Shown here: in pieces, positions 1 to 64,000 of the stretch
How the letters are laid out: each line of letters begins with the position of its first letter
Numbering within the stretch: position 1 is the first letter of the stretch
Assembly (NCBI GenBank): GCA_022799355.1
Contig: JAAWOG010000004.1
Coordinates: 1 to 64,000, forward strand
Length of the DNA: 64,000 nt
Direction: 5' to 3'
From: Lachnospiraceae bacterium
Lineage (GTDB): Bacteria; Bacillota; Clostridia; Lachnospirales; Lachnospiraceae
Notes under the pieces: generated by a model
The model's database searches: none
What the model was told of the DNA's origin: nothing
The model's input: the letters and a program-made list of their open reading frames with translations, nothing else
Position numbers and translations under genes: made by a program

Positions 1-142
1 ATGGGCTTATTAAAGTTACCCTTTTTTACATCAACTACTTGATAAAAACTTTTTAAACATTTTTTATTTTACCTATTGACATTTCTTAGCTGGACTTTTT
101 CCTTGTCATTGCCGCTCAGTTTCCCACGTCACTTCCTCCTCC

Positions 143-198
143 GCCGTTAGTTCAGGGCAGGGGCGAATCGTTACCTGCCCTGAACTAACGGCTTTTTT
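143..198 (+). terminator. Strong hairpin terminator at left edge
   Basis: A perfect 19-bp inverted repeat (arms 143-161 and 174-192, 12-nt loop) is followed on the plus strand by six T residues (193-198). This is a textbook intrinsic terminator for a plus-strand gene lying left of the window. On the minus strand the hairpin lies just past the end of the alcohol dehydrogenase gene but has no T-run there, so it may only act as a 3' stabiliser for that operon. Bases 1-142 are AT-rich and I see no gene in them. Confidence 0.8.
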
Positions 199-208
199 AC
201 CCAAATCG

Positions 209-1345
209 TCACAGGCAGCTCTGATAAACCTCCCGAATCTCCTCCCTGCTCAGCGGTACATAACTGTTTTTTAAAAGCCTCTGCTGATGATCAACCGTAC
301 TTTGAGCAAACGGAACAATATCCTCCCGCAGGGCACCGTACTCCGCCATCTTTTTTGCCGGAAGCACTTTCTCCAGCAGTTCTTCCAACATGCCCAACGG
401 ATTCCCCGCACAGGCCGTCCCGCAGAAACCGCCCTCAGCCAGGCATTCCCTCAGAATGTCTTTCAGCTTATTAAGCTTTCCTCCCGGAGCCTTCTTTTCG
501 TACAGCTTCAGAACCGGAACAAAGAACTGATAATTGCTCTCACCGTGAGGCACATGATATTTCCCGCCGATCGCGTAAGCCATCGCATGGACCGCGCCGC
601 AGCCGTTATTGGAAAAGCCTATCCCCGCCATATTGCTGGCAATCAGATAATCCTCCGCATCATCTTTCCACACATCCCGGCCTTTTGCCGCAATCCTGCA
701 GTATCCCTTCAGGATCATTCTGACCGCCTTTATGGAATACATTTCGGAAAAATCGGTGGCTGCCGGGTTCAGGTAAGATTCCACCGCATGAACCAGCGCA
801 TCGATGGAACTGGTGGCAAACACTTTATACGGAAGGCTTTCCAGAAACTCCGGGATCAGCACCGCCGCATCCGCAAACATCGCCGGGGAAACCATTCCCT
901 GCTTTGTTCCCATTTTTGTCCTGTTCAGGACGGAGATATTCGTAACCTCACTGCCCGTCCCGCAGGTAGTCGGTATAATAATCAGTTCTTTCCCCTTTTT
1001 CAGCGATGCCATATTCTGATACATCTCATCGATCGTCTCACCGCCTTTCACCGCCAGCACTTTGGCGATATCGATGATCGTGCCGCCGCCTACCGCGATG
1101 ATCCTCCGCGCATCATATTTTCGCACTTCCTCCAAAATAGCCTCTGCCATCACATCGGTGGGCTCACCTGTCCCATATTTCTCCTGAAAAACCACCCCGC
1201 ACTGCAGGCCTTTTGCCGCCATGATCGGATTATATATATATTCATTTGTTAAAATTACGTCGCTTTTCCCTAACTCGTACTCTGCCGCAAATTCCTGAAA
1301 GGTATTACAAAATTGAATCTCAGGTTTTATAAAAAACTGATTCAT
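209..1345 (-). CDS. Iron-containing alcohol dehydrogenase, 4-hydroxybutyrate dehydrogenase-like
   Basis: This 378-residue group III iron-dependent alcohol dehydrogenase closely resembles clostridial 4-hydroxybutyrate dehydrogenase, including the KYGTGEP and IIPTTCGTGSEVTNIS segments as I remember them. The NAD-binding GGGT is at residues 86-89. The expected metal ligands are D182, H186, H253 and H267 (the last in HVPHGE). The start is the ATG at 1345: a GGAGG lies 8 nt upstream, and the longer reading would begin at a GTG inside the ribosome-binding site. It is the last gene of the TRAP operon. It probably interconverts an acidic or anionic aldehyde and its alcohol; in this context the substrate may be an aldehyde released by the upstream transaldolase-like protein rather than succinate semialdehyde. 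That link is inference. Confidence 0.85.
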   Translation of the reverse strand: MNQFFIKPEIQFCNTFQEFAAEYELGKSDVILTNEYIYNPIMAAKGLQCGVVFQEKYGTGEPTDVMAEAILEEVRKYDARRIIAVGGGTIIDIAKVLAVKGGETIDEMYQNMASLKKGKELIIIPTTCGTGSEVTNISVLNRTKMGTKQGMVSPAMFADAAVLIPEFLESLPYKVFATSSIDALVHAVESYLNPAATDFSEMYSIKAVRMILKGYCRIAAKGRDVWKDDAEDYLIASNMAGIGFSNNGCGAVHAMAYAIGGKYHVPHGESNYQFFVPVLKLYEKKAPGGKLNKLKDILRECLAEGGFCGTACAGNPLGMLEELLEKVLPAKKMAEYGALREDIVPFAQSTVDHQQRLLKNSYVPLSREEIREVYQSCL

Positions 1346-1371
1346 AGTTATTTCCTCCACATAGGCGCAGA

Positions 1372-2457
1372 TTACCTTCCCAGCTTTTCTCTCACAAGAG
1401 ATACTATTTCTTCACCTGCCACATCCGCTTTTTCATCCCAAATCACTTTTCCGGCTTCCGTGAATGCCGCTCTCTGTTCTTCTGACAGATGTGTCACTTC
1501 CACACCGGAATTCTCTATGCTGTCCCATGCCTTCGCTTCTGTCTCCGCACATAACTTTCGTACGTTTGTCACAAAATTATCCATCTCCTCATCTACGATC
1601 TTCTGCAGATCCTCCGGCAGAGAGTTATAGAAATCACGATTGATAAATACGATCTGCAGGTTCGCATTCGGATTGACATCCGTCGCAAATTTCTGAACCT
1701 CACTGAACTTATTCAGATCAAACAGTGTCGAAGCCACGAACGCTCCGTCAACGGTGCCCTGCTGCAGCGCACTGAACACTTCTCCCCAGGCCATGGGTGT
1801 TGCGTTTCCTCCCAGTGCATTGATCGTAGATACATACAGTTCCGCCGTGGAAGTACGAATCTTAAGCCCTGACAAATCTTCTGGCGATGCAACCGCACGC
1901 TTGCTGTTACAGATAAGCTGCCATGAATTTACATAATTAGAATACACTTTCAGCGAAGAGTTTTCCTCTATCTGTGCGGAAACATCACTCCAGAAATCCG
2001 GATCGTCCATGATCTGGTACATTTCCTCCGAGGACTGGAATAAAAACGGATAATCCCAGATGTAAAGCGCCTTTACGCCGATGCTCTCCGCTAGTGTATA
2101 GTTCGGGCAGTTCCCGATCTGTGCCGAATTGGACGCCACAAGCTGTAGTGTTTCCGTATCACCCGAACTGATTGTTCCGCCGCTGTACACCTCCACCTGA
2201 ATCCGCCCCTCGGAACGTTCCTCAAGCGCCTCTTCCAGCATATGGTAGGCAATCACCTGAGGATCGCTCTCATTCTGTGTCTGTGGAATAATAATTGTAT
2301 AGGTTTCACCTTCACTTGTATTTTCTTCCCCTTTAGCTGTCTCCGCCGCTGCCGTACTCTCCTCTGCTTTTGGCGCCTCCTGTGCCTTTCCGCACCCCGC
2401 TGTCACAAGCATTGTCAAAACCAGCAAAACCACCGTCAATGTTCTTTTTTTCTTCAT
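1372..2457 (-). CDS. dctP: TRAP transporter substrate-binding lipoprotein (DctP family)
   Basis: This is a 361-residue extracytoplasmic binding protein of a tripartite ATP-independent (TRAP) transporter. A signal peptide ends in a lipobox with the lipid-modified cysteine at C22, followed by an Ala/Glu-rich linker to about residue 50. The DctP fold follows, with the family-typical segment SPEDLSGLKIR carrying the conserved arginine (R201) that normally salt-bridges the carboxylate or other anionic group of the ligand. A GGAGG sits 10 nt before the ATG. It should deliver an organic acid, sugar acid or sulfonate to the DctQM membrane complex encoded upstream. A 125-nt gap separates it from dctM and holds a small 7-bp hairpin (2489-2513), which may allow the binding protein to be expressed at a different level. 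Confidence 0.9.
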   Translation of the reverse strand: MKKKRTLTVVLLVLTMLVTAGCGKAQEAPKAEESTAAAETAKGEENTSEGETYTIIIPQTQNESDPQVIAYHMLEEALEERSEGRIQVEVYSGGTISSGDTETLQLVASNSAQIGNCPNYTLAESIGVKALYIWDYPFLFQSSEEMYQIMDDPDFWSDVSAQIEENSSLKVYSNYVNSWQLICNSKRAVASPEDLSGLKIRTSTAELYVSTINALGGNATPMAWGEVFSALQQGTVDGAFVASTLFDLNKFSEVQKFATDVNPNANLQIVFINRDFYNSLPEDLQKIVDEEMDNFVTNVRKLCAETEAKAWDSIENSGVEVTHLSEEQRAAFTEAGKVIWDEKADVAGEEIVSLVREKLGR

Positions 2458-2582
2458 ACTGCTTTATCCTCCTGATATTTAGGTATCAAATGCCGATCCC
2501 TATCTCCGGCATTCTTCTCATTTTAAGTTTCCCGAATGAAAATAATAATATTTCTCAAAACCGCCGCATCTTATACTGCTGC

Positions 2583-3863
2583 TTAGCTGACAAGAAACAG
2601 TGTTAACTGTGGAACAAAAGTAATCAACATCAAATCAATAATTAAAATCACAATAAATTTCATCACCCATCCCAGTAAAGCCTCCATCTTCGTATCCGCC
2701 AGTTTGGACGCGATAAACAAATTGAGTCCCACCGGAGGCGTCACCAGCCCTATCGCCAGATTGACACACATGATCAGACCGAAATGAATCGGATCTACCC
2801 CAACGGACTGTGCGATCGGCAGCAACAGCGGTGTAAAGATAAATACTGCTGCCAATGTTTCCAGAAACATACCGGCAATAAACAGGATCACATTAAATAA
2901 CAGTAAGATCACGATCCTGCTGCTTGTTATGGATGTGATAGCCCCTGCAATGGCATTCGGTACCCCCATCAACGTCAGCACCCGTCCAAAAGCCAGCGCG
3001 ATACTCGCCATGATCAGGCACATCCCGGTAGTCTTCACGGTATTGTTCAGACACTGAATAAACTTTTTCAGGTCCATCTCCCTGTAAATAAAGACACTTA
3101 CAAATAATCCCCAGACACAGGCAACCACTGCCGCCTCGGTGGGTGTGAATATTCCGCCGTAAATACCTCCGAGGATAATGATCGGAACAAGCAGCCCCCA
3201 GATCGCGGACAAGAACTCTTTTCCCAGTGCTCTCCAGTCAAATTTTCCTTCCCGCTTCGCCGGCTGAAAATGATGTTTTTTGGATACCGCAAAGTTCAGC
3301 AGCATCAGAGATAACGTCATCAAAAGCCCCGGTCCTATTCCTGCCGTAAAGAGCTTGGTTATGGAAACTCCCGCCGTGATCCCGTACATCACCATCGGAA
3401 GGCTGGGTGGAATGATCGGCCCCAATGTTGCGCTGGATGCGGCAAGTGCTCCCGCATAGTTCTTATCATACTTTTCCCTGATCATGGCCGGTACCATAAT
3501 ACCGCCTACCGCCGCAACCGTAGCAACCCCAGAACCGGAAATAGCCGCAAAAATCGCGCATACAAACACCGTGATATACCCTAACGATCCGCTGGTCCTT
3601 CCGAATATCGTATTCGCAAAAGAAACCAGCCTCTCGGCAATTCCTCCGATACAAAGTATCTCGCCCACCAGAATAAAGAACGGTACTGCCAGCAGGGTGA
3701 AAGAATCGCTTCCGGCATAGAGCACTTGTATATAGTAAGACATCGGCACAATTTCAAATGCCACAATCCCTACCATTGATGCGATTCCCAGCGAAAAGAC
3801 GATGGGAACACCCAAAAATACACAGACCATAAAAACAATAAAGATAATCAGTCCCGGATTCAT
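2583..3863 (-). CDS. dctM: TRAP transporter large permease (DctM family)
   Basis: This 426-residue polytopic protein has about 11-12 hydrophobic segments and the DctM signatures, for example SGSGVATVAAVGGIMVPAM near the middle of the first half and GLVTPPVGLNLFIAS near the C-terminus. It is the sodium-coupled transport subunit that takes substrate from DctP. Its first 4 nt overlap the end of dctQ (ATGA), implying translational coupling. Length and layout are normal for the family. Confidence 0.93.
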   Translation of the reverse strand: MNPGLIIFIVFMVCVFLGVPIVFSLGIASMVGIVAFEIVPMSYYIQVLYAGSDSFTLLAVPFFILVGEILCIGGIAERLVSFANTIFGRTSGSLGYITVFVCAIFAAISGSGVATVAAVGGIMVPAMIREKYDKNYAGALAASSATLGPIIPPSLPMVMYGITAGVSITKLFTAGIGPGLLMTLSLMLLNFAVSKKHHFQPAKREGKFDWRALGKEFLSAIWGLLVPIIILGGIYGGIFTPTEAAVVACVWGLFVSVFIYREMDLKKFIQCLNNTVKTTGMCLIMASIALAFGRVLTLMGVPNAIAGAITSITSSRIVILLLFNVILFIAGMFLETLAAVFIFTPLLLPIAQSVGVDPIHFGLIMCVNLAIGLVTPPVGLNLFIASKLADTKMEALLGWVMKFIVILIIDLMLITFVPQLTLFLVS

Positions 3864-4369
3864 CCCTCATCCTCCTTTCCATTCCTTCTCTTTTCCAGAA
3901 ACCCTTTCAGTTTCCCGCATTTCACCTGTACCATACGAATATCCATCAGTAAAAATCCAAGGGGTATCGCCGCATAAATATAGCCGATCGGAATCTTTAA
4001 GCCGGGAGCGATGCTTCCCATTGAAAAGATCTCCTTCGTGTAGAAAGTGCTGACATAGACCATCAGCAGGTTAAACAAAAACCATATCCCGTCCCCTATC
4101 TCCAGGATAATCGGACGTATCTTCTTCGGCCAGATCAAGAGAGCCGCATCGATCCGTATATGCGCTTCATTTTTTACTGCGAAACTTGTCCCCAGAAAGA
4201 TCAGCCAGATCAGACAGTAACGTCCCACTTCCTCCGACCAGCTTGTCGCATTGTCAAACACATACCGCAGAACCACCTGAACGAAAAGAACCACCAATGA
4301 TACAACCAACGTAACATAACATATATACAGTTCAAAATTGTCTATCACTTTTAATATTGCTTTCTTCAT
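3860..4369 (-). CDS. dctQ: TRAP transporter small permease (DctQ family)
   Basis: This 169-residue protein has four predicted transmembrane helices (about residues 15-35, 47-67, 88-108 and 128-148) and the DctQ-type segment WSEEVGRYCLIWLIFLGTS. It forms the membrane complex with DctM. The C-terminus is a basic, charged tail. It follows the transaldolase-like gene after 30 nt and overlaps dctM by 4 nt. A separate Q and M pair rather than a fused QM protein is the standard arrangement. Confidence 0.9.
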   Translation of the reverse strand: MKKAILKVIDNFELYICYVTLVVSLVVLFVQVVLRYVFDNATSWSEEVGRYCLIWLIFLGTSFAVKNEAHIRIDAALLIWPKKIRPIILEIGDGIWFLFNLLMVYVSTFYTKEIFSMGSIAPGLKIPIGYIYAAIPLGFLLMDIRMVQVKCGKLKGFLEKRRNGKEDEG

Positions 4370-4399
4370 GAACCCTCCTTACATAAGCCCTTTGCTGTC

Positions 4400-5710
4400 T
4401 TATCCCCTGCCTGACACGCTGTTTAAAAAGGAACGCTGGTATGTGTAAATAGTCGGCGAACTGGTAAACCTTCCGAAATAGCCGGGCTCACAGGTAAGAA
4501 CTATACGCTGTTTCATATCCGCAAATTCCGGTTCCACAGATAACTTGTCAATATCGTAATACATCTGGTCACTCTTTGTATTACATACGATCAGACGTGT
4601 ATCCGGCAGATTCGCCTGTTTCAGTACCCGCAGACTGTGGCGGACACTGTCCAGCCCGTCATACCCTTCCTTGGAATAGTAATTCCGATAACGGACAAGC
4701 CTCCTTGCCTTTTCCTCCGCACCCGCAAGATCCGTATCATCTGATGAGAGCATATCCGATTTCATCATATAGTCATGCAGCATCTTACGGTATACGGCAT
4801 CCCCGGTCTTATCCAGATTATCGATATGGCTCGCAAGACCGCTTGTCTGATCGTGTCTTTTTTCCACGAAAGCATTGATAAAATATGGTTTTGCAAGTAG
4901 TGCCAGCGCCGTCTGATGAGGTTCCCCCATCAAGGTAAAATTCACCTTATACCCCTTTTCCTGAAGCCGGTATGCCAGATTATGCCCATAGAAGAAATCT
5001 TTAGACGTCCCTTCCTCAACCGCAGGATATTTTCCCTTTAAAAAGTCTTCCACATTTCCAGGATTCAGCGGTCCCGTATGCGGCACTTTTACCACCAAAC
5101 GGTAAGAAGTGAGAATTTCCTCAAAACGGGCGACTTCTTCCTTCAGCTTCTCTTCCGGCGCAAACGGATCATCAAATTCAACACTGATATCCACTCCTGC
5201 CCCAACCAGCCTTCCAAGTTCTTCCAGCACCTCATAGCGGTCTTTAAACTGATTGTTTTTGTTTGCCTTCGGATTGTTTAAAAACTGTTCATAAATGATT
5301 GCCGGATTGGTCGTCAGGTTGGCAATAAAGTATTTCATGGTCTCTACTTCAAACGGATTTGCCGTATTGGCAGAAAACAGCATATTTGTCGGACGCCGCT
5401 TCCCGTTTTTTTCAAAAGCAATATCACGCACAAGATTAACCCGTACACACCCGTCCTCACCGTATATCAGTTCCTTTCTGAACCCCGCCGGCGTCTCTTT
5501 TTCCGGAACCCGGAATGTTTTTATCACTTTCCGGAATTCATCCGTTACACCCACGTATTTCATGTAGGCTGACAAATCCATAAAATCTTTCAGTGGCAGT
5601 TCCGTATCGCAGATCCGTTCATACAGCTCTGTTTCGGTCCCCTCAGCCACCGATAGCTGACCGGTACGCACCAGTGCGCTTATGGTACAGCTTGTTTCCC
5701 TAAACTTCAT
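4400..5710 (-). CDS. Transaldolase-superfamily protein with N- and C-terminal extensions
   Basis: This is a 436-residue protein whose middle part (about 108-290) reads as a transaldolase / fructose-6-phosphate aldolase barrel. In order I see SANTAN (113-118), TTNPAI (133-138), SVEFD with E178, VVKVP with the probable Schiff-base lysine K208, VNFTL (256-260) and the FVEKR strand end with R285. The aspartate that normally begins the first motif (ADT or LDT) is replaced by N115. Roughly 105 residues precede the barrel and 140 follow it; ordinary transaldolases are about 220-320 residues in total. It is the first gene of a TRAP-transporter and dehydrogenase operon under a DeoR regulator. A good ribosome-binding site (AAGGAGG, 7 nt) fixes the start. 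Probable role: C-C bond cleavage or a related Schiff-base reaction on the imported compound or its derivative. The substrate is unknown. Confidence 0.7.
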   Translation of the reverse strand: MKFRETSCTISALVRTGQLSVAEGTETELYERICDTELPLKDFMDLSAYMKYVGVTDEFRKVIKTFRVPEKETPAGFRKELIYGEDGCVRVNLVRDIAFEKNGKRRPTNMLFSANTANPFEVETMKYFIANLTTNPAIIYEQFLNNPKANKNNQFKDRYEVLEELGRLVGAGVDISVEFDDPFAPEEKLKEEVARFEEILTSYRLVVKVPHTGPLNPGNVEDFLKGKYPAVEEGTSKDFFYGHNLAYRLQEKGYKVNFTLMGEPHQTALALLAKPYFINAFVEKRHDQTSGLASHIDNLDKTGDAVYRKMLHDYMMKSDMLSSDDTDLAGAEEKARRLVRYRNYYSKEGYDGLDSVRHSLRVLKQANLPDTRLIVCNTKSDQMYYDIDKLSVEPEFADMKQRIVLTCEPGYFGRFTSSPTIYTYQRSFLNSVSGRG

Positions 5711-5740
5711 TTTGCATCCTCCTTTATCTTATTATAGTTT

Positions 5741-5789
5741 GTTAAAGTTCGTTTTGTATTTATAAAATAAACTTTAACGCACTTTAAAG
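5741..5789. promoter_or_regulatory. Candidate DeoR-type operator
   Basis: A perfect 9-bp inverted repeat GTTAAAGTT (5741-5749) and AACTTTAAC (5770-5778) is followed at once by a third related half-site ACTTTAAAG (5781-5789). The sites lie between the divergent DeoR gene and the transaldolase/TRAP operon and overlap that operon's probable -10 element. DeoR-family proteins typically bind repeated half-sites in such positions. That the neighbouring DeoR protein is the ligand is inference. Confidence 0.6.
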
Positions 5790-5799
5790 AGAAAGTCAA
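5771..5799 (-). promoter_or_regulatory. Probable promoter of the transaldolase/TRAP operon
   Basis: On the minus strand TTGACT (5794-5799) and TAAAGT (5771-5776) are separated by 17 nt, matching a sigma-A promoter. The -10 box lies inside the second operator half-site, consistent with repression by occlusion. Confidence 0.5.
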
Positions 5800-5890
5800 G
5801 TACTTTATTTGTTTTTTATAGTATTTTTCCCTTGTATTATTGAAAAGAAACTGATATGCTTATAAAAAACAGAAAAAGAAGGTAAACGCC

Positions 5891-6664
5891 TTGAGAATGA
5901 AAGAAAAACGTCTTGAAGAAATCACAAAATTCCTCGGTTCAAACGGCAGTGCCGAAGTATCACAGCTCAGCGCACTCCTTAAAGTGACTGAAAAAACCAT
6001 TCGTCAGGATCTCGTGGCTCTGGAAGAAAAAGGAATCCTGGAACGTGTCCACGGCGGTGCAAAAATAAAAAACAATATAAACGATATCTACCCGTTCCCC
6101 AAAAGAAGAAGGGATCAGAACCTGCAGTCCAAGCGCTCCATTGCCAAAGCCGCCCTCTCTTTTATCGAGGATGGAGATATTCTAATTCTGGACTCCGGTT
6201 CTACCACTTTGGAACTGGCTAAAATACTGGACAAAAAAGTCTCGGTCATAACGAACGATCCCATTATTTCCTATACGCTGATCAGCCGGGATAACGTCCT
6301 TTTATTCTGTACGGGCGGGGAGCTTCGCCGCGAAGGCGGGCTTGCATATACGGGAACAAGCGTGATTAAGGCTTTAGATAAACACCACGCAACAAAATGC
6401 TTTCTGGCCGCCACCGCCTTCGATATCAAGCACGGTGCCATGGTATTTTCTTCCCAGGAGGGTGAGATCAAACGCGCTTATATCGAAGCCAGCGATAAAG
6501 TCTTTTTAATGATCGACCACAGTAAATTCAACCAGTCCGCACTCTATACGTATGCTTCCACCTCAGATATTCAGGACATTATAACGGATACCCAGATAAG
6601 CCGAAAGGATATTGAAGAGCTTCAGGCCAGACATATCAATGTACATATCGCAGAACAGATATAA
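5891..6664 (+). CDS. DeoR/GlpR-family transcriptional regulator
   Basis: This 257-residue regulator has an N-terminal helix-turn-helix (about 5-60, including VSQLSALLKVTEKTIRQDL and the family-typical RVHGGA segment) and a DeoR C-terminal sensor domain with LDSGSTT (about 101-107), a TNDP segment and CTGGELR, which normally recognises a phosphorylated sugar. TTG at 5891 is taken as the start because AAGAAGG lies 8 nt upstream; the next ATG (5897) would be 14 nt away. It is divergent from the transaldolase/TRAP operon and most likely represses it. A phosphosugar inducer would suggest that the operon's substrate is converted to a phosphorylated intermediate somewhere, although the operon has no kinase. 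Confidence 0.85.
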   Translation: MRMKEKRLEEITKFLGSNGSAEVSQLSALLKVTEKTIRQDLVALEEKGILERVHGGAKIKNNINDIYPFPKRRRDQNLQSKRSIAKAALSFIEDGDILILDSGSTTLELAKILDKKVSVITNDPIISYTLISRDNVLLFCTGGELRREGGLAYTGTSVIKALDKHHATKCFLAATAFDIKHGAMVFSSQEGEIKRAYIEASDKVFLMIDHSKFNQSALYTYASTSDIQDIITDTQISRKDIEELQARHINVHIAEQI

Positions 6665-6708
6665 AAAACAGCCAATCGGTCCTTTCCTGAACCGATTGGC
6701 TGTTTTTT
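6663..6708 (+). terminator. Terminator of the DeoR gene (bidirectional)
   Basis: A 13-bp perfect stem (6668-6680 / 6691-6703, 10-nt loop) is flanked by A residues on the left and T residues on the right, immediately after the stop codon of the DeoR gene. Confidence 0.85.
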
Positions 6709-6757
6709 ATTCACTCTTTTACCGCCCCCTACACGGCTGCAAATCGTAACCTGTTCC

Positions 6758-6792
6758 AAAAAGCCCGCCGGCATAAGCTGACGGGCTTTTTC
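6758..6792 (-). terminator. Terminator of the CdaR-FtsEX-EnvC-CtpA operon
   Basis: A hairpin with a 10-bp stem (6758-6767 / 6782-6791) carries a T-run in the minus direction and lies about 20 nt past the ctpA stop codon. It can also work in the plus direction. Confidence 0.75.
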
Positions 6793-6810
6793 CCTGAAAT
6801 ACTTTATATG

Positions 6811-8046
6811 CTATCCATGCAGCCTCTTCCCCAAATACTCCTTAGCTGCCTCCAACTGATTATCGATTCCTTCCTCCCCGTAGTAAGCCTCCGCGTCAAA
6901 CTCCACCACAATGTCCGGCTCAATGCCCTTTCCATGGATATTATTCCCCTTCGGCGTAAAATAGCCGTCGGTGGTGAGTTTTATCGCGGAACCGTCCGAA
7001 AGCGCTATGATCTTCTGGACAATGCCCTTTCCGTAAGTGGTCGTTCCCATAACCGTCCCCACACCATAATCCTTGATCGCGCCTGTCAGCACTTCCGCAG
7101 CGCTGGCGGAACCGCCGTTGACCAGTACCACCATGGGAATCTCTATTTCTTTTTTACCATCGCATGTATACTCCACACGCTTTCCGTTCTTATCCTCCGT
7201 ATAGACCACCAGTCCCTCAGGCAGAATCTGCTGTCCGACGGAAACCACCGCATCCAAAAGCCCGCCGGGATTTCCCCGCAGATCCAGAACCAGCGCCTTT
7301 GCACCGGAGCCCTTTATCACCGCGTACCCTTCCGTAAACTGATCCACCGTCACATCCTTAAACTCCGAAATCGCAATATACCCGATCTCCTCATCCAGCA
7401 TCCGGGTAGAAACCGTGGGGCGGTCCACCTTACGGCGCACCACATCCTGGTCAAAAACTTCTTCTCCCCGCACCAGTGTCAGTGTTACATGGGTACCTTC
7501 CTCACCTTTGATCAGTGCCGTCACCTCATCCAGCGTCATCTGAAATGTCTTTGTGCCATCCACGGCATAGATGATATCTCCCATCCGAAGGTCCGCTTCC
7601 TGAGCCGGTGTTCCTTCGATCACGCCGCTCACATAGGGTGTTTCCGTCTCTTCATCAAGACTCACATAGGCGCCGATGCCATAATATGTCCCCTCGTTTT
7701 TCTCAAGCTGCTCGTCTAACTCCTCCGCAGTGTAATAAGCGGCATATTTATCATCCAGCGCCTCGATCATGCCGTTGCAGATCCCCTTCTGGAGCGCCTC
7801 TTCCTCCGCATCTCCGAAGTAGAATCTTTCGTTAACCATCGTTTCAATGGCTGCTATCTTGCTGATCGTCTCGCTGTTTACGACCGTACCTTCCCCTGAC
7901 ATACCGGAAACAGTCGCCTCTTTTACCCTGTTGTTGTCATATAAAATTTTTCCTGTCCATCCCCCGCAAAACACAAGCGCGGTTGCCAATATACCGGTTA
8001 CAACGCCAACGCCATAGCCGTTTGATTTCTGCTGCTTCCCTTCCAA
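6811..8046 (-). CDS. ctpA: C-terminal processing peptidase, S41 family
   Basis: This 411-residue membrane-anchored serine protease has an N-terminal transmembrane helix (about 11-31), a linker, a PDZ domain (about 120-205) and an S41 catalytic domain. GGSASAAEV with the predicted nucleophile S315 and TYGKGIVQ with the general base K340 give the usual 25-residue Ser-Lys spacing. Such proteases cleave secreted or membrane proteins near their C-termini outside the cell. The gene follows the EnvC-like hydrolase gene after 36 nt, so a role in processing wall hydrolases or their activators is plausible; that is inference from context. Confidence 0.92.
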   Translation of the reverse strand: MEGKQQKSNGYGVGVVTGILATALVFCGGWTGKILYDNNRVKEATVSGMSGEGTVVNSETISKIAAIETMVNERFYFGDAEEEALQKGICNGMIEALDDKYAAYYTAEELDEQLEKNEGTYYGIGAYVSLDEETETPYVSGVIEGTPAQEADLRMGDIIYAVDGTKTFQMTLDEVTALIKGEEGTHVTLTLVRGEEVFDQDVVRRKVDRPTVSTRMLDEEIGYIAISEFKDVTVDQFTEGYAVIKGSGAKALVLDLRGNPGGLLDAVVSVGQQILPEGLVVYTEDKNGKRVEYTCDGKKEIEIPMVVLVNGGSASAAEVLTGAIKDYGVGTVMGTTTYGKGIVQKIIALSDGSAIKLTTDGYFTPKGNNIHGKGIEPDIVVEFDAEAYYGEEGIDNQLEAAKEYLGKRLHG

Positions 8047-8082
8047 AACCGATACGCCACCTTCTTATATAGTTTATATACC

Positions 8083-9312
8083 CTACTTCAGATACCCCCA
8101 GGGGCTTACATAACTCCCGTTCTTTCGTACACTGAAATGCAGATGGGGACCGGTTGACCTGCCGGTAGAGCCCACCGCCGCTATCTGCTGTCCTTTTGTC
8201 ACAAGATCGCCCTTTGAGACATAGAGCGCGGATGCATGCATATATATCGTATACAGGCTGTCCCCGTGATCGATCATAATATAATTTCCCATGCTCCCGC
8301 TGTAGGCTGCCGCTACCACTTCCCCGTCATAGGCCGCCAGGATCGGACTGCCGTTTGGCGCCGCAAGGTCCACACCGTTATGAAACTGCTGCACACCCAG
8401 CGTCGGATGGATTCGCTCCCCATACTCATCGGAAATTCTGGTCATGGACGGAGCCGGGAACGCAAACATGCCGCCGTCATAGGTCAGCTTTCTCCCTTCC
8501 TCTTCCGCCAGCCGCTTCCTTTCCGCGGCAACTGCCGCCTCCAGAGAAGCTATGATCTCGTTCTGCGCTTTGATATCAGCCTCATATTCCGCAATGGCTG
8601 CCGCTTTATTGTTGATATCCCCCTGCTTTGCAACAATTTCCGTCTCCTTATCGGAGATCAGCTGTGCCAGAGATGCTTCCTCCTTCTCCACACCCGCCTT
8701 TGCCTCATCCAGAACTTCCTTCTCCGCATCCAGTTCCTGTTTGCAGACTTCCACGTACTCCCGTATCAATATATATTCTTCCAGCTTCTGGTTATCATAA
8801 TCCATCACCAACTGGATATAATCAATTTTATTCAGCAGATCGGCAAAAGATTCTGCACTCAGTATTGTTTCCAGATAATAATCATCGTTCTGCTCATACA
8901 TCATCACGATCCGCTGCTTCATGGCCGCATACTGCTCTTCCTGTTTTAAAATGGCCGCCTCCAGCTCTCCTTCCGTCTCCCGGATCTCTTCTTCCTTCGT
9001 TGCAATCATGCCGTTGAGCTCGGAAATCTTTTTCTGGATATCTGCCAGATTATTGTCCAGCGCCACCACATAACTCTCCAGACTTGCCTTCTCTCCTTCC
9101 AACTGATCCTTAAGTGCCTTGATATCCGTCAGGGCTGACTGAAGCTGTTTCTTCTCATCCTGCGCCTCGGATATCTGCCCCTCCTTTTCACGGATACTGT
9201 CAGAAGTAATAGAGGAGAGCGAAACCGCTTCCGCCTCCCCTGTCTGTGAAAGGATCACCGCAAGCAGCAGTAAGATCCCCATGCACTTTTTAAAATATCC
9301 TCCGTGTCTCAT
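8083..9312 (-). CDS. EnvC/PcsB-like secreted protein with coiled coil and M23 peptidase domain
   Basis: This 409-residue secreted protein has a signal peptide (about 1-29), a long coiled coil in two blocks (about 38-140 and 172-272) rich in Glu, Lys, Leu and Ala, and a C-terminal LytM/M23 domain (from about 283). The zinc ligands and catalytic residues are present: H311 and D315 (HNGVD), H359, and H390/H392 (HLHF), so this copy should be an active endopeptidase rather than a degenerate activator. It lies directly downstream of ftsE-ftsX. In other bacteria FtsEX binds the coiled coil of EnvC, PcsB or CwlO-like proteins and drives septal wall cleavage; the gene order supports the same partnership here. 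Confidence 0.88.
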   Translation of the reverse strand: MRHGGYFKKCMGILLLLAVILSQTGEAEAVSLSSITSDSIREKEGQISEAQDEKKQLQSALTDIKALKDQLEGEKASLESYVVALDNNLADIQKKISELNGMIATKEEEIRETEGELEAAILKQEEQYAAMKQRIVMMYEQNDDYYLETILSAESFADLLNKIDYIQLVMDYDNQKLEEYILIREYVEVCKQELDAEKEVLDEAKAGVEKEEASLAQLISDKETEIVAKQGDINNKAAAIAEYEADIKAQNEIIASLEAAVAAERKRLAEEEGRKLTYDGGMFAFPAPSMTRISDEYGERIHPTLGVQQFHNGVDLAAPNGSPILAAYDGEVVAAAYSGSMGNYIMIDHGDSLYTIYMHASALYVSKGDLVTKGQQIAAVGSTGRSTGPHLHFSVRKNGSYVSPWGYLK

Positions 9313-9350
9313 TTCCTATCCTCTGTGCATATATTTTTACTGCATTCACA

Positions 9351-9386
9351 GACATAATATGTTCCGTGGCGGTATCATATTATGTC
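9351..9386. repeat. Inverted repeat between ftsX and the M23 gene
   Basis: A perfect 11-bp inverted repeat (arms 9351-9361 and 9376-9386, 14-nt loop) sits in the 129-nt gap between ftsX and the M23 gene. There is no T-run on the minus strand, so an RNA-processing or attenuation hairpin, or a protein-binding site, is as likely as a terminator. Confidence 0.5.
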
Positions 9387-9441
9387 CTTTTGTCAGGATG
9401 ACACACCCTCACATGCGCACCCCGCCTTATCCGCAACCGGA

Positions 9442-10338
9442 TTACACCCGCAGATGCTTCCTCACCGTAATAAAACTACCCAGAAAGCCGATCCCTACGC
9501 CGATCCCCAAAGACAGGGGCAGCAAAATATGAAAAATCTCCGTCACCGGCAAAAACGTCAGCAGATTGGTCAGGATCGAGAAACGCTCCAATACATACGC
9601 CACCGCTTTATTATATACAAAATAAATGATTGCCAGCGGAATCCCTGCCCCCACCAGTCCGATCAGAATGCCCTCTATGACAAACGGGGAGCGCACGAAA
9701 AAGTCCGTAGCCCCGATGTATTTCATAATCGTAATCTCTTCTTTTCTCACATTGATACCGATCGTCACGGTATTGCTGATCAGAAACACCGAAACGCCAA
9801 GCAGGATAGCAATCAGCCCAATGGAAACATAGCCCAGCAGCGAGTTAAAACCTGTGAGCACATCAGCCGTCAACTGTGAACGGTTTACTTTTCTGACTTC
9901 CGGCATGGACTCCAGATAGGTGACCAGAGAATCCTGCATTGAAACATCACTCAGATAAGCCTTATAGTTGGCACAGTTTTCCAGCGGATTTTCCGTGAAG
10001 CCCTCCGCGTATTCCGGCGGATATCCCGCCTTCCAATCCTCCCATGCCTGATCTGCAGAAATATATTCCACCTCGGAAACTTCCATCCTGGAAGCGATCT
10101 TCTGTCCGATCTCCTGTATGACCGCATCCTCCGTCCCGTTCTCGAAAAACACGGTAACGCAGACTCCTTCTTCGGCATTTTCCACCATATTCTGGAGATT
10201 GACCACCACCGAATAAAAAATACCGAACATAAACAGACAGGCGGTTATCGTAGCAATCGACGCCAGCGAAAAAAGCTTATTGCGGAAAATATTACGGAAG
10301 CCCTGTTTGATCGTGTAGAAAAATGTACTAATCCTCAT
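9442..10338 (-). CDS. ftsX: Cell division ABC transporter permease FtsX
   Basis: This 298-residue protein has one N-terminal helix (about 20-42), an extracellular domain (about 45-165) that normally binds the wall-hydrolase partner, and three further helices (about 170-195, 220-245 and 265-290). This is the FtsX topology. The ATG at 10338 is chosen because AAGGGAG lies 9 nt upstream; this makes the start overlap the end of ftsE by 11 nt. It acts with FtsE as a mechanotransmitter rather than as a substrate transporter. Confidence 0.92.
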   Translation of the reverse strand: MRISTFFYTIKQGFRNIFRNKLFSLASIATITACLFMFGIFYSVVVNLQNMVENAEEGVCVTVFFENGTEDAVIQEIGQKIASRMEVSEVEYISADQAWEDWKAGYPPEYAEGFTENPLENCANYKAYLSDVSMQDSLVTYLESMPEVRKVNRSQLTADVLTGFNSLLGYVSIGLIAILLGVSVFLISNTVTIGINVRKEEITIMKYIGATDFFVRSPFVIEGILIGLVGAGIPLAIIYFVYNKAVAYVLERFSILTNLLTFLPVTEIFHILLPLSLGIGVGIGFLGSFITVRKHLRV

Positions 10339-11068
10339 CGATATATGCTCCCTTCTCCTCATCACTTATGATAACGCCCTTTTTCAGCGTTACCACCCGC
10401 TTCTCCATCTGGTTTACAATCTCTTTATTATGGGTGACGACAAGCACCGTCGTCCCGCCCTTGTTGATTTCCTCCAGCATATTCATAATTTCCCAGGAAT
10501 TTTTGGGATCAAGATTTCCGGTGGGCTCATCGCATAAAAGCAATGTCGGCTCATTGACAAGCGCCCTTGCAAGCGCTACTCTCTGCTGCTCACCGCCGGA
10601 AAGCTGTTTCGGCTTCGCCTTATATTTTCCGGCAAGCCCCACCGAGGCAAGAATAGCCGGCACGTTTTTCCGCATCTGCTTGGTGGGCGTCAGCACAATC
10701 CTCTGGGCAAAAGCCACATTTTCATAAACATTCCTGTCCTTCAGCAGACGGAAATCCTGAAACACAATACCGATATTACGTCTGAATTCCGGTATCTTCC
10801 GATGTCTGATCCTGTTCAGATCATATCCCATCACCTTCACGGTTCCCTCCGTTGCCGTCAGTTCCCTGAGCAGCAGCTTGATCATCGTTGACTTTCCGGA
10901 ACCGCTGTCACCCACGATAAAAACAAACTCCCCGCGCCTGATCCGCAGGCTGATATCGTTCAGAGCCGGAGAACCGGTCTCATAAGATTTGCTCACATTC
11001 TCAAGTACAATGATATCTTTTTCACCGACTCTTTTCTTTCGTTTCTTCTTTACTGCTTTTTCCGCCAC
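10328..11068 (-). CDS. ftsE: Cell division ATP-binding protein FtsE
   Basis: This is a 246-residue ABC ATPase with a Walker A motif GDSGSGKST, the signature LSGGEQQRVALARAL, Walker B LLLCDEPTG and an H-loop histidine in VVTHN. A 15-residue Lys/Arg-rich N-terminal extension precedes the core. The GTG at 11068 is the probable start, preceded by AAGGAGAGG. It pairs with the overlapping ftsX gene to power activation of septal peptidoglycan hydrolysis. Confidence 0.93.
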   Translation of the reverse strand: MAEKAVKKKRKKRVGEKDIIVLENVSKSYETGSPALNDISLRIRRGEFVFIVGDSGSGKSTMIKLLLRELTATEGTVKVMGYDLNRIRHRKIPEFRRNIGIVFQDFRLLKDRNVYENVAFAQRIVLTPTKQMRKNVPAILASVGLAGKYKAKPKQLSGGEQQRVALARALVNEPTLLLCDEPTGNLDPKNSWEIMNMLEEINKGGTTVLVVTHNKEIVNQMEKRVVTLKKGVIISDEEKGAYIDED

Positions 11069-11103
11069 TATGGTATTCCTCTCCTTTTAGTTCAAGTGTT
11101 ATT

Positions 11104-12186
11104 TTAATAATCAAATGTTTCCATATATTTCATATATTTTACGACCATCAGCGCAATTTTGAAGGTGATCGCGTCCTCGAATACCCTAAGGTCCAGTCCG
11201 GTCGCTTTCTGCAGCTTATCCAGTCTGTAGACCAGCGTATTCCTGTGGATAAAAAGCTGTCTCGAGGTTTCCGATACGTTCAGACTGTTCTCGAAGAACT
11301 TATTGATCGTTGTCAGTGTCTCCTCATCGAAATCATCCGGGCTCTTTCCGCCGAAGATTTCCCTGATAAACATCTTGCACAGAGGGATCGGAAGCTGATA
11401 AATCAGACGGCCGATACCCAGCTCACTGTACGCCACTACATTTCTGTCGCTGAAAAAGATCTTTCCGACATCCAGCGCCATCCGCGCTTCCTTGTAGGAA
11501 CGGCTCACATCCTTGATCTCCTTCACCACCGTACCGTAGGAAACCCGGACATTTCTCATCCCTTCCTTGACCAGAAAACTCTCGAGCGCCTTCGCCCCCT
11601 TATCCAGCTCCGCCGGAGAATCCCCCTCGCTCAGATCACGCACTACGATCACGTTATTTTCATCCACCGCCGTAACAAAATCCCTCGTATTGGTGTTTCC
11701 GCTGCGCACAATTTCAAGCACATTGCAATCCTTTGTGCTGTCCGTCTCGATGATCATCACCACGCGCCTCACATCCGCCTGAATATGCAGCTTTTTCGCA
11801 CGGCTGTAAATGTCCACCAGCAGCAGGTTATCCAGCAGCAGGTTTTTGATAAAATTATCTTTGTCAAACCGCTCCTTATAGGCAACCAGCAGGTTCTGGA
11901 TCTGGAATGCAACCATCTTGCCTACCATATAAACGTCCTCACCGGAACCTCCTGCGATCAGTATGTACTCAAGCTGCTGTTCATCATAGATCTTAAAGTA
12001 CTGATACCCCTGAATTTCCTGTGAGTCCGCCGGGGACTGGGCAAATTCCATTGCCGGCTTTTCACATTCATACATATTTACGGTTGCGGCAACTTCTTTT
12101 CCGTCCGTATCCATGATGCAAAGTTCCACTCTGGCAATTGCTTTTAACCCTTCAATCGTATTTTGTAAAATCTGGTTTGAAATCAT
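11104..12186 (-). CDS. CdaR/PucR-type helix-turn-helix regulator
   Basis: A 360-residue protein begins with a sugar-diacid-recognition-like segment (ISNQILQNTIEGLKAIARVELCIMD) and ends with the PucR/CdaR-type HTH (SLNVSETSRQLFIHRNTLVYRL, about 307-328). The ATG at 12186 is chosen because GGAGGG lies about 10 nt upstream; the longer frame adds 15 unsupported residues. It is 35 nt upstream of ftsE and probably the first gene of the operon. CdaR proteins regulate sugar-diacid use in enterobacteria, but the link to FtsEX suggests this clostridial member senses something else, possibly wall-related; the ligand is unknown. Confidence 0.75.
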   Translation of the reverse strand: MISNQILQNTIEGLKAIARVELCIMDTDGKEVAATVNMYECEKPAMEFAQSPADSQEIQGYQYFKIYDEQQLEYILIAGGSGEDVYMVGKMVAFQIQNLLVAYKERFDKDNFIKNLLLDNLLLVDIYSRAKKLHIQADVRRVVMIIETDSTKDCNVLEIVRSGNTNTRDFVTAVDENNVIVVRDLSEGDSPAELDKGAKALESFLVKEGMRNVRVSYGTVVKEIKDVSRSYKEARMALDVGKIFFSDRNVVAYSELGIGRLIYQLPIPLCKMFIREIFGGKSPDDFDEETLTTINKFFENSLNVSETSRQLFIHRNTLVYRLDKLQKATGLDLRVFEDAITFKIALMVVKYMKYMETFDY

Positions 12187-12499
12187 CTTTTCCCTTCCCT
12201 CCTGCTGATACGTTGCATTTTTGTTATGCAAGATGCTTCATTATACATTTTCAACAATACATTTTCACCCCATAAAAGGCTTTTTTCACAACCTATTTTT
12301 TATTTTAAAACAAATGCACAAATAAATCTACCTCTTTTTCAAGTTTTTTTGTCTGTTTTTTTAGCTATTTCCCAAATTTTGTATATTTTTAACAATAGTC
12401 AACCTATACAAACCCCAAATATTCTTCCGTCAGCGTATCATGCCCTGCACAACAACAGGCTCTTTTCTTTCTATCAGAAAAGAGCCTGTCCCTCATATA
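12187..12499. other. 313-nt intergenic region, AT-rich
   Basis: There is no convincing gene. The part nearest the CdaR-like gene (about 12230-12420) is very AT-rich with runs of A and T on the minus strand and probably holds that operon's promoter, but I could not pick a single convincing -35/-10 pair. The left-facing end of the TagA-like gene contributes a hairpin at 12455-12489. Confidence 0.5.
12455..12489 (-). terminator. Hairpin after the TagA-like gene
   Basis: A perfect 14-bp stem (12455-12468 / 12476-12489, 7-nt loop) begins 11 nt past the stop codon. The minus-strand sequence that follows is only partly T-rich (TGTTGTTG), so termination is likely but may be weak. Confidence 0.6.
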
Positions 12500-13219
12500 T
12501 TATTCCGAATCCGAACCGTCTGCCTTTGTCCCTTCATTCCGCTCCTTTTCTTTTGCATGATAATACTCGGTCATCTGCCGCTGAAAGAGGTGATGATACC
12601 ACTTACTGAGCAGCTTTTTTAAAAAGGGAACTTTTCTGCCGCCAGGCACCATCTGATAATCCAGGGCAAGCCATATGTCCGCATTCAGAATCTTTTTCAT
12701 TCTGTCCATCAGCTTCCCCTGGCGTTCAAATTGTATCCTGGATATAATCGCAACGGGCGAAATGGCATTTATCCTGTTCGCCTCGTCATCCCATTCTTCC
12801 TGTATACCGCTTATGACGCCTCTGCCCGCGAACGTCAAATCCTCCCTGAGCAATTTTAAATCCGCCTCCAGCTTTTCCAGTTCTTCCTCCGATTCCGCAA
12901 GCAGATACAGAGCCTTTTTCCCTTTCCCAAGGCGCTTTAAAACCGCTTTGATATACTCCTGATTTTCCACCTCATGAATGCGGTCCTTTGCCCTGATACC
13001 TGCCTGCCTTACAATTTCCGGATCGCTCCAGATAATCAGATCCGCATCTCCGATCCATGTTTTCCATTCCGCAAAGGTGCCGGCCCCCACCAGAATCTTT
13101 GCGGAAATAAACAGAACCGTATTCAGACTGCCGCTGCCCAGGAACCTGTCCGTAATGCTGATAGATTCCCGCAGGGAATAGTCCGTCAGATTCATCCCCG
13201 GTAAATTAATTTTTTGCAT
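12500..13219 (-). CDS. Divergent WecG/TagA/CpsF-like protein
   Basis: This is a 239-residue cytosolic protein. Three stretches fit the WecG/TagA/CpsF glycosyltransferase fold in order: a predicted acceptor-pocket stretch with DADLIIWSDPEIVRQAG, a Rossmann-like segment LYLLAESEEELEKLEADL followed by FAGRGV, and INAISPVAIISRIQFERQGKLMDRM matching the family's C-terminal strand-helix. Similarity is weak and the usual TPN and GxPxQE signatures are not intact, so activity cannot be assumed. The ATG at 13219 is chosen because AAAGGGG lies close upstream; the longer frame runs through the promoter region. If active, it would transfer an N-acetylhexosamine-type sugar in wall polymer synthesis. Confidence 0.45.
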   Translation of the reverse strand: MQKINLPGMNLTDYSLRESISITDRFLGSGSLNTVLFISAKILVGAGTFAEWKTWIGDADLIIWSDPEIVRQAGIRAKDRIHEVENQEYIKAVLKRLGKGKKALYLLAESEEELEKLEADLKLLREDLTFAGRGVISGIQEEWDDEANRINAISPVAIISRIQFERQGKLMDRMKKILNADIWLALDYQMVPGGRKVPFLKKLLSKWYHHLFQRQMTEYYHAKEKERNEGTKADGSDSE

Positions 13220-13437
13220 ATTATCCCCTTTGTCATACCCCTGAATGGTAATAGTATAGCAGATACCGCAGCGTTTAGCAAGAAAGTCCGCCCGTCGGAA
13301 GATTGCAAAATTGGAACTGGACAAAAATATGTTATGCGTTTATACTGAAAGTAATTATGCGGCGGAGAAAACATATGATATTTTGTTTCTTTGGGTGAAA
13401 ATCCGCATAATATATTATGACAGGAAAGGAGTCTCAG

Positions 13438-13638
13438 ATGGATATTGCCGGTTTATCAACTTCCATGTCTATGGCGGAGCTTCAGACTGGTTGGGGGATG
13501 AAAATGCTGAGTAAGGCTATGGATACCGCTCAGTCACAGGGCGCACAATTGGCAGAAATGATCTCATCCGCCCCGGCTGCAGAGATGGAGCTTTCCGTCA
13601 ACCCCTATGTCGGAAGTCAGTTTGATGTCCGTATATAG
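13438..13638 (+). CDS. yjfB: YjfB-family small protein
   Basis: A 66-residue protein begins MDIAGLSTSMSMAELQ and contains GMKMLSKAMDTAQSQGAQLAEMI, the pattern of the YjfB family (putative motility-associated protein of Firmicutes). The ATG at 13438 has AAAGGAG 6 nt upstream; an upstream in-frame ATG has no such site. Upstream (13355-13362 and 13403-13410) is an 8-bp inverted repeat TTATGCGG/CCGCATAA of unknown meaning. No flagellar gene is nearby, so the motility link cannot be judged here. Confidence 0.75.
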   Translation: MDIAGLSTSMSMAELQTGWGMKMLSKAMDTAQSQGAQLAEMISSAPAAEMELSVNPYVGSQFDVRI

Positions 13639-13683
13639 GAAGCGGTAAAATATGCGTGGGATCACCCCATCAGTGTACCGCAA

Positions 13684-13715
13684 AGACAGACAGGATGTTT
13701 TCTGTCTGTTTTTTA
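13684..13715 (+). terminator. Terminator after yjfB
   Basis: The short stem AGACAGA/TCTGTCT (13684-13690 / 13701-13707) is followed by a T-run to 13714, between yjfB and the acyltransferase gene. Confidence 0.65.
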
Positions 13716-13751
13716 TCATGCGGGGCGCAGTTTCACATACGGAGGATAAAC

Positions 13752-14840
13752 ATGTTTTCCAGAAAGCATTCTACTATTACCAAGGGCATCCTGATCATAC
13801 TTATGCTTGCGCATCATGTATTTGCTCCGGACCATATGGAATTTTATGAAGTAAAAACAATATGGAATAACCCCGTTCTCGCCGCACAGACCTTCACTTT
13901 TTTCAAAATATGCGTCGCCGGTTTTTCCTTTCTCTCCGCCTTTGGCATTACCCGCGCTCTGAAAAATCAAAACCGGAAAGAGCCGAAAGCAGATATGTCC
14001 CTTATCGCAGGGAGGCTGATCAAGCTGGAATCCGGCGTTCTTTTTATTTATGTTCTTGCCGTTTTCTATAAACAGTTTATTATGCGTCAGTCCATCGGGC
14101 TGTTCTATGCACCGCTGGATATGGACCTGGCACACATCCTGCTCAGCATGTGCATCGACTCTCTGGGACTTGCCGCGTTCATGGGTACCATGCCCTTAAA
14201 TGTCACATGGTGGTATCTTTCCTATGCCATTTTACTGATTGCGGCAATGCCCCTGATCTACAGGGCTTACGAAAAATTCAGATATCTCCTGCTGCCCGCC
14301 GCCTGCATGATCTGCCTTGTCATTCCGGGCATGCGGGTGGAATTCTGGTGCTATCTGCCGACTGTCTTTTTAGGATGCGCCTTCGCCTGTGAAAACTGGT
14401 TTGAAAGGCTGCATGAGTGGAAGCAGGGCAACTACATAATAAAAGCAGGCAAATGTACCGCCTGCCTGTTCTTACTATATCTCTCCTATCTGCTCAGTAA
14501 ATATACCGCCCTGGAATTCAGCTATTTGCTGATATTTGTAATACCGTATATGGTCTATGAATTTATCGCTTTCATACCGGTATTAAATTTCTGTCTGGAG
14601 TTTCTCGGCAGACATGCCGCCAATATTTTCCTGATCCACACCTTTATTTACTACTATTTCTATCCTGATTTTATCTATTCCTTTCAGGATTCCTGGAAAA
14701 TACTGGGCGTACTGCTTCTTTTAAGCCTCGCTGTCTCCATCCTGATTGAACTGCTGAAAAAAATCACCCGTTATAACAAACTCACTGAAAAATTATTAAT
14801 TCAAATATCATATAAGCAAGCGCCAGAACAATCCCTATGA
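13752..14840 (+). CDS. Acyltransferase 3-family integral membrane protein
   Basis: A 362-residue protein has about ten hydrophobic helices. The N-terminus, ITKGILIILMLAHHVF with a membrane-embedded HH, matches the acyltransferase 3 family, whose first helix carries a conserved histidine. Members O-acetylate or otherwise acylate wall glycans, exopolysaccharides or lipids. The ATG at 13752 has GGAGG 7 nt upstream; the longer frame (from 13656) is rejected because it runs through the yjfB terminator. Its last 59 nt overlap, tail to tail, the last codons of the CPBP protease gene on the other strand. Confidence 0.8.
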   Translation: MFSRKHSTITKGILIILMLAHHVFAPDHMEFYEVKTIWNNPVLAAQTFTFFKICVAGFSFLSAFGITRALKNQNRKEPKADMSLIAGRLIKLESGVLFIYVLAVFYKQFIMRQSIGLFYAPLDMDLAHILLSMCIDSLGLAAFMGTMPLNVTWWYLSYAILLIAAMPLIYRAYEKFRYLLLPAACMICLVIPGMRVEFWCYLPTVFLGCAFACENWFERLHEWKQGNYIIKAGKCTACLFLLYLSYLLSKYTALEFSYLLIFVIPYMVYEFIAFIPVLNFCLEFLGRHAANIFLIHTFIYYYFYPDFIYSFQDSWKILGVLLLLSLAVSILIELLKKITRYNKLTEKLLIQISYKQAPEQSL

Positions 14841-15726
14841 TCAGGCAGACGCTCCACAGCCTCTCACCCCGGTTTTTTCTTGACGCCCAGATCGTTCTTA
14901 AGAAATTCTGTTTTCCCTCATTAGAGGCAATCCAGGTCACCACACAGAGCGCGATTGCCGTCCCCACCACCGCAAGAAGCAGGTAGACGGAAATAGCCAT
15001 GATAAGTTCCTCCGTTGTAAGCCCTGTTTCCAGCTCTTCCTCCAGAACACCGGCCAGCTTATCCTGCAGATACATCAGGCATACCGACTGCCCGTTAAAG
15101 ATAAAATGCATGATAAAGGGTGCCACTGTGGAACCCGTAGCCTCCGCCAGCAGCGCCATCATAATCCCCAGAAGCAGCGCATACGCCGCCTGATTAAAGT
15201 TCATATGCATTAATGCGAACAGTAAACCGGAAAGCAGGATTGCACCGAAAATATTGCCGGACCTCCTGAATCCTCTGAAAAAGGCGCCCCGGAAGACCAT
15301 CTCCTCACAGAATGGCCCGAACACCGCCATAATCAGAAACATAAGAAAGAAGGGGACATCCAAAATGTCCCCCGCAAGTTCCGCTACCGTATTATCCACA
15401 AAAAGCATGGATATCGCATTGGCAAGTGTAGCCAATGGCATCAGTAAAAATGTATAAAGGACCGTCATCAGGGCTGTAGATATTTTAATGCGCCGAAATC
15501 CCAGTATATCACCGAATATTTTTTCCTGTCCGTACTTCCTGTGCCCGATCAGTATGACGAGCATTACAGGTACGACATGAATCATCTGGCTCATGATTAA
15601 ATTTTCCACAATGCCGATTTCTTTCCCCGGCTTAGCTGTAATATAATAAGCGCTTATGCCGAATACCACCAGAAAATGCGTCAGTATCAGCAGCAGGAAA
15701 GAAACACCGTTCCTTTTACCGTTCAT
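14782..15726 (-). CDS. CPBP-family intramembrane metalloprotease
   Basis: This is a 314-residue polytopic protein of the CAAX protease / bacteriocin-processing (CPBP, Abi) family. The motifs are EE141-142 with R146 (CEEMVFRG), H174 in FALMHMN, and H207 with N211 in APFIMHFIFN, so the catalytic set is complete. Such proteases are found in bacteriocin self-immunity, prenyl-protein processing and stress signalling; no bacteriocin gene is visible here. It starts 5 nt after the HPr-like gene and is probably co-transcribed with it. Confidence 0.85.
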   Translation of the reverse strand: MNGKRNGVSFLLLILTHFLVVFGISAYYITAKPGKEIGIVENLIMSQMIHVVPVMLVILIGHRKYGQEKIFGDILGFRRIKISTALMTVLYTFLLMPLATLANAISMLFVDNTVAELAGDILDVPFFLMFLIMAVFGPFCEEMVFRGAFFRGFRRSGNIFGAILLSGLLFALMHMNFNQAAYALLLGIMMALLAEATGSTVAPFIMHFIFNGQSVCLMYLQDKLAGVLEEELETGLTTEELIMAISVYLLLAVVGTAIALCVVTWIASNEGKQNFLRTIWASRKNRGERLWSVCLIIGIVLALAYMIFELIIFQ

Positions 15727-15731
15727 TTATG

Positions 15732-15968
15732 TTAGTCATTCTCCATCATGAAGTTTACCAGTTTACCGATATCTTCCGCTTCATAAGCGATGATCTCCAG
15801 TTCGGGAATCTCACCGTTTGAGAAGATATTTGCCATGGACACATACTGGGACAGTTTGGATTTCAGATTTAATCTGTCGCCCTCACCCGTAACCAGCTCT
15901 ACCTTGCCTGCGCAGGCGTCAACTACCTTGAAAAACTTTTCGATGTCTTTAATGTTCTGTACTTTCAT
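15732..15968 (-). CDS. HPr-like protein lacking the active-site histidine
   Basis: This 78-residue protein resembles an HPr fold. The region around the regulatory serine of HPr is recognisable (LNLKSKLSQYVSM), but the N-terminal loop that carries His15 in HPr is absent or rewritten (IKDIEKFFKVVD). It therefore cannot act as a phosphoenolpyruvate-phosphotransferase phosphocarrier. It may be a regulator or a Ser-phosphorylatable HPr mimic. It is upstream of and 5 nt from the CPBP gene, and a cre-like sequence precedes its promoter. Confidence 0.6.
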   Translation of the reverse strand: MKVQNIKDIEKFFKVVDACAGKVELVTGEGDRLNLKSKLSQYVSMANIFSNGEIPELEIIAYEAEDIGKLVNFMMEND

Positions 15969-16038
15969 TTTGTACTCCTTTCTTCCTGCGTGTCTTTGCA
16001 GGAACCAAATCTCAATTCATTTTTTGTTTACACCATTG

Positions 16039-16084
16039 ATTTTACTCATTTTTTTCCAAATTGCAAGAGGTGGAAAACGTTTTC
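16039..16084 (-). promoter_or_regulatory. Promoter with cre-like site upstream of the HPr-like gene
   Basis: On the minus strand TTGCAA (16061-16066) and TAAAAT (16039-16044) are spaced by 16 nt. Immediately upstream of the -35 box, 16073-16084 is the perfect palindrome GAAAACGTTTTC, matching 12 of 14 positions of the CcpA-binding cre consensus in the surrounding 14-mer. An upstream position would fit activation or modulation by CcpA. CcpA binding is inferred from pattern only. Confidence 0.45.
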
Positions 16085-16194
16085 TCTCTTTTCACACGCT
16101 TTTTTCTTAAAGCAATTTTTAGAACTGTTAATTTTGCACAATTTTACCGTCTTATTTTTGTGAAAAACATCCAACAATCTGTCTTTCCCATATT

Positions 16195-17028
16195 TTACTC
16201 TATTTTGCGAATGGTTTTTTCGCCAATTTCAATACGGCGCTCCTTATACAAACGCCCCGCGGCACGCTTAAATTCGTTCTTGCTCATGCCTGTTTCCCTG
16301 CGGATCACCTCAGGATTTGCCTTGTCGGAAAAGGGAAGTACGCCGTCAAAGCTCTCGATGACTGCCATCAGTCTCTCCGCATCCTCATCCATCTGCAGAT
16401 AAGCCTTCTGCCGTACCGACAGATCCAGCTTGCCGTCCTCCTTTACCTCGCTCACCCGGGCCGTAATCGTATTCCCCACCGGAAAATCCTTTTCCCCATA
16501 CATCTGATTTTTCGGGATCAGTGCCGAATACTTATCATCCACCGCTACAAACACGCCGAAATTACCGCTGATCTCGTAGATCCGCCCCGTCACGGTATCA
16601 TCCTTTTTATAAGGGCTGTCCGTCCCCAGATAGTGGTACAGCTTCATCGTTGCGCAGAGCCTTCCGCTCTTATCGATATAGAGCGCCGCCAGGCAGTCCT
16701 CCCCCGGCATCACCTTTTTTGTCTGCTCCTTAAAAGGCAGGAGCAGCTCCTTCTCCAGTCCCCAGTCTAAAAAAGCGCCAATCTTTGTTACATCCGATAC
16801 TTTTAAAAGCGCCACTTCCCCCAATGCCAGCTTCGGAGTATTTACCGTCGCGATCAGCCGGTCCGCCGAATCCCTGTAAATAAAAACCTCCAGTTCATCT
16901 CCCCTTTTTGTGCCCTCCGGAACCTGTTTACCCGGAAGAAGCACTCTCTCCTTCTCATCCCCCAGATATACACCAAACTCCACTTCCTTCACTACCGTCA
17001 GCTTCTGCCGTTTTCCTAATTCTATCAT
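16195..17028 (-). CDS. cvfB: CvfB-like S1-domain RNA-binding protein
   Basis: This 277-residue protein has the CvfB (YitL) layout: S1-like domains in series (about 1-65, 66-135 and 140-212; the second contains GAFLDWGLEKELLLPFKEQ and the third GNFGVFVAVDDKYSALIPKNQ) and a C-terminal winged-helix segment (about 225-277, including MSKNEFKRAAGRLYKERRI). CvfB proteins bind RNA and influence virulence and stress gene expression in Firmicutes. The ATG has GAGAGGG just upstream. It is the last of three close genes with the thioesterase and the membrane protein. Confidence 0.88.
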   Translation of the reverse strand: MIELGKRQKLTVVKEVEFGVYLGDEKERVLLPGKQVPEGTKRGDELEVFIYRDSADRLIATVNTPKLALGEVALLKVSDVTKIGAFLDWGLEKELLLPFKEQTKKVMPGEDCLAALYIDKSGRLCATMKLYHYLGTDSPYKKDDTVTGRIYEISGNFGVFVAVDDKYSALIPKNQMYGEKDFPVGNTITARVSEVKEDGKLDLSVRQKAYLQMDEDAERLMAVIESFDGVLPFSDKANPEVIRRETGMSKNEFKRAAGRLYKERRIEIGEKTIRKIE

Positions 17029-17074
17029 ATTCCCTCTCTATTCTCTCATTTTGTACAAATTTCATACATCGGTA

Positions 17075-17782
17075 TCATTCTCCGGTAAACTCCACTACCG
17101 CGTAGGGTTCTTTATTCTCATCATTCAGGCTCACCACATAACCTCCATCCCGCTCATAGATCACCGGGCAGAAAACATCATTCAGATAGGCCTGTTTCTT
17201 ATACTCCGCCCGAAGCCGCCGGATCACAAAGCCTTCCCTGGGATATTCCAGCGCAATATGCACATACTGTCCGTTATTGACATGATGGTTCGTGTCCAAA
17301 TAATGTCTGGTGATGGCAAACGCCGCTTTTTCCTCTCCCCCTTCCGGTATCGCAATCTTCCGGGGCAGATATTCCATCTCTATTCTGGGGCTTACCTGAT
17401 AGCCTTCCTTCATATTCCGGTCCGGCATCACCGGCCTTCCTTTTTCCAGATCAAAAAGCGTCCAGATCGAATTTGCCGCTGCCACCCGCTCTCCCTGCGA
17501 ATCCTTCATCCAGAAGTTACGATATCCGATAAATCCCCTGAAGTCATAAGGCAGCGTTCCAATTTCCACCCTTTCCCCAATCTCAGGATACCGCGCCACA
17601 TCGATCTGCCAGGAACTCAAAAGCCATACCTGATGCCTCTCCTGCAAATATCTCACCCCAAGCCCAATGTCCTCGGAGTGAAAAGTAGAGCAGTCCTGGA
17701 AATAATCCAGAAGACTTCCCAACGTCAGTTTATTCTCACAATCCGCCTCACTGTATCTGATCCTTGCATCAAAAGTATACAT
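17075..17782 (-). CDS. Acyl-ACP thioesterase
   Basis: This 235-residue double hot-dog protein belongs to the plant FatA/FatB-like acyl-ACP thioesterase family found in Firmicutes. The second half carries the DTNHHVNNGQYV motif (about 164-175) with the Asn/His catalytic residues. It hydrolyses acyl-ACP to free fatty acid, adjusting membrane lipid chain supply or producing free acids. It starts 28 nt after the membrane protein gene. Confidence 0.88.
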   Translation of the reverse strand: MYTFDARIRYSEADCENKLTLGSLLDYFQDCSTFHSEDIGLGVRYLQERHQVWLLSSWQIDVARYPEIGERVEIGTLPYDFRGFIGYRNFWMKDSQGERVAAANSIWTLFDLEKGRPVMPDRNMKEGYQVSPRIEMEYLPRKIAIPEGGEEKAAFAITRHYLDTNHHVNNGQYVHIALEYPREGFVIRRLRAEYKKQAYLNDVFCPVIYERDGGYVVSLNDENKEPYAVVEFTGE

Positions 17783-17809
17783 ATCAGCCGCTTCCTTTCC
17801 TTCGTTTTT

Positions 17810-19087
17810 TTATTCCTTCCATTGTTTGCACAATAATCTTTCAAAACCTGTCACTCCGGCAAAAACACCGGCAGCCAGAATTCTACATGTAAACTGCCAG
17901 TGTTCCTCCGCATGGTTCTGTGTAACAAAGTACCACCCGACCGGATACAGCGCCAAAACAAAATACGCCATTTTTCCCCCTGCGGAATTTTCATTCTTCT
18001 CTTGTCCTCTTTTTAGTCTTAGCAACAAAATCAGCAGCCATGCGGCAATCAGCAGCACATAGCACCAATTACCGTATACCGCCAGATTTTTTGACAATAC
18101 ACTGATTAAGCCATTTGCCCGCGATCCTCCGGCCGCGCTCTGTGTCCTGGTTAAAATTGTGCTCAATGCATTCTCAATGACCGCACTGCCCGTAAACAAG
18201 TCAACAAGTACCCATTTTGCCGCCCATAAACCCATATACCCGACAAACCATTCCATACTGTATTTTACCATTCCAACGATATTCTCGCCAAAACTTTTTT
18301 CATGCAAATATAAATAAACACACAGCGGATATAGTAATGTGATCAACGGATATGTGAGAAAATCAAAATAAGCCGTTATCATCCCCAAAACCAAAAAGAA
18401 CTTTCCATACAGACCTTTCCTGTTTAAATATTCATCCGACTTCAGCTCTATAAGAAGCGCCGCAGTCATGATGTAAAAACAGATGCTCAGAGAAAGAGAT
18501 GCATAGGTGCTCACAAAAAACAGAAACGGCAGGGACAGCAAAAACCCCCTTGCTGGTAAATACGCCTTTTTTTCGCAAAATCCGATCAACACAAGCCCTG
18601 CCATAATCAACTGGAGGGATGCATTCATAAGCCTTATTATATTAAGTGAGAAAAACAATAAAAGTGGCTTCAGTATCACCAGATAGCCATGCCAATATCT
18701 GGAATACTCAACCTCCCATTGCTGCGGAACGTTTTCAAGATAATCCTTCAGCGAATATCCGGGCCACCATCCCTCCGGACTGTGGGATTCGCCGCGGTAC
18801 ATATGCAATACCTGTTCAAGCAGGGTATGCTTTTCCGATGTATAAACAGCATGTTCAAGCATAAGACAGTCCGTAAAGCTCCCTGTCAACGTGGCATCGA
18901 ATCCATCAATCAATGTTTCGTCCGTAAATTCTTTTTCCAGCATCCCCATAGACCAGTATACATGTTTTTTCATGGGTTCCGTCGGCAGAAGATGCACCAA
19001 CAGCAACGCGACAATCCCCAATGCCGCCCCTGAAATCAGTATTAATATATGGCTCGCAACAACACCGGATATCTTTCTTTTCCCCAT
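17810..19087 (-). CDS. Polytopic membrane protein of unknown function
   Basis: I do not recognise this 425-residue protein. It has about ten hydrophobic segments, the first at about 9-31. An extracellular region of about 120 residues follows, rich in aromatic residues (WWPGYSLKDYLENVPQQWEVEYSRYWHG). The overall shape, one helix then a large loop then a helix bundle, resembles GT-C-type glycosyltransferases or their accessory proteins, but I see no diagnostic DxD-type signature. The ATG at 19087 is chosen because AGGA lies 6 nt upstream; the longer frame would use a TTG without a site. Confidence 0.6.
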   Translation of the reverse strand: MGKRKISGVVASHILILISGAALGIVALLLVHLLPTEPMKKHVYWSMGMLEKEFTDETLIDGFDATLTGSFTDCLMLEHAVYTSEKHTLLEQVLHMYRGESHSPEGWWPGYSLKDYLENVPQQWEVEYSRYWHGYLVILKPLLLFFSLNIIRLMNASLQLIMAGLVLIGFCEKKAYLPARGFLLSLPFLFFVSTYASLSLSICFYIMTAALLIELKSDEYLNRKGLYGKFFLVLGMITAYFDFLTYPLITLLYPLCVYLYLHEKSFGENIVGMVKYSMEWFVGYMGLWAAKWVLVDLFTGSAVIENALSTILTRTQSAAGGSRANGLISVLSKNLAVYGNWCYVLLIAAWLLILLLRLKRGQEKNENSAGGKMAYFVLALYPVGWYFVTQNHAEEHWQFTCRILAAGVFAGVTGFERLLCKQWKE

Positions 19088-19123
19088 TACAATCCTGTCC
19101 CGTTTCAAATACTACTTACGAAA

Positions 19124-19156
19124 TAAAAAAACCTCAGAAGACTTCTCCTCTGAGGC
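19124..19156 (-). terminator. Terminator of the tRNA-Gln gene
   Basis: On the minus strand a hairpin (arms 19149-19155 and 19132-19138, extended by adjacent pairs) is followed by a T-run (19124-19131), 8 nt past the tRNA 3' end. Confidence 0.85.
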
Positions 19157-19163
19157 ACTTCAG

Positions 19164-19235
19164 CAGGGCTACAAGGATTCGAACCTTGAAATGACGGAGT
19201 CAGAGTCCGTTGCCTTACCGTTTGGCGATAGCCCT
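19164..19235 (-). tRNA. tRNA-Gln, anticodon CUG
   Basis: A complete 72-nt cloverleaf reads on the minus strand. The acceptor AGGGCTA/TAGCCCT forms 7 bp, the D stem is GCC/GGC, and the anticodon arm ACGGA-CTCTGAC-TCCGT has anticodon CUG at 19203-19201. The T arm CAAGG/CCTTG encloses TTCGAAT, and the discriminator is G (19164). CCA is not encoded. It reads CAG codons and stands alone with its own promoter and terminator. Confidence 0.93.
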
Positions 19236-19251
19236 TTGACTTACTTTAGGT

Positions 19252-19280
19252 ATTATACAGGATTGTCCCTTCAAAAGCAA
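19252..19280 (-). promoter_or_regulatory. Promoter of tRNA-Gln
   Basis: TTGCTT (19275-19280), a 17-nt spacer and a perfect TATAAT (19252-19257) on the minus strand predict a start about 11 nt before the mature tRNA 5' end. Confidence 0.8.
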
Positions 19281-19372
19281 GCCCTTTTTTCAAAAATTTA
19301 TGACAAAATTATGACAAAATTTCGCCGTTTTTTCTAATTATTTACATCAAATATCACAAAAGCGCATCAGCC

Positions 19373-21484
19373 TTACACTTCAAACATCAGCTCGCCGTAA
19401 GTCGGAAGCGGCCAGATCTCCTTATCCACAATCATCTCCAGTTCATCCGCCGGATCTCTCAGTTCCTGCATCACTTTTTTCACCACATCCTTATAGAAGA
19501 ATGCCTGCTCTTTCGCATCCTTTATGGCACCGGCTTCCGTCTCCGCCTTTTCCAGTTTTTTCAGCGCCGTCTGCATGGCGGAAAGTTTTTCACACACACT
19601 GCGTAAAACATCCGTCTGTGCGGAAGCATCCGCTCCCGCCGCCTTCACGGCGTTTACGGTATCCGCAAGGTTTCTGCTGTACCTCATCACGGCAGGGATG
19701 ATCTTCTTACCTGCCATATCGATCATAGTCAGTGCCTCTATATTAATCGTCTTCGCATAGGTCTCGTAGATAATCTCCTCACGGGATTCCAGTTCAACTC
19801 TGGTAAAAATACCGAACCTTTCAAACAAAGCAACCGCCTTATCCGTAGTCAGTGTGGACGCCGCCTCGATCATGGACCTGATATTGGGCAGCCCCCGTTT
19901 TTCCGCCTCTTCCACCCATTCCTCCGCATAACCGTTGCCGTTGAACACGATTCTCTGATGCTCCGTCATATATTCTTTGATCAGATCATGTACCGCCAGG
20001 TCAAAATCCTCCGCCTTCTCCAACCTGTCCGCCGCCTCACAGAAAGCTTCCGCAACAATCGCGTTCAGTGTAGTATTCGGGCTTGCGATGGAATCCGCGG
20101 AGCCTACCATACGGAACTCAAATTTATTGCCGGTAAAGGCAAAGGGTGATGTCCTGTTTCTGTCGGTGGCATCCTTCTCAAAATCAGGCAGTGTCGATAC
20201 GCCTGTTTTCAGCTTTCCACCCTCTTTCAGCTTTGCCGCGTCACCGGTCTCAATCAACTGTTTTACCACATCCTCAAGCTGCTCCCCGAGGAAAATGGAA
20301 ATAATGGCGGGGGGCGCCTCATTCGCACCGAGCCTGTGATCGTTGCCCACATCGGAAGCACTCTGCCGCAGCAGATCGGCATGTTTATCCACCGCTTTCA
20401 TAATACATGCAAGTACCAGCAGAAAACGGATGTTTTTATTCGGCGTATCGCCCGGATCAAGCAGGTTAACACCATTATCCGTCGTAATGGACCAGTTATT
20501 ATGTTTTCCGGAACCGTTTACGCCTGCATAAGGCTTCTCATGCAGAAGGCATCTTAAATCATGATGATAGGCGATCCGCTTCATGGTCTCCATCACAAGC
20601 TGATTGTGATCCACCGCGATATTCGCCGTCGCATAGACCGGCGCGAGCTCGTGCTGTGCCGGCGCCGCCTCGTTATGCTGGGTTTTAGCCGTCACGCCCA
20701 GTTTCCAGAGTTCCTCATTCAAATCCTTCATATAAGCGCCCACCCGCTCTTTGATCACGCCGAAATAATGATCCTCCATCTCCTGGCCTTTCGGCGCAGG
20801 CGCGCCAAAGAGAGTGCGCCCCGCAAACATCAGATCCTCCCTCCGCAGGTACAGATCCTTATCCACCAGAAAATATTCCTGCTCCGGTCCGACACACGCC
20901 GTCACCTTTGTCGCCGCAGTATCACCAAAGAGTTTTACAATACGCAGTGCCTGATTGCTCAGCGCCTCCATGGACCGAAGCAACGGCGTCTTTTTATCCA
21001 GCGCATCACCCGTATAAGAACAGAACGCCGTAGGAATACAGAGGATCGTACCGCAGGCAGATTCTTTCAGAAATGCCGGAGATGTAATATCCCACGCCGT
21101 ATATCCCCTGGCCTCAAAAGTGGCGCGGAGACCGCCGGAGGGGAAAGAGGAGGCATCCGGCTCCCCCTTGATCAGCTCTTTGCCGGAAAACTCCGTAATC
21201 ATTTTGCCGTCCTCGTCAGGGTGGGATACAAACGCATCATGCTTTTCCGCCGTGATGCCGGTCAACGGCTGAAACCAGTGTGAGTAATGGGTTGCACCGT
21301 GTTCCACAGCCCAGTCCTTCATCTCCTTTGCCACCACATTCGCCGCGGTCATGGACAGCTCGCCGCCTTTATCCATCACATGCTTTACTTCTTTATAGAC
21401 ATTCTTCGGCAGACGGCTCCGCATCTTCGCCAGATCAAACACATTCCGGCCAAACAGTTCCTCCACATTCATCAGTTCGCTCAT
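19373..21484 (-). CDS. glnN: Glutamine synthetase type III
   Basis: This 703-residue GSIII begins MSELMNVEELFGRNVFD and contains family landmarks such as GATHYSHWFQPLTG, FSGKELIKGEPDASSFPSGG, the NEAAPAQHE and GSGKHNNWS catalytic-domain segments and NRTSPFAFTGNKFEFR. It makes glutamine from glutamate, ammonia and ATP as a large dodecamer. The ATG at 21484 is chosen because GGAGGAG lies upstream and the first motif matches the normal GSIII N-terminus; the 35 extra residues of the longer frame run across the promoter and a leader hairpin. It stands alone and is probably controlled by its leader. Confidence 0.95.
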   Translation of the reverse strand: MSELMNVEELFGRNVFDLAKMRSRLPKNVYKEVKHVMDKGGELSMTAANVVAKEMKDWAVEHGATHYSHWFQPLTGITAEKHDAFVSHPDEDGKMITEFSGKELIKGEPDASSFPSGGLRATFEARGYTAWDITSPAFLKESACGTILCIPTAFCSYTGDALDKKTPLLRSMEALSNQALRIVKLFGDTAATKVTACVGPEQEYFLVDKDLYLRREDLMFAGRTLFGAPAPKGQEMEDHYFGVIKERVGAYMKDLNEELWKLGVTAKTQHNEAAPAQHELAPVYATANIAVDHNQLVMETMKRIAYHHDLRCLLHEKPYAGVNGSGKHNNWSITTDNGVNLLDPGDTPNKNIRFLLVLACIMKAVDKHADLLRQSASDVGNDHRLGANEAPPAIISIFLGEQLEDVVKQLIETGDAAKLKEGGKLKTGVSTLPDFEKDATDRNRTSPFAFTGNKFEFRMVGSADSIASPNTTLNAIVAEAFCEAADRLEKAEDFDLAVHDLIKEYMTEHQRIVFNGNGYAEEWVEEAEKRGLPNIRSMIEAASTLTTDKAVALFERFGIFTRVELESREEIIYETYAKTINIEALTMIDMAGKKIIPAVMRYSRNLADTVNAVKAAGADASAQTDVLRSVCEKLSAMQTALKKLEKAETEAGAIKDAKEQAFFYKDVVKKVMQELRDPADELEMIVDKEIWPLPTYGELMFEV

Positions 21485-21507
21485 CTTTTTCTCCTCCAAA
21501 ACAGAAA

Positions 21508-21534
21508 ATGTCCCAAAAGCCAAGCTTTGGAACA
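21508..21534 (-). promoter_or_regulatory. Attenuator-like hairpin in the glnN leader
   Basis: On the minus strand ATGTTCCAAAGC and GCTTTTGGGACAT form a 12-bp stem with one bulge, one G-T pair and a 3-nt loop, followed by TTTTCTGTTTT and then directly by the glnN ribosome-binding site. The arrangement looks like a transcription terminator in the 5' leader. What would prevent its formation is not visible. Confidence 0.5.
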
Positions 21535-21577
21535 TCTTTGTTCTCGTATTCCTGTATACAATTATTTCTTCTTTTTT

Positions 21578-21664
21578 AAGATACTCCACTTTTTTTCACT
21601 TTGCAAGAAGAAAAATAAATTTCGTAACTTAGTTCAGTTTATACAAATATGCCTTCTATAAACT
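21578..21664 (-). promoter_or_regulatory. glnN promoter and upstream inverted repeat
   Basis: On the minus strand TTGCAA (21601-21606) and TATCTT (21578-21583) are 17 nt apart. Upstream, AGTTTATA/TATAAACT (21636-21643 and 21657-21664) is a perfect 8-bp inverted repeat that could bind a nitrogen regulator. It does not match the TnrA/GlnR consensus well, so the regulator is unknown. Confidence 0.45.
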
Positions 21665-21706
21665 GTGCAACTTATACAGCTTTCGAAGTTCATATCCTGA
21701 CCTGAT

Positions 21707-22945
21707 TTATTCCCTGCTTCCTGCCATCCTCAGCAGATCATACCGCTCTGCTCTCTCACTCAGCCTGACAAAAAACCGTTGTTTCGCATGAGGGCAGCTC
21801 TCCATCGGATTTCCGTCCTCATCTTCCATGGCTTCCACTCGAACCGGTATATTTCTGCCGTCCGGCTTCATGATTTCGATGGAGTCTCCCACACAGAACT
21901 TGTTCTTCTGTTCCAGACACACATAGCCCCGTTCGTCCATGCCTTCTGCCATGCCGAGGTATACCGCCTCACTCTGATACGTAGAAGAATCATAAATCTG
22001 GGATTCCGTGCCGGGCTTTCCAAAATAGAAACCGGTGGTAAACCGGCGGTAGGTACACTTCCCGATCTCCTGCTTATACCACTCCATATTATTCCGATAT
22101 TTATCTTCCGATTCCAGATAATCATCTATTGCTCTCCGGTAGGTCCGCGCCACGGTCGCCACATAGAGCGCCGCCTTCATCCGCCCTTCTATCTTCAGAG
22201 AATCAATGCCCGCATCCAGCAGTTCGGGAATATGCTCTATCATACACAGATCCCCGGAATTAAACAGGAACGTCCCCCGTTCATTCTCAAAGACAGGCAG
22301 ATATTCTCCCGGCCTGCTCTCCTCCATCACCGTATACTTCCAGCGGCAGGGATGCGTACAGGCTCCCCGGTTGGCATCTCTTCCCGTCATATAATTACTG
22401 AGCAGGCACCTCCCGGAATAGGAAATGCACATGGCTCCGTGGATAAATGCTTCTATCTCCATCTCCACCGGGATATGCTCCCTGATTTTCCTGATCTCCG
22501 GGAGGGAAAGCTCCCGCGCACAGACAACCCGCTTTGCGCCCAGTTTATGCCAGAAAGTATATGTTTTATAGTTTGTATTGTTTGCCTGGGTGGAAATATG
22601 TATTTCCATTTCAGGACAGACCTCCCGGGCAATGGAAAACAGCCCCGGATCGGAAATGATCAGCGCGTCCGGCGGCTCCTTCATCCCGCAGAGTTCCCTG
22701 AAATATTTCTCCGCCTGCTCCAGGTCACTGTGATGGGCAAAAATATTTGCCGTCACATATACCTTTACGCCCCGCTCATGGGCAAAGCAGATCCCTTCCT
22801 CCATCTCCTCCGGAGAAAAGTTTTTCGCCTTCGCCCGCAGGCTGAACGCTTCGCCGCCGATGTAAACCGCATCCGCCCCGAAGATCACTGCCGTTTTTAA
22901 CACTTCCAGACTGCCCGCCGGAATCAGAAGTTCCGCTTTTCGCAT
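21707..22945 (-). CDS. trhP: Peptidase U32-family protein, probable tRNA U34 hydroxylase TrhP
   Basis: This 412-residue protein has the U32 signature EAFIHGAMCISYSGRC (165-180) and a C-terminal small domain. U32 proteins next to TrmR in Bacillus (YrrN/YrrO) and the E. coli homologue TrhP catalyse prephenate-dependent hydroxylation of tRNA uridine 34, although older annotations call them collagenases. The gene order mltG-like, trmR, U32 is the same as in Bacillus subtilis, which favours the tRNA role. The ATG at 22945 has GGAGG 6 nt upstream. Only one U32 gene is present here, whereas Bacillus has two in tandem. Confidence 0.82.
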   Translation of the reverse strand: MRKAELLIPAGSLEVLKTAVIFGADAVYIGGEAFSLRAKAKNFSPEEMEEGICFAHERGVKVYVTANIFAHHSDLEQAEKYFRELCGMKEPPDALIISDPGLFSIAREVCPEMEIHISTQANNTNYKTYTFWHKLGAKRVVCARELSLPEIRKIREHIPVEMEIEAFIHGAMCISYSGRCLLSNYMTGRDANRGACTHPCRWKYTVMEESRPGEYLPVFENERGTFLFNSGDLCMIEHIPELLDAGIDSLKIEGRMKAALYVATVARTYRRAIDDYLESEDKYRNNMEWYKQEIGKCTYRRFTTGFYFGKPGTESQIYDSSTYQSEAVYLGMAEGMDERGYVCLEQKNKFCVGDSIEIMKPDGRNIPVRVEAMEDEDGNPMESCPHAKQRFFVRLSERAERYDLLRMAGSRE

Positions 22946-23006
22946 CTTTTTCCTCCATAAAAGCCGGACCATCGGACGCCCGGATAATAAGTCCAATCTT
23001 ATGACA

Positions 23007-23654
23007 TTAGAGTTCCTGTCTCATTATGCTCGCCGCCACCCCGTCTCCGAGCGGCAAAATCACCGTCTCAAGCCGTTCATCATGGGTGATCTGATACAGA
23101 TATTCCCGCATTCGGCTGTGGATGGTTCGATCCCGCCTTGTGACCGCATAGCGGGATTCCAGTATATCTCCCTCCTGCAGCACATTATCGGATACCAGAA
23201 GCCCTCCCGGCGAAAGCAGCCGCATCACCTCCGGCAGAAAAGAAAGGTACTGCCCCTTCGCGGCATCCATAAAGACCATATCGTAAGGGCCTGTAAGTTC
23301 CTTGAGGATATCCGCCGCATCCCCGGCAAGCAGAGTGATCTCTTCCTCTTTGCCGGCGCGGGCAAAATTTTCCCTCGCCTTCAGAATTCTTTTTTCATAA
23401 TTTTCAATCGTTGTGATATGGCAACCCTTCTCACCGTACTCACTCATCAATAACGCAGAAAAGCCGACCGCACATCCAATCTCCAGAATCCGCCCGGGCC
23501 TTTGCATCTGCAGTAAAAATTTCAAAAGCCTCTGGGTTTCCGGTCTGATAATGGGTACGCCCGCCTCCTGCGCCTCTTTTTCTATCTCATTTAAAAAAGT
23601 TGTATTGCCCTGATCCAGAGAACGGATAAAGGATGCTATTCTCTCCTGTGTCAC
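23007..23654 (-). CDS. trmR: SAM-dependent O-methyltransferase, probable TrmR
   Basis: This 215-residue class I O-methyltransferase has motif I LEIGCAVGFSALLM (about 58-71), an acidic motif ENYEKR and FMDAAKGQY, a metal-site-type segment typical of the catechol O-methyltransferase-like family. In Bacillus subtilis the syntenic gene yrrM encodes TrmR, which methylates 5-hydroxyuridine 34 of tRNA to 5-methoxyuridine; here it likewise sits between mltG-like and U32 genes. The start overlaps the mltG-like stop by 4 nt (ATGA). Confidence 0.82.
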   Translation of the reverse strand: MTQERIASFIRSLDQGNTTFLNEIEKEAQEAGVPIIRPETQRLLKFLLQMQRPGRILEIGCAVGFSALLMSEYGEKGCHITTIENYEKRILKARENFARAGKEEEITLLAGDAADILKELTGPYDMVFMDAAKGQYLSFLPEVMRLLSPGGLLVSDNVLQEGDILESRYAVTRRDRTIHSRMREYLYQITHDERLETVILPLGDGVAASIMRQEL

Positions 23655-24031
23655 TCTTCCTCTTCCTCATCGACATAGGAACTTGACATAATCGCAAGCA
23701 TTTCCTCCGCCGTCATCGCCGTGCTCAGTTCATAATTACCCGGCATCAGCTTATCCTTATGTGCGGAAAGCAGATACTGGGCATAAAAAAGATCTTTATC
23801 CCTGACAAGGCCGTAATCCTCCAGTGCCTCCGCCACCTGCCCAGGCGTTGTCTCCTCGGATAACTCTACGGTATAGGTTGTGCCGGGCTCTGCGCTCACG
23901 GCTTCCTCCGTAAAAATACGATAACCGAAATCATATGCCATGATCGCTGTTCCGACCACATACCGGACGATCACAACAAGCACTATTATTTTCACTGCCG
24001 CCGTCGCGACGGATACAATTAACTGTTTCAT
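23651..24031 (-). CDS. MltG-like protein lacking the catalytic domain
   Basis: A 126-residue protein consists of a transmembrane helix (about 7-29) and one LysM-like subdomain with TPGQVAEALEDYGLVRDKDLF, LMPGNYELSTAMTAEEMLAIM. This matches the N-terminal half of endolytic transglycosylase MltG (YrrL/YceG). The protein then ends in an acidic tail (YVDEEEEE), so the catalytic domain with its glutamate is missing. The reading frame is clean and coupled to trmR, so this is a stable short form rather than an obvious pseudogene. It keeps the syntenic yrrL position and may have an anchoring or regulatory role. Confidence 0.75.
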   Translation of the reverse strand: MKQLIVSVATAAVKIIVLVVIVRYVVGTAIMAYDFGYRIFTEEAVSAEPGTTYTVELSEETTPGQVAEALEDYGLVRDKDLFYAQYLLSAHKDKLMPGNYELSTAMTAEEMLAIMSSSYVDEEEEE

Positions 24032-24059
24032 AACCCTGTCTCCATAACATTCCGTGCCG

Positions 24060-24413
24060 TCAGAACCCTTCCGGAACCGAAAATTCCAGTTCAGCCAGCA
24101 TTTTGTTATCTATATCCTGTTTCAGTCTCACAAAATCACGTTCCGCACAAAGGAACTTATCCACCAGCGGCTCAGCGCGGAATGCCGCTGTCTCCAGTTC
24201 AAAATCTTCCAGCTTCTGCAGCAACTCTTCCCCTTCATTGTTCTGCTGTATCAGGAAATTGTTCCTCCGGTACTCATCAATCCTTTCCTGCAGTCCGGGT
24301 TCCTTCCTGACCGCTTCGCTGGCGGTTTCATAGTTACGATATATTTCGGAATTTTTTATACTGCTGATCAATTCTTCCAGGCTGCTTCTGATACTCAGGT
24401 CTTTTTTTAGCAT
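24060..24413 (-). CDS. YlbF/YmcA-family regulator
   Basis: This 117-residue, mostly alpha-helical protein belongs to the Com_YlbF family; the pattern SIKNSEIYRNYETASEAVRKEPGLQERIDEYRRNNFLIQ is typical. In Bacillus, YlbF, YmcA and YaaT form a complex that modulates RNase Y-dependent mRNA maturation. Here the gene lies between an RNase J gene and the MltG-like gene, so an RNA-decay role is plausible. Confidence 0.82.
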   Translation of the reverse strand: MLKKDLSIRSSLEELISSIKNSEIYRNYETASEAVRKEPGLQERIDEYRRNNFLIQQNNEGEELLQKLEDFELETAAFRAEPLVDKFLCAERDFVRLKQDIDNKMLAELEFSVPEGF

Positions 24414-24464
24414 GTAACAAACTCCTTTTCTTTATTCTGTTTCACATTTTTATTTTAGCCTTTC

Positions 24465-26141
24465 TCACACTTCCATGATGATCGGCAGGATCATCGGCCT
24501 GCGCTTTGTCCTTTTCCAGATAAAATCCGCAAGCTCATCCCGGATACTGCCTTTCAGTTTCCCCCAGTCCAGAATATTTCTCTCAAGGCACCTTTCCACC
24601 GTAAGCTGTACCGACGCCCTCGCTTCATCCAGCAGTTCATCCGCCTCTCTCACATACACAAAGCCTCTCGATATAATATCCGGTCCTGCCGCAAGCTCTC
24701 CCGACGCCTGATCCAGCGCCAGTACGACAATGATAATACCGTTTTCGGCAAGATGCTGTCTGTCGCGGAGCACTACGTTCCCCACATCTCCGACGCCAAG
24801 ACCGTCCACCATAATATCGCCCACCGGCACTTTTCCCGATACCACGGCGTTCTCCATATCCAGTTCCAGCACATCACCGCAGGAAAGAATAAAAATCCTC
24901 TCCTTCGGAATACCAAGCGCCTCCGCCAGCTTTGCGTTGGCTTTCAAATGCTTGTACTCACCATGCACCGGTATCGCAAACTTCGGCTGTACCAGGTTAT
25001 AAATCAGTTTGATCTCCTCCTGACAGGCATGTCCCGAAACATGGGGCGCGTCCTGGAAGATCACATCCGCTCCCTTTACAAGCAGATCGTTGATCACCTT
25101 TGTCACGGCCTTCTCATTGCCCGGGATCGGATGAGACGAAAAAATCACCGTATCATTCGGACCAATGGATATCTTTTTATGGTTGTTGCCCGCCATACGG
25201 CTCAGCGCCGCCATACTCTCCCCCTGGCTTCCGGTGGCAATGATCACCGTCTTATCCTCCGGGTAATCCTTAAGCTGCTCTATCTCAATCAGTGTATTTT
25301 CCGGTATATGCAGGCAGTCCAGCTTGGTCGCCGTCTCTATGATATTGACCATGCTGCGGCCTTCCACCACTACTTTTCTGCCAAACTTGCAGGCCGAATT
25401 GATGATCTGCTGCACCCTGTCCACATTGGAGGCAAAGGTCGCTATGATAAGCCTTGAATTTTTATGCTCCTCAAAAATCTGGTCAAAGGTAGTCCCCAGC
25501 GTCTTCTCCGACGGCGTAAATCCGGGACGCTCCGCATTTGTGGAGTCGCTCATCAGCGCCAGCACGCCCTTTTTCCCCAGTTCTGCAAACCGCTGCAGGT
25601 CAATGGCATCCCCGAACACAGGGGTATAGTCCACTTTAAAGTCCCCTGTATGCACGACGATACCCGCCGGCGAATAAATTGCCAGCGCAGCCGCATCCAC
25701 AATACTGTGATTGGTCTTGATAAATTCAATCCTGAAATCATCCAGCGTGATCATCTGCCCAAACTTCACCACACGCTGCCTTATATGGCCGCTCAGCCCA
25801 TGCTCTTCTAATTTTCTGTCAATGATCCCCATCGTCAGCCTTGTCGCATAGATCGGCGCCACCAGTTCTTTCAGCACATAGGGCAATGCGCCGATATGGT
25901 CCTCATGCCCGTGAGTAATCACAAACCCTTTTACCTTGTCCGCATTTTCCTTTAAATAAGTGATATCAGGTATCACAAGGTCGATACCCAGCATGTCGTC
26001 ATCCGGAAACGACAATCCGCAGTCCACCACAATAATACTGTCTCCGTATTCAAAGGCAGTAATATTCATACCAATCTCATCCAGCCCTCCTAACGGAATA
26101 ATCTTCAGCCTGGATGCTGTTTTCAATTTTTCTTTCTTCAA
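24465..26141 (-). CDS. rnj: Ribonuclease J
   Basis: This 558-residue metallo-beta-lactamase/beta-CASP ribonuclease has the zinc motif THGHEDH (H77, H79, D81, H82), a Ser/Asn-rich SDSTNAERPGFTPSE segment, and beta-CASP motifs including GSQGE, SSHPIPGNE and PVHGEYKHL. It combines 5'-3' exonuclease and endonuclease activity in mRNA turnover and rRNA maturation. The C-terminal domain (about 450-558) is normal. It ends 51 nt before the YlbF gene and probably shares its transcript. Confidence 0.94.
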   Translation of the reverse strand: MKKEKLKTASRLKIIPLGGLDEIGMNITAFEYGDSIIVVDCGLSFPDDDMLGIDLVIPDITYLKENADKVKGFVITHGHEDHIGALPYVLKELVAPIYATRLTMGIIDRKLEEHGLSGHIRQRVVKFGQMITLDDFRIEFIKTNHSIVDAAALAIYSPAGIVVHTGDFKVDYTPVFGDAIDLQRFAELGKKGVLALMSDSTNAERPGFTPSEKTLGTTFDQIFEEHKNSRLIIATFASNVDRVQQIINSACKFGRKVVVEGRSMVNIIETATKLDCLHIPENTLIEIEQLKDYPEDKTVIIATGSQGESMAALSRMAGNNHKKISIGPNDTVIFSSHPIPGNEKAVTKVINDLLVKGADVIFQDAPHVSGHACQEEIKLIYNLVQPKFAIPVHGEYKHLKANAKLAEALGIPKERIFILSCGDVLELDMENAVVSGKVPVGDIMVDGLGVGDVGNVVLRDRQHLAENGIIIVVLALDQASGELAAGPDIISRGFVYVREADELLDEARASVQLTVERCLERNILDWGKLKGSIRDELADFIWKRTKRRPMILPIIMEV

Positions 26142-26177
26142 TCAATTTCCCTCCGTATTACTTACCGGAAGAGAAGA

Positions 26178-26444
26178 CTACTCATCATCTGACACAAATG
26201 TCACATCTTCCATCAACGTCTCAAAGACGGCTGCCACCGCATCCATTTCCTCCTCATCGGATACAATCTCGTACACCCCGTCTTTATCCTCCGGCTTTGA
26301 CAAATCTTTCAAAATCAGGGCGTCTCCATCCCCGTCTTCCATATCAGTTACTAAAATATAATCCGTTCCGCCGATCCTCGTCTGTTCCAGAACATAAAAC
26401 TCCACTTTCTCTTTCCCGTCTATCATAAACGCAATTTTTTCCAT
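26178..26444 (-). CDS. DUF1292 family protein
   Basis: This 88-residue acidic protein has the DUF1292 pattern (VEFYVLEQTRIGGTDYILVTD, then an acidic hinge and DEEEMDAVAAVFETL). Its homologue in Bacillus (yrzB) has the same place after ruvX. The function is unknown. Confidence 0.85.
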   Translation of the reverse strand: MEKIAFMIDGKEKVEFYVLEQTRIGGTDYILVTDMEDGDGDALILKDLSKPEDKDGVYEIVSDEEEMDAVAAVFETLMEDVTFVSDDE

Positions 26445-26477
26445 ATCTGTTTCCTTCCGCCGGGCAAAATCCCGCTC

Positions 26478-26936
26478 TTATTCCTCACTCCGGAGCTGAT
26501 CTTTCCCGGAGCCTGCCATCCCTCTGTAATCCAGATATCCCTGTAATATAAGAACAGCGGCAATCTTGTCCACATATTCTTTCCGGTGTTCCCTGCGCAC
26601 GTTCGCCTCGATCAGTGTTTTTTCCGCTGCCACGGTAGTCAGCCGCTCATCCCAGAGCGTGACCGGCAGTCCCGTCCGCCTCTCCAGCATCCCCTTAAAC
26701 TCCGCCGAAAGCCGGGCGCGCTCTCCCTCATCCGCATTCATATGCTTCGGATTGCCCAGCACGATCTCCGACACCTCATATTCTTCTATCAGTGTCTCGA
26801 TCTGCGCCAGCGTCTGCCTGAGTTTATTTTCTCCCTTCCGATGAATCGTAGTGATCCCCTGCGCCGTAATCAGAAGTGGATCGCTGATCGCGACGCCTAC
26901 CGTTTTAGAGCCGAAGTCCAAACCCATTATCCGCAT
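26478..26936 (-). CDS. ruvX: RuvX/YqgF RNase H-like nuclease
   Basis: This 152-residue RNase H-fold protein begins [16 protein letters not shown] (D7 in the first motif), with NPKHMN and [12 protein letters not shown] in the following motifs. YqgF proteins act in 16S rRNA 5' maturation and are also annotated as Holliday-junction resolvases. It lies 12 nt downstream of ireB. Confidence 0.93.
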
Positions 26937-26948
26937 AAACTTCCTCCG

Positions 26949-27212
26949 TTATTTCCATCTGTTGCTTCTGATATACTGTTCCAGAAGTTCTTCCACCAGC
27001 TCGTCCCTCTCCACCTTCATAATCAGGCTCCGCGCCCCCTGGTGGTTTGTGATATATGTGGGATCTCCCGACATGATATAACCTACGATCTGATTCACCG
27101 GATTATAGCCTTTTTCCGTCAAAGCGTGGTATACCGTATCCAAAATGATCTTTGTGCCGTTTTCGGCTTCCGCTTCCACCTGAAAAAACCTTGTATTCCC
27201 AAAATCTTCCAT
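26949..27212 (-). CDS. ireB: IreB-family regulatory phosphoprotein
   Basis: This 87-residue protein of the IreB (DUF965, YrzL) family has [27 protein letters not shown] and NHQGARSLI. In enterococci IreB is a substrate of the Ser/Thr kinase IreK and affects cephalosporin tolerance; a Thr-rich phosphosite equivalent is not obvious in the N-terminus here. It is the first gene of the ireB-ruvX-DUF1292 block. Confidence 0.9.
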
Positions 27213-27313
27213 ATTCCGTACCCTTTATCCTGCTCTTGTCCTCTGGTATACTTTTTAAAGAATGCGCATTTACGCTCTCTCCACATTTTACCTTAAACAG
27301 CCTGTAAAATCAA

Positions 27314-28783
27314 CTATACAAACCATAATAAATTATCGGATTGCCTGTTGCCGGACAATGTATCATCCTCCAAAAATCCTGTCAGCTTCCCACGGCATAC
27401 TTTCCCGGAAAGATTTTCCGAAGTCTTCTTTACCGCCCTGATATACTCTCCGGTATAACCGACCTGGCAGGGAATGCCGTTTATCTCCCTTCCCTCCTCA
27501 AAAAGCACCTCGACCTCTCTCCCTATGTAGTCTTTTCTGAATTTTTTTGAACATCTTTCGGCAAGCGCAATAAGCGCTTCACTCCTTGCCTTTTTTACCG
27601 CCTCCGGGATCTGGTCCGTCCTGCCGGCAGCCACCGTCCCCTCCCGCCTGGAATACTGAAAAACATGCATCTCATAAAAGTTTATGCTCTCTAAAAATTG
27701 TTTTGTCTGCGCAAACTCCTCTTCGCTCTCCCCCGGAAAACCGACGATTATATCGGTTGTAACCGCAGGATTCCCAAACGCCCTCCGAAGAAGCTCCGTT
27801 TTTTCCAAGTATTCCCCGGTAGTATAATGTCTATTCATCCGTAGCAGGGTTTCATCACATCCGCTCTGCAGGGAAAGATGAAAATGGCGGCACAGTTTTC
27901 CGATCTCCTTTAATCCTGCCGTAAATTCCGGTGTAATGATCCTCGGCTCCAGAGAGCCCAGCCGGATACGCGAAAGTCCTTCCAGATAATCCAGTTCCCT
28001 CAAAAGCTCCAACAGCCTCCCGCAGGGAAATGGCTCTCCCTTCGCCGGATTTTTTCCGTGATCGAAATCCAGCCCATAGGAACTGATATGGATACCCGTC
28101 AGCACAATCTCCCGAAAGCCTTTCCGGATAAGTCCTCTGACTTCCTCTATAATATCCCCCTGACGCCTGCTCCTGACTCTTCCCCTCGCATAAGGTATGA
28201 TGCAGTAAGAACAGAATTGGTTGCATCCATCCTGAATTTTAATATAGGCACGGGTATGTTCTGCCGTATCCCCAAGCCGCATTTCCTCATATTCCGTTTC
28301 TTTATTGATATCGATTACCGTTTTTCCGCCAAGCGTCTTGCCTGCCTCCTCTGCGCTTCGATCAGACTTTTTATCCGCCCCGTATACATCCCCGCCGATT
28401 TCCCTGTCCGCTTTTTCTCCCTTATCTGCCTCTTCTCTGCTTCCCAGATACTCTTCCAGAATCTCAGCGATATCTTTCTTGCGGTTGTTGCCGACCACCA
28501 GGTCCACCGCCGCATCCGCCAGAACCTGCTGCGTGGCAGTCTGGACATAACAGCCTGCCGCCACCACCACGGCATCGGGATTCCTCTTTTTTGCCTGATG
28601 CAGCATCTGCCGGCTCTTCCTGTCCGCTATATTGGTGACGGAACAGGTATTGATAATATAAATATCCGCCTTTTCATCAAATGGCACAATCTCAAACCCT
28701 TTTTCCTCCAGTTTTTGCCCAATGACGTCCAGTTCATAAGAATTGACCTTGCATCCAAGGTTGTGTAATGCCACGCTTTTCAT
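27314..28783 (-). CDS. mtaB: tRNA t6A37 methylthiotransferase MtaB
   Basis: This 489-residue radical-SAM enzyme has an N-terminal methylthiotransferase domain with three cysteines (LGCKVNSYE, INTCSVTN, AAGCYVQ), the radical-SAM triad in CNQFCSYC, and a C-terminal TRAM domain. It converts t6A37 to ms2t6A37 in tRNAs reading ANN codons. Compared with Bacillus YqeV it carries a longer, highly charged linker (roughly residues 115-175) between the first two domains. In B. subtilis this gene ends the dnaK operon; here it is separated from rsmE by iscS, thiI and the HPr-like gene. Confidence 0.93.
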   Translation of the reverse strand: MKSVALHNLGCKVNSYELDVIGQKLEEKGFEIVPFDEKADIYIINTCSVTNIADRKSRQMLHQAKKRNPDAVVVAAGCYVQTATQQVLADAAVDLVVGNNRKKDIAEILEEYLGSREEADKGEKADREIGGDVYGADKKSDRSAEEAGKTLGGKTVIDINKETEYEEMRLGDTAEHTRAYIKIQDGCNQFCSYCIIPYARGRVRSRRQGDIIEEVRGLIRKGFREIVLTGIHISSYGLDFDHGKNPAKGEPFPCGRLLELLRELDYLEGLSRIRLGSLEPRIITPEFTAGLKEIGKLCRHFHLSLQSGCDETLLRMNRHYTTGEYLEKTELLRRAFGNPAVTTDIIVGFPGESEEEFAQTKQFLESINFYEMHVFQYSRREGTVAAGRTDQIPEAVKKARSEALIALAERCSKKFRKDYIGREVEVLFEEGREINGIPCQVGYTGEYIRAVKKTSENLSGKVCRGKLTGFLEDDTLSGNRQSDNLLWFV

Positions 28784-28819
28784 AAGAGATTATTCCTTCA
28801 TTTTTGTAATATTTTAGCC

Positions 28820-28848
28820 TTGACTTTTCCGCTCTCTCCAAGTAGACT
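28820..28848 (+). promoter_or_regulatory. Probable promoter of the second HPr-like gene
   Basis: TTGACT (28820-28825) and TAGACT (28843-28848) are separated by 17 nt. A leader of about 125 nt follows and contains an imperfect inverted repeat (28872-28880 and 28941-28949, one mismatch) ending shortly before the ribosome-binding site. Confidence 0.5.
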
Positions 28849-28979
28849 AAGGGAACAAGAACATAGAATAAGCAAGTGCCAGGGCAAAGCTCAAAACAAA
28901 TAACAGATGCATCACGGCTGAAAGTTGTTTTACCTGACACGGTACTTGCGTAACTCTGAATAAGAAGGAGGAATTACAT

Positions 28980-29210
28980 ATGAAAACAGTAAAAATTTCT
29001 TTAAATTCTATCGACAAAGTAAAATCCTTCGTAAACGAGATTACGAAATTTGAAAACGAGTTCGATTTAGTATCAGGCCGTTATGTTATCGACGCAAAAT
29101 CGATCATGGGTATTTTCTCTCTTGACCTGTCCAAACCGATCGATTTGAACATTCACGCCGAAAAAGAAATGGATGAGATCATGAATGTTTTACAGCCTTA
29201 TCTGATCTAA
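28980..29210 (+). CDS. HPr-like protein lacking His15
   Basis: This is a 76-residue protein with a clear HPr fold pattern. The Ser46 region is well kept (DAKSIMGIFSLDLSKPIDLNIHAE), but the GLHARPA loop with the phosphorylatable histidine is replaced by NSIDKVKS. It could be a target of HPr kinase or a structural HPr mimic but not a phosphocarrier. The start has AAGGAGG 7-8 nt upstream. It is monocistronic, with its own terminator, and is convergent with thiI. Confidence 0.75.
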   Translation: MKTVKISLNSIDKVKSFVNEITKFENEFDLVSGRYVIDAKSIMGIFSLDLSKPIDLNIHAEKEMDEIMNVLQPYLI

Positions 29211-29284
29211 AGGCATTCCCTTTATTGGGTATCTTTCTATGAAATGCATATCCGATATTTCGTACATACCGTTCAAAACTTCGG

Positions 29285-29314
29285 GACCGGAAGCCTGTGC
29301 TTCCGGTCTTTACT
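29285..29314 (+). terminator. Terminator of the HPr-like gene
   Basis: A perfect 9-bp stem (29285-29293 / 29300-29308) with a 6-nt loop is followed by a T-rich stretch on the plus strand. Confidence 0.75.
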
Positions 29315-29321
29315 TTCCCTT

Positions 29322-30515
29322 TTATCTGTCGGCTTTCACCACGATCACTTCCCGCGTATCCAGCGCCGTCCGTACAAGTTCATCTATCCGCTCCGCCAGA
29401 TGTGTCTCATGTTTTTTAATAATGGACAGGCTTGGCTTTGTCACAGGATGTTTTGCCACAAATATCGTACAGCAATCCTCATAGGGCAGCACCGAGGTCT
29501 CATATGTGTTGATCTTTTCCGCAATCTCCACAATATCCAGCTTATCAAAGGCGATCAGCGGCCGGTATACTGGCAGGGTACAGACCTCATTTGTCACAAG
29601 TAAAGATGCCGTCGTCTGGGAGGCCACCTGGCCGATGGATTCCCCTGTGATCAGCCCCAGCGCGCCGCTCTCTTTTGCCAGATGCTCCGCGATCCGCATC
29701 ATATAGCGGCGCATAATGATCGTCAGCTCATCGTGAGGACACTTGTCATAAATATACATCTGGATATCCGTAAAGTTAATCACATGCAGGCGTATCTCCC
29801 CCGCATATTTTGATACCTCCCTCGCAAGATCCACCACCTTCTGTTTTGCCCGTTCACTGGTATACGGCGGCGCATGAAAATATACGGCTTCGATCTTCAC
29901 ACCCCGTTTCGCGATCATATATCCCGCCACCGGAGAATCGATGCCGCCGGAAAGCAGCAGCATCGCTTTCCCCGCAGTGCCCACCGGCATACCGCCGGGC
30001 CCCGGGATCACGATCGAATACACATAAATATGTTCCCTGATCTCCACATGGAGCATCACATCCGGCTTATGCACGTCCACCTGCATTTCCGGGAACGCCC
30101 CAAGCAGCACCTCCCCCAGATCACAATTGATCTCCATGGAGGACTTCGGGTAGTTCTTTCTTGCCCGCCGCGCATTCACCTTAAATGTCAGATGCTTGTC
30201 CGGGTATGCCTCGTCCATATACGTTACGATTTTTTCTCCCAGTTTCTCAAATCCCTCATCCTCCAACTGGATCATCGGGCAGATATGGGAAAGTCCGAAT
30301 ACCCTCTTTAAATTTTCTACCACTTCATCATAGTCATAGGTTTCCGATATCACATCCGCATAGATGCGTCCCTGTTCTTTCCTGACCGAAAATTCACCCT
30401 CACAGCGGCGCAGCGCATATCTGATCTGCTCCACCAGGGCATCCTCAAACAAGTAGCGGTTTCGGCCTTTGACGCCAATCTCTGCGTATTTCAATAAAAA
30501 TGCTTTAAATTCCAT
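29322..30515 (-). CDS. thiI: tRNA uridine 4-sulfurtransferase ThiI
   Basis: This 397-residue protein has a ferredoxin-like/THUMP N-terminal part (about 1-170) and a PP-loop adenylation domain with SGGIDSP (189-195). The C-terminal rhodanese domain of E. coli ThiI is absent, as is usual in Firmicutes. It makes 4-thiouridine 8 in tRNA using persulfide from a cysteine desulfurase, whose gene lies just upstream. Confidence 0.93.
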   Translation of the reverse strand: MEFKAFLLKYAEIGVKGRNRYLFEDALVEQIRYALRRCEGEFSVRKEQGRIYADVISETYDYDEVVENLKRVFGLSHICPMIQLEDEGFEKLGEKIVTYMDEAYPDKHLTFKVNARRARKNYPKSSMEINCDLGEVLLGAFPEMQVDVHKPDVMLHVEIREHIYVYSIVIPGPGGMPVGTAGKAMLLLSGGIDSPVAGYMIAKRGVKIEAVYFHAPPYTSERAKQKVVDLAREVSKYAGEIRLHVINFTDIQMYIYDKCPHDELTIIMRRYMMRIAEHLAKESGALGLITGESIGQVASQTTASLLVTNEVCTLPVYRPLIAFDKLDIVEIAEKINTYETSVLPYEDCCTIFVAKHPVTKPSLSIIKKHETHLAERIDELVRTALDTREVIVVKADR

Positions 30516-30570
30516 ATTGTTCCTTTCTCCGGATGCCCGGACGGAATCATCCGGGCCTTTTATAGTTCAA

Positions 30571-31731
30571 TCAGTGTCTGGAATATCTTCTCAGCAGAGG
30601 CACAATCTCATGCAGTGTGTGCAAAGTATACACTATCTCCTCCTCAGTTGTAAAGAGGGAAAGGCTGAAACGGAGCGTGGATTCCAGCAGGGAGCGCTCT
30701 ACGCCGATCGCTTTCAGCGTTTCCGAGGGACGGGGATGTTTTGCAGCACAGGCGCTTCCTGCCGAAACACATATTCCCTTATCTTCCAGTGCGTGTAAAA
30801 GCACTTCGCTTCGGACACCGCGGAAAGATATGCTTGCCACATGAGGCGCTCCCTCTCTGCCGGGACAGCCGTTTATCTGAATATTTTTCATATCTGAAAC
30901 GCCCTCTGTCAGCTTTTCGCGCAGGCTGTACATCCGCTCCGTATCCTCATCCAGATTTTCATATATTTTCTGGCTTGCCAGTCCGAGCCCTGCTATACCG
31001 GGCACATTCTCCGTGCCGGAACGTATTCCCCTCTGCTGGCCGCCGCCGAATACAATAGGATGAAGTTTTACCTTCTCCCCCACATATAAAAACCCGATGC
31101 CCTTCGGGCCATGAATCTTGTGCCCGCTCACCGTGAGCAGGTCGATATACATCTTCTTCGGAAAAATACGGAACTTTCCGAAGCCCTGCACCGCATCCAC
31201 ATGGAACAGTGTTCTCGGATTCATCCTTTTGATCAGCGCTCCGATCTCCGCAACAGGCTGTACCGCCCCGATCTCATTGTTGGTATGCATCACGGATACA
31301 AGAATCGTATCCTGGCGAATACTCTTTTGCAGATCCTCCGGTCTGATCCTCCCCGTATTGTCCACCGGGAGATATGTCACCCTGAATCCCTGCTGTTCCA
31401 GATATTCCATAGTTTTGAGCACTGCCGGATGTTCTATACGGGTGGTAATCAGATGGGAACCGCCGCGCCTGTTTGCCATAGCCGCACCGATCAGCGCCAG
31501 ATTATCCGCCTCCGTACCGCCGGATGTAAAAATAATCTCTTTTTCATTTACTTTCAGCAGTTTTGCTATCTGCTCTTTTGCCCGTTTCACATACAGTTCC
31601 GCCTGTACGCCTTTAAAATGCATACTGGAAGGATTTCCGTAATCTTCCAGCATAATCTTCGTCATAAGTTCCGCCACTTCCGGGAAGACGCGGGTTGTCG
31701 CCGAATTATCCAGATATACTTCCATGTTCAT
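30571..31731 (-). CDS. Cysteine desulfurase (NifS/IscS family)
   Basis: This is a 386-residue PLP enzyme with the Schiff-base lysine K205 in SGHKIHGPKG and the persulfide cysteine C328 in SAGSACAAK. The class I-type loop is present. It is paired with thiI (55-nt gap), which points to sulfur delivery for tRNA thiolation. Two ATG codons, at 31731 and two codons later, are both possible; GGAG is 5 nt from the first. Confidence 0.92.
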   Translation of the reverse strand: MNMEVYLDNSATTRVFPEVAELMTKIMLEDYGNPSSMHFKGVQAELYVKRAKEQIAKLLKVNEKEIIFTSGGTEADNLALIGAAMANRRGGSHLITTRIEHPAVLKTMEYLEQQGFRVTYLPVDNTGRIRPEDLQKSIRQDTILVSVMHTNNEIGAVQPVAEIGALIKRMNPRTLFHVDAVQGFGKFRIFPKKMYIDLLTVSGHKIHGPKGIGFLYVGEKVKLHPIVFGGGQQRGIRSGTENVPGIAGLGLASQKIYENLDEDTERMYSLREKLTEGVSDMKNIQINGCPGREGAPHVASISFRGVRSEVLLHALEDKGICVSAGSACAAKHPRPSETLKAIGVERSLLESTLRFSLSLFTTEEEIVYTLHTLHEIVPLLRRYSRH

Positions 31732-31896
31732 TCGTTCTCCTGTTTCCTGTCTGTATATTATTTTATGTATATACGGAAAAAAGGTACGCCTTTTTTCGAG
31801 TTTATTTTACACAACCCGCAAAATCATGCAGGCCCGAACTCTCAATGTGCTATCTAGTACTGCATTGCGAAAATAACGGTGAAAATCCGTCCCTAG

Positions 31897-32667
31897 TCAC
31901 AAATTCCCCTTGTCCCTCTCCTCCGCCATTTGCTCAAGCCGATACATCAGCCAGGAAAGCACCGTAATCGCCGCCGTCTCCGTCCGCAGTATCCGCCTGC
32001 CCAGCGTAACCGGTATAACACCTTCCCTTTTTGCCTCCTCGATCTCCTCCGCCTCAAAGCCGCCCTCCGGCCCGATGAAAACAGCGATTCTCTGTCCCGG
32101 CTCTGCCGTATCCAGGATTCTTTTTGTCTCAAACATGTTTTCCGCCTGCTCATAAGGGATCAGCTTTACATCCATATCCGCAGCATAGCGTAAAGCCTCC
32201 GAAAACCGCATCACCTCGTGCACACGGGGAATAATCCTTCTGCCGCTCTGTTTTGCCGCCGCCTCCGAAATGCCCTGCCATCTTGACACCCTGCTTTTTT
32301 GTTTTTTCTCATCCAGCTTTACAACGCAGCGCCTGCACGCCACCGGCACGACTTCAAAGCATCCCAGTTCCACCGCCTTCTGCAGGATCAGTTCCATCTT
32401 ATCACCCTTGGGCAGCCCCTGAAACAGGAATATTTTCGCAGGCAGTTCCGTATCCTCCTCTTCCACAGACAAAACGCGGCAAATAATGCCCTCTTCCTCG
32501 AGCCTTACTATTTCACACAGATATTTTTTTCCCTCCGCCTCACTGACGGCCGCTATCTTTTCTCCCGCACGCATACGGAGCACATTTTTGATATGATTGA
32601 CATCCGATCCTGTCATAACGATCTGCCCGCCCTGCACATCGGATGGTTCTATAAAAAATTGGTACAT
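31897..32667 (-). CDS. rsmE: 16S rRNA m3U1498 methyltransferase RsmE
   Basis: A 256-residue SPOUT methyltransferase has an N-terminal PUA-like domain (VMTGSDVNHIKNVLRMRAGEKI) and a C-terminal knot with FIGPEGGFEAEEIEEA and LGRRILRTETAAI. It methylates U1498 in 16S rRNA. The gene follows prmA after 4 nt, as in Bacillus. Confidence 0.93.
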   Translation of the reverse strand: MYQFFIEPSDVQGGQIVMTGSDVNHIKNVLRMRAGEKIAAVSEAEGKKYLCEIVRLEEEGIICRVLSVEEEDTELPAKIFLFQGLPKGDKMELILQKAVELGCFEVVPVACRRCVVKLDEKKQKSRVSRWQGISEAAAKQSGRRIIPRVHEVMRFSEALRYAADMDVKLIPYEQAENMFETKRILDTAEPGQRIAVFIGPEGGFEAEEIEEAKREGVIPVTLGRRILRTETAAITVLSWLMYRLEQMAEERDKGNL

Positions 32668-32671
32668 CTTG

Positions 32672-33709
32672 TTAACCCTTTTTTGCCGTGACGCTCACCC
32701 ATTCGCCCTGGTATGTTACTTCCAGCACCTGAAGTCCTGCCTTTTCCACCGCTTCCCTGACACACATCTCCTTATCGTCAATAATGCCGGATGTAATATA
32801 GATACCGCCGGGCTTTAGCTGATTCACTATGACCGGTGTCAGCGGCACCAGCACATCCGCCAGTATGTTGGCCACAACGATATCATAACAGCCATAGCCC
32901 ACTTTATCCTGCACATCCTTCTCCGTGATAATATTGCCGATAATCAGCTCAAACAACGCCGGGGAAATATGGTTCGCTTCCAGATTTTCCTCCACCGCCG
33001 GCACCGCGCAGGGATCAAGATCCGTCCCCACTACCTTTTTTCCGCCATACATCAGCGCCAGGATACCCAAAATACCACTGCCTGTCCCCACATCCAGCAA
33101 TACCGTCTCCTCCGTCAGATATTTCCTGATCTGACGGATACAAAGCTGCGTCGTCTCGTGCATACCTGTCCCGAAAGCGGTCCCCGGATCGATATGCAGA
33201 ATTTTCCTGTTATTATCTTCCGGCTTTACCTCCTCCCAGGACGGAATCACCAGAAGGTCATCTATATAAAACTGGTGGAAATACTGTTTCCAGTTGTTGA
33301 TCCAGTCGATATCCTCGGTCTCATCTACCGTCACTTCTCCCTCGCCGATATCCATAAACTCCCGCAGGCTTTCCAGTTCTTCTTTCACACGGCAGAGGAG
33401 CTTCTCTTCTTCCACATAAATCCTCTCCGCCCCGTCGTCGGATACCACCGCCTGTTCCGCCGCCTCCGTCCGCGGAAGCAGCAGCCTTCCGTCCTCTGTC
33501 TCCTCCACAAAAAAACTGAGGTACGCAATGCCGTCATCCTCTTCTCCCGCCAGCATAATATCCACAAACATCTGCTCTTTTTCCAGTGCTGTCAACGGTA
33601 CTTTATCCTCGATCTGAGCCCCTTCCAGCCCAATATCATAAAGGGTGCTGATAATGATATCTTCCGCCTCCGTTATCGTTTTTATCTTAAATTTCTTCCA
33701 TTTCATCAT
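32672..33709 (-). CDS. prmA: Ribosomal protein L11 methyltransferase PrmA
   Basis: This 345-residue enzyme has an N-terminal substrate-recognition domain enlarged by an acidic insertion (about 45-110) and a Rossmann methyltransferase domain with DPGTAFGTGMHETT and LDVGTGSGILGILAL. It trimethylates L11. Length is about 30 residues above the usual 310. It heads the prmA-rsmE pair, which in Bacillus follows dnaJ directly. Confidence 0.93.
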   Translation of the reverse strand: MMKWKKFKIKTITEAEDIIISTLYDIGLEGAQIEDKVPLTALEKEQMFVDIMLAGEEDDGIAYLSFFVEETEDGRLLLPRTEAAEQAVVSDDGAERIYVEEEKLLCRVKEELESLREFMDIGEGEVTVDETEDIDWINNWKQYFHQFYIDDLLVIPSWEEVKPEDNNRKILHIDPGTAFGTGMHETTQLCIRQIRKYLTEETVLLDVGTGSGILGILALMYGGKKVVGTDLDPCAVPAVEENLEANHISPALFELIIGNIITEKDVQDKVGYGCYDIVVANILADVLVPLTPVIVNQLKPGGIYITSGIIDDKEMCVREAVEKAGLQVLEVTYQGEWVSVTAKKG

Positions 33710-33846
33710 AAGCCTCCATTTCGGTTTCGCAGAGTTCCTCCTACAAAATTATCCGCAGATACCTTCGCCTGTATAGAATATCATATATCCCCCTTAAAAA
33801 GAAGCCGCCTGCTAAAATTGTCATGAAAATTTTTCATTTTTCCCTC

Positions 33847-33894
33847 TTGACACTCTTGTTGTATTATTGTATTATTCACTTAATACAGTAATAC
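33847..33894 (+). promoter_or_regulatory. Promoter and operator of the GntR-ABC operon
   Basis: The promoter is TTGACA (33847-33852), 17 nt, TATTAT (33870-33875). An inverted repeat of 14-nt arms with a single mismatch, GTATTATTGTATTA (33861-33874) and TAATACAGTAATAC (33881-33894), covers the -10 box, a typical position for autorepression by a GntR/YtrA-type protein. A third copy of the half-site (TGTATTAC, 33913-33920) and a 7-bp inverted repeat TATCAGT/ACTGATA (33927-33946) lie downstream. The rest of the 302-nt gap between prmA and this operon (33710-34011) holds no gene. Confidence 0.7.
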
Positions 33895-34011
33895 ATCTCA
33901 TGTGATGCGCATTGTATTACGGATAATATCAGTAACACAACTGATACTATAAGCAACATGACAGCAGCATAATAACAAACAGCGCCAACACGCAGAAAGG
34001 AGAATCAAACA

Positions 34012-34416
34012 TTGGAAGGTACTCAGAATAATAAACACCCTGCAGACAAATGGAACCTGACATCGGACCGACCGGTCTTTATCCAGATCATGGAGAAATT
34101 AAAACTGGACATCGTTACCGGAAACTATCTGCCCGGCGATAAGCTTCCCTCGGTTCGGGATCTTGCCGGCGAAGCGGCAGTGAATCCCAATACCATGCAG
34201 CGTGCCTTCTCGGAGCTGGAAAGAGAAGGCCTGGTCTACACCCAGCGCACAAACGGACGATTTATCACGGAGGATTTAAACTTGATTGATCAATTAAAAC
34301 AACAGATGGCTCTCGACGCCATTTCCGGATTTCTAAAAAGTATGCGGCAGCTCGGCTTCTCCGGAGAAGATACGCTGCGGCTGTTAAAAGAGGCTTTAAA
34401 GGAGGAGACAGCATGA
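34012..34416 (+). CDS. GntR-family (YtrA-type) transcriptional regulator
   Basis: This 134-residue protein has an N-terminal winged helix (FIQIMEKLKLDIVTGNYLPGDKLPSVRDLAGEAAVNPNTMQRAFSELEREGLVYT) and only a short helical tail for dimerisation, as in YtrA-type regulators of ABC exporters. The TTG at 34012 is the start: GAAAGGAG is about 9 nt upstream and there is no nearby ATG. It overlaps the ATPase gene by 4 nt and probably represses its own operon through the inverted repeat at 33861-33894. Confidence 0.88.
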   Translation: MEGTQNNKHPADKWNLTSDRPVFIQIMEKLKLDIVTGNYLPGDKLPSVRDLAGEAAVNPNTMQRAFSELEREGLVYTQRTNGRFITEDLNLIDQLKQQMALDAISGFLKSMRQLGFSGEDTLRLLKEALKEETA

Positions 34417-35111
34417 ATACCCTGGTAACCTGTAAAGAACTGACAAAGGCATACGGCAAAAAGACCGCCTTAAACCGCGTCAGCCTTGAAATAGAAAGCG
34501 GCCATATCATCGGACTGCTCGGGCCTAACGGCAGCGGAAAGACCACTTTGATCAAACTGCTGAACGGGCTGCTCACCCCCACATCCGGTGAGATCTACGT
34601 TAAAAAACTGCCCGTGGGCATCGAAAGCAAAAAGATCATTTCCTACCTGCCGGACCAGACCTATTTAAATATGAACAACACCGTAAAGGAAGTCATCGAT
34701 TATTTCAGCGCTTTCTATGCTGATTTTGAAGTGGAACGCGCGTATGGGATGCTGGATTCTCTCCATATCAGCCCGAAGGACCGGCTGAAAACCATGTCCA
34801 AGGGTACAAAGGAAAAAGTACAGCTTATCCTTGTGATGAGCAGACGGGCGGAATTATATGTTCTGGACGAACCGATCGCCGGTGTCGATCCCGCCACAAG
34901 GGACTATATTTTGCAGACTATTCTGACTAATTATGATCCCGGCGCTTCTATTTTAATTTCAACCCATCTGATTTCCGATATCGAAAATATTCTGGATCAG
35001 GTGATATTTATTAAAGATGGGGAGATCTGTCTGCAGGCATCCGTGGATGATATCCGTATGCAGCATCAGAAATCCATCGATGCGTTATTCAGGGAGGTAT
35101 TCAAATGTTAG
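34413..35111 (+). CDS. ABC transporter ATP-binding protein
   Basis: This is a 232-residue ATPase with Walker A GPNGSGKTTLIKLL, a degenerate signature MSKGTKEKVQLIL (S-K-G-T in place of S-G-G-Q), Walker B LYVLDEPIAGVDPA and STHL as the H-loop. The degenerate signature is usual for exporters in YtrA-type operons. It pairs with the following membrane protein, probably to expel an antimicrobial or wall-active compound; the substrate is unknown. Confidence 0.88.
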   Translation: MNTLVTCKELTKAYGKKTALNRVSLEIESGHIIGLLGPNGSGKTTLIKLLNGLLTPTSGEIYVKKLPVGIESKKIISYLPDQTYLNMNNTVKEVIDYFSAFYADFEVERAYGMLDSLHISPKDRLKTMSKGTKEKVQLILVMSRRAELYVLDEPIAGVDPATRDYILQTILTNYDPGASILISTHLISDIENILDQVIFIKDGEICLQASVDDIRMQHQKSIDALFREVFKC

Positions 35112-35920
35112 GGAAACTGATCAAATATGAATTTAAACATACATCGAAAACCATGTTCACTACTTTTGTCGTTCTCGCCTTCGCTACACTTATGGGTTCC
35201 ATCGCATTGTATCAGGTGGACCGGGGCGCGGGCGATAAAGGAACTTTTTTAGAGATCATCAGCGCGGCCATGCTTGTCCTTTATTTTATCGCCATTATCG
35301 GTATTTACTGCGTAGATTTTATCTATCTCTGTTATCATTACCATAAAACCATGTATTCTTCACAGGGATATCTTACCCATACATTGCCGGTCTCTCCCAC
35401 CGCAGTTTTTAACGTGAAGATTCTGACAGCTTTTATCTGGATGCTGGCCTCTACCGCTTTATCAACGCTTTCCGTGCTGATTCTTCTGCAGGCAGGCTCC
35501 GGCGGTGAGTTTTTCAGGGCATTTGCTGAATTTGCATGGGATGACTTTACCAGGACTGTAAAAGATCTGTTTGGTATATCTGCCGGCCATCTGATCTTTA
35601 TATGTATTTTGACTACCCTCCTCAGTATACTCTGGTATATTATGTGGGTTGCCGCCAGTATGGCAATCGGCCAGCTTTTCCAGGGCAGCCGCATAGGGTT
35701 CAGTATTCTCGCCGGTTTTTGCATCTACATGATAAATCAGATTGCCAGCACAGCTTATATGGCAGTTTTCAGCTATACCCTTAACGATTTACTGAATGGG
35801 AATCTGAAGCCCTTTATGAATCATGTGATAGGCGGCAGTATCGGTATAAATGCAGTACTCCTTGTTATTTTGTATGTGATATGCATTTATATCAATAAAA
35901 AAAGACTGAATCTGGAATAA
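35105..35920 (+). CDS. ABC-2 type transporter permease
   Basis: This 271-residue protein has six hydrophobic segments (about 20-40, 55-82, 105-130, 155-185, 195-215 and 240-262), following the ATPase gene with a 7-nt overlap and a GGAGG ribosome-binding site inside it. The N-terminus MLGKLIKYEFKHTSKTM is typical of ABC-2 permeases partnered by YtrA-type cassettes. Confidence 0.85.
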   Translation: MLGKLIKYEFKHTSKTMFTTFVVLAFATLMGSIALYQVDRGAGDKGTFLEIISAAMLVLYFIAIIGIYCVDFIYLCYHYHKTMYSSQGYLTHTLPVSPTAVFNVKILTAFIWMLASTALSTLSVLILLQAGSGGEFFRAFAEFAWDDFTRTVKDLFGISAGHLIFICILTTLLSILWYIMWVAASMAIGQLFQGSRIGFSILAGFCIYMINQIASTAYMAVFSYTLNDLLNGNLKPFMNHVIGGSIGINAVLLVILYVICIYINKKRLNLE

Positions 35921-35923
35921 GAT

Positions 35924-35954
35924 AAGGCGGGGGCAACGCCCCGCCCGCCTTTTC
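35924..35954 (+). terminator. Terminator of the GntR-ABC operon
   Basis: A GC-rich hairpin (AAGGCGGG 35924-35931 with CCCGCCTT 35944-35951, plus inner pairs) with a short T tail lies directly after the permease stop codon and between convergent genes. Confidence 0.7.
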
Positions 35955-35961
35955 ATTGTAT

Positions 35962-36813
35962 TTATCGAAGCAGACTACTGTCTCCCCATTCATACGCCAG
36001 ATCAAAAGACTGATGGTCATCCCATCTTTGGGTGGACATAAGATATTGATTGGGCACCGGAACGCCTGCATCCATATCATTCCATGTTACGTCGATATGA
36101 TATGCCACACCGTCAATATAAACCTCATTCCATGCATGCTTCAGGCTTTTGCTGACAACTTTATTGCACGGAATCCCGAGCATACCTGCCATATTCAAAA
36201 ATGCATCCGCATAATTATAGCACACCCCTATTCCGTAATGAAGCGACATCTCCCCATATCTGCCCGGTTCAAGCGCCCCGGATGCCAGCAATTTATATTC
36301 CAGTCCATCCGGCCGTCCTTTCCAGCCCTCCAGATCATATCTGATCTTATTACAAAGATAATTATTGATCGCCACACATTTGTCATAGTCGGACATCTCA
36401 TTTGTAATTCCCGCTTCATCAATGGCATTTAAATAGACCGCCGGCCATTCTATCACGGTTCCGTTTATCATATCCGTACAATACCAGCCATAAACAACCA
36501 CGCCGCCCGGCGTTATCTGGCTGGGAATAAGCGTACTTCTTATCTGCGCATTCGTCAGACCGCTGGTCAGAGCCCCCGGAATTACAACACTTACGGGCAC
36601 ATCCCCGAACTGATAATCCGGACCATAAACAGGACTTGCCGTATAATAAACCGCAAAATTCCCGCTCGCATCAAGTCCGATCACCGCTCCGGCTGCTATA
36701 AGCTCTTCAACGGAGCCGGCAGAACCCTCTTTTGCATATACCGGCAGGCCTGTACTTAACATCATTACCGCAGCCATCACCATGGCAATCAGTTTCCCTG
36801 TTTTTTTCTTCAT
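35962..36813 (-). CDS. Secreted transglutaminase-like protein
   Basis: This 283-residue protein has a signal peptide (about 1-27) and a transglutaminase-core domain at the C-terminal half. The Cys-His-Asp triad is visible as C198 (GVCYNYADAF), H226 (LKHAWNE) and D241 (HIDVTW). Such domains are usually proteases or act on wall or surface proteins rather than true transglutaminases. It lies between dnaJ and the GntR-ABC cassette and is separated from dnaJ by a terminator. Confidence 0.82.
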   Translation of the reverse strand: MKKKTGKLIAMVMAAVMMLSTGLPVYAKEGSAGSVEELIAAGAVIGLDASGNFAVYYTASPVYGPDYQFGDVPVSVVIPGALTSGLTNAQIRSTLIPSQITPGGVVVYGWYCTDMINGTVIEWPAVYLNAIDEAGITNEMSDYDKCVAINNYLCNKIRYDLEGWKGRPDGLEYKLLASGALEPGRYGEMSLHYGIGVCYNYADAFLNMAGMLGIPCNKVVSKSLKHAWNEVYIDGVAYHIDVTWNDMDAGVPVPNQYLMSTQRWDDHQSFDLAYEWGDSSLLR

Positions 36814-36863
36814 GACCGAATCACCCCCATTTTGATTTTGTTTTGTTATGATATATAGAGCAG

Positions 36864-36898
36864 AAAAAGGAAACTGTTCTTAAAACAGTTTCCTTTTT
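36864..36898 (-). terminator. Terminator of the hrcA-grpE-dnaK-dnaJ operon
   Basis: A 15-bp perfect stem (36864-36878 / 36884-36898) with a 5-nt loop has A/T-rich ends that provide the T-run. Its loop and one arm overlap the last codons and stop codon of dnaJ (stop at 36880-36882). Confidence 0.85.
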
Positions 36899-38049
36899 CT
36901 CCGTTTACCTTTTTCTCCGCTCTCCGCGCTCTTTTCTTCACTTGCCTGTTTTGCGGCATTCAGAGAATTCCCTGTCAATTCGTCGAATTTTCTGAGCAGT
37001 TCCTTCGCCTCCGAAGAAAGTTTCTCCGGCGTCTGGATCACCAATGTCACATAGTGGTCCCCTCTTACTTCCTTATTCCGAAGCGTGGGCACGCCCTTTC
37101 CTTTCAGACGCACTTTTGTATCGGTCTGAGTGCCCGCTTTCACCTCATAGGCTACTCTGCCGTCCACCGTATCGACAAGCACCTCACCGCCTAACGCAGC
37201 CACCGCATAGGATACCGGTACGGTAGAGAATATGTTATAGTCCTGACGACGGAAAATCGGATGGCGTCCTACGACAACCTCCACCAAAACGTCTCCTCTT
37301 GGTCCGCCGTTTACACCCGGTTCTCCAAGCCCGCTCTTACGGATACACTGCCCGTTATCAATACCTGCCGGAATATCCATGGCGAATTTTTTCCGCATCG
37401 GTACATAGCCGGAACCATGGCAGTCCTGGCATCTCTCTTTGATGATCTTACCCGTGCCGCGGCAATCAGGACAGGTCTGAATATTTCTGACCGTGCCGAA
37501 GAAGGACTGGGAAGTCATTACCACCTGTCCCTTACCTCCGCACTTCGAACAGGTTTCCGGGCTTGTTCCGGGTTTCGCCCCGCTCCCGCGGCAGGTCTTA
37601 CACTCTTCCTTCACACTCAGTTCCAGTTCTTTTGTGCAGCCAAAAACCGCTTCATCAAAACTGATACGCACCGAAGTACGAATATTTGCTCCCTGCATCG
37701 GTCCGTTGCCGCCACCACGCCTGCTTCTGCCGCCGCCGAAAAGGTCCCCGAAAATATCTCCGAAGATATCCGTAAAATCCATACCGCTGAAATCAAAGCC
37801 TCCGGCACCGCCCGCTCCGTCAAAGGCCGCATGCCCGAACTGGTCATACTGCCGCCGCTTCTCAGGATCGCTGAGTACCGCATAAGCCTCCGAAGCTTCC
37901 TTAAATTTCTTTTCTGCGTCAGCATCACCCGGATTCATATCCGGGTGATATTTCTTTGCAAGTACTCTGTATGCTTTTTTCAGTGTCGCTTCATCGGCGT
38001 TTTTATCTACGCCAAGCACCTCATAATAATCTCTTTTCTGTTCAGCCAT
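36880..38049 (-). CDS. dnaJ: Chaperone protein DnaJ
   Basis: This 389-residue type I J-protein has a J domain with HPD ([10 protein letters not shown], about 35-37), a Gly/Phe-rich linker, a zinc domain with four CxxCxGxG-type repeats ([32 protein letters not shown]) and the C-terminal substrate-binding domains. It stimulates the DnaK ATPase. It starts 9 nt after dnaK. The last codons lie in the operon terminator. Confidence 0.96.
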
Positions 38050-38058
38050 GACGCTCTT

Positions 38059-39990
<1,932 letters not shown>

Positions 39991-40015
39991 TTATTGTCAA
40001 TGATACCTGCCGACT

Positions 40016-40044
40016 AAAAAAATTCCTTTTCGTGCGGACACGAA
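40016..40044 (-). promoter_or_regulatory. Small hairpin between grpE and dnaK
   Basis: On the minus strand TTCGTG/CACGAA (40029-40044, 4-nt loop) is followed 6 nt later by a run of seven T. It could partly terminate or mark an RNA-processing site before dnaK. The stem is short, so this is tentative. Confidence 0.3.
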
Positions 40045-40070
40045 GCACCGAACTTTTTAATCTTCCGGCA

Positions 40071-40760
40071 TCAGCTTACAACCGCTACCATACTGTGTCT
40101 TACCACGCCGTCCCGGTAGGTATAGCCCTTCATCATCTCCTGCGCTATGATACCGGATTCATATTCTTCGCTTTCCACCTGCATCACCGCATTGTGGAGA
40201 TTCGGATCAAACTCTTTCCCGACAGCCTCTATGGGTTTTACACCCAGATTATCAAACTCCGTCAGAATCTGTTTATAGACCATCTGCATTCCTGACGCAA
40301 AGGGCGCTTCCTTCTCTTCCTCCGACAGCCCCGAGAGCCCTCTCTCAAAGTTATCCACGATCGGAAGCATTTTCTCAATCACACTTTTCGCTCCCACCTC
40401 AAACATCGCCGATTTTTCTTTTTCCGTCCGGTTTCTGAAATTCTCAAATTCCGCAAGCTGACGTTTTACCTTATCTTCCAGCTCACTGATTCTCTCATTT
40501 AAAGCTTCCGTCTTTTTATCTTCTTTACTTTTCTTGCGGAAGACCTTTTTCTCTTTTTCCTTACCCGCCTTATCATCTTCCGACTTCTTTTCCTCTTCGG
40601 CTGCTTCCGCTGCCCCTGCCGGCTCTTCCTGATTCTGCGTCATGTCATCTTCCAGTGTCTTTTCCGCCTCCGCTTCCACAGCCGCCTGCTCTTCCTGCTC
40701 AGAAACGGTTTCTTTCAGTTCTTCTTCGGCATTCACCATATCTTTTTCCTTTTCCGCCAC
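40071..40760 (-). CDS. grpE: Nucleotide exchange factor GrpE
   Basis: A 229-residue protein has a long acidic N-terminal region (about 1-85), the coiled-coil helix (EALNERISELEDKVKRQLAEFENFRNRTEKEK) and the C-terminal beta domain ending GYTYRDGVVRHSMVAVVS. The GTG at 40760 is proposed as start because AGAAAGG is about 10 nt upstream; an in-frame ATG eight codons earlier (40784) has no ribosome-binding site and lies beside the AT-repeat tract. It releases ADP from DnaK. Confidence 0.92.
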   Translation of the reverse strand: MAEKEKDMVNAEEELKETVSEQEEQAAVEAEAEKTLEDDMTQNQEEPAGAAEAAEEEKKSEDDKAGKEKEKKVFRKKSKEDKKTEALNERISELEDKVKRQLAEFENFRNRTEKEKSAMFEVGAKSVIEKMLPIVDNFERGLSGLSEEEKEAPFASGMQMVYKQILTEFDNLGVKPIEAVGKEFDPNLHNAVMQVESEEYESGIIAQEMMKGYTYRDGVVRHSMVAVVS

Positions 40761-40788
40761 GATTCTCATTCCTTTCTGATACATGTCA

Positions 40789-40868
40789 TATAGTAGTTAT
40801 ATATCATATAATAATTATATTTTATATAATAGTTATATTTCATATAATAGTTATATTTCATATAACTT
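40789..40868. repeat. 18-bp AT-rich tandem repeat between hrcA and grpE
   Basis: Four copies of an 18-nt unit (consensus TATAATAGTTATATTTCA) occupy 40789-40860, plus a partial fifth. The two copies nearest hrcA are identical and the outer ones have diverged. The last copy includes the hrcA stop codon and its final codons. Unit length is six codons. Confidence 0.9.
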
Positions 40869-41876
40869 ATCCATCTGCTTTTTCATGATCTTCAAAGCAT
40901 CCACAACCTTCTCATAATCCATCCGCTTCGGTCCGATGACGCCTATCGTTCCTTTCATCCCGGAACCCAGTTCATAAGTCGCCGTCACCACGCTGCAGTC
41001 TTTCATATTTGCCATCGGCGTCTCCTCCCCGATGTAAACCTGAATGCCCGTATTCTTCTCATCCGTCAGCGTTCCCTGCACCAGTTCCGTAAGCTGTTTC
41101 TTTTCCTCAAATGCGGAGATCAGTTCACTGGCACGCTGTCCATCCGAAAGCTCCGGGTAACGAAAAATATTATTGGCACCACTGGTGTAGATCTGAAGGT
41201 CGTCATCCGCCCGGATCGCCTCCGCCACCGCATCGATCACACCGCTGACAATCTCGCTGTGAATACCGGCCGTCTGCTTCATGGCGGCTATCATACCCAG
41301 ATTAATCTCCTCAATAGACAGGCCGTTCAGGTTCGTATTCAGAAGCATATTGAGCTTTAAGATCGTCTCATCATCCAGTTCATCCTGAACTTCCAGAATA
41401 TTATTGCGAATAACGTTTCCCTCTACGACGATTACTGCCAAAAGCTGCCTGGCATCCACTCTCGAAAGCTGAATAAATTTTACTTTATTATGATGCACTG
41501 TCGGAGCGGAGATCAGTGTGGCGTAATTTGTATTATTAGCGAGAACCCTTGCCACCTGCTTTAAGAGATGCTCCATCTTATCTTCCCTCTCGAGAAGCAG
41601 ATTTTTCATCTCTTCCACTTCCTTTTCCTTCTCCAGCATCATATTATCCACATACAGGCGATACCCCTTATCCGAGGGAATCCGCCCCGCCGAAGTATGA
41701 GGCTGCAGGATATATCCCAATTCCTCTAAATCCGCCATCTCATTACGAATAGTCGCCGAACTTAAGTTTAAATCGGTATATTTGGAGATCGTCCGGCTTC
41801 CCACCGGCTCCCCGGTTTCAAGATAGTTGCGGATAACGGCCTGCAGAATTTTCAGTTTTCGATCATCTAATTCCAT
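40851..41876 (-). CDS. hrcA: Heat-inducible transcription repressor HrcA
   Basis: This 341-residue repressor has an N-terminal winged helix (MELDDRKLKILQAVIRNYLETGEPVGSRTISKYTDLNLSSATIRNEMADLEELGYI) and the HrcA GAF-like domain ending FEKVVDALKIMKKQMDKLYEI. It binds CIRCE, which lies about 110 nt upstream of its own start, giving autoregulation of the operon with GroE as modulator. The ATG at 41876 is preferred; an ATG four codons earlier abuts the GGAGG without a spacer. Confidence 0.95.
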   Translation of the reverse strand: MELDDRKLKILQAVIRNYLETGEPVGSRTISKYTDLNLSSATIRNEMADLEELGYILQPHTSAGRIPSDKGYRLYVDNMMLEKEKEVEEMKNLLLEREDKMEHLLKQVARVLANNTNYATLISAPTVHHNKVKFIQLSRVDARQLLAVIVVEGNVIRNNILEVQDELDDETILKLNMLLNTNLNGLSIEEINLGMIAAMKQTAGIHSEIVSGVIDAVAEAIRADDDLQIYTSGANNIFRYPELSDGQRASELISAFEEKKQLTELVQGTLTDEKNTGIQVYIGEETPMANMKDCSVVTATYELGSGMKGTIGVIGPKRMDYEKVVDALKIMKKQMDKLYEI

Positions 41877-41986
41877 TGCTGTTATCATCCTCCTACCTTA
41901 TTTTCCCCATATTCTCCGATAATACCAAAATTTTTCAAATATGGGACTGCACCCCGCTAAATAGTATATGCAGTTTTTTGAATTTG

Positions 41987-42013
41987 TTAGCACTCAATCA
42001 AGCAGAGTGCTAA
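41987..42013. promoter_or_regulatory. CIRCE operator
   Basis: This is a perfect CIRCE element: TTAGCACTC (41987-41995), a 9-nt spacer and GAGTGCTAA (42005-42013). It lies just downstream of the probable promoter and before hrcA, the classic HrcA-binding site. Confidence 0.97.
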
Positions 42014-42027
42014 TATCTTCTTACCAT

Positions 42028-42056
42028 AAAATATCACTTAGCCCTCATCATGTCAA
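42028..42056 (-). promoter_or_regulatory. Promoter of the hrcA-grpE-dnaK-dnaJ operon
   Basis: TTGACA (42051-42056), a 17-nt spacer and TATTTT (42028-42033) on the minus strand place CIRCE at or just after the transcription start. Confidence 0.8.
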
Positions 42057-42094
42057 TTCATTTTTCGAAATTAATTATTAAATATTAATAAATA

Positions 42095-42128
42095 AGGCGG
42101 AAAGCCTTTTGATAACAGCCTTCCGCCT
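42095..42128 (-). terminator. Probable terminator of araA
   Basis: The hairpin AGGCGGAA/TTCCGCCT (42095-42102 / 42121-42128), extended by inner pairs, lies about 50 nt past the araA stop. The following minus-strand bases are A/T-rich but not a clean T-run. Confidence 0.55.
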
Positions 42129-42176
42129 ACCATATCACTTATAAAAAATCTCCCTGTTCCCATTCGGAATCTATTT

Positions 42177-43673
42177 CTACCGATACGATGCCGCATTCCA
42201 CCTCAGTTCATTCTTAAAGTTCCTGATCGTCGTATCTGCGTCAATAATCACGCTCTCGATTCCCATCGCATCCGCCCAGTCAGCCATCTGCTCAGAAGTA
42301 AGATCATAGGAAAACGCCGTATGATGTGCGCCGCCCGCCAGTATCCACGCTTCGGCGCCCGTATACAGATTCGGCTTCGGCTCCCAGAAATTGGTTGCTA
42401 CCGGAAGCTTCGGCATCGGCTTCTCCACCTTCTTACAGTCCACTTCATTGATGATCAGACGGAATCTTGTCCCCAGATCCACCAGTGACGTTGCAATACC
42501 CGGTCCCTCTTTGGACGTAAATACGAGCCTTGCCGGATCTTCCCGATCTCCCATCGACAGGGGCTGACACTTAATACTGATGGGGCCTTCCGCGATAGAC
42601 GGACAGATCTCCAGCATATGAGCCTGCAAAATACCTTCCTTACCTTTTACCAGATTATAAGTATAATCTTCCAGCATGGAAGTTCCCTTAGCACCCTTCA
42701 TACCACTTGTCATCAGCTTCATAATGCGTACCATTGCCGCCACTTTCCAGTCGCCCTCCGCACCGAAGCCATAGCCTTTTTCTTCCAGTCTCTGAATCGC
42801 AAGCCCCGGAAGCTGCTTTAAAGCGCCCAGATCGCCAAAGTGCGTTACGATCGCCTGATAATTTTTCTCCTCCAGAAAACGTTCAAAACCGATCTCGATC
42901 TGTGCCTGTACCGCCACATGACGCCTGAATTCCGCGGGATCTCTGCCTTCCAACAAAATCTCATATTTATCATAATATTCATCCACCAGCGCATTGGTAT
43001 CGGATTCGGACACCGCGCCTACCGCTTCGGCAATCTCATTTACAGGATAAGTATCTACCTCCCAGCCAAACTTAAGCTGCGCTTCCACTTTGTCGCCTTC
43101 TGTCACTGCCACGTTCCTCATATTGTCAGCGACACGCATCACCCTCACATGACTGCTTTCGATCACGCCGATGGCTGTCCGCATCCAGGAAGCAATCCGC
43201 TCCTGTACTCTTTTGTCGGACCAGTGTCCCATAACTACCTTTCTCTCAATTCCCATGCGGCTTACGATATGTCCGTATTCTCTGTCTCCGTGGGCAGCCT
43301 GATTCTCATTCATAAAGTCCATGTCGATCGTATCATAGGGAATTTCCTCATTAAACTGGGTGTGCAAATGAAGAAGCGGTTTTCTGTATTCCTGCAGTCC
43401 CAGAATCCAGGACTTCGCCGGAGAAAACGTATGCATCCATGTGATAACGCCTGCGCATTCTTCCTCCGTATTCGCCTCATTGAAAGTTCTTCTGATCAGC
43501 TCATTTGTAATCAGCGTAGGCTTCCAGACAACCTCGAAGGGAAGAACCCCCGACTTATTCAGTTCTTCCACAATGATCTGTGAATGCTTTGTCACATTTT
43601 TCAGGCACTCATCCCCATAAAGATCCTGTGAACCGGTGCAAAACCAAAATTTGTAATTTTTTACTGCTTTCAT
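42177..43673 (-). CDS. araA: L-arabinose isomerase
   Basis: This 498-residue protein begins FWFCTGSQDLYGDE and has typical AraA segments (TWMHTFSPAK, HTQFNEEIPYDTIDMDFMN, YGFGAEGDWKVAAM, ILAGGAHHTAFSY). It converts L-arabinose to L-ribulose using Mn2+. No araB or araD is adjacent, so the rest of the arabinose pathway must be encoded elsewhere. It is monocistronic with its own promoter, next to a sugar ABC importer and sensing system. Confidence 0.96.
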   Translation of the reverse strand: MKAVKNYKFWFCTGSQDLYGDECLKNVTKHSQIIVEELNKSGVLPFEVVWKPTLITNELIRRTFNEANTEEECAGVITWMHTFSPAKSWILGLQEYRKPLLHLHTQFNEEIPYDTIDMDFMNENQAAHGDREYGHIVSRMGIERKVVMGHWSDKRVQERIASWMRTAIGVIESSHVRVMRVADNMRNVAVTEGDKVEAQLKFGWEVDTYPVNEIAEAVGAVSESDTNALVDEYYDKYEILLEGRDPAEFRRHVAVQAQIEIGFERFLEEKNYQAIVTHFGDLGALKQLPGLAIQRLEEKGYGFGAEGDWKVAAMVRIMKLMTSGMKGAKGTSMLEDYTYNLVKGKEGILQAHMLEICPSIAEGPISIKCQPLSMGDREDPARLVFTSKEGPGIATSLVDLGTRFRLIINEVDCKKVEKPMPKLPVATNFWEPKPNLYTGAEAWILAGGAHHTAFSYDLTSEQMADWADAMGIESVIIDADTTIRNFKNELRWNAASYR

Positions 43674-43793
43674 CGATTATCCTCCATAATCCGTTATCCG
43701 CATATCTCCCGGGACGTAAAGCAGCGGGAGAGATGCGCACTTCTGGTTTTGCCATCCTTCTGCCTTACCTGTTTCTATTCTTCTGCACCTTTC

Positions 43794-43822
43794 ATTATAA
43801 ACAACCTCTTATCATTAATCAA
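43794..43822 (-). promoter_or_regulatory. araA promoter
   Basis: TTGATT (43817-43822), a 17-nt spacer and perfect TATAAT (43794-43799) lie about 120 nt before the araA start, in the 211-nt gap 43674-43884. Confidence 0.7.
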
Positions 43823-43884
43823 TCATTTCCGCATCCAAAATCCGAATCATATTATTGACCGCAGAGTAAACCGGTACCGCACTT

Positions 43885-44259
43885 TCACTTTTCTTTCCAC
43901 CCCGCATACAACGTTATGGATTCCGTCACCACATCTGCCTCCGGATCAAAGGGCATCGTCCCCGCCGAGTCCAGATACCAGCCGTCAAACTCAAATCCCT
44001 CTCTGGTCGGTTCCTCCGGTGCTTCCATCAGTTCTCCATGCATAATCCCGCTCTGCATCTCCACCGGTGTCCCGCCCTGTGTATCAAATGTGACGCGGAA
44101 ACCTCCCTTTGCTATGGCAAAAGCCATACAGCCGATCAGCGCGATAACCAGCACCACAATAATAATATTAAGCGTTCTGACAGAAATTTTTACTTTACTG
44201 TAAAGCCCCCGAAGCTGCCGGGGCTCCTGCTCCTTTGTCTCCTGTTTCAATTCCTCCAT
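43885..44259 (-). CDS. Small membrane protein with one InlB B-repeat
   Basis: A 124-residue protein has a basic cytosolic N-terminus, one transmembrane helix (about 29-50) and a single Listeria/Bacteroides (InlB B-type) repeat outside (FDTQGGTPVEM...GFEFDGWYLDSAGTMPFD...ITLYAGW). Such repeats normally occur in tandem in large surface proteins; a single membrane-tethered copy is unusual. The function is unknown. It lies between araA and the sugar importer. Confidence 0.75.
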   Translation of the reverse strand: MEELKQETKEQEPRQLRGLYSKVKISVRTLNIIIVVLVIALIGCMAFAIAKGGFRVTFDTQGGTPVEMQSGIMHGELMEAPEEPTREGFEFDGWYLDSAGTMPFDPEADVVTESITLYAGWKEK

Positions 44260-44311
44260 TCTACCTCCATCTGCCTGCTTTCACTCTATACAAAATGCAT
44301 CCCGCAGGAGC

Positions 44312-44342
44312 AAAACAGGGAGATAATAAACTTATCTCCCTG
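44312..44342 (-). terminator. Terminator after the sugar importer operon
   Basis: A perfect 11-bp stem (44316-44326 / 44332-44342) with a 5-nt loop is followed by TTTT on the minus strand (44312-44315), 20 nt after the permease stop codon. Confidence 0.85.
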
Positions 44343-44363
44343 AAAATCATTATCTGGCAATTC

Positions 44364-45437
44364 TTATTTCTTTACAAGATATTTCCGCATATCAATTGCG
44401 CAGGCGATCAGAATGATCAAACCTTTGATGATGTAAAGCATATTCGCGTCAACCGCCAGGAAGTTCAGACCGGTAAAGATGATCTGCAGAAGCAGAACAC
44501 CCACCACGATACCGCTGATACGTCCGATACCGCCTACGAAAGATACGCCGCCGATAACGCAGGCTGCGATCGCGTCACACTCATAGTTCAGACCGGTATT
44601 TGCGTTAGCCGAAGCAATACGCGCACCATCCAGGAAACCGGTAACGGCATACATCATACCTGCCAGAACGAATACCATGATAATTGTTCTTGATACGTTA
44701 ACGCCGGATACGTTCGCTGCCTCCTCGTTAGAGCCCACCGCAAACATGTTTTTACCGAAAGTTGTCTTATTCCAGACTACCCACATAAGGATAACCAGTA
44801 TAATACTGTAAAGGACATACTTAGGCACCGCCACGGAACCGGTTGCCGTAGGGATACTGAACAACGTACCCGTAATCAGGGAACGGTATTCATCTGTCAG
44901 TCCGCTCAGTGTCTGACCGTTGTTTGTACCCTTCATCAGATACATCAGAATAATACCATATACGATAAGCTGTGTGGATAATGTTACAATAAACGGATGC
45001 AGTTTAAATTTAGCCACACTGAAACCATTTACCAGTCCTACAAGTCCGCCGGCTATAATGATCATAAGAAGGACTACGATAATCGGCGGCGCACTCTGCA
45101 TATCCGGAAATACCTTAAAGGTAGTGGTCAACAAAGATGCCGAAATACAGGCTGTCAGACCAACCACACGTCCTGCGGAAATATCCGTACCTGTCAGCAC
45201 GATACAGCCGCCTATGCCAAGCGCTATCGGCAGTTTCGCCGCCGTCAGCGAAATTACGTTCACAATAGAAGGAAGCTTTAAAAATGCAGGTACTTTAACG
45301 GATATGTAAATAACAGCCAGTATAATAATAATATACATCGCATTATTCAATAGTAAATCGGTAATCTTTTTTGTTTTGTCTTTCGAGGAAAGCTCCTTGA
45401 AAGCCTGTTCTTTTGCTTTTAATTTATTTTCAGCCAC
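44364..45437 (-). CDS. mglC: Galactose/pentose-type sugar ABC transporter permease
   Basis: This 357-residue polytopic protein of the RbsC/MglC family has GGCIVLTGTDISAGRVVGLTACISA, ATVGSNEEAA-type FAVGSNEEAANVSGV, the conserved AIAACVIGGVSFVGGIGRISG and the C-terminal RKYLVKK. Compared with standard MglC it has a longer cytoplasmic N-terminus (about 30 residues, lysine-rich). It forms the channel of the importer with the ATPase 13 nt upstream. The symbol is given by best family fit to the MglBAC system. Confidence 0.85.
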   Translation of the reverse strand: MAENKLKAKEQAFKELSSKDKTKKITDLLLNNAMYIIIILAVIYISVKVPAFLKLPSIVNVISLTAAKLPIALGIGGCIVLTGTDISAGRVVGLTACISASLLTTTFKVFPDMQSAPPIIVVLLMIIIAGGLVGLVNGFSVAKFKLHPFIVTLSTQLIVYGIILMYLMKGTNNGQTLSGLTDEYRSLITGTLFSIPTATGSVAVPKYVLYSIILVILMWVVWNKTTFGKNMFAVGSNEEAANVSGVNVSRTIIMVFVLAGMMYAVTGFLDGARIASANANTGLNYECDAIAACVIGGVSFVGGIGRISGIVVGVLLLQIIFTGLNFLAVDANMLYIIKGLIILIACAIDMRKYLVKK

Positions 45438-45450
45438 GCTCTCTCCCTCC

Positions 45451-46977
45451 TTATGCGTACTTTGCAGCCAATGTCATGATCTCTTCCTGTGACGTTTCTT
45501 TCGCACCAACTTCTCCGGATAAACGCCCTCCGGACATTACCAGAATCCTGTCACATACCCCTAACAGTTCCGGCATCTCCGAAGAAACCATGATGATTGT
45601 TTTTCCCTGCTTTGCCAGATCCAGAATCAACTGATAGATCTCATACTTTGCACCTACGTCAATACCCCTTGTAGGTTCATCCAGAAGAAGTACCTCCGGA
45701 TCTGTCAGCAGCCATCTTGCCAGAATAACTTTCTGCTGGTTACCGCCGGACAGAGACCTGATCTGCGTTTTCTGGCTGGGAGTCTTTGTTCTCATGGCAT
45801 TGATGCCCCACTCTGTCGATTCACTCATCAGTTTGTCACTGAGAAAAGGTCCCTTTTTATATTTGGGAAGACTGGATATCGTTGTATTCGCCTGAATATC
45901 ACGAATCCCGAAAATACCCGTGGCACGCCTCTCCTCCGTCAGCATGGCAAATTTATTCGCCAGTGACTCTCTGGCATTCCGGTTCATCACCCGTTTGCCG
46001 TGCAGATAAATCTCGCCCTCTTTTCTCGTAGCAATGCCGAAAATATTTTCCAGAAGTTCCGTTCGTCCGGAACCGTCAAGTCCCGCCACACCGAGAACCT
46101 CTCCTGCCCTCGCCTCAAAAGTAACATCTCTCAGCAGAGAATACTGTGCCGTCAGATTCTTCACCTGCAAAATAGGCTCTCCAACCGCATTATCCTTCTC
46201 AGGATAACGGTTTGTCAGTTCACGCCCTACCATCAGACGAATGATCTCATTCATCGTCAGTTCCTTCGCAGGACGGGTTGCTACCCACTGCCCGTCACGC
46301 ATGATCGTCACTTCATCCGATATCCGCAGAATTTCTTCCATCTTATGAGAAATGTAGATAATACCGCATCCACGGTCCCGAAGCATATTGATGATCCGGA
46401 ACAGGTGCTCTACCTCTTCCTCGGTCAGAGAAGATGTGGGCTCATCAAAAACAATTACTTTGGAATGGAAAGATACCGCCTTGGCAATCTCTACCATCTG
46501 CCGCTGAGATACCGGCATCCTGCTCATGACCGTTCTGGGATCTACATGGACATCCAGTTCCTCAAAAACCTTTGTCGTGGCATCATACATTTTCTTTTCA
46601 CTGGTCAGCGGACACCATTTTGAAATTTTCGGAAAACGCCCCAGCCACATATTATCCATTACATTTCGCTTCAGCGCCTGATTCAGTTCCTGGTGCACCA
46701 TTGCCACACCATTTTCCAGAGCCTCCTTGGAGGTCCTGAAATTAATCTCCTGCCCCTCAAGATAAATGTGGCCGCTGTCTTTGTTATACACCCCGAACAG
46801 GCATTTCATCAGCGTTGACTTTCCGGCTCCGTTTTCCCCCATCAGAGCATGTACCGTACCTGCTTTCACGGTGAGGTTTACGTTGTCAAGCGCTTTTACA
46901 CCGGGAAATTCTTTACAGATCCCTTCCATTCTCAGGAGCACATTTTTGTTGTCAGACGATGTTGTCTGTTTTTCCAA
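45451..46977 (-). CDS. mglA: Galactose/pentose-type sugar ABC transporter ATP-binding protein
   Basis: This is a 508-residue tandem ATPase. The N-terminal half has Walker [17 protein letters not shown] and a signature-like [14 protein letters not shown]; the C-terminal half has the intact [16 protein letters not shown] and [15 protein letters not shown]. This domain duplication is standard for MglA/RbsA/XylG-type proteins. It lies downstream of the binding protein gene across an intercistronic terminator. Confidence 0.88.
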
Positions 46978-47017
46978 ATCATCTCACCTCCGTTTTAAAA
47001 GCTGTTTTTCATTTGAT

Positions 47018-47046
47018 AAAAGAGTCCGGGCTTGCCGGACTCTTTT
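47018..47046 (-). terminator. Intercistronic terminator between mglB and mglA
   Basis: A perfect 12-bp stem (47018-47029 / 47035-47046, 5-nt loop) with T-rich ends lies between the binding-protein and ATPase genes. Partial termination here would leave the binding protein in excess over the membrane subunits, as is common in ABC import operons. Confidence 0.8.
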
Positions 47047-47111
47047 TCTATGACCACACACACAATGTACGGCCACAAAATTTCTGACTTCTTGTCGGAA
47101 GATCCTGTTCC

Positions 47112-48272
47112 TTATTCACCTGTGTATGTAGCGTAAGGAATATTTACACGCCATGTTCCCACAACGTTATCTGCCTCAACATCCGCAAATTTGTCTGCGC
47201 CGCCCTGGAAGTTCTGAGCGATCTGAGCGATGGTATTTGCCATACCTTCCGCATCCTGCTTGATTGTACCGATCATGCTGCCTGCTGCAATAGCATCTTT
47301 CGCAGCGTCAGTAGCATCTACGCCGAATACCGGAATAACGGTAGCGCCTTCCTTGTTGTAGCCTGCATTCTGCAGAGCCGTAACGGAACCGATTGCCATT
47401 TCATCGTTGTTTGCGATAACAAGCTCGATCATGTTGTTGTTTGCTTCGCTGTACTGAGAAAGTGCTGTCTGCAGGTAATCCGTAGCTGCTGCTGCGGACC
47501 ATGCGCCGCCCTGGTCTACCAGGTACTTATTGCTGTTTGCGCTGTCATAGAAAGAAAGTGCTTCCTTGCCTGCTGCTGTAAGGATAGCGTCCGCATCTTC
47601 AACACCGTACTGTGTACGAGCGTCAGCTTCCGCATTACCTTCCTGTCCCTTGAACATAACATAAGAGATCACGCCGTCGCCGTTCAAGTCAATCGTATCG
47701 TAATTCTCAAGAACATAATTACCGATCATTTCACCCTGCATGTGGCCTGCCATCTCATAATCCGTACCTACAAATACGGCATTGTCGTAAGTGGTAACCA
47801 CTTCTTCGCTTACGGAACGGTTAAAGAAGATAACCGGAACGTTTGCTGCGGTTGCCTTTTCGATAATGTTCTTTGTTGTGTCGTCGGAACCCGTATCTAC
47901 CTGGTTCACTACCAGAACTTTCGCACCCTGAGCGATTGCAGTATCAATCTGCTCTGTCTGGGTTGTCTGGCTGTTGTTGCTGTCGTAATCCTGATAAGCA
48001 ACGCCTGCCGCATCAAAAGCTGCGTCCAGTGCGGAACGTACGCTGGAGATATAGGTATCACCGTAGGTGTAGTAGAATACTGCTACGGAACCGCCCTCTG
48101 CTGCCGGAGCTTCCGCTTCCTCAGCCGGAGCCTCTGCCTCTTCTGCCGGTGCTTCTTCAGCCGGAGCCTCTGTCTCTGCTGCTGCAGGAGCATCTTCTGC
48201 GCTGTTACCGCAAGCTACCAGGCTGGCAACTGTCATTGCGGCAACTAATAATAACGCAATTTTTTTCTTCAT
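47112..48272 (-). CDS. mglB: Sugar-binding lipoprotein of MglB type
   Basis: This 386-residue binding protein has a signal peptide and lipobox (VASLVACG, cysteine about residue 21) and a flexible linker of repeated A-P-A-E-E units (about 27-60). The periplasmic-binding fold includes DLNGDGVISYVMFKGQ, a Ca2+-binding loop typical of galactose/glucose-binding MglB. The Ca2+ loop and FVNRSVSEEV-like sugar-contact region favour an aldohexose (galactose or glucose) over ribose. The ATG at 48272 has GGGAGG 7 nt upstream; the longer frame would read through the leader. Confidence 0.88.
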   Translation of the reverse strand: MKKKIALLLVAAMTVASLVACGNSAEDAPAAAETEAPAEEAPAEEAEAPAEEAEAPAAEGGSVAVFYYTYGDTYISSVRSALDAAFDAAGVAYQDYDSNNSQTTQTEQIDTAIAQGAKVLVVNQVDTGSDDTTKNIIEKATAANVPVIFFNRSVSEEVVTTYDNAVFVGTDYEMAGHMQGEMIGNYVLENYDTIDLNGDGVISYVMFKGQEGNAEADARTQYGVEDADAILTAAGKEALSFYDSANSNKYLVDQGGAWSAAAATDYLQTALSQYSEANNNMIELVIANNDEMAIGSVTALQNAGYNKEGATVIPVFGVDATDAAKDAIAAGSMIGTIKQDAEGMANTIAQIAQNFQGGADKFADVEADNVVGTWRVNIPYATYTGE

Positions 48273-48344
48273 GGTTTTTCCTCCCTTTATTCTGCTCATT
48301 TTTGAGCGTTTTTTTTGTTTGAGCAGCATAAATATACAATGATT

Positions 48345-48399
48345 TGTACATTATGACCACTCATGAAACCATTATAGTGTAATTTATGACCGTTTTCAA
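48345..48399 (-). promoter_or_regulatory. mglB promoter with 33-nt-spaced direct repeats
   Basis: TTGAAA (48394-48399), 17 nt and TATAAT (48371-48376) form a strong minus-strand promoter. A direct repeat on the same strand, GGTCATAAATTACA (48378-48391) and GGTCATAATGTACA (48345-48358), is offset by 33 nt, one copy inside the promoter spacer and one downstream of the -10. The position suggests a repressor site; a distance of three helical turns would put both copies on one face. Confidence 0.65.
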
Positions 48400-48442
48400 T
48401 AAGAAATTCTTTGATAATCTATAATTTTTTTCTATTTTTTGA

Positions 48443-49501
48443 TCATTCTCCCAGATCACGTATCAATATCTCCTGAGGTGCCCAGTAATAAGTTCCATCC
48501 ACCAGAGGATATTCCCGGGGAAGTTCCTCCCCCATGGCGCGGCTTGCCGCCAGTTCCAAAATAGCATTGGCATAGGTCTCTTTATTCGCGGACACCGTAC
48601 CTAAGAGCCGGTCGCTCTCCACCGCCTCAATCCCCGGCGTGGTACCGTCTATCCCCACCACATTCACTCCGGTGATTCCCGCCCGCTCCAACGCATCCAC
48701 GGCGCCCAGCGCCATATCATCATTGTTGCTTACCACAAGCTCTATCTTATCCGGATAAGCACCGAGCCATTGTTCCATTAAGGCGGATGCCTGGCTCCGC
48801 TCCCAGTTGGCTATGCCGCCGGTGATCTTTTCGATGGGCACGCCTCCGTCTTTCAGCGTCCGAATCGACCATTCCGTGCGGATCAGAGAATCCTGGTGGC
48901 TGCTCTCTCCCTCCAGCAGCACATAACTGACCACCCCGTCATCATTCAGATCCACCGCAGACGGCTTCTCCCGATAGAGATCTACCACCATTTTTCCCTG
49001 ATTGACCGCCGTCTCTTTCGCATCCAGCCCCACATAATAGAGCTGGTCCCAGCGGTTCATATCCTCCTCCACCGGCTGCCTGTTAAAAAATACCACCGGC
49101 ACCTCCGCATTCATCGCCTTATCTATGATTACGGAAGCATCCATGCGGTCCACCGGATTGACGCACAGTACGTCACACCCCAGGGAAATAAATCTGTCCA
49201 CCTGATTATTCTGGGTATTCTGGCTTCCCTTTGCGTCCTGAATGTCCAGCGTCACCTTGATCCCCTTCTCCCGCTCATATTCTTTTGCCTTTTCCTCCAG
49301 CTCATTTCGGATATTGTTGATAAAAATATCATCGCCTCTGTACAGACTGATCCCGATGCGGATGGAATTTTTCTTCTCTTCCTCCCCTGCTCCCTGACAC
49401 CCCGTAAGGACCATACAGACGCCAAGCAGCACAGCCAGTATCTTTCCGCAGATAATACAACCGTTATTACCTCTATTCCATAGGAAACAGCATTTTCTCA
49501 T
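48443..49501 (-). CDS. MglB-like sugar-binding lipoprotein of the sensing operon
   Basis: This 352-residue lipoprotein (lipobox LTGC with C35) has an MglB-like binding fold, including the Ca2+ loop DLNDDGVVSYVLLEG and VVSNNDDMALGAVDAL. It is a paralogue of mglB but is encoded as the last gene of the response-regulator/kinase operon and has no permease of its own beside it, so it is either a second receptor for the mgl importer or a ligand-presenting subunit for the kinase. The start overlaps the preceding gene by 29 nt; AGGGA lies about 8 nt upstream. Confidence 0.82.
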   Translation of the reverse strand: MRKCCFLWNRGNNGCIICGKILAVLLGVCMVLTGCQGAGEEEKKNSIRIGISLYRGDDIFINNIRNELEEKAKEYEREKGIKVTLDIQDAKGSQNTQNNQVDRFISLGCDVLCVNPVDRMDASVIIDKAMNAEVPVVFFNRQPVEEDMNRWDQLYYVGLDAKETAVNQGKMVVDLYREKPSAVDLNDDGVVSYVLLEGESSHQDSLIRTEWSIRTLKDGGVPIEKITGGIANWERSQASALMEQWLGAYPDKIELVVSNNDDMALGAVDALERAGITGVNVVGIDGTTPGIEAVESDRLLGTVSANKETYANAILELAASRAMGEELPREYPLVDGTYYWAPQEILIRDLGE

Positions 49502-50438
49502 ATTTCGGTTCCCTCAAATCTTTTTTCTCTATATAATAAGCATCCATCACCAGAGGCTCTCCGGTTCCTGATCTCTCCAGCTCCTCTATTGCCCTGCGCA
49601 CACTGAAATACCCTCTGCTGAATTCATCCGTCACACAGATTCCCGTGACCACACCGCCATCCAGATCATCCAGAATTGCCGGTGTATTTCCACGTCCGAA
49701 AAGTCCCTGCACGCAGCCGGGCTGCACAATATCCTTCTCCAGAATATCCGCCGCCCCGGTCAGGGCTTCCGGGCTTCCGGCCAGGATTGCCGCCTTTCCC
49801 CCGGGCTGAGCCTCCAGTATTTCCCTGTAGCCTTCCTCCCCATCCGGCCGTACTCTCCAAAAACGAAAACCGCCCTCTTCCAATACGCTTTCCGCTCCTT
49901 CCAGAAAGCTCCGGGTTGCCATATCTTTCTCATGCTCATCAGCCAGTATGAATACCGGACAATCTGCGGGAATACGCTTTTTCATCTCTTCCGCAAGCCT
50001 CTCCCCCATCTGCCGGTAATCGACAACAATCATACCGTCCGCCTTTTCATCCGCTCCTCCCGTACCAAGGAGCACTATCGGCGCATTCCCCTGTTTACCG
50101 GATACCGCCGCCATCACCTTTTCATCCACAGGAGCCACTATCAACGCATCTGCGCCGTCCTGCTGCTCCCGATGAATCAGATCAATCTGCTGCCCTGCAT
50201 GCAGTTCCTCATAAAGCGTGATAAAACGCACATCCGCGTTGCATTCCACCGCAGCCTGGTCCATTCCCTTGCGGAAATTTCCATAATTATCATCTCCGGC
50301 AGCCTCGATGATCACCGCCACCTGATAAATCTCATTCTCCGGCTCTCTGATAATCAGGTCCGTAGAGCACATCAAAAATAATATTACCAGAAATATCATG
50401 TAGAGAGCCGCCAGTATTTTACCCCTTTTTCCGATCAT
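49473..50438 (-). CDS. Membrane-anchored periplasmic-binding-protein-like sensor protein
   Basis: A 321-residue protein has one N-terminal helix (about 8-28, no clear lipobox) and an extracellular type I periplasmic-binding fold (YQVAVIIEAAGDDNYGNFRKGMDQAAVECNADV; DALIVAPVDEKVM). Stop and start overlap the kinase gene by 4 nt. Sugar-binding proteins coupled in this way to YesM/LytS-type kinases (for example XylFII with its kinase in clostridia) act as the extracellular sensor subunit. That role is the most likely here; the ligand is unknown. Confidence 0.75.
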   Translation of the reverse strand: MIGKRGKILAALYMIFLVILFLMCSTDLIIREPENEIYQVAVIIEAAGDDNYGNFRKGMDQAAVECNADVRFITLYEELHAGQQIDLIHREQQDGADALIVAPVDEKVMAAVSGKQGNAPIVLLGTGGADEKADGMIVVDYRQMGERLAEEMKKRIPADCPVFILADEHEKDMATRSFLEGAESVLEEGGFRFWRVRPDGEEGYREILEAQPGGKAAILAGSPEALTGAADILEKDIVQPGCVQGLFGRGNTPAILDDLDGGVVTGICVTDEFSRGYFSVRRAIEELERSGTGEPLVMDAYYIEKKDLREPKYEKMLFPME

Positions 50439-52225
50439 GTCCGCTCCTTCTCCATGGTTTCCGTATATATTTCCGCAGGCAGATGACAGCGGATCGCAGT
50501 CCCCTCATCCGGTTCGGACCAGATCTCAAGACCGTAATCCTCCCCGAAATACAATCTGATCCGTTCGTTCACATTTTTAACGCCGATCCCCGAACCTCTG
50601 CGGGAGGATACATGCGTCTTTTCACTGAGCAGGCTCTCCACCTGTTCCTGCGTCATGCCAAGGCCGTTATCCCGTATCTCAAAAAGCAGGTTGTTCCCCT
50701 CCCTGCGCACCTCTATATGAATCTCGCCATCTCCGTCCATAAACTCCATGCCATGATAAATAGCATTTTCCACAAGAGGCTGCATCATCAATTTCAGGCA
50801 GGCCAGATCCTTCACTTCCTCCTCCGCATGAATCTCATACAGAAACTTGTTTTTAAACCGCATCTGCTGGATCGTCAAATAATTGCGGACGTGTTCCAGC
50901 TCATCGCGTACCGGAATAATACTCTTCCCCCTGCTGAGACTGATCCTGAAAAATCTTGCCAGCGCCGTCACCACCTTGACCGCCTCCTGCTTCTGCTCAT
51001 TCTCAATCATCCATACGATAATATCCAGTGTATTATATAGAAAGTGCGGATTAATCTGGGACTGCAGGGTATCAAACTCACTCCTTCTCTTTGATTCATG
51101 TTCCATCACAATATCCTGCATCAGCGTTTTAATCCGCTTTGCCATATCTCCGATGGAACGCCCCAGGTGCTGAATCTCGTAGGAACCGCCGGTATAAACT
51201 TCCGTATCCAGCTCTCCCTCTTCTATTGCATTGACGGATTTCTCCAGTTTCTGAATGGGATTTGTGATACGGGAAGAGATAAACGCGTTGATCAGCACCA
51301 GCGCAAACAGAAAAGACGCCGCAACAAATGCCACAAACAGCCTCATTTTCAGATTGCTCAAAGACAGCCCTTTCTCCGGCGTAACGCTCAAAAGCTTCCA
51401 TCCCGTATACCCCACCGATTTAACGCTCACATTGCGCCGCTCCCCTTCATACTTCTCCTGATAGCTTCCGTCTCTGTATTCCAGCGCAGCCGATATATTT
51501 TCTTTCATCTGTCCCGTTTCGATAAGCTGCATCTTCGGATGATAAATCAGCTCACCGCCGCTGTCTATCATGTACAGATACCCCTGATTGCCCAGTGAAA
51601 TATCCTCCAGAATCTGCTGAAGACTGCTGTAGCGGATATCAATCAGCAGAATCCCCTGCTCCGTAGAGGTGCCGTGGGTAATCTCCACGGCCCTCGTCAG
51701 AGTAATCACCCATCTGTACTGCTGTTCGCTGTTATCAAAAATATACTGTACATGAGGCGTTGTAAAATGCAGATTATCCGTTCTCTCCAGCGTATCGCCA
51801 AACCACTCTTCCTCCGTTACATCCAGTCCTGTTTTCAGCCGTGCCGCCGGCACCGCCTCCAACAGTTCTCCCTCCCTTGACAAAAGGGCGATGTTGGCTA
51901 TGCTGTCTTTGTTGTTATCATACAGAAGCGTGATCTGGTCGTGAATATCCTCCGCAGACAAATCCGCGTTTTTTATCACACCGTAATACAGGCTGTCGGA
52001 CAGTTTCATAATCGTTCGGAGATAGGAATCCACGGACCGGTTCACCTGGCTTAACACCGCCTGGCTTTCCTCCTGTACCACCGCGGCAAGCTGCCTTGAC
52101 ATCTGCACATAAAGCGCCTCACCACTGAGCAGCATCGCTATCAGGGCGCTGACCGTAAAATAAATAAATATCGTATACCGGATACTGATCCTTTTCCGGA
52201 ACCCGCCCCAAGTTCTTTTACCCAT
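50435..52225 (-). CDS. YesM-type sensor histidine kinase
   Basis: This 596-residue kinase has a first helix (about 13-36), an extracellular Cache-type domain (about 37-285), a second helix (about 290-315), HAMP (RITNPIQKLEKSVNAIEEGELDTEV), the His_kinase phosphoacceptor (LQSQINPHFLYNTLDII) and HATPase_c motifs (NAIYHG, DNGLGM, GSGIGVKNV). The ATG at 52225 overlaps the response regulator stop (ATGGGTAA); the longer frame runs 39 codons into that gene and is rejected. It is expected to sense a sugar signal together with the binding proteins encoded downstream and to phosphorylate the adjacent response regulator. Confidence 0.92.
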   Translation of the reverse strand: MGKRTWGGFRKRISIRYTIFIYFTVSALIAMLLSGEALYVQMSRQLAAVVQEESQAVLSQVNRSVDSYLRTIMKLSDSLYYGVIKNADLSAEDIHDQITLLYDNNKDSIANIALLSREGELLEAVPAARLKTGLDVTEEEWFGDTLERTDNLHFTTPHVQYIFDNSEQQYRWVITLTRAVEITHGTSTEQGILLIDIRYSSLQQILEDISLGNQGYLYMIDSGGELIYHPKMQLIETGQMKENISAALEYRDGSYQEKYEGERRNVSVKSVGYTGWKLLSVTPEKGLSLSNLKMRLFVAFVAASFLFALVLINAFISSRITNPIQKLEKSVNAIEEGELDTEVYTGGSYEIQHLGRSIGDMAKRIKTLMQDIVMEHESKRRSEFDTLQSQINPHFLYNTLDIIVWMIENEQKQEAVKVVTALARFFRISLSRGKSIIPVRDELEHVRNYLTIQQMRFKNKFLYEIHAEEEVKDLACLKLMMQPLVENAIYHGMEFMDGDGEIHIEVRREGNNLLFEIRDNGLGMTQEQVESLLSEKTHVSSRRGSGIGVKNVNERIRLYFGEDYGLEIWSEPDEGTAIRCHLPAEIYTETMEKERT

Positions 52226-53837
52226 TTCCTTTGGTTCCCCTGTATTTTGTGGGCGACACCCCGTACCGTTTTTTGAATACATAGCTGAAATAATTCTGTT
52301 CCTGATAGCCCACCTTCTCGGCAATCTTATACGTCTTATCATCCGTCTTTTCCAGAAGTTCCTCCGCTTTCTGCAGGCGTACTTCCGTCAGATAATTGAT
52401 ATAGGTCTGCCCTGTCTCTTTTTTAAACACCGTGGAAAAATAAGCCGGGCTCATATGCAGATGCCGGCAGAGCATGTCCACGGAAAGTTCCGGATCAGAA
52501 TAGTTTTCCTGGATATATGATTTCGCCTCCAGAATCACTTTTCTTGTGGTATTATCCCGCTCCCGGTTCAGCGCTTCGTTCATACGGCATGCCACGGGAA
52601 TCAGTTCCTCCGCAAAGGTCTCTTTCCGGCAAATTCCCTGCATGATATCCGCATAGCGCTCCTCGGAGTCAAACATCTCTTCTATGTTCAGATCATACTG
52701 CTGCATCAACCTGATCAGACAGTTCACAATGGTCAGCATATAGACCTGGTACTGGCTGGCATGGACTTTTGCATCCTCCATGCGGGCGGTCAGTTCCTGA
52801 AACACCTCCATGATCATATCCCCGGTTCCAAACTTGATAGCCGCCGTCAGTTCCGCCTCCTCCTTGACGTCAAACTGCAGCTTTCCGCGGCTCACAGGCT
52901 CCACATCATTGATATAGATTACCCTGCCGCCGCCGACAATTGCCCGATATCCCAGCGCATCCACCGCACTCTGGTACGAACGGCCAATCTCCTGCAGCGT
53001 ATCGCAACTGTGTCCCACACCCGCCGTGATCGTCACCCCCAGCATACGTCTGCTTTCCTTACAGATATCATTCAGCAGATTGATCAGTCCTGTCTCGGCA
53101 TTGTTTTCATCCACCGCCGCTATCAGCGTAATTCCTTCCGCGGAATTAAACGCCGCAAAACGCCCGTAAGTTTTTAGATGATCCTCCGCAAGCTGCCGCA
53201 CGGATATCGGAATCAGTTCCTGATGCCGGAAAAATTCCTGTTCCTCCGACTGTTCTATATGCTCCACATAAATCACCGCCGCCAGCCATCTGCGGGCATC
53301 GAGAATGTCGATTCCATACTCTCTGAGTTTCGGCACCATCCCCGAAACATCCGCGCCGCGCCCTACCAGATCATTTAAAAACAGCTCTCTCAACATCGGC
53401 AGGCTGTTCTCATAGCTCTCCTGCAGCGCACTGATATTGCGGCGCTGTTCTATCTCTTCATCCAGGCTGATCCTCACTCTGGTTAAAATCTCTGACAGTT
53501 CCTCCCCATTGACCGGTTTCAGAATGTACTCCGTCACCCTGTACTTGATCGCCTGTTTTGCGTACTCAAAATCATCATAACCGGAAAAGATAAGGATTTT
53601 GATAAAAGGATATTTCTCGCGGATCTTCGCAACCAGTGTCAATCCGTCCATATATGGCATACGGATATCCGTCATAACCACATCCGGCTCCAGCATCTCC
53701 AGTTTTTCCAGGGCATCCTCGCCGTTTTCGGCATCCCCCGCCACCGTAAAGCCGAGCTGTTCCCAGTCCATCTTGCGGATCATCGCCTTGCGGACTTCCT
53801 CCTCGTCATCCACCAGCATAATGCGATATAAACTCAT
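52218..53837 (-). CDS. YesN-type response regulator (receiver + AraC HTH)
   Basis: This 539-residue regulator has an N-terminal receiver domain with D57 (MTDIRMP), a long central region (about 130-430) and a C-terminal AraC-type double HTH (LSVDMLCRHLHMSPAYFSTVFKKETGQTYINYLTEVRLQKAEELL...KIAEKVGYQEQNYFSYVFKKRYGVSPTKYR). It is the first gene of the sensing operon; a GGGAGGGG ribosome-binding site precedes the ATG. The likely target is the mgl importer promoter about 5 kb downstream. Confidence 0.93.
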   Translation of the reverse strand: MSLYRIMLVDDEEEVRKAMIRKMDWEQLGFTVAGDAENGEDALEKLEMLEPDVVMTDIRMPYMDGLTLVAKIREKYPFIKILIFSGYDDFEYAKQAIKYRVTEYILKPVNGEELSEILTRVRISLDEEIEQRRNISALQESYENSLPMLRELFLNDLVGRGADVSGMVPKLREYGIDILDARRWLAAVIYVEHIEQSEEQEFFRHQELIPISVRQLAEDHLKTYGRFAAFNSAEGITLIAAVDENNAETGLINLLNDICKESRRMLGVTITAGVGHSCDTLQEIGRSYQSAVDALGYRAIVGGGRVIYINDVEPVSRGKLQFDVKEEAELTAAIKFGTGDMIMEVFQELTARMEDAKVHASQYQVYMLTIVNCLIRLMQQYDLNIEEMFDSEERYADIMQGICRKETFAEELIPVACRMNEALNRERDNTTRKVILEAKSYIQENYSDPELSVDMLCRHLHMSPAYFSTVFKKETGQTYINYLTEVRLQKAEELLEKTDDKTYKIAEKVGYQEQNYFSYVFKKRYGVSPTKYRGTKGNG

Positions 53838-53884
53838 CCGAAATCCCCTCCCTTCGTTATGTCTCTATCATACCCATTATTCAG

Positions 53885-53913
53885 ATTTTATCACGCATAT
53901 CCGAAATAAACAA
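53885..53913 (-). promoter_or_regulatory. Possible promoter of the sensing operon
   Basis: TTGTTT (53908-53913), 17 nt and TAAAAT (53885-53890) on the minus strand lie about 50 nt before the response regulator start. Confidence 0.45.
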
Positions 53914-53943
53914 GCTGTCGTGATGCCCGAATGTTCTCCCACG

Positions 53944-53970
53944 AAAAAAGGCGGACACGGCCGCCATTTT
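53944..53970 (-). terminator. Terminator of the apiose-like operon
   Basis: A GC-rich stem GGCGG/CCGCC (53950-53954 / 53961-53965), extended by flanking A/T pairs, is followed by six T residues on the minus strand, downstream of the LacI gene. Confidence 0.7.
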
Positions 53971-54050
53971 CGTTTTTCTCTATTCCAAACATGCTTTTTC
54001 CAACACTGCCCCTTCCACTTCCTTCACCATGAAAATGAAATCTGCTGCTC

Positions 54051-55052
54051 TCATATAATTATCCTGACGCTTCCTCTCTCTACAAATTGTGTGGAGACTT
54101 CAATCTTTACACCGGCCCCCGCTTTATCCTTTATCATATCGATAAGCCTTCTTGTCGCAATACGTCCCATCTCCTGCTTCGGCACACGGAGCGTTGTCAG
54201 CGGCGGAGAAGAAATCGCCGAAAAAGGCAAGTCGTCAAAACCAATAACCGAGACATCCTCCGGTATTCTGACTCCGTACTCATCCATTGCTTTCATCGCA
54301 CCCAGTGCAATCATATCATTGTCCGCAATGAATGCCGTCGGAAGCTTTATTTCTGTTCCAAGATACCTTTTCATATCCGCATACGCCGTATCCATTGTAG
54401 TTCCCAGCTCAAGCGTATATTCCCCGTGTACAGGCAGTCCTGCTTTCTGCATCCCCGTAACATAGCCCACACCCCGATCCTTAAAAGGAACAATCCTGAA
54501 TCTTCCTTTCAGATAACCAATCTCTTTATGTCCTTTTCGGATCAGATATTCTATGGCATATCTCACAGAATCCTCATTGTTGATCTGCAACGCATCAAAC
54601 GTCATTTCACCATTCCAGTAATCGATCACAATGAAAGGTGTTGTAATCCCCCGCAGAAGCTCCGTATCACTGTCAATCATCTCTGTTCCGAGCATAATAA
54701 TCGCAGCAGACTTGTCGTTCAGCAGTGCCCTCACCTGTTCCTCATAATCTTCGTCGCGCATGTCCAGAGTACACATGATCATATCCATTCCGCTGTCCCG
54801 GCATTCCTGCTCTATCCCCGTCAGCATCAACGGAAAAAAGGGGGTATCTTCCACTATGCTGCCATCTCTTTTAAAAGTCACAAATTTCACTTTCGTAATG
54901 CGGCTCTCCTCAAAATAGCCCAGCTCATAAGCAACTTTTAATACCTTGGCAGCCGTATTTGCATTTACGCCTTTTTTATAGTTCAGTGCATTGGATACCG
55001 TCGCAGTGGAAACTCCTGTTATCTCACTGATCTGCTTCATATTTACTTTCAT
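54051..55052 (-). CDS. LacI-family transcriptional regulator
   Basis: This 333-residue regulator begins MKVNMKQISEITGVSTATVSNALNYKKGVNANTAAKVLKVAYELGY, the LacI HTH and hinge region, followed by a sugar-binding effector domain (ending VEIFVRGSVR-like VERGSVRIII). It is the last gene of the operon, 22 nt after the kinase gene, and probably regulates that operon in response to its sugar. The operator would lie beyond the right edge. Confidence 0.92.
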   Translation of the reverse strand: MKVNMKQISEITGVSTATVSNALNYKKGVNANTAAKVLKVAYELGYFEESRITKVKFVTFKRDGSIVEDTPFFPLMLTGIEQECRDSGMDMIMCTLDMRDEDYEEQVRALLNDKSAAIIMLGTEMIDSDTELLRGITTPFIVIDYWNGEMTFDALQINNEDSVRYAIEYLIRKGHKEIGYLKGRFRIVPFKDRGVGYVTGMQKAGLPVHGEYTLELGTTMDTAYADMKRYLGTEIKLPTAFIADNDMIALGAMKAMDEYGVRIPEDVSVIGFDDLPFSAISSPPLTTLRVPKQEMGRIATRRLIDMIKDKAGAGVKIEVSTQFVERGSVRIII

Positions 55053-55074
55053 ACGCGCTCTTACCTTCTGCCTT

Positions 55075-56553
55075 TTAATTTGTCATAACCATCCGAACCG
55101 CCTCTTTCCAGCCTGCATAAAGACCTTCGCATTGTTCTCTGTCTAATTCACTTTTATAACTTTTTCTGTTCATTTTGTCAAATATTTTTTCATCATAAAT
55201 TCCAAGCGACAATCCTGCCGCATAGGCGGCGCCAATCCCGGAGAGTTCTTCTGCCTCCGGTACCCGCACCGGAATCCCCAGCATATCGCTCTGAAACTGC
55301 ATCAGGTACATATTTTTTGTAGGTCCGCCATCCACCCTGAGTTCTCCAATCTCAATGCCGCTTGCCTGATGCATTGCCCTCACGATATCCGTAATCTGAT
55401 AAACAATGCTGTCAAGCGCCGCTTTTACAATCTCCGCCTTCCCCGTTGTTCTTGTAATGCCACAGATTATCGCTTTCGCCTCACTGTCCCAATATGGCGC
55501 TCCCAGTCCCGAAAAAGCCGGCACAAGATAAGTCCGGTCCCCTTTTCCGGCTTTCCGCGCCAGTTCTTCGCTCTCCGCCGCGGAAGAAATTAATCCAACT
55601 TCATCTTTCAGCCAGGTGATCACGGCTCCCGTATAATTAATGTTGCCTTCCAGCACATAATTCACTTTTCCCCCCATGGACCAGGCCAGAGAAGTTACCA
55701 CGCCCAGATCCGTAAACACCGGTTTTTCTCCGATATTCATCATAATGGAAGAGCCGGTGCCATAAGTTGCCTTTATCATCCCCCTCCCAAGGCAGCCCTG
55801 CCCAAAGAGTGCTCCATGGGAGTCTCCCAACACTCCTCTGATTGGTATCGGTTTATCCAAAAAACCCTCAAAATCCGTGACACCATAATCTCCATCGGAA
55901 TCCGTCACTTCCGCCATGCAGGATTCGTCAATGCCGAACAGATCCAGAAGTTCTTTATCCCACGACAATGTTCTGATATTAAACAACTGTGTTCTGGACG
56001 CGTTTGAATAATCCGTCCTAAAATCCCGGCCTTTTGTCAGTCGGTATACCAAAAAGCTGTCTATTGTACCGCAGGCAATCTCCCCTTTTTCCGCTTTCTC
56101 TTTTACGCCCGCCACATTCCGGAATATCCAGGCCAGTTTCGCCGCCGAAAAATAGGGGGACAACTGCAGTCCTGAATACTTCTTCACTTTATCCGCAAAG
56201 CCCCGCTTTTCTATCTCCTCACAGATTGCCGCGCCTCTGGCGCACTGCCAGACAATGGCATTATATACCGGCTTCCCGCTCTCCTTTTCCCAACACGCCG
56301 CCGTCTCCCGCTGATTGCTGATACCAAGTACCGCAATATCCGCTTTGTTGATACCCGCTTTCTCCACCAGATTTTTTACTACCTGTATTGTATTACGATA
56401 AATCTCCTCCGGATCATGTTCCACCCAGCCGCGCTCATCCACTATTTGCGTATGAGGAAGGTCGCTTCTGCAAAGAAGCCCGCCTTCCTCATCAAATAGA
56501 AGAGCCTTCGTGCCCTGGGTGCTCTGATCGATCCCTAACACATATCTGCTCAT
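55075..56553 (-). CDS. FGGY-family carbohydrate kinase, glycerol-kinase-like
   Basis: This 492-residue FGGY kinase has N-terminal GIDQSTQGTKALLF and the ATP-binding YGTGSSIMM. Residues that bind glycerol in GlpK are kept: R82-E83 (NQRET), W102 (VWQ), Y134 and D244, but GDQQ is changed to GDSH. The enzyme therefore probably phosphorylates a primary hydroxyl of a glycerol-like end group, but not glycerol itself, given the transketolase and isomerase genes in the same operon. A branched ketose such as apulose fits; xylulose, ribulose or erythrulose are alternatives. Confidence 0.75.
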   Translation of the reverse strand: MSRYVLGIDQSTQGTKALLFDEEGGLLCRSDLPHTQIVDERGWVEHDPEEIYRNTIQVVKNLVEKAGINKADIAVLGISNQRETAACWEKESGKPVYNAIVWQCARGAAICEEIEKRGFADKVKKYSGLQLSPYFSAAKLAWIFRNVAGVKEKAEKGEIACGTIDSFLVYRLTKGRDFRTDYSNASRTQLFNIRTLSWDKELLDLFGIDESCMAEVTDSDGDYGVTDFEGFLDKPIPIRGVLGDSHGALFGQGCLGRGMIKATYGTGSSIMMNIGEKPVFTDLGVVTSLAWSMGGKVNYVLEGNINYTGAVITWLKDEVGLISSAAESEELARKAGKGDRTYLVPAFSGLGAPYWDSEAKAIICGITRTTGKAEIVKAALDSIVYQITDIVRAMHQASGIEIGELRVDGGPTKNMYLMQFQSDMLGIPVRVPEAEELSGIGAAYAAGLSLGIYDEKIFDKMNRKSYKSELDREQCEGLYAGWKEAVRMVMTN

Positions 56554-56575
56554 GCCTGTATTCCTTCTCCCGTTT

Positions 56576-57508
56576 TTACTGTAATATTTCTTTCACCGTT
56601 TTCGCGATGCCCTGCGCATTCAGTCCATAATAATCAAAGACCTCTCCGGATGTCCCTGTTATAACGGGTGTGTCAGGAAGTGCCAGATTGACTACTTTTT
56701 TCGGACAGGATGCCCCTATCACCTGGCTTACCATGGCTCCGAGCCCGCCAAAAGGCGCATGCTCTTCCACCGTCACAACCGCTTTTACTTTTTCTGCCGC
56801 TTTCAAAATTCCCTCTTTATCCAAAGGCTTTACACAGTACATATCCAGAACCGTTGCACCGATACCCTGTTCTTTCAGCAGATTCGCCGCATCCACCGCA
56901 GGACGCACCATCTCCCCACAGGCAACGATCAGAACATCCGCCCCTTTTGCCACCGTGGTCGCTTTATCCATGATAAACGGACAGTCCTCTTCCGTATAGA
57001 TATCCTCCACCGGATTTCTTCCCACCCGGATATACGACGGTTTCTCATCCTGCAGCAGCGCCCTTACCAGTTTCGCCGTCTGGAATCTGTCGCTGGGCAG
57101 ATACACCCGCATATTGGGGATCGCTGCCATCGCCGCGATATCCTGAGCGGAATGATGGCTCATGCCCAGCGCACCATAGCTGACGCCGCCGCTGATACCT
57201 ATCAGTGTTACATTGGTATTGGAATATGCGCAGTCCACTTTTGCCTGCTCGTAGCTTCTGGTGGACACGAAGCTTGCCGGAGATGCCGCAAAAGGCTTTT
57301 TACCACACTTTGCGAGTCCTGCCGCTACGCTCACCAGATTCTGTTCCGCAATGCCCATCTCAATAAATTGTTCCGGAAATGCCTTTGCAAAGGGCGCAAG
57401 GGACGCGCTCCCCCTGGAATCGCTGCACAGCACCACGATATTTTTATCCTCTTTTGCCTGTTCCATCAATACATCACAGATTGCCTGCCTGTTCGGTATC
57501 TTATTCAT
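56576..57508 (-). CDS. Transketolase-like protein, C-terminal subunit
   Basis: This 310-residue protein has the pyrimidine-binding and C-terminal domains of transketolase. The conserved glutamate that activates thiamine diphosphate is E55 (MGIAEQNLVSVAAGLA). The ATG at 57508 starts 1 nt after the stop of the N-terminal subunit (TAAGATG) with AAAGGAGG upstream; the longer frame enters that gene and is rejected. With the partner below it forms a two-subunit thiamine-diphosphate enzyme that moves a two-carbon unit. Confidence 0.85.
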   Translation of the reverse strand: MNKIPNRQAICDVLMEQAKEDKNIVVLCSDSRGSASLAPFAKAFPEQFIEMGIAEQNLVSVAAGLAKCGKKPFAASPASFVSTRSYEQAKVDCAYSNTNVTLIGISGGVSYGALGMSHHSAQDIAAMAAIPNMRVYLPSDRFQTAKLVRALLQDEKPSYIRVGRNPVEDIYTEEDCPFIMDKATTVAKGADVLIVACGEMVRPAVDAANLLKEQGIGATVLDMYCVKPLDKEGILKAAEKVKAVVTVEEHAPFGGLGAMVSQVIGASCPKKVVNLALPDTPVITGTSGEVFDYYGLNAQGIAKTVKEILQ

Positions 57509-57509
57509 C

Positions 57510-58334
57510 TTACAGCGCCTCCTTTCTCTCGGCAAAGTCTTTGATGATCTGTTCATACTCTTCGGCACCCGGCACTTTATGATGCCATCCCGCCTTATCT
57601 TCCATCACCGCAGAGCCACACCCCTTTACCGTGTTGGCGATCACCACCGATGGCTTTCCTTTTATCGTCTTCGCCTCCTCATAAGCAGCCACAAGCTGAT
57701 CGATATCATTGCCGTTCTTTACATCGATCACATGCCAACCGAAGCTTCGGAACCTCTCATGCAGGTCATCGTGCGCCATAACATCCTCGGTATTACCGGA
57801 AATCTGCAGCCGGTTTCTGTCCACCGTAGCGCAGAGATTATCCAGTTTATAGTGGGATGCCGCCATAGCGCCTTCCCACACGGAGCCTTCCGCCAGTTCC
57901 CCGTCTCCCATTACCGTGTAAACGCGATAATCTCTATGATCCATCTTGCCTGCCAGCGCCATACCCACACTCACCGGCAGTCCGTGTCCAAGGGAGCCGG
58001 AATTCATCTCAATCCCCGGCAGTTTATTATTGGGATGTCCGATATACTGAGAGCCGAATTTGCTGAACTTCTCAATGACTTCCTCAATAGGAAAAAACCC
58101 CTTTGCCGCCAGCACCGCATAGAGTGCTTCCACACAATGTCCCTTACTCATCACGAACAGATCCCTGTCAGGATCATCCTGATTCTCAGGGCTGATATTC
58201 ATCACTCTGAAATACAGAGCGACCAGTGTGTCTATGACACTCATGTCGCCCCCAATATGTCCGCCTTTTCCCTCTACAATCATATCCACTACATTTTTCC
58301 TAAGGTCATAAGATAATGCTTTCAAATTTTCCAT
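57510..58334 (-). CDS. Transketolase-like protein, N-terminal subunit
   Basis: A 274-residue protein carries the pyrophosphate-binding domain of transketolase: KGGHIGGDMS, SGSLGHGLPVSVGMALAGK and the thiamine-diphosphate motif GDGE (143-146) to N174. The ATG at 58334 has GGAGG 6 nt upstream. Split transketolases are used both for pentose phosphates and in special sugar pathways (for example apulose-4-phosphate transketolase); location inside a transport and isomerase operon favours the second. Confidence 0.87.
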   Translation of the reverse strand: MENLKALSYDLRKNVVDMIVEGKGGHIGGDMSVIDTLVALYFRVMNISPENQDDPDRDLFVMSKGHCVEALYAVLAAKGFFPIEEVIEKFSKFGSQYIGHPNNKLPGIEMNSGSLGHGLPVSVGMALAGKMDHRDYRVYTVMGDGELAEGSVWEGAMAASHYKLDNLCATVDRNRLQISGNTEDVMAHDDLHERFRSFGWHVIDVKNGNDIDQLVAAYEEAKTIKGKPSVVIANTVKGCGSAVMEDKAGWHHKVPGAEEYEQIIKDFAERKEAL

Positions 58335-58365
58335 TTTTTTCCTCCGTTTCCGGTTCGTCAACCAC

Positions 58366-59766
58366 TTATTCGCCCCGCAGATACGCTTTAATGTCCTCTT
58401 CAATGGGATCGTACAGGTCAGGCTTTACGCCGATATATTTGCATGCCTCATACAATACCGGCACCACATCCTTGTGAATTCCTACACAGTGATGAATATA
58501 CGGACCTTCCACCACCTTCGCTTCCAGGCGTTTGATATTGTCCACTTCCACCCAGAGATATGTGCCCATGCCCTTTGGTCCGTCCACACCTTTCGCATTA
58601 CCAAGAAGCAGAGAATATTCACCTTCATCACCATCGAAGCGCGCCAGTGTCACATCGCCGTGTTTTGCTTCCGCAGTAATCGCACCCGGATGTTCAAATG
58701 CCAGCGGGTAAGTAATCTGCGGCTTTTCCTTTGCGCAGGAGATAGGCCACGGACCACAATGCTGTAAAAGCTCTCCATTGGGAATATCCGGATGACGGAT
58801 CGTCCAGTCCGCAAAAAAGCTTCTTGTTCCGTCCAAAGCCGCCGCCTCCACCATCAGCGCCGTAATTGCTCCATGGATATCCGTCTCACAAACCACAGGA
58901 ATACCTTCCTCATTCAGCAGAGCGTTTGCCGCACAGGGCATAATACCGATCTCGCTCTGCAGTTGGTTCCAACACTGAATCGCCGCCGCCTGACAGCCAT
59001 ACTTTTTGATTAAGCTGCTCATAGCCACCTTCAGCGCCGCCACGTTTTCCAGTTCCTCGTCTTTTACCCTGATATCCATATTTTCACGGCAATAAGCCAC
59101 AACTTCCGCCACTTTTTTACCTTCCGCCTTCGCCTTCTTCATTTCATCGGTCAGTTCGGGCATCGGAATCGGCGCCAGCTGGATATTGAATTTCTCCAGC
59201 AGTTCTCCCTCGTTACACATCGTAGACCAGAATTCAAAAGGTCTTGTGGAAATCTGCAGAATACGAATATTCCTGAATGTTTTCACCACACTGCATACCG
59301 CCATAAAGTCCCTTAAGCCACGCTCAAATACGGGATCATCCACACGGCAGTTAGTCATATAGGTAAACGGAACGCGAAATCTCCGAAGAACCTTGCCGGT
59401 CGCAAAAAGGCCGCACTGTGTATCCCGAAGGCGCACACCATTTGGCTCCGGTCTCTCATCAAGAGGTCCCCACAGAAGTACCGGTACTCCGAGATCTTTC
59501 GCCAGCCTTGCGCACTCAAATTCCGTGCCGAAATTCGCATGAGGAAGAAACAGGCCGTCTACCTTCTCCGCTTTAAATTTCTCTGCAATTTTAATCCTGT
59601 CATCGTCATTATAAAGCAGCCCTTCGGAATTGATATCTGTAATATCCACAAAGTCCACTCCCAGTTCTTTTAATTTTTCAGCGATGATGCCTCTGTATTT
59701 AATCGCATCCGGTGCGCTGAAAATGCTTCTTCTTGTCGGTGCATAACCCAGTTTAATATGTGCCAT
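58366..59766 (-). CDS. L-fucose/L-arabinose isomerase-like protein
   Basis: This 466-residue protein resembles the L-fucose isomerase superfamily (FucI/AraA fold): a Rossmann-like N-terminus (KLGYAPTRRSIFSAPDAIKYRGIIAEKL), a middle part with AIQCWNQLQSEIGIMPCAANALLNEEGIPVVCETDIHGAI, and a C-terminal part with HPGAITAEAKHGDVTLARF and YIHHCVGIHKDV. It should interconvert an aldose and ketose with a divalent metal. In this operon it may act on the imported sugar before phosphorylation. Members of the subgroup are only partly characterised, so the substrate is open. Confidence 0.75.
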   Translation of the reverse strand: MAHIKLGYAPTRRSIFSAPDAIKYRGIIAEKLKELGVDFVDITDINSEGLLYNDDDRIKIAEKFKAEKVDGLFLPHANFGTEFECARLAKDLGVPVLLWGPLDERPEPNGVRLRDTQCGLFATGKVLRRFRVPFTYMTNCRVDDPVFERGLRDFMAVCSVVKTFRNIRILQISTRPFEFWSTMCNEGELLEKFNIQLAPIPMPELTDEMKKAKAEGKKVAEVVAYCRENMDIRVKDEELENVAALKVAMSSLIKKYGCQAAAIQCWNQLQSEIGIMPCAANALLNEEGIPVVCETDIHGAITALMVEAAALDGTRSFFADWTIRHPDIPNGELLQHCGPWPISCAKEKPQITYPLAFEHPGAITAEAKHGDVTLARFDGDEGEYSLLLGNAKGVDGPKGMGTYLWVEVDNIKRLEAKVVEGPYIHHCVGIHKDVVPVLYEACKYIGVKPDLYDPIEEDIKAYLRGE

Positions 59767-59813
59767 AGTTCATTCTCCATTTCCATTTTATTCAGAACCC
59801 CGCCCTGTCTTCA

Positions 59814-60215
59814 TTATGCGGGGAATGCCACGCCCGCTCTCAATATAATATTGGGATAAGGTGTAAATTCTCCTGTCCTCACCGCAAATCTGCACGCCGC
59901 GGACATCTTTTTCAGTTCCACATGGGGGATCTTCTCCTCCTCCGCCTCCGGCAGCTTTTCATGGATGTAAGCAAGCAGTTCCGGATTTTTTTCGTCAATC
60001 TCTTCCGCGATCGCATATCCTTCGATCTCTGTCTCCTCCAGAATTGCATCCATTGTCTGTCTGAATGTGGGAACGCCGCCGCAGAGTACCAGATCCACAA
60101 CCGGAACGCCCGCGGGGATCGGCATCCCCGCATCTCCCACCATAAACGTATCTTTATGTCCCAATGCCGCGATCAACCCGATAAGCTGCGCGTTTAAAAT
60201 ACCTGTTTTTTTCAT
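59814..60215 (-). CDS. rbsD: RbsD/FucU-family sugar pyranase
   Basis: This 133-residue protein is a clear RbsD match: MKKTGILNAQLIGLIAALGHKDTFMVGDAGMPIP, with the catalytic His20 and Asp28. The enzyme speeds up anomer and ring-form interconversion of a free sugar before phosphorylation or isomerisation. GGAGG lies 6 nt before the ATG. Confidence 0.92.
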   Translation of the reverse strand: MKKTGILNAQLIGLIAALGHKDTFMVGDAGMPIPAGVPVVDLVLCGGVPTFRQTMDAILEETEIEGYAIAEEIDEKNPELLAYIHEKLPEAEEEKIPHVELKKMSAACRFAVRTGEFTPYPNIILRAGVAFPA

Positions 60216-60246
60216 TGCCGGCCTCCTGTTCCTGTTTTCACCGATC

Positions 60247-61302
60247 TTACTTGTTCTCGTTTCGTGCCTGAAGCGCCATCTTCGCCTGCAGGTTCCTCTG
60301 CGTCTGGTCTATAACCACCGCCAGAATAATAACAAGGCCGCGGATCACCTTCTGCCAGAATTCAGATACGCCGCACATTGTCATACCATCATTGATCACG
60401 CCAATTACGAACGCACCTACTACCGTGCCAAGGATTGTGCCGGAACCGCCTGCCATGGACGTACCGCCCAAAACAGTTGCCGCAATGGCATTCATCTCCC
60501 AGCCGTCACCGGATGCCGGATGTGCCGCAGAAAGCTGCGCCGTATTGATCATGCCTACCCAGGCCGCACAGAAACCGGAAATCATATACACAAGAATCTT
60601 AATCTTATCCGCCTTGATACCGGAGAGTCTTGCCGATTTTTCATTGCCTCCCACGCCCAACACATACCAGCCGAAAGGCATTTTCTTCAACAGGACAACG
60701 GAGATAACCGCAAGCGCCGCAAACACATATACACCTGCGGGAACACCGGCGATATTGCTGCCAAGAACCTTGAAGCCCGTGTTGCCGAGCCCTTCGTGAC
60801 CTGCGATGTTCGGGAATGTAGCACCACCGGAACGCAGGTTCGCAAAGCCCCGGCATATATACATTGTCCCCAGCGTAGCAATAAAAGGAGCCACATTCAG
60901 TTTCGTGATGATCATGCCGTTGATCCATCCGATCAGAGCTCCGATAATCAGCATAAACAATATGATCATAGGAACGCTGAAGTAGAGCGTTACTCCCGCA
61001 AACTTCAATGTCAGCCCCTCCTGGATCAGACCACCGGCAAGCATACCGATCAGACCGACCACGGAACCTACAGACAGATCAATTCCGCCTGTAATAATGA
61101 CAAATGTCATACCAAGAGCCAGAATACCGTACAATGCCACATGTTTCGCTATCATGGTCATCGTGGACGGATCCAGAAAGTTATCTTTTACGATGCTGAA
61201 AAACACCACAAGTATGATCAGAACAATAAAGGTACGTCCTTTCAATATTGTCATCAGCATCTGATTGGAATTCATTTTCTTTGTTTTCATATTTACACCC
61301 AT
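60247..61302 (-). CDS. rbsC: Ribose-type ABC transporter permease
   Basis: This 351-residue permease of the RbsC family has GMTFVIITGGIDLSVGSVVGLIGMLAGGL, GVGGNEKSARLSGI and AIAATVLGGTSMAGGSGTILGTVVGAFVIGVINDGM, about ten helices. It lies 72 nt after the ATPase gene; a short GC-rich hairpin (61305-61320) occupies this gap just before the weak ribosome-binding site. Two start codons (61302 and 61290) are possible. Confidence 0.9.
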   Translation of the reverse strand: MGVNMKTKKMNSNQMLMTILKGRTFIVLIILVVFFSIVKDNFLDPSTMTMIAKHVALYGILALGMTFVIITGGIDLSVGSVVGLIGMLAGGLIQEGLTLKFAGVTLYFSVPMIILFMLIIGALIGWINGMIITKLNVAPFIATLGTMYICRGFANLRSGGATFPNIAGHEGLGNTGFKVLGSNIAGVPAGVYVFAALAVISVVLLKKMPFGWYVLGVGGNEKSARLSGIKADKIKILVYMISGFCAAWVGMINTAQLSAAHPASGDGWEMNAIAATVLGGTSMAGGSGTILGTVVGAFVIGVINDGMTMCGVSEFWQKVIRGLVIILAVVIDQTQRNLQAKMALQARNENK

Positions 61303-61374
61303 CTGCGCGTTGCGACGCGCGCCCTAATCGATTGTTGAATACGCATTTTTATTCAACTTTTCCCTCTCTTCATT

Positions 61375-62913
61375 TTACGCATGCGCTCCGGTACCAAGTC
61401 CGGCATAGGATGCCCGCACCAGTGCATCCTCATTTATCTCGCTTCCCTGCAGTTCCCCCGTGCATTTACCGTTCGATAAAATATAGATCCTGTCCGCGAT
61501 CGCCATAATCTCTTTTAATTCGGATGAAATGACAATGATGGATAAACCGCGTTCCGCATACTCATGAATAATCTCAAATACTTCTGTCTTTGCGCCGATA
61601 TCAATTCCCCTGGAAGGTTCATCCAGAAGCAGTATCGTCGGATCAGTCAGAATCCCTTTTCCGATGACAACCTTCTGCTGGTTTCCGCCTGACAACGACA
61701 GAATCGGGAGCTTCTTATCCGCCACTTTGATATGTATATCCTGAATCTGTTCATCGACCGCTTTTTCCTCTTCCTTATTATTCAGAAAGATTCCCTTTAC
61801 ATATTTTTTCATGGATGCAATGGAGGTATTTTTACAGATATCCAGCGTCTGTATCAATCCCTGTCTCTGTCTGTCCTCCGGCACAAGGGCAAACCCGTTT
61901 TGAATCTGATCCGAAATGCTTTTGATCCTGATTGGTTTCCCCTGATAAACCACTTCTCCCCTGTGTTCGGGATGCATGCCCATCAGACACTCAAACAGTT
62001 CGCTCCGCCCCGCTCCCAACAATCCATAAATTCCCAGAATCTCTCCTTTTTTCAGATACATATTTACTTTTTCAAGCAGATAACCGCCGCCTTTTTTCTG
62101 GAGTGTCAGGTCTTTGATCTCCAATATCTTTTCCGCTTTGTCCAGATCAATACTTCTCTCAAATCTGTGATACTGGGTATTTTTTCCGACCATATTTTCT
62201 ACAATCCAGCTTAGCTCGATGTCCTTGATATCCGCATCCGCCACATACTTTCCGTCCCGCAGTATCGTCACATGGTCACCAATCTCCATGATCTCTTCCA
62301 GACGATGGGAGATATACACAATAGAAATACCATCTGCCAGCAGTTCACGCATGATCTTAAACAGTACGTTCACTTCTGCGGCAGACAAAGATGAGGTAGG
62401 TTCATCCATAATAAGTACTTTCAGGTCATCCTGAATCAGATTTCTGGCAATTTCCACCATCTGCTGCTGACCTACCCTCAAATCTCCCACCAATGTCTCC
62501 GGCGGAATCTCATGTTCCAGGCGTTCCAGAATTTTTTTTGCCCCTTCCACATGAGACTTATCATCAAGAAACAGTCCTTTTTTATGTTCGTGATTCATAA
62601 AGATATTCTGATATACGGTCATGTTCGGAAACAGGCTCAACTCCTGATGAATGATCCCGATCCCCTTTTCTCTTGCCGCAGTCGTATCTTTAAAAAACAC
62701 TTCTTCCCCGCCCATATACATTTTTCCATTGGAGGGCTGCTCGATGCCCGCAATCATTTTCATAAGTGTAGATTTACCGGCACCGTTTTCCCCGATCAGC
62801 ACATTGACCTTTCCCTTCAGCAGGTCAAACGAAACGCCATCCAGCGCCTTTGTTCCGGGGTATATTTTATCTATTTTTTCACAGTGGAGAACAACATTTG
62901 GATTATCAAACAT
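61375..62913 (-). CDS. rbsA: Ribose-type ABC transporter ATP-binding protein
   Basis: This is a 512-residue duplicated ATPase. The N-terminal half has [23 protein letters not shown] and LRVGQQQMVEIARNL; the C-terminal half has [45 protein letters not shown] is 7 nt upstream of the start. It works with the RbsC-type permease and the RbsB-type binding protein at the right edge. Confidence 0.92.
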   Translation of the reverse strand: MFDNPNVVLHCEKIDKIYPGTKALDGVSFDLLKGKVNVLIGENGAGKSTLMKMIAGIEQPSNGKMYMGGEEVFFKDTTAAREKGIGIIHQELSLFPNMTVYQNIFMNHEHKKGLFLDDKSHVEGAKKILERLEHEIPPETLVGDLRVGQQQMVEIARNLIQDDLKVLIMDEPTSSLSAAEVNVLFKIMRELLADGISIVYISHRLEEIMEIGDHVTILRDGKYVADADIKDIELSWIVENMVGKNTQYHRFERSIDLDKAEKILEIKDLTLQKKGGGYLLEKVNMYLKKGEILGIYGLLGAGRSELFECLMGMHPEHRGEVVYQGKPIRIKSISDQIQNGFALVPEDRQRQGLIQTLDICKNTSIASMKKYVKGIFLNNKEEEKAVDEQIQDIHIKVADKKLPILSLSGGNQQKVVIGKGILTDPTILLLDEPSRGIDIGAKTEVFEIIHEYAERGLSIIVISSELKEIMAIADRIYILSNGKCTGELQGSEINEDALVRASYAGLGTGAHA

Positions 62914-62927
62914 AATGCTCCTCCTTT

Positions 62928-63506
62928 TTATTCAATCGTCATGGACACAGGCGTTATTACAACTTTTCCGGTGCTCTCTGCTGCCGCCCCGACAAAAGTA
63001 ACCGTCTTTCCGGCCACACTCTCATCGATCCCGAGAGGCGCCACCACCTGTGTATCGGCCTCCGCATTCAGCGCTTTTGCATACTGAGACCACTCCGTCT
63101 GGTTCGTAAAATCCTGAAATCCCTTCAGCGTCTGCGTATCCCGAAGAGCTGTGCCTGAGTAAACGCCGCCCGCCTGTATCTGCACTTCTCCGTCATATCC
63201 GTCTATCTCTACCAACAGATAGTGCTTTGGTGTATCCGTATTAAATTCCACTATTTTTGCACTGCCCGTCACAGCCGTGCCTTCCCCTGCACCCGCGCCA
63301 AGTGCCTGTGCCGCATCGGTTGCATTTGTTGTCAATTCCTCTACTACGGCAGTCCAGTCGTTGCTGGATTCCGCACTGGAGTCAAATGCCTCCTCCCCCG
63401 TAAAAGAACTCTCCTGTCCGATCGGCACCACCGTAACCATCCCACAGGCCGTCATGCTCATCGCCATCATCACTGCTGTCACAATAAGAATCAGTTTTTT
63501 CTTCAT
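62928..63506 (-). CDS. DUF2291 family lipoprotein
   Basis: A 192-residue secreted lipoprotein (lipobox MTACG, C21) belongs to the DUF2291 group, which commonly neighbours RbsABC-type importers. The mature part is beta-rich (VVEELTTNATDAAQAL, HYLLVEIDGYDGEVQIQAGGVYSGTALRDTQTLKGFQDFTNQTEWSQYAKALN). It may be a periplasmic accessory of the transporter; its biochemical role is unknown. Confidence 0.8.
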   Translation of the reverse strand: MKKKLILIVTAVMMAMSMTACGMVTVVPIGQESSFTGEEAFDSSAESSNDWTAVVEELTTNATDAAQALGAGAGEGTAVTGSAKIVEFNTDTPKHYLLVEIDGYDGEVQIQAGGVYSGTALRDTQTLKGFQDFTNQTEWSQYAKALNAEADTQVVAPLGIDESVAGKTVTFVGAAAESTGKVVITPVSMTIE

Positions 63507-63533
63507 ATTCCTTCTCCTGTTATCCCGTTTTAG

Positions 63534-63564
63534 AAAAAAGGGACGACCTGCTTTGTGCCGCCCC
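63534..63564 (-). terminator. Intercistronic terminator after rbsB
   Basis: On the minus strand an 8-bp stem with two wobble pairs (63557-63564 / 63540-63547) is followed by six T residues (63534-63539). It lies between the binding-protein gene and the rest of the operon. Confidence 0.65.
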
Positions 63565-63580
63565 TTCTTCTGCTCTTAAG

Positions 63581-63627
63581 CTCGCTACGTGAACCTTCTC
63601 TAACTTCGTTCGAGAAGTAGCGCTCGC
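63581..63627. repeat. Extended imperfect hairpin next to the rbsB stop codon
   Basis: Directly after the binding-protein stop, CTTCTC/GAGAAG (63595-63600 / 63612-63617) and CGCTA/TAGCG (63583-63587 / 63618-63622) pair to form a two-part stem with an internal loop. The sequence looks like a mobile intergenic palindrome rather than ordinary spacer, but only one copy is in the window. Confidence 0.4.
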
Positions 63628-63628
63628 T

Positions 63629-64000
63629 TTATTCCGTATAAACAAATGCGGATAATTTGTCTACGTTGTCTGCTGTGATCGCTACACAGGGGATCAACTG
63701 TTTTTCTTCTGCAGGCGCCGTACCTTTCAGATAAGCGTCCGCCTGCTCTACAGCCATCTCTGTGATCAGGGCGATCTGCTGAAGTGCCGTACCAACCATG
63801 TTGCCGGACTTAATGTAGTTCGCCGCGTCATCGGAACCGTCTACACCGATAATCTTGATATCATCACGTCCTGCATCAATACATGCCTGAACCGCACCGC
63901 ACGCCATTGTGTCGTTACCGCAGATGATACCTGTAATCTCAGGATTGGACTGAAGGATCGCTTCCGCCTTTTCGTAACCCTGTGTCTGATCCCAGTTAGC
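63629..64000 (-). CDS. rbsB: Ribose-type sugar-binding protein, C-terminal part (partial)
   Basis: The frame is open from the window edge (codons from 64000) to the stop at 63629, 123 residues. ANWDQTQGYEKAEAILQSNPEITGIICGNDTMACGAVQACIDAGRDDIKIIGVDG is the C-terminal lobe of an RbsB-type periplasmic-binding protein; a shorter start inside this window is not real. It is the receptor of the RbsAC importer and the first gene of the operon that can be seen. Confidence 0.92.
   Translation of the reverse strand, partial: ANWDQTQGYEKAEAILQSNPEITGIICGNDTMACGAVQACIDAGRDDIKIIGVDGSDDAANYIKSGNMVGTALQQIALITEMAVEQADAYLKGTAPAEEKQLIPCVAITADNVDKLSAFVYTE

Follow-up and report, generated by a model that had tools for sequence, protein, structure and literature searches.

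A long transaldolase-superfamily protein of a Lachnospiraceae bacterium belongs to a clade with asparagine in place of the first-strand aspartate

What does a transaldolase-like protein do when the aspartate of its first barrel strand has become an asparagine? The question is raised by a reading frame, here called TAL-N, in a stretch of 64,000 nucleotides from a gut-type Lachnospiraceae bacterium (contig JAAWOG010000004.1; the window). The original prediction, made from the sequence alone, described a transaldolase-superfamily protein with a kept Schiff-base lysine, a lost aspartate and large extensions, encoded in an operon with a TRAP importer, and suggested altered chemistry or a different substrate.

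The reading frame is present, encodes 436 aa, and its product is a barrel of the transaldolase/FSA superfamily. TAL_FSA is the sole Pfam family that it matches (31.1 bits, cut-off 27), and the same family matches 16 of 16 homologues scanned, with E values up to 1. A profile built from 18 homologues aligned by hhalign, in local mode, to FSA-type proteins of related genomes (97.5%, E 6.7e-12). The expected motifs TTNP (133-136), SVEFD (E178), VVKVP (K208) and VNFTL (N257, T259) were all found, and K208, E178, N135 and N257/T259, aligned to FSA, are invariant across the 18 sequences. Among the NCBIfam models none fits the frame, which scores 15.9 bits against the FSA equivalog TIGR00875, below its cut-off of 245.95. 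Structure prediction and superposition, proposed beforehand as a check, agreed with this assignment, as an AlphaFold model built with only four sequences (pLDDT 68.5) matched 1vpx, a transaldolase, with Z 15.6 and rmsd 2.5 over 171 aligned residues, within model residues 108-416. A phmmer search of the PDB with the single TAL-N sequence returned nothing useful, plasmids gave no match and viral contigs no relative; phage TalC rows, sought for a deeper structure alignment, came from one contig only.

The extent of the barrel had to be revised. It had been placed at residues 113-290, with about 105 residues before it and 140 after, but the profile and structure matches place it at about 108-436. 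In global mode, hhalign aligned strand 1 (SANTAN with FIDTAN), TTNP, E178, K208, N257-x-T259 and strands 7 and 8 to FSA, the last two being reached past an insertion. TAL-N is composed of an N-terminal domain of about 105 aa followed by a complete barrel with two insertions (Table 1). The predicted extension before the barrel was therefore real, while the one after it was not: a separate C-terminal domain was ruled out, as residues ~353-436 are strands 7-8 and the last helix. Of the two extensions, for which separate profile searches had been proposed, the N-terminal domain gave no Pfam match, and the C-terminal part aligned to the FSA barrel within the global alignment. Modelled alone, residues 1-112 reached a pLDDT of 84.9, and fold searches of the PDB gave no convincing match to the N-terminal domain (Foldseek best E 1.2, VIA best Z 2.8), which is no proof of a new fold.

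Table 1 Features of the TAL-N locus, with positions in the window.
Feature	Position	Strand	Basis
Fe-alcohol dehydrogenase, probably 4-hydroxybutyrate-type	209..1360	-	Pfam; relatives directly precede AbfD/AbfT genes
TRAP solute-binding protein DctP	1372..2457	-	Pfam PF03480 8.7e-65
TRAP large permease DctM	2583..3863	-	Pfam PF06808 4.6e-115; TIGR00786 above cut-off
TRAP small permease DctQ	3860..4369	-	Pfam PF04290 7.5e-31
TAL-N, transaldolase-superfamily protein, Asn-type	4400..5710	-	436-aa ORF; Pfam TAL_FSA; hhalign to FSA rows; model match 1vpx
Barrel strands 7 and 8 and last helix, residues ~351-436	4403..4660	-	Global hhalign; structural match up to residue 416
Insertion 2, between strands 6 and 7, residues ~285-350	4661..4858	-	hhalign gap against FSA rows
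Insertion 1 in barrel, residues ~213-240	4991..5074	-	hhalign gap against FSA rows
Codon of Lys208, Schiff-base lysine (BmSF-TAL K89, TalB K132)	5087..5089	-	Alignment
Codon of Glu178 (BmSF-TAL E61, TalB E96)	5177..5179	-	Alignment
Codon of Asn115 (Asp6 of FSA and BmSF-TAL, Asp17 of TalB)	5366..5368	-	Profile alignment
N-terminal extra domain, residues 1-105, alpha/beta	5396..5710	-	Separate model; alignments
Candidate operator, inverted repeat TTAAAGTT...AACTTTAA	5742..5777	.	By eye, between DeoR gene and operon
Divergent DeoR-family regulator	5891..6664	+	Pfam DeoRC/HTH_DeoR

The replacement of the first-strand aspartate was borne out. In the alignment, FIDTAN of FSA is the counterpart of the strand-1 motif [DN]TAN, which puts N115 at Asp6; this placement comes from the profile alignment and not from the model, in which residues 115-151 have a pLDDT <50. 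All collected short transaldolases with an intact N-terminus have Asp at the position (IDTAN, IDDAH, ADGAN, VDSM etc.), and TAL-N lacks this strand-1 catalytic residue of transaldolase (EC 2.2.1.2). In TalB the aspartate reportedly takes part in C-C cleavage and holds the intermediate, according to work on the D17A variant, whose structure, 1i2p, was among our structural matches. That variant is reported to suffer mostly a large loss of rate, which counts against re-tuned chemistry as the expected outcome of losing the Asp. In BmSF-TAL the catalytic set is D6, E61 and K89, and the sugar is oriented by N111 and S133 (PMC11659671). By alignment, the corresponding residues of TAL-N are N115, E178, K208, N257 and N279. 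F281 aligns with F178 of TalB, the residue at which a Tyr converts TalB from transferase to aldolase (PMC3962226), and the presence of Phe would suggest a transferase-type pocket.

Is Asn115 an accident of this copy? Position 115 is Asn in 6/6 members of the window clade and Asp in 12/12 of a sister clade, both clades having a support of 100/100, and between the window and its nearest relative (locus L018, 88% identical) dN/dS is 0.04. Homologues with Asp do exist, which the original prediction had named as a point against it if this copy were an isolated mutant, but the copy is no such mutant; an isolated mutation or a pseudogene was ruled out by the clade-wide Asn and the low dN/dS. Taken together, fixation in a fully supported clade and dN/dS of 0.04 indicate that Asn115 is an old, selected feature. 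Other fixed differences between the clades accompany it, several of them at pocket positions: 134 (T/C), 280 (A vs S or T), 283 (E in the window vs R, once N), 377 (N/S) and 379 (K in the window vs E, S or A). At 283 and 379 the two clades have exchanged charges. According to the alignment, since the model is not reliable in this region, 283 adjoins the position of TalB R181, and 377/379 correspond to TalB S226/R228. The latter two belong to the TalB phosphate pocket, and changing R181 to Glu in TalB F178Y raised the affinity for a non-phosphorylated acceptor (PMC3962226, for R181).

Two of the competing explanations fare badly. TAL-N might be a catalytically silent protein retained for regulation or binding, having lost one catalytic residue and gained an N-terminal domain; we regard this as very improbable, as all 18 members keep Lys, Glu, Asn, Thr and most of the pocket unchanged and the gene is the first of a catabolic operon. 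Alternatively, Asn115 could be deamidated to Asp after translation, leaving an ordinary enzyme. Self-deamidation is known in other proteins, and all six Asn115 codons are one base away from Asp, but the next residue is Thr and not Gly, other pocket positions have changed alongside, and we know of no case of deamidation to Asp in the transaldolase superfamily, which makes this idea barely credible. Because the Asn is common to a whole sub-family with its own kinds of neighbours, the switch from Asp probably reflects a genuine shift in substrate or chemistry rather than a mutation that arose by chance. The original suggestion that a kept lysine with a lost aspartate means altered chemistry or a different substrate thus looks likely, given a monophyletic Asn clade under purifying selection in which pocket and neighbourhood changed together.

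The distribution of these long transaldolases is patchy: they occur in 13/299 genomes of the same bacterial family, while 392 genomes of its order and 398 of its phylum yielded one further full-length member each. Asp-type genes at five loci (L021, L023-L025, L041) lie beside split transketolase, RpiB, class II FBA, FGGY kinase and DeoC genes, those of L026-L030 lie in nucleoside operons with DeoC, DeoB, uridine phosphorylase-like and nucleoside ABC genes, and that of L042 has sugar-acid genes alongside. In L026-L030 the long transaldolase gene adjoins or overlaps DeoC, with DeoB, a glyoxalase-like gene and an Fe-alcohol dehydrogenase (Fe-ADH) also present. In four genomes that are 93-99% complete (G216, G175, G124 and G837) the Asp-type protein is the sole TAL_FSA protein, which fits a working transaldolase; in view of their neighbours, too, Asp-type members probably are working transaldolases. 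Neither Pfam nor NCBIfam seems to have a family of its own for the sister clade (L007-L016, L041, L042). Sulfoglycolysis, brought to mind by split transketolase and RpiB at Asp-type loci, was rejected, as the residues of SftT are not matched and the genes equally fit the pentose phosphate pathway.

A sister clade whose members look like functional transaldolases, together with the kept Glu, Lys, Asn, Thr and Phe281, speaks for the reading in which TAL-N is itself an ordinary transaldolase, or an FSA-like aldolase on sugar phosphates, that tolerates Asn115 and is merely slower. We nevertheless consider this unlikely: the Asn has long been fixed under strong purifying selection, other pocket residues have changed, the genome of the window encodes three other TAL_FSA proteins, and at the six loci examined an Asn-type gene never adjoins transketolase or pentose genes.

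The neighbours of Asn-type genes are of other kinds. L019, L053 and L054 have in common the arrangement IolM-like dehydrogenase, TAL-N, AroE-like protein, to which L019 and L054 add CoA-transferases, an AP_endonuc_2 barrel and a weakly MaoC-like protein, and L054 also a TPP enzyme. The IolM-like proteins score 206-223 bits, far below the IolM cut-off of 450, and in L020 TAL-N lies beside IolN (490 bits, cut-off 245). The AroE-like proteins fall far under the shikimate dehydrogenase cut-offs and have a catabolic setting; by inspection they keep both residues of the catalytic pair, Lys in LTMPHK and Asp in GxxLDG. L053 occupies the same chromosomal site as the window and L018, with the same DeoR gene and flanks, and has an ABC importer and three dehydrogenases where those two have the TRAP importer and lack the dehydrogenases. 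This exchange suggests that the substrate of the enzyme is an organic acid, either made inside the cell or imported.

Such cyclitol-type neighbours (IolN, the IolM-like and AroE-like proteins, the latter with their Lys/Asp pair, and the TPP enzyme), and the missing aspartate, whose part in cleavage is to handle the C4 proton, would also suit a Schiff-base enzyme that is no aldolase, such as an isomerase, a dehydratase or a lyase that opens the ring of a cyclic ketone, using Lys208 without the acid/base function of Asp. On the other hand, the donor-site residues besides Asp are those of transaldolase or close to them, and our searches gave no precedent within the superfamily, so that we give such an enzyme a minor chance.

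In the window, TAL-N lies 30 bases upstream of dctQ-dctM-dctP and the Fe-ADH gene, all on one strand, in keeping with the predicted operon with a TRAP importer. Relatives of the divergent DeoR gene adjoin TAL-N in L053 (87% identical) and L018 (61%). The half-sites of the candidate operator look similar in L018 and weak in L053. As a rule, regulators of the DeoR family respond to phosphorylated sugars, a point against a substrate that lacks phosphate. Further along (55075-59766 and 60247-62913), the window has in a row an FGGY kinase, split transketolase halves, an L-fucose-isomerase-like protein and a ribose-type ABC importer, which look like another sugar pathway using split transketolase.

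A connection to 4-hydroxybutyrate comes from the Fe-ADH, which is 78% identical to that of L018 and 74% to that of L044, both adjoining AbfD and CoA-transferase genes; in L018 the operon of TRAP importer and Fe-ADH continues with the AbfD-like protein, a putative 4-hydroxybutyryl-CoA dehydratase, and the CoA-transferase. Against the 4-hydroxybutyrate dehydrogenase model NF058672 the Fe-ADH of the window scores 106.6, below the cut-off of 500, but this model covers one lineage, so that such a function is possible for the enzyme. In the genome of the window, AbfD and AbfT are encoded on contigs other than that of the window, so that L018 and the paralogous module L044 form the basis of the 4-hydroxybutyrate link. 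One of these contigs, C128, carries AbfD, CoA-transferase and a NifU-like ORF at its end (L043, 6401-9492); its AbfD-like protein has C100, C104, H292 and C299, which have the spacing of the Fe-S ligands in 4-hydroxybutyryl-CoA dehydratase. When C128 is set against the start of the window, spacing and ends do not match L018, and the L043 module may or may not continue the window operon. L044 (contig C10:14000-33900 of the same genome) has at 5356-12768 a second module of the 4-hydroxybutyrate type, with Fe-ADH, AbfD, CoA-transferase and NifU-like ORF, behind split transketolase, a Zn-dehydrogenase, a cupin and a branched-chain-type ABC importer; there the transketolase takes the place of the transaldolase-like gene of the window operon. 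We identified no natural compound that such an enzyme would cleave into succinate semialdehyde.

How does TAL-N compare with known systems? The best structural match is to the FSA/TalC/TM0295 group, which shares the barrel, the [DN]TAN strand 1, TTNP, Glu/Gln, the Schiff-base Lys and NxT, but TAL-N is twice as long, owing to its N-terminal domain and two insertions, and has Asn for Asp. Like TalB it has the Glu (E96), the Lys (K132) and a Phe of the transferase type (PMC3962226), whereas Asn115 stands for Asp17, Asn279 for S176, and the phosphate-pocket positions 283, 377 and 379 are E, N and K. SftT (BmSF-TAL), whose D6/E61/K89 and N111 layout it resembles (PMC11659671), was the first match of our profile among PDB sequences and acts on an anionic, non-phosphorylated substrate; TAL-N nevertheless has N115 and N279 where SftT has D6 and S133, has Lys284 at W138 of the sulfonate motif, differs in length, and has no sulfoglycolysis genes nearby. 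In FSA the D6H exchange is reported to widen the donors to acetone, acetaldehyde, butanone and cyclopentanone (PMC8097096 citing Roldan 2017). The same Asp is removed there, but in a laboratory variant and for His, whereas the Asn of TAL-N is natural and clade-wide. The IolN and IolM-like neighbours recall inositol catabolism; to our knowledge the published IolM/IolN pathway has no transaldolase-like step, and the Anaerostipes inositol pathway uses IolJ and no transaldolase. Literature searches gave no account of a transaldolase-like protein associated with TRAP, 4-hydroxybutyryl-CoA dehydratase or inositol genes.

The computational observations of the fold family, the kept Lys, Glu, Asn and Thr, the clade-wide Asn, the co-varying pocket, purifying selection and the neighbours are best explained, with a probability of about 50%, if TAL-N is an aldolase or transaldolase that acts through a Schiff base, is re-tuned for a substrate that is anionic and probably not phosphorylated, and feeds a pathway with the Fe-ADH. 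The retained Lys, Glu, Asn and Thr suggest that, like transaldolase, it forms a Schiff base and uses a catalytic water: the base would form on Lys208, with Glu178 and water, and the reaction would be a retro-aldolase or transaldolase reaction splitting a ketose-type acid into a ketone fragment of three carbons or smaller and an aldehyde. In ordinary members Asp assists in moving the proton of the cleaved carbinol and holds the donor hydroxyl. With Asn115 in its place, donor or leaving group should differ from dihydroxyacetone and a sugar phosphate, and most economically the hydroxyl served by Asp would be absent or differently presented. In the window the substrate would enter through the TRAP importer, and the aldehyde may be reduced by the Fe-ADH to a 4-hydroxybutyrate-like acid; in relatives, dehydrogenases may form the acid inside the cell from a cyclitol-like compound. 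Beyond a Schiff-base enzyme of the transaldolase superfamily this account is inference, from the aldolase activity and its direction to the kind of substrate and the union of importer, aldolase and dehydrogenase in a single pathway. More tentatively, and at clearly lower odds, TAL-N could represent a natural class I aldolase lineage without the strand-1 Asp that leads a ketose- or cyclitol-derived acid into an undescribed route to 4-hydroxybutyrate and butyrate in gut and rumen Lachnospiraceae.

TAL-N is a real, conserved protein without description in the literature searched, and it is not a new kind of enzyme. Transaldolases described to date have the strand-1 Asp in their catalytic set, and interest in removing it has so far come mainly from engineering, as a trick to widen donor scope. 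A natural Asn clade and an Asp sister clade of the same unusual architecture offer a ready pair for learning what this Asp does. If the pathway reading is true, the locus would also point to a carbon source that gut and rumen bacteria use without its having been recognised, and whose use may end in butyrate.
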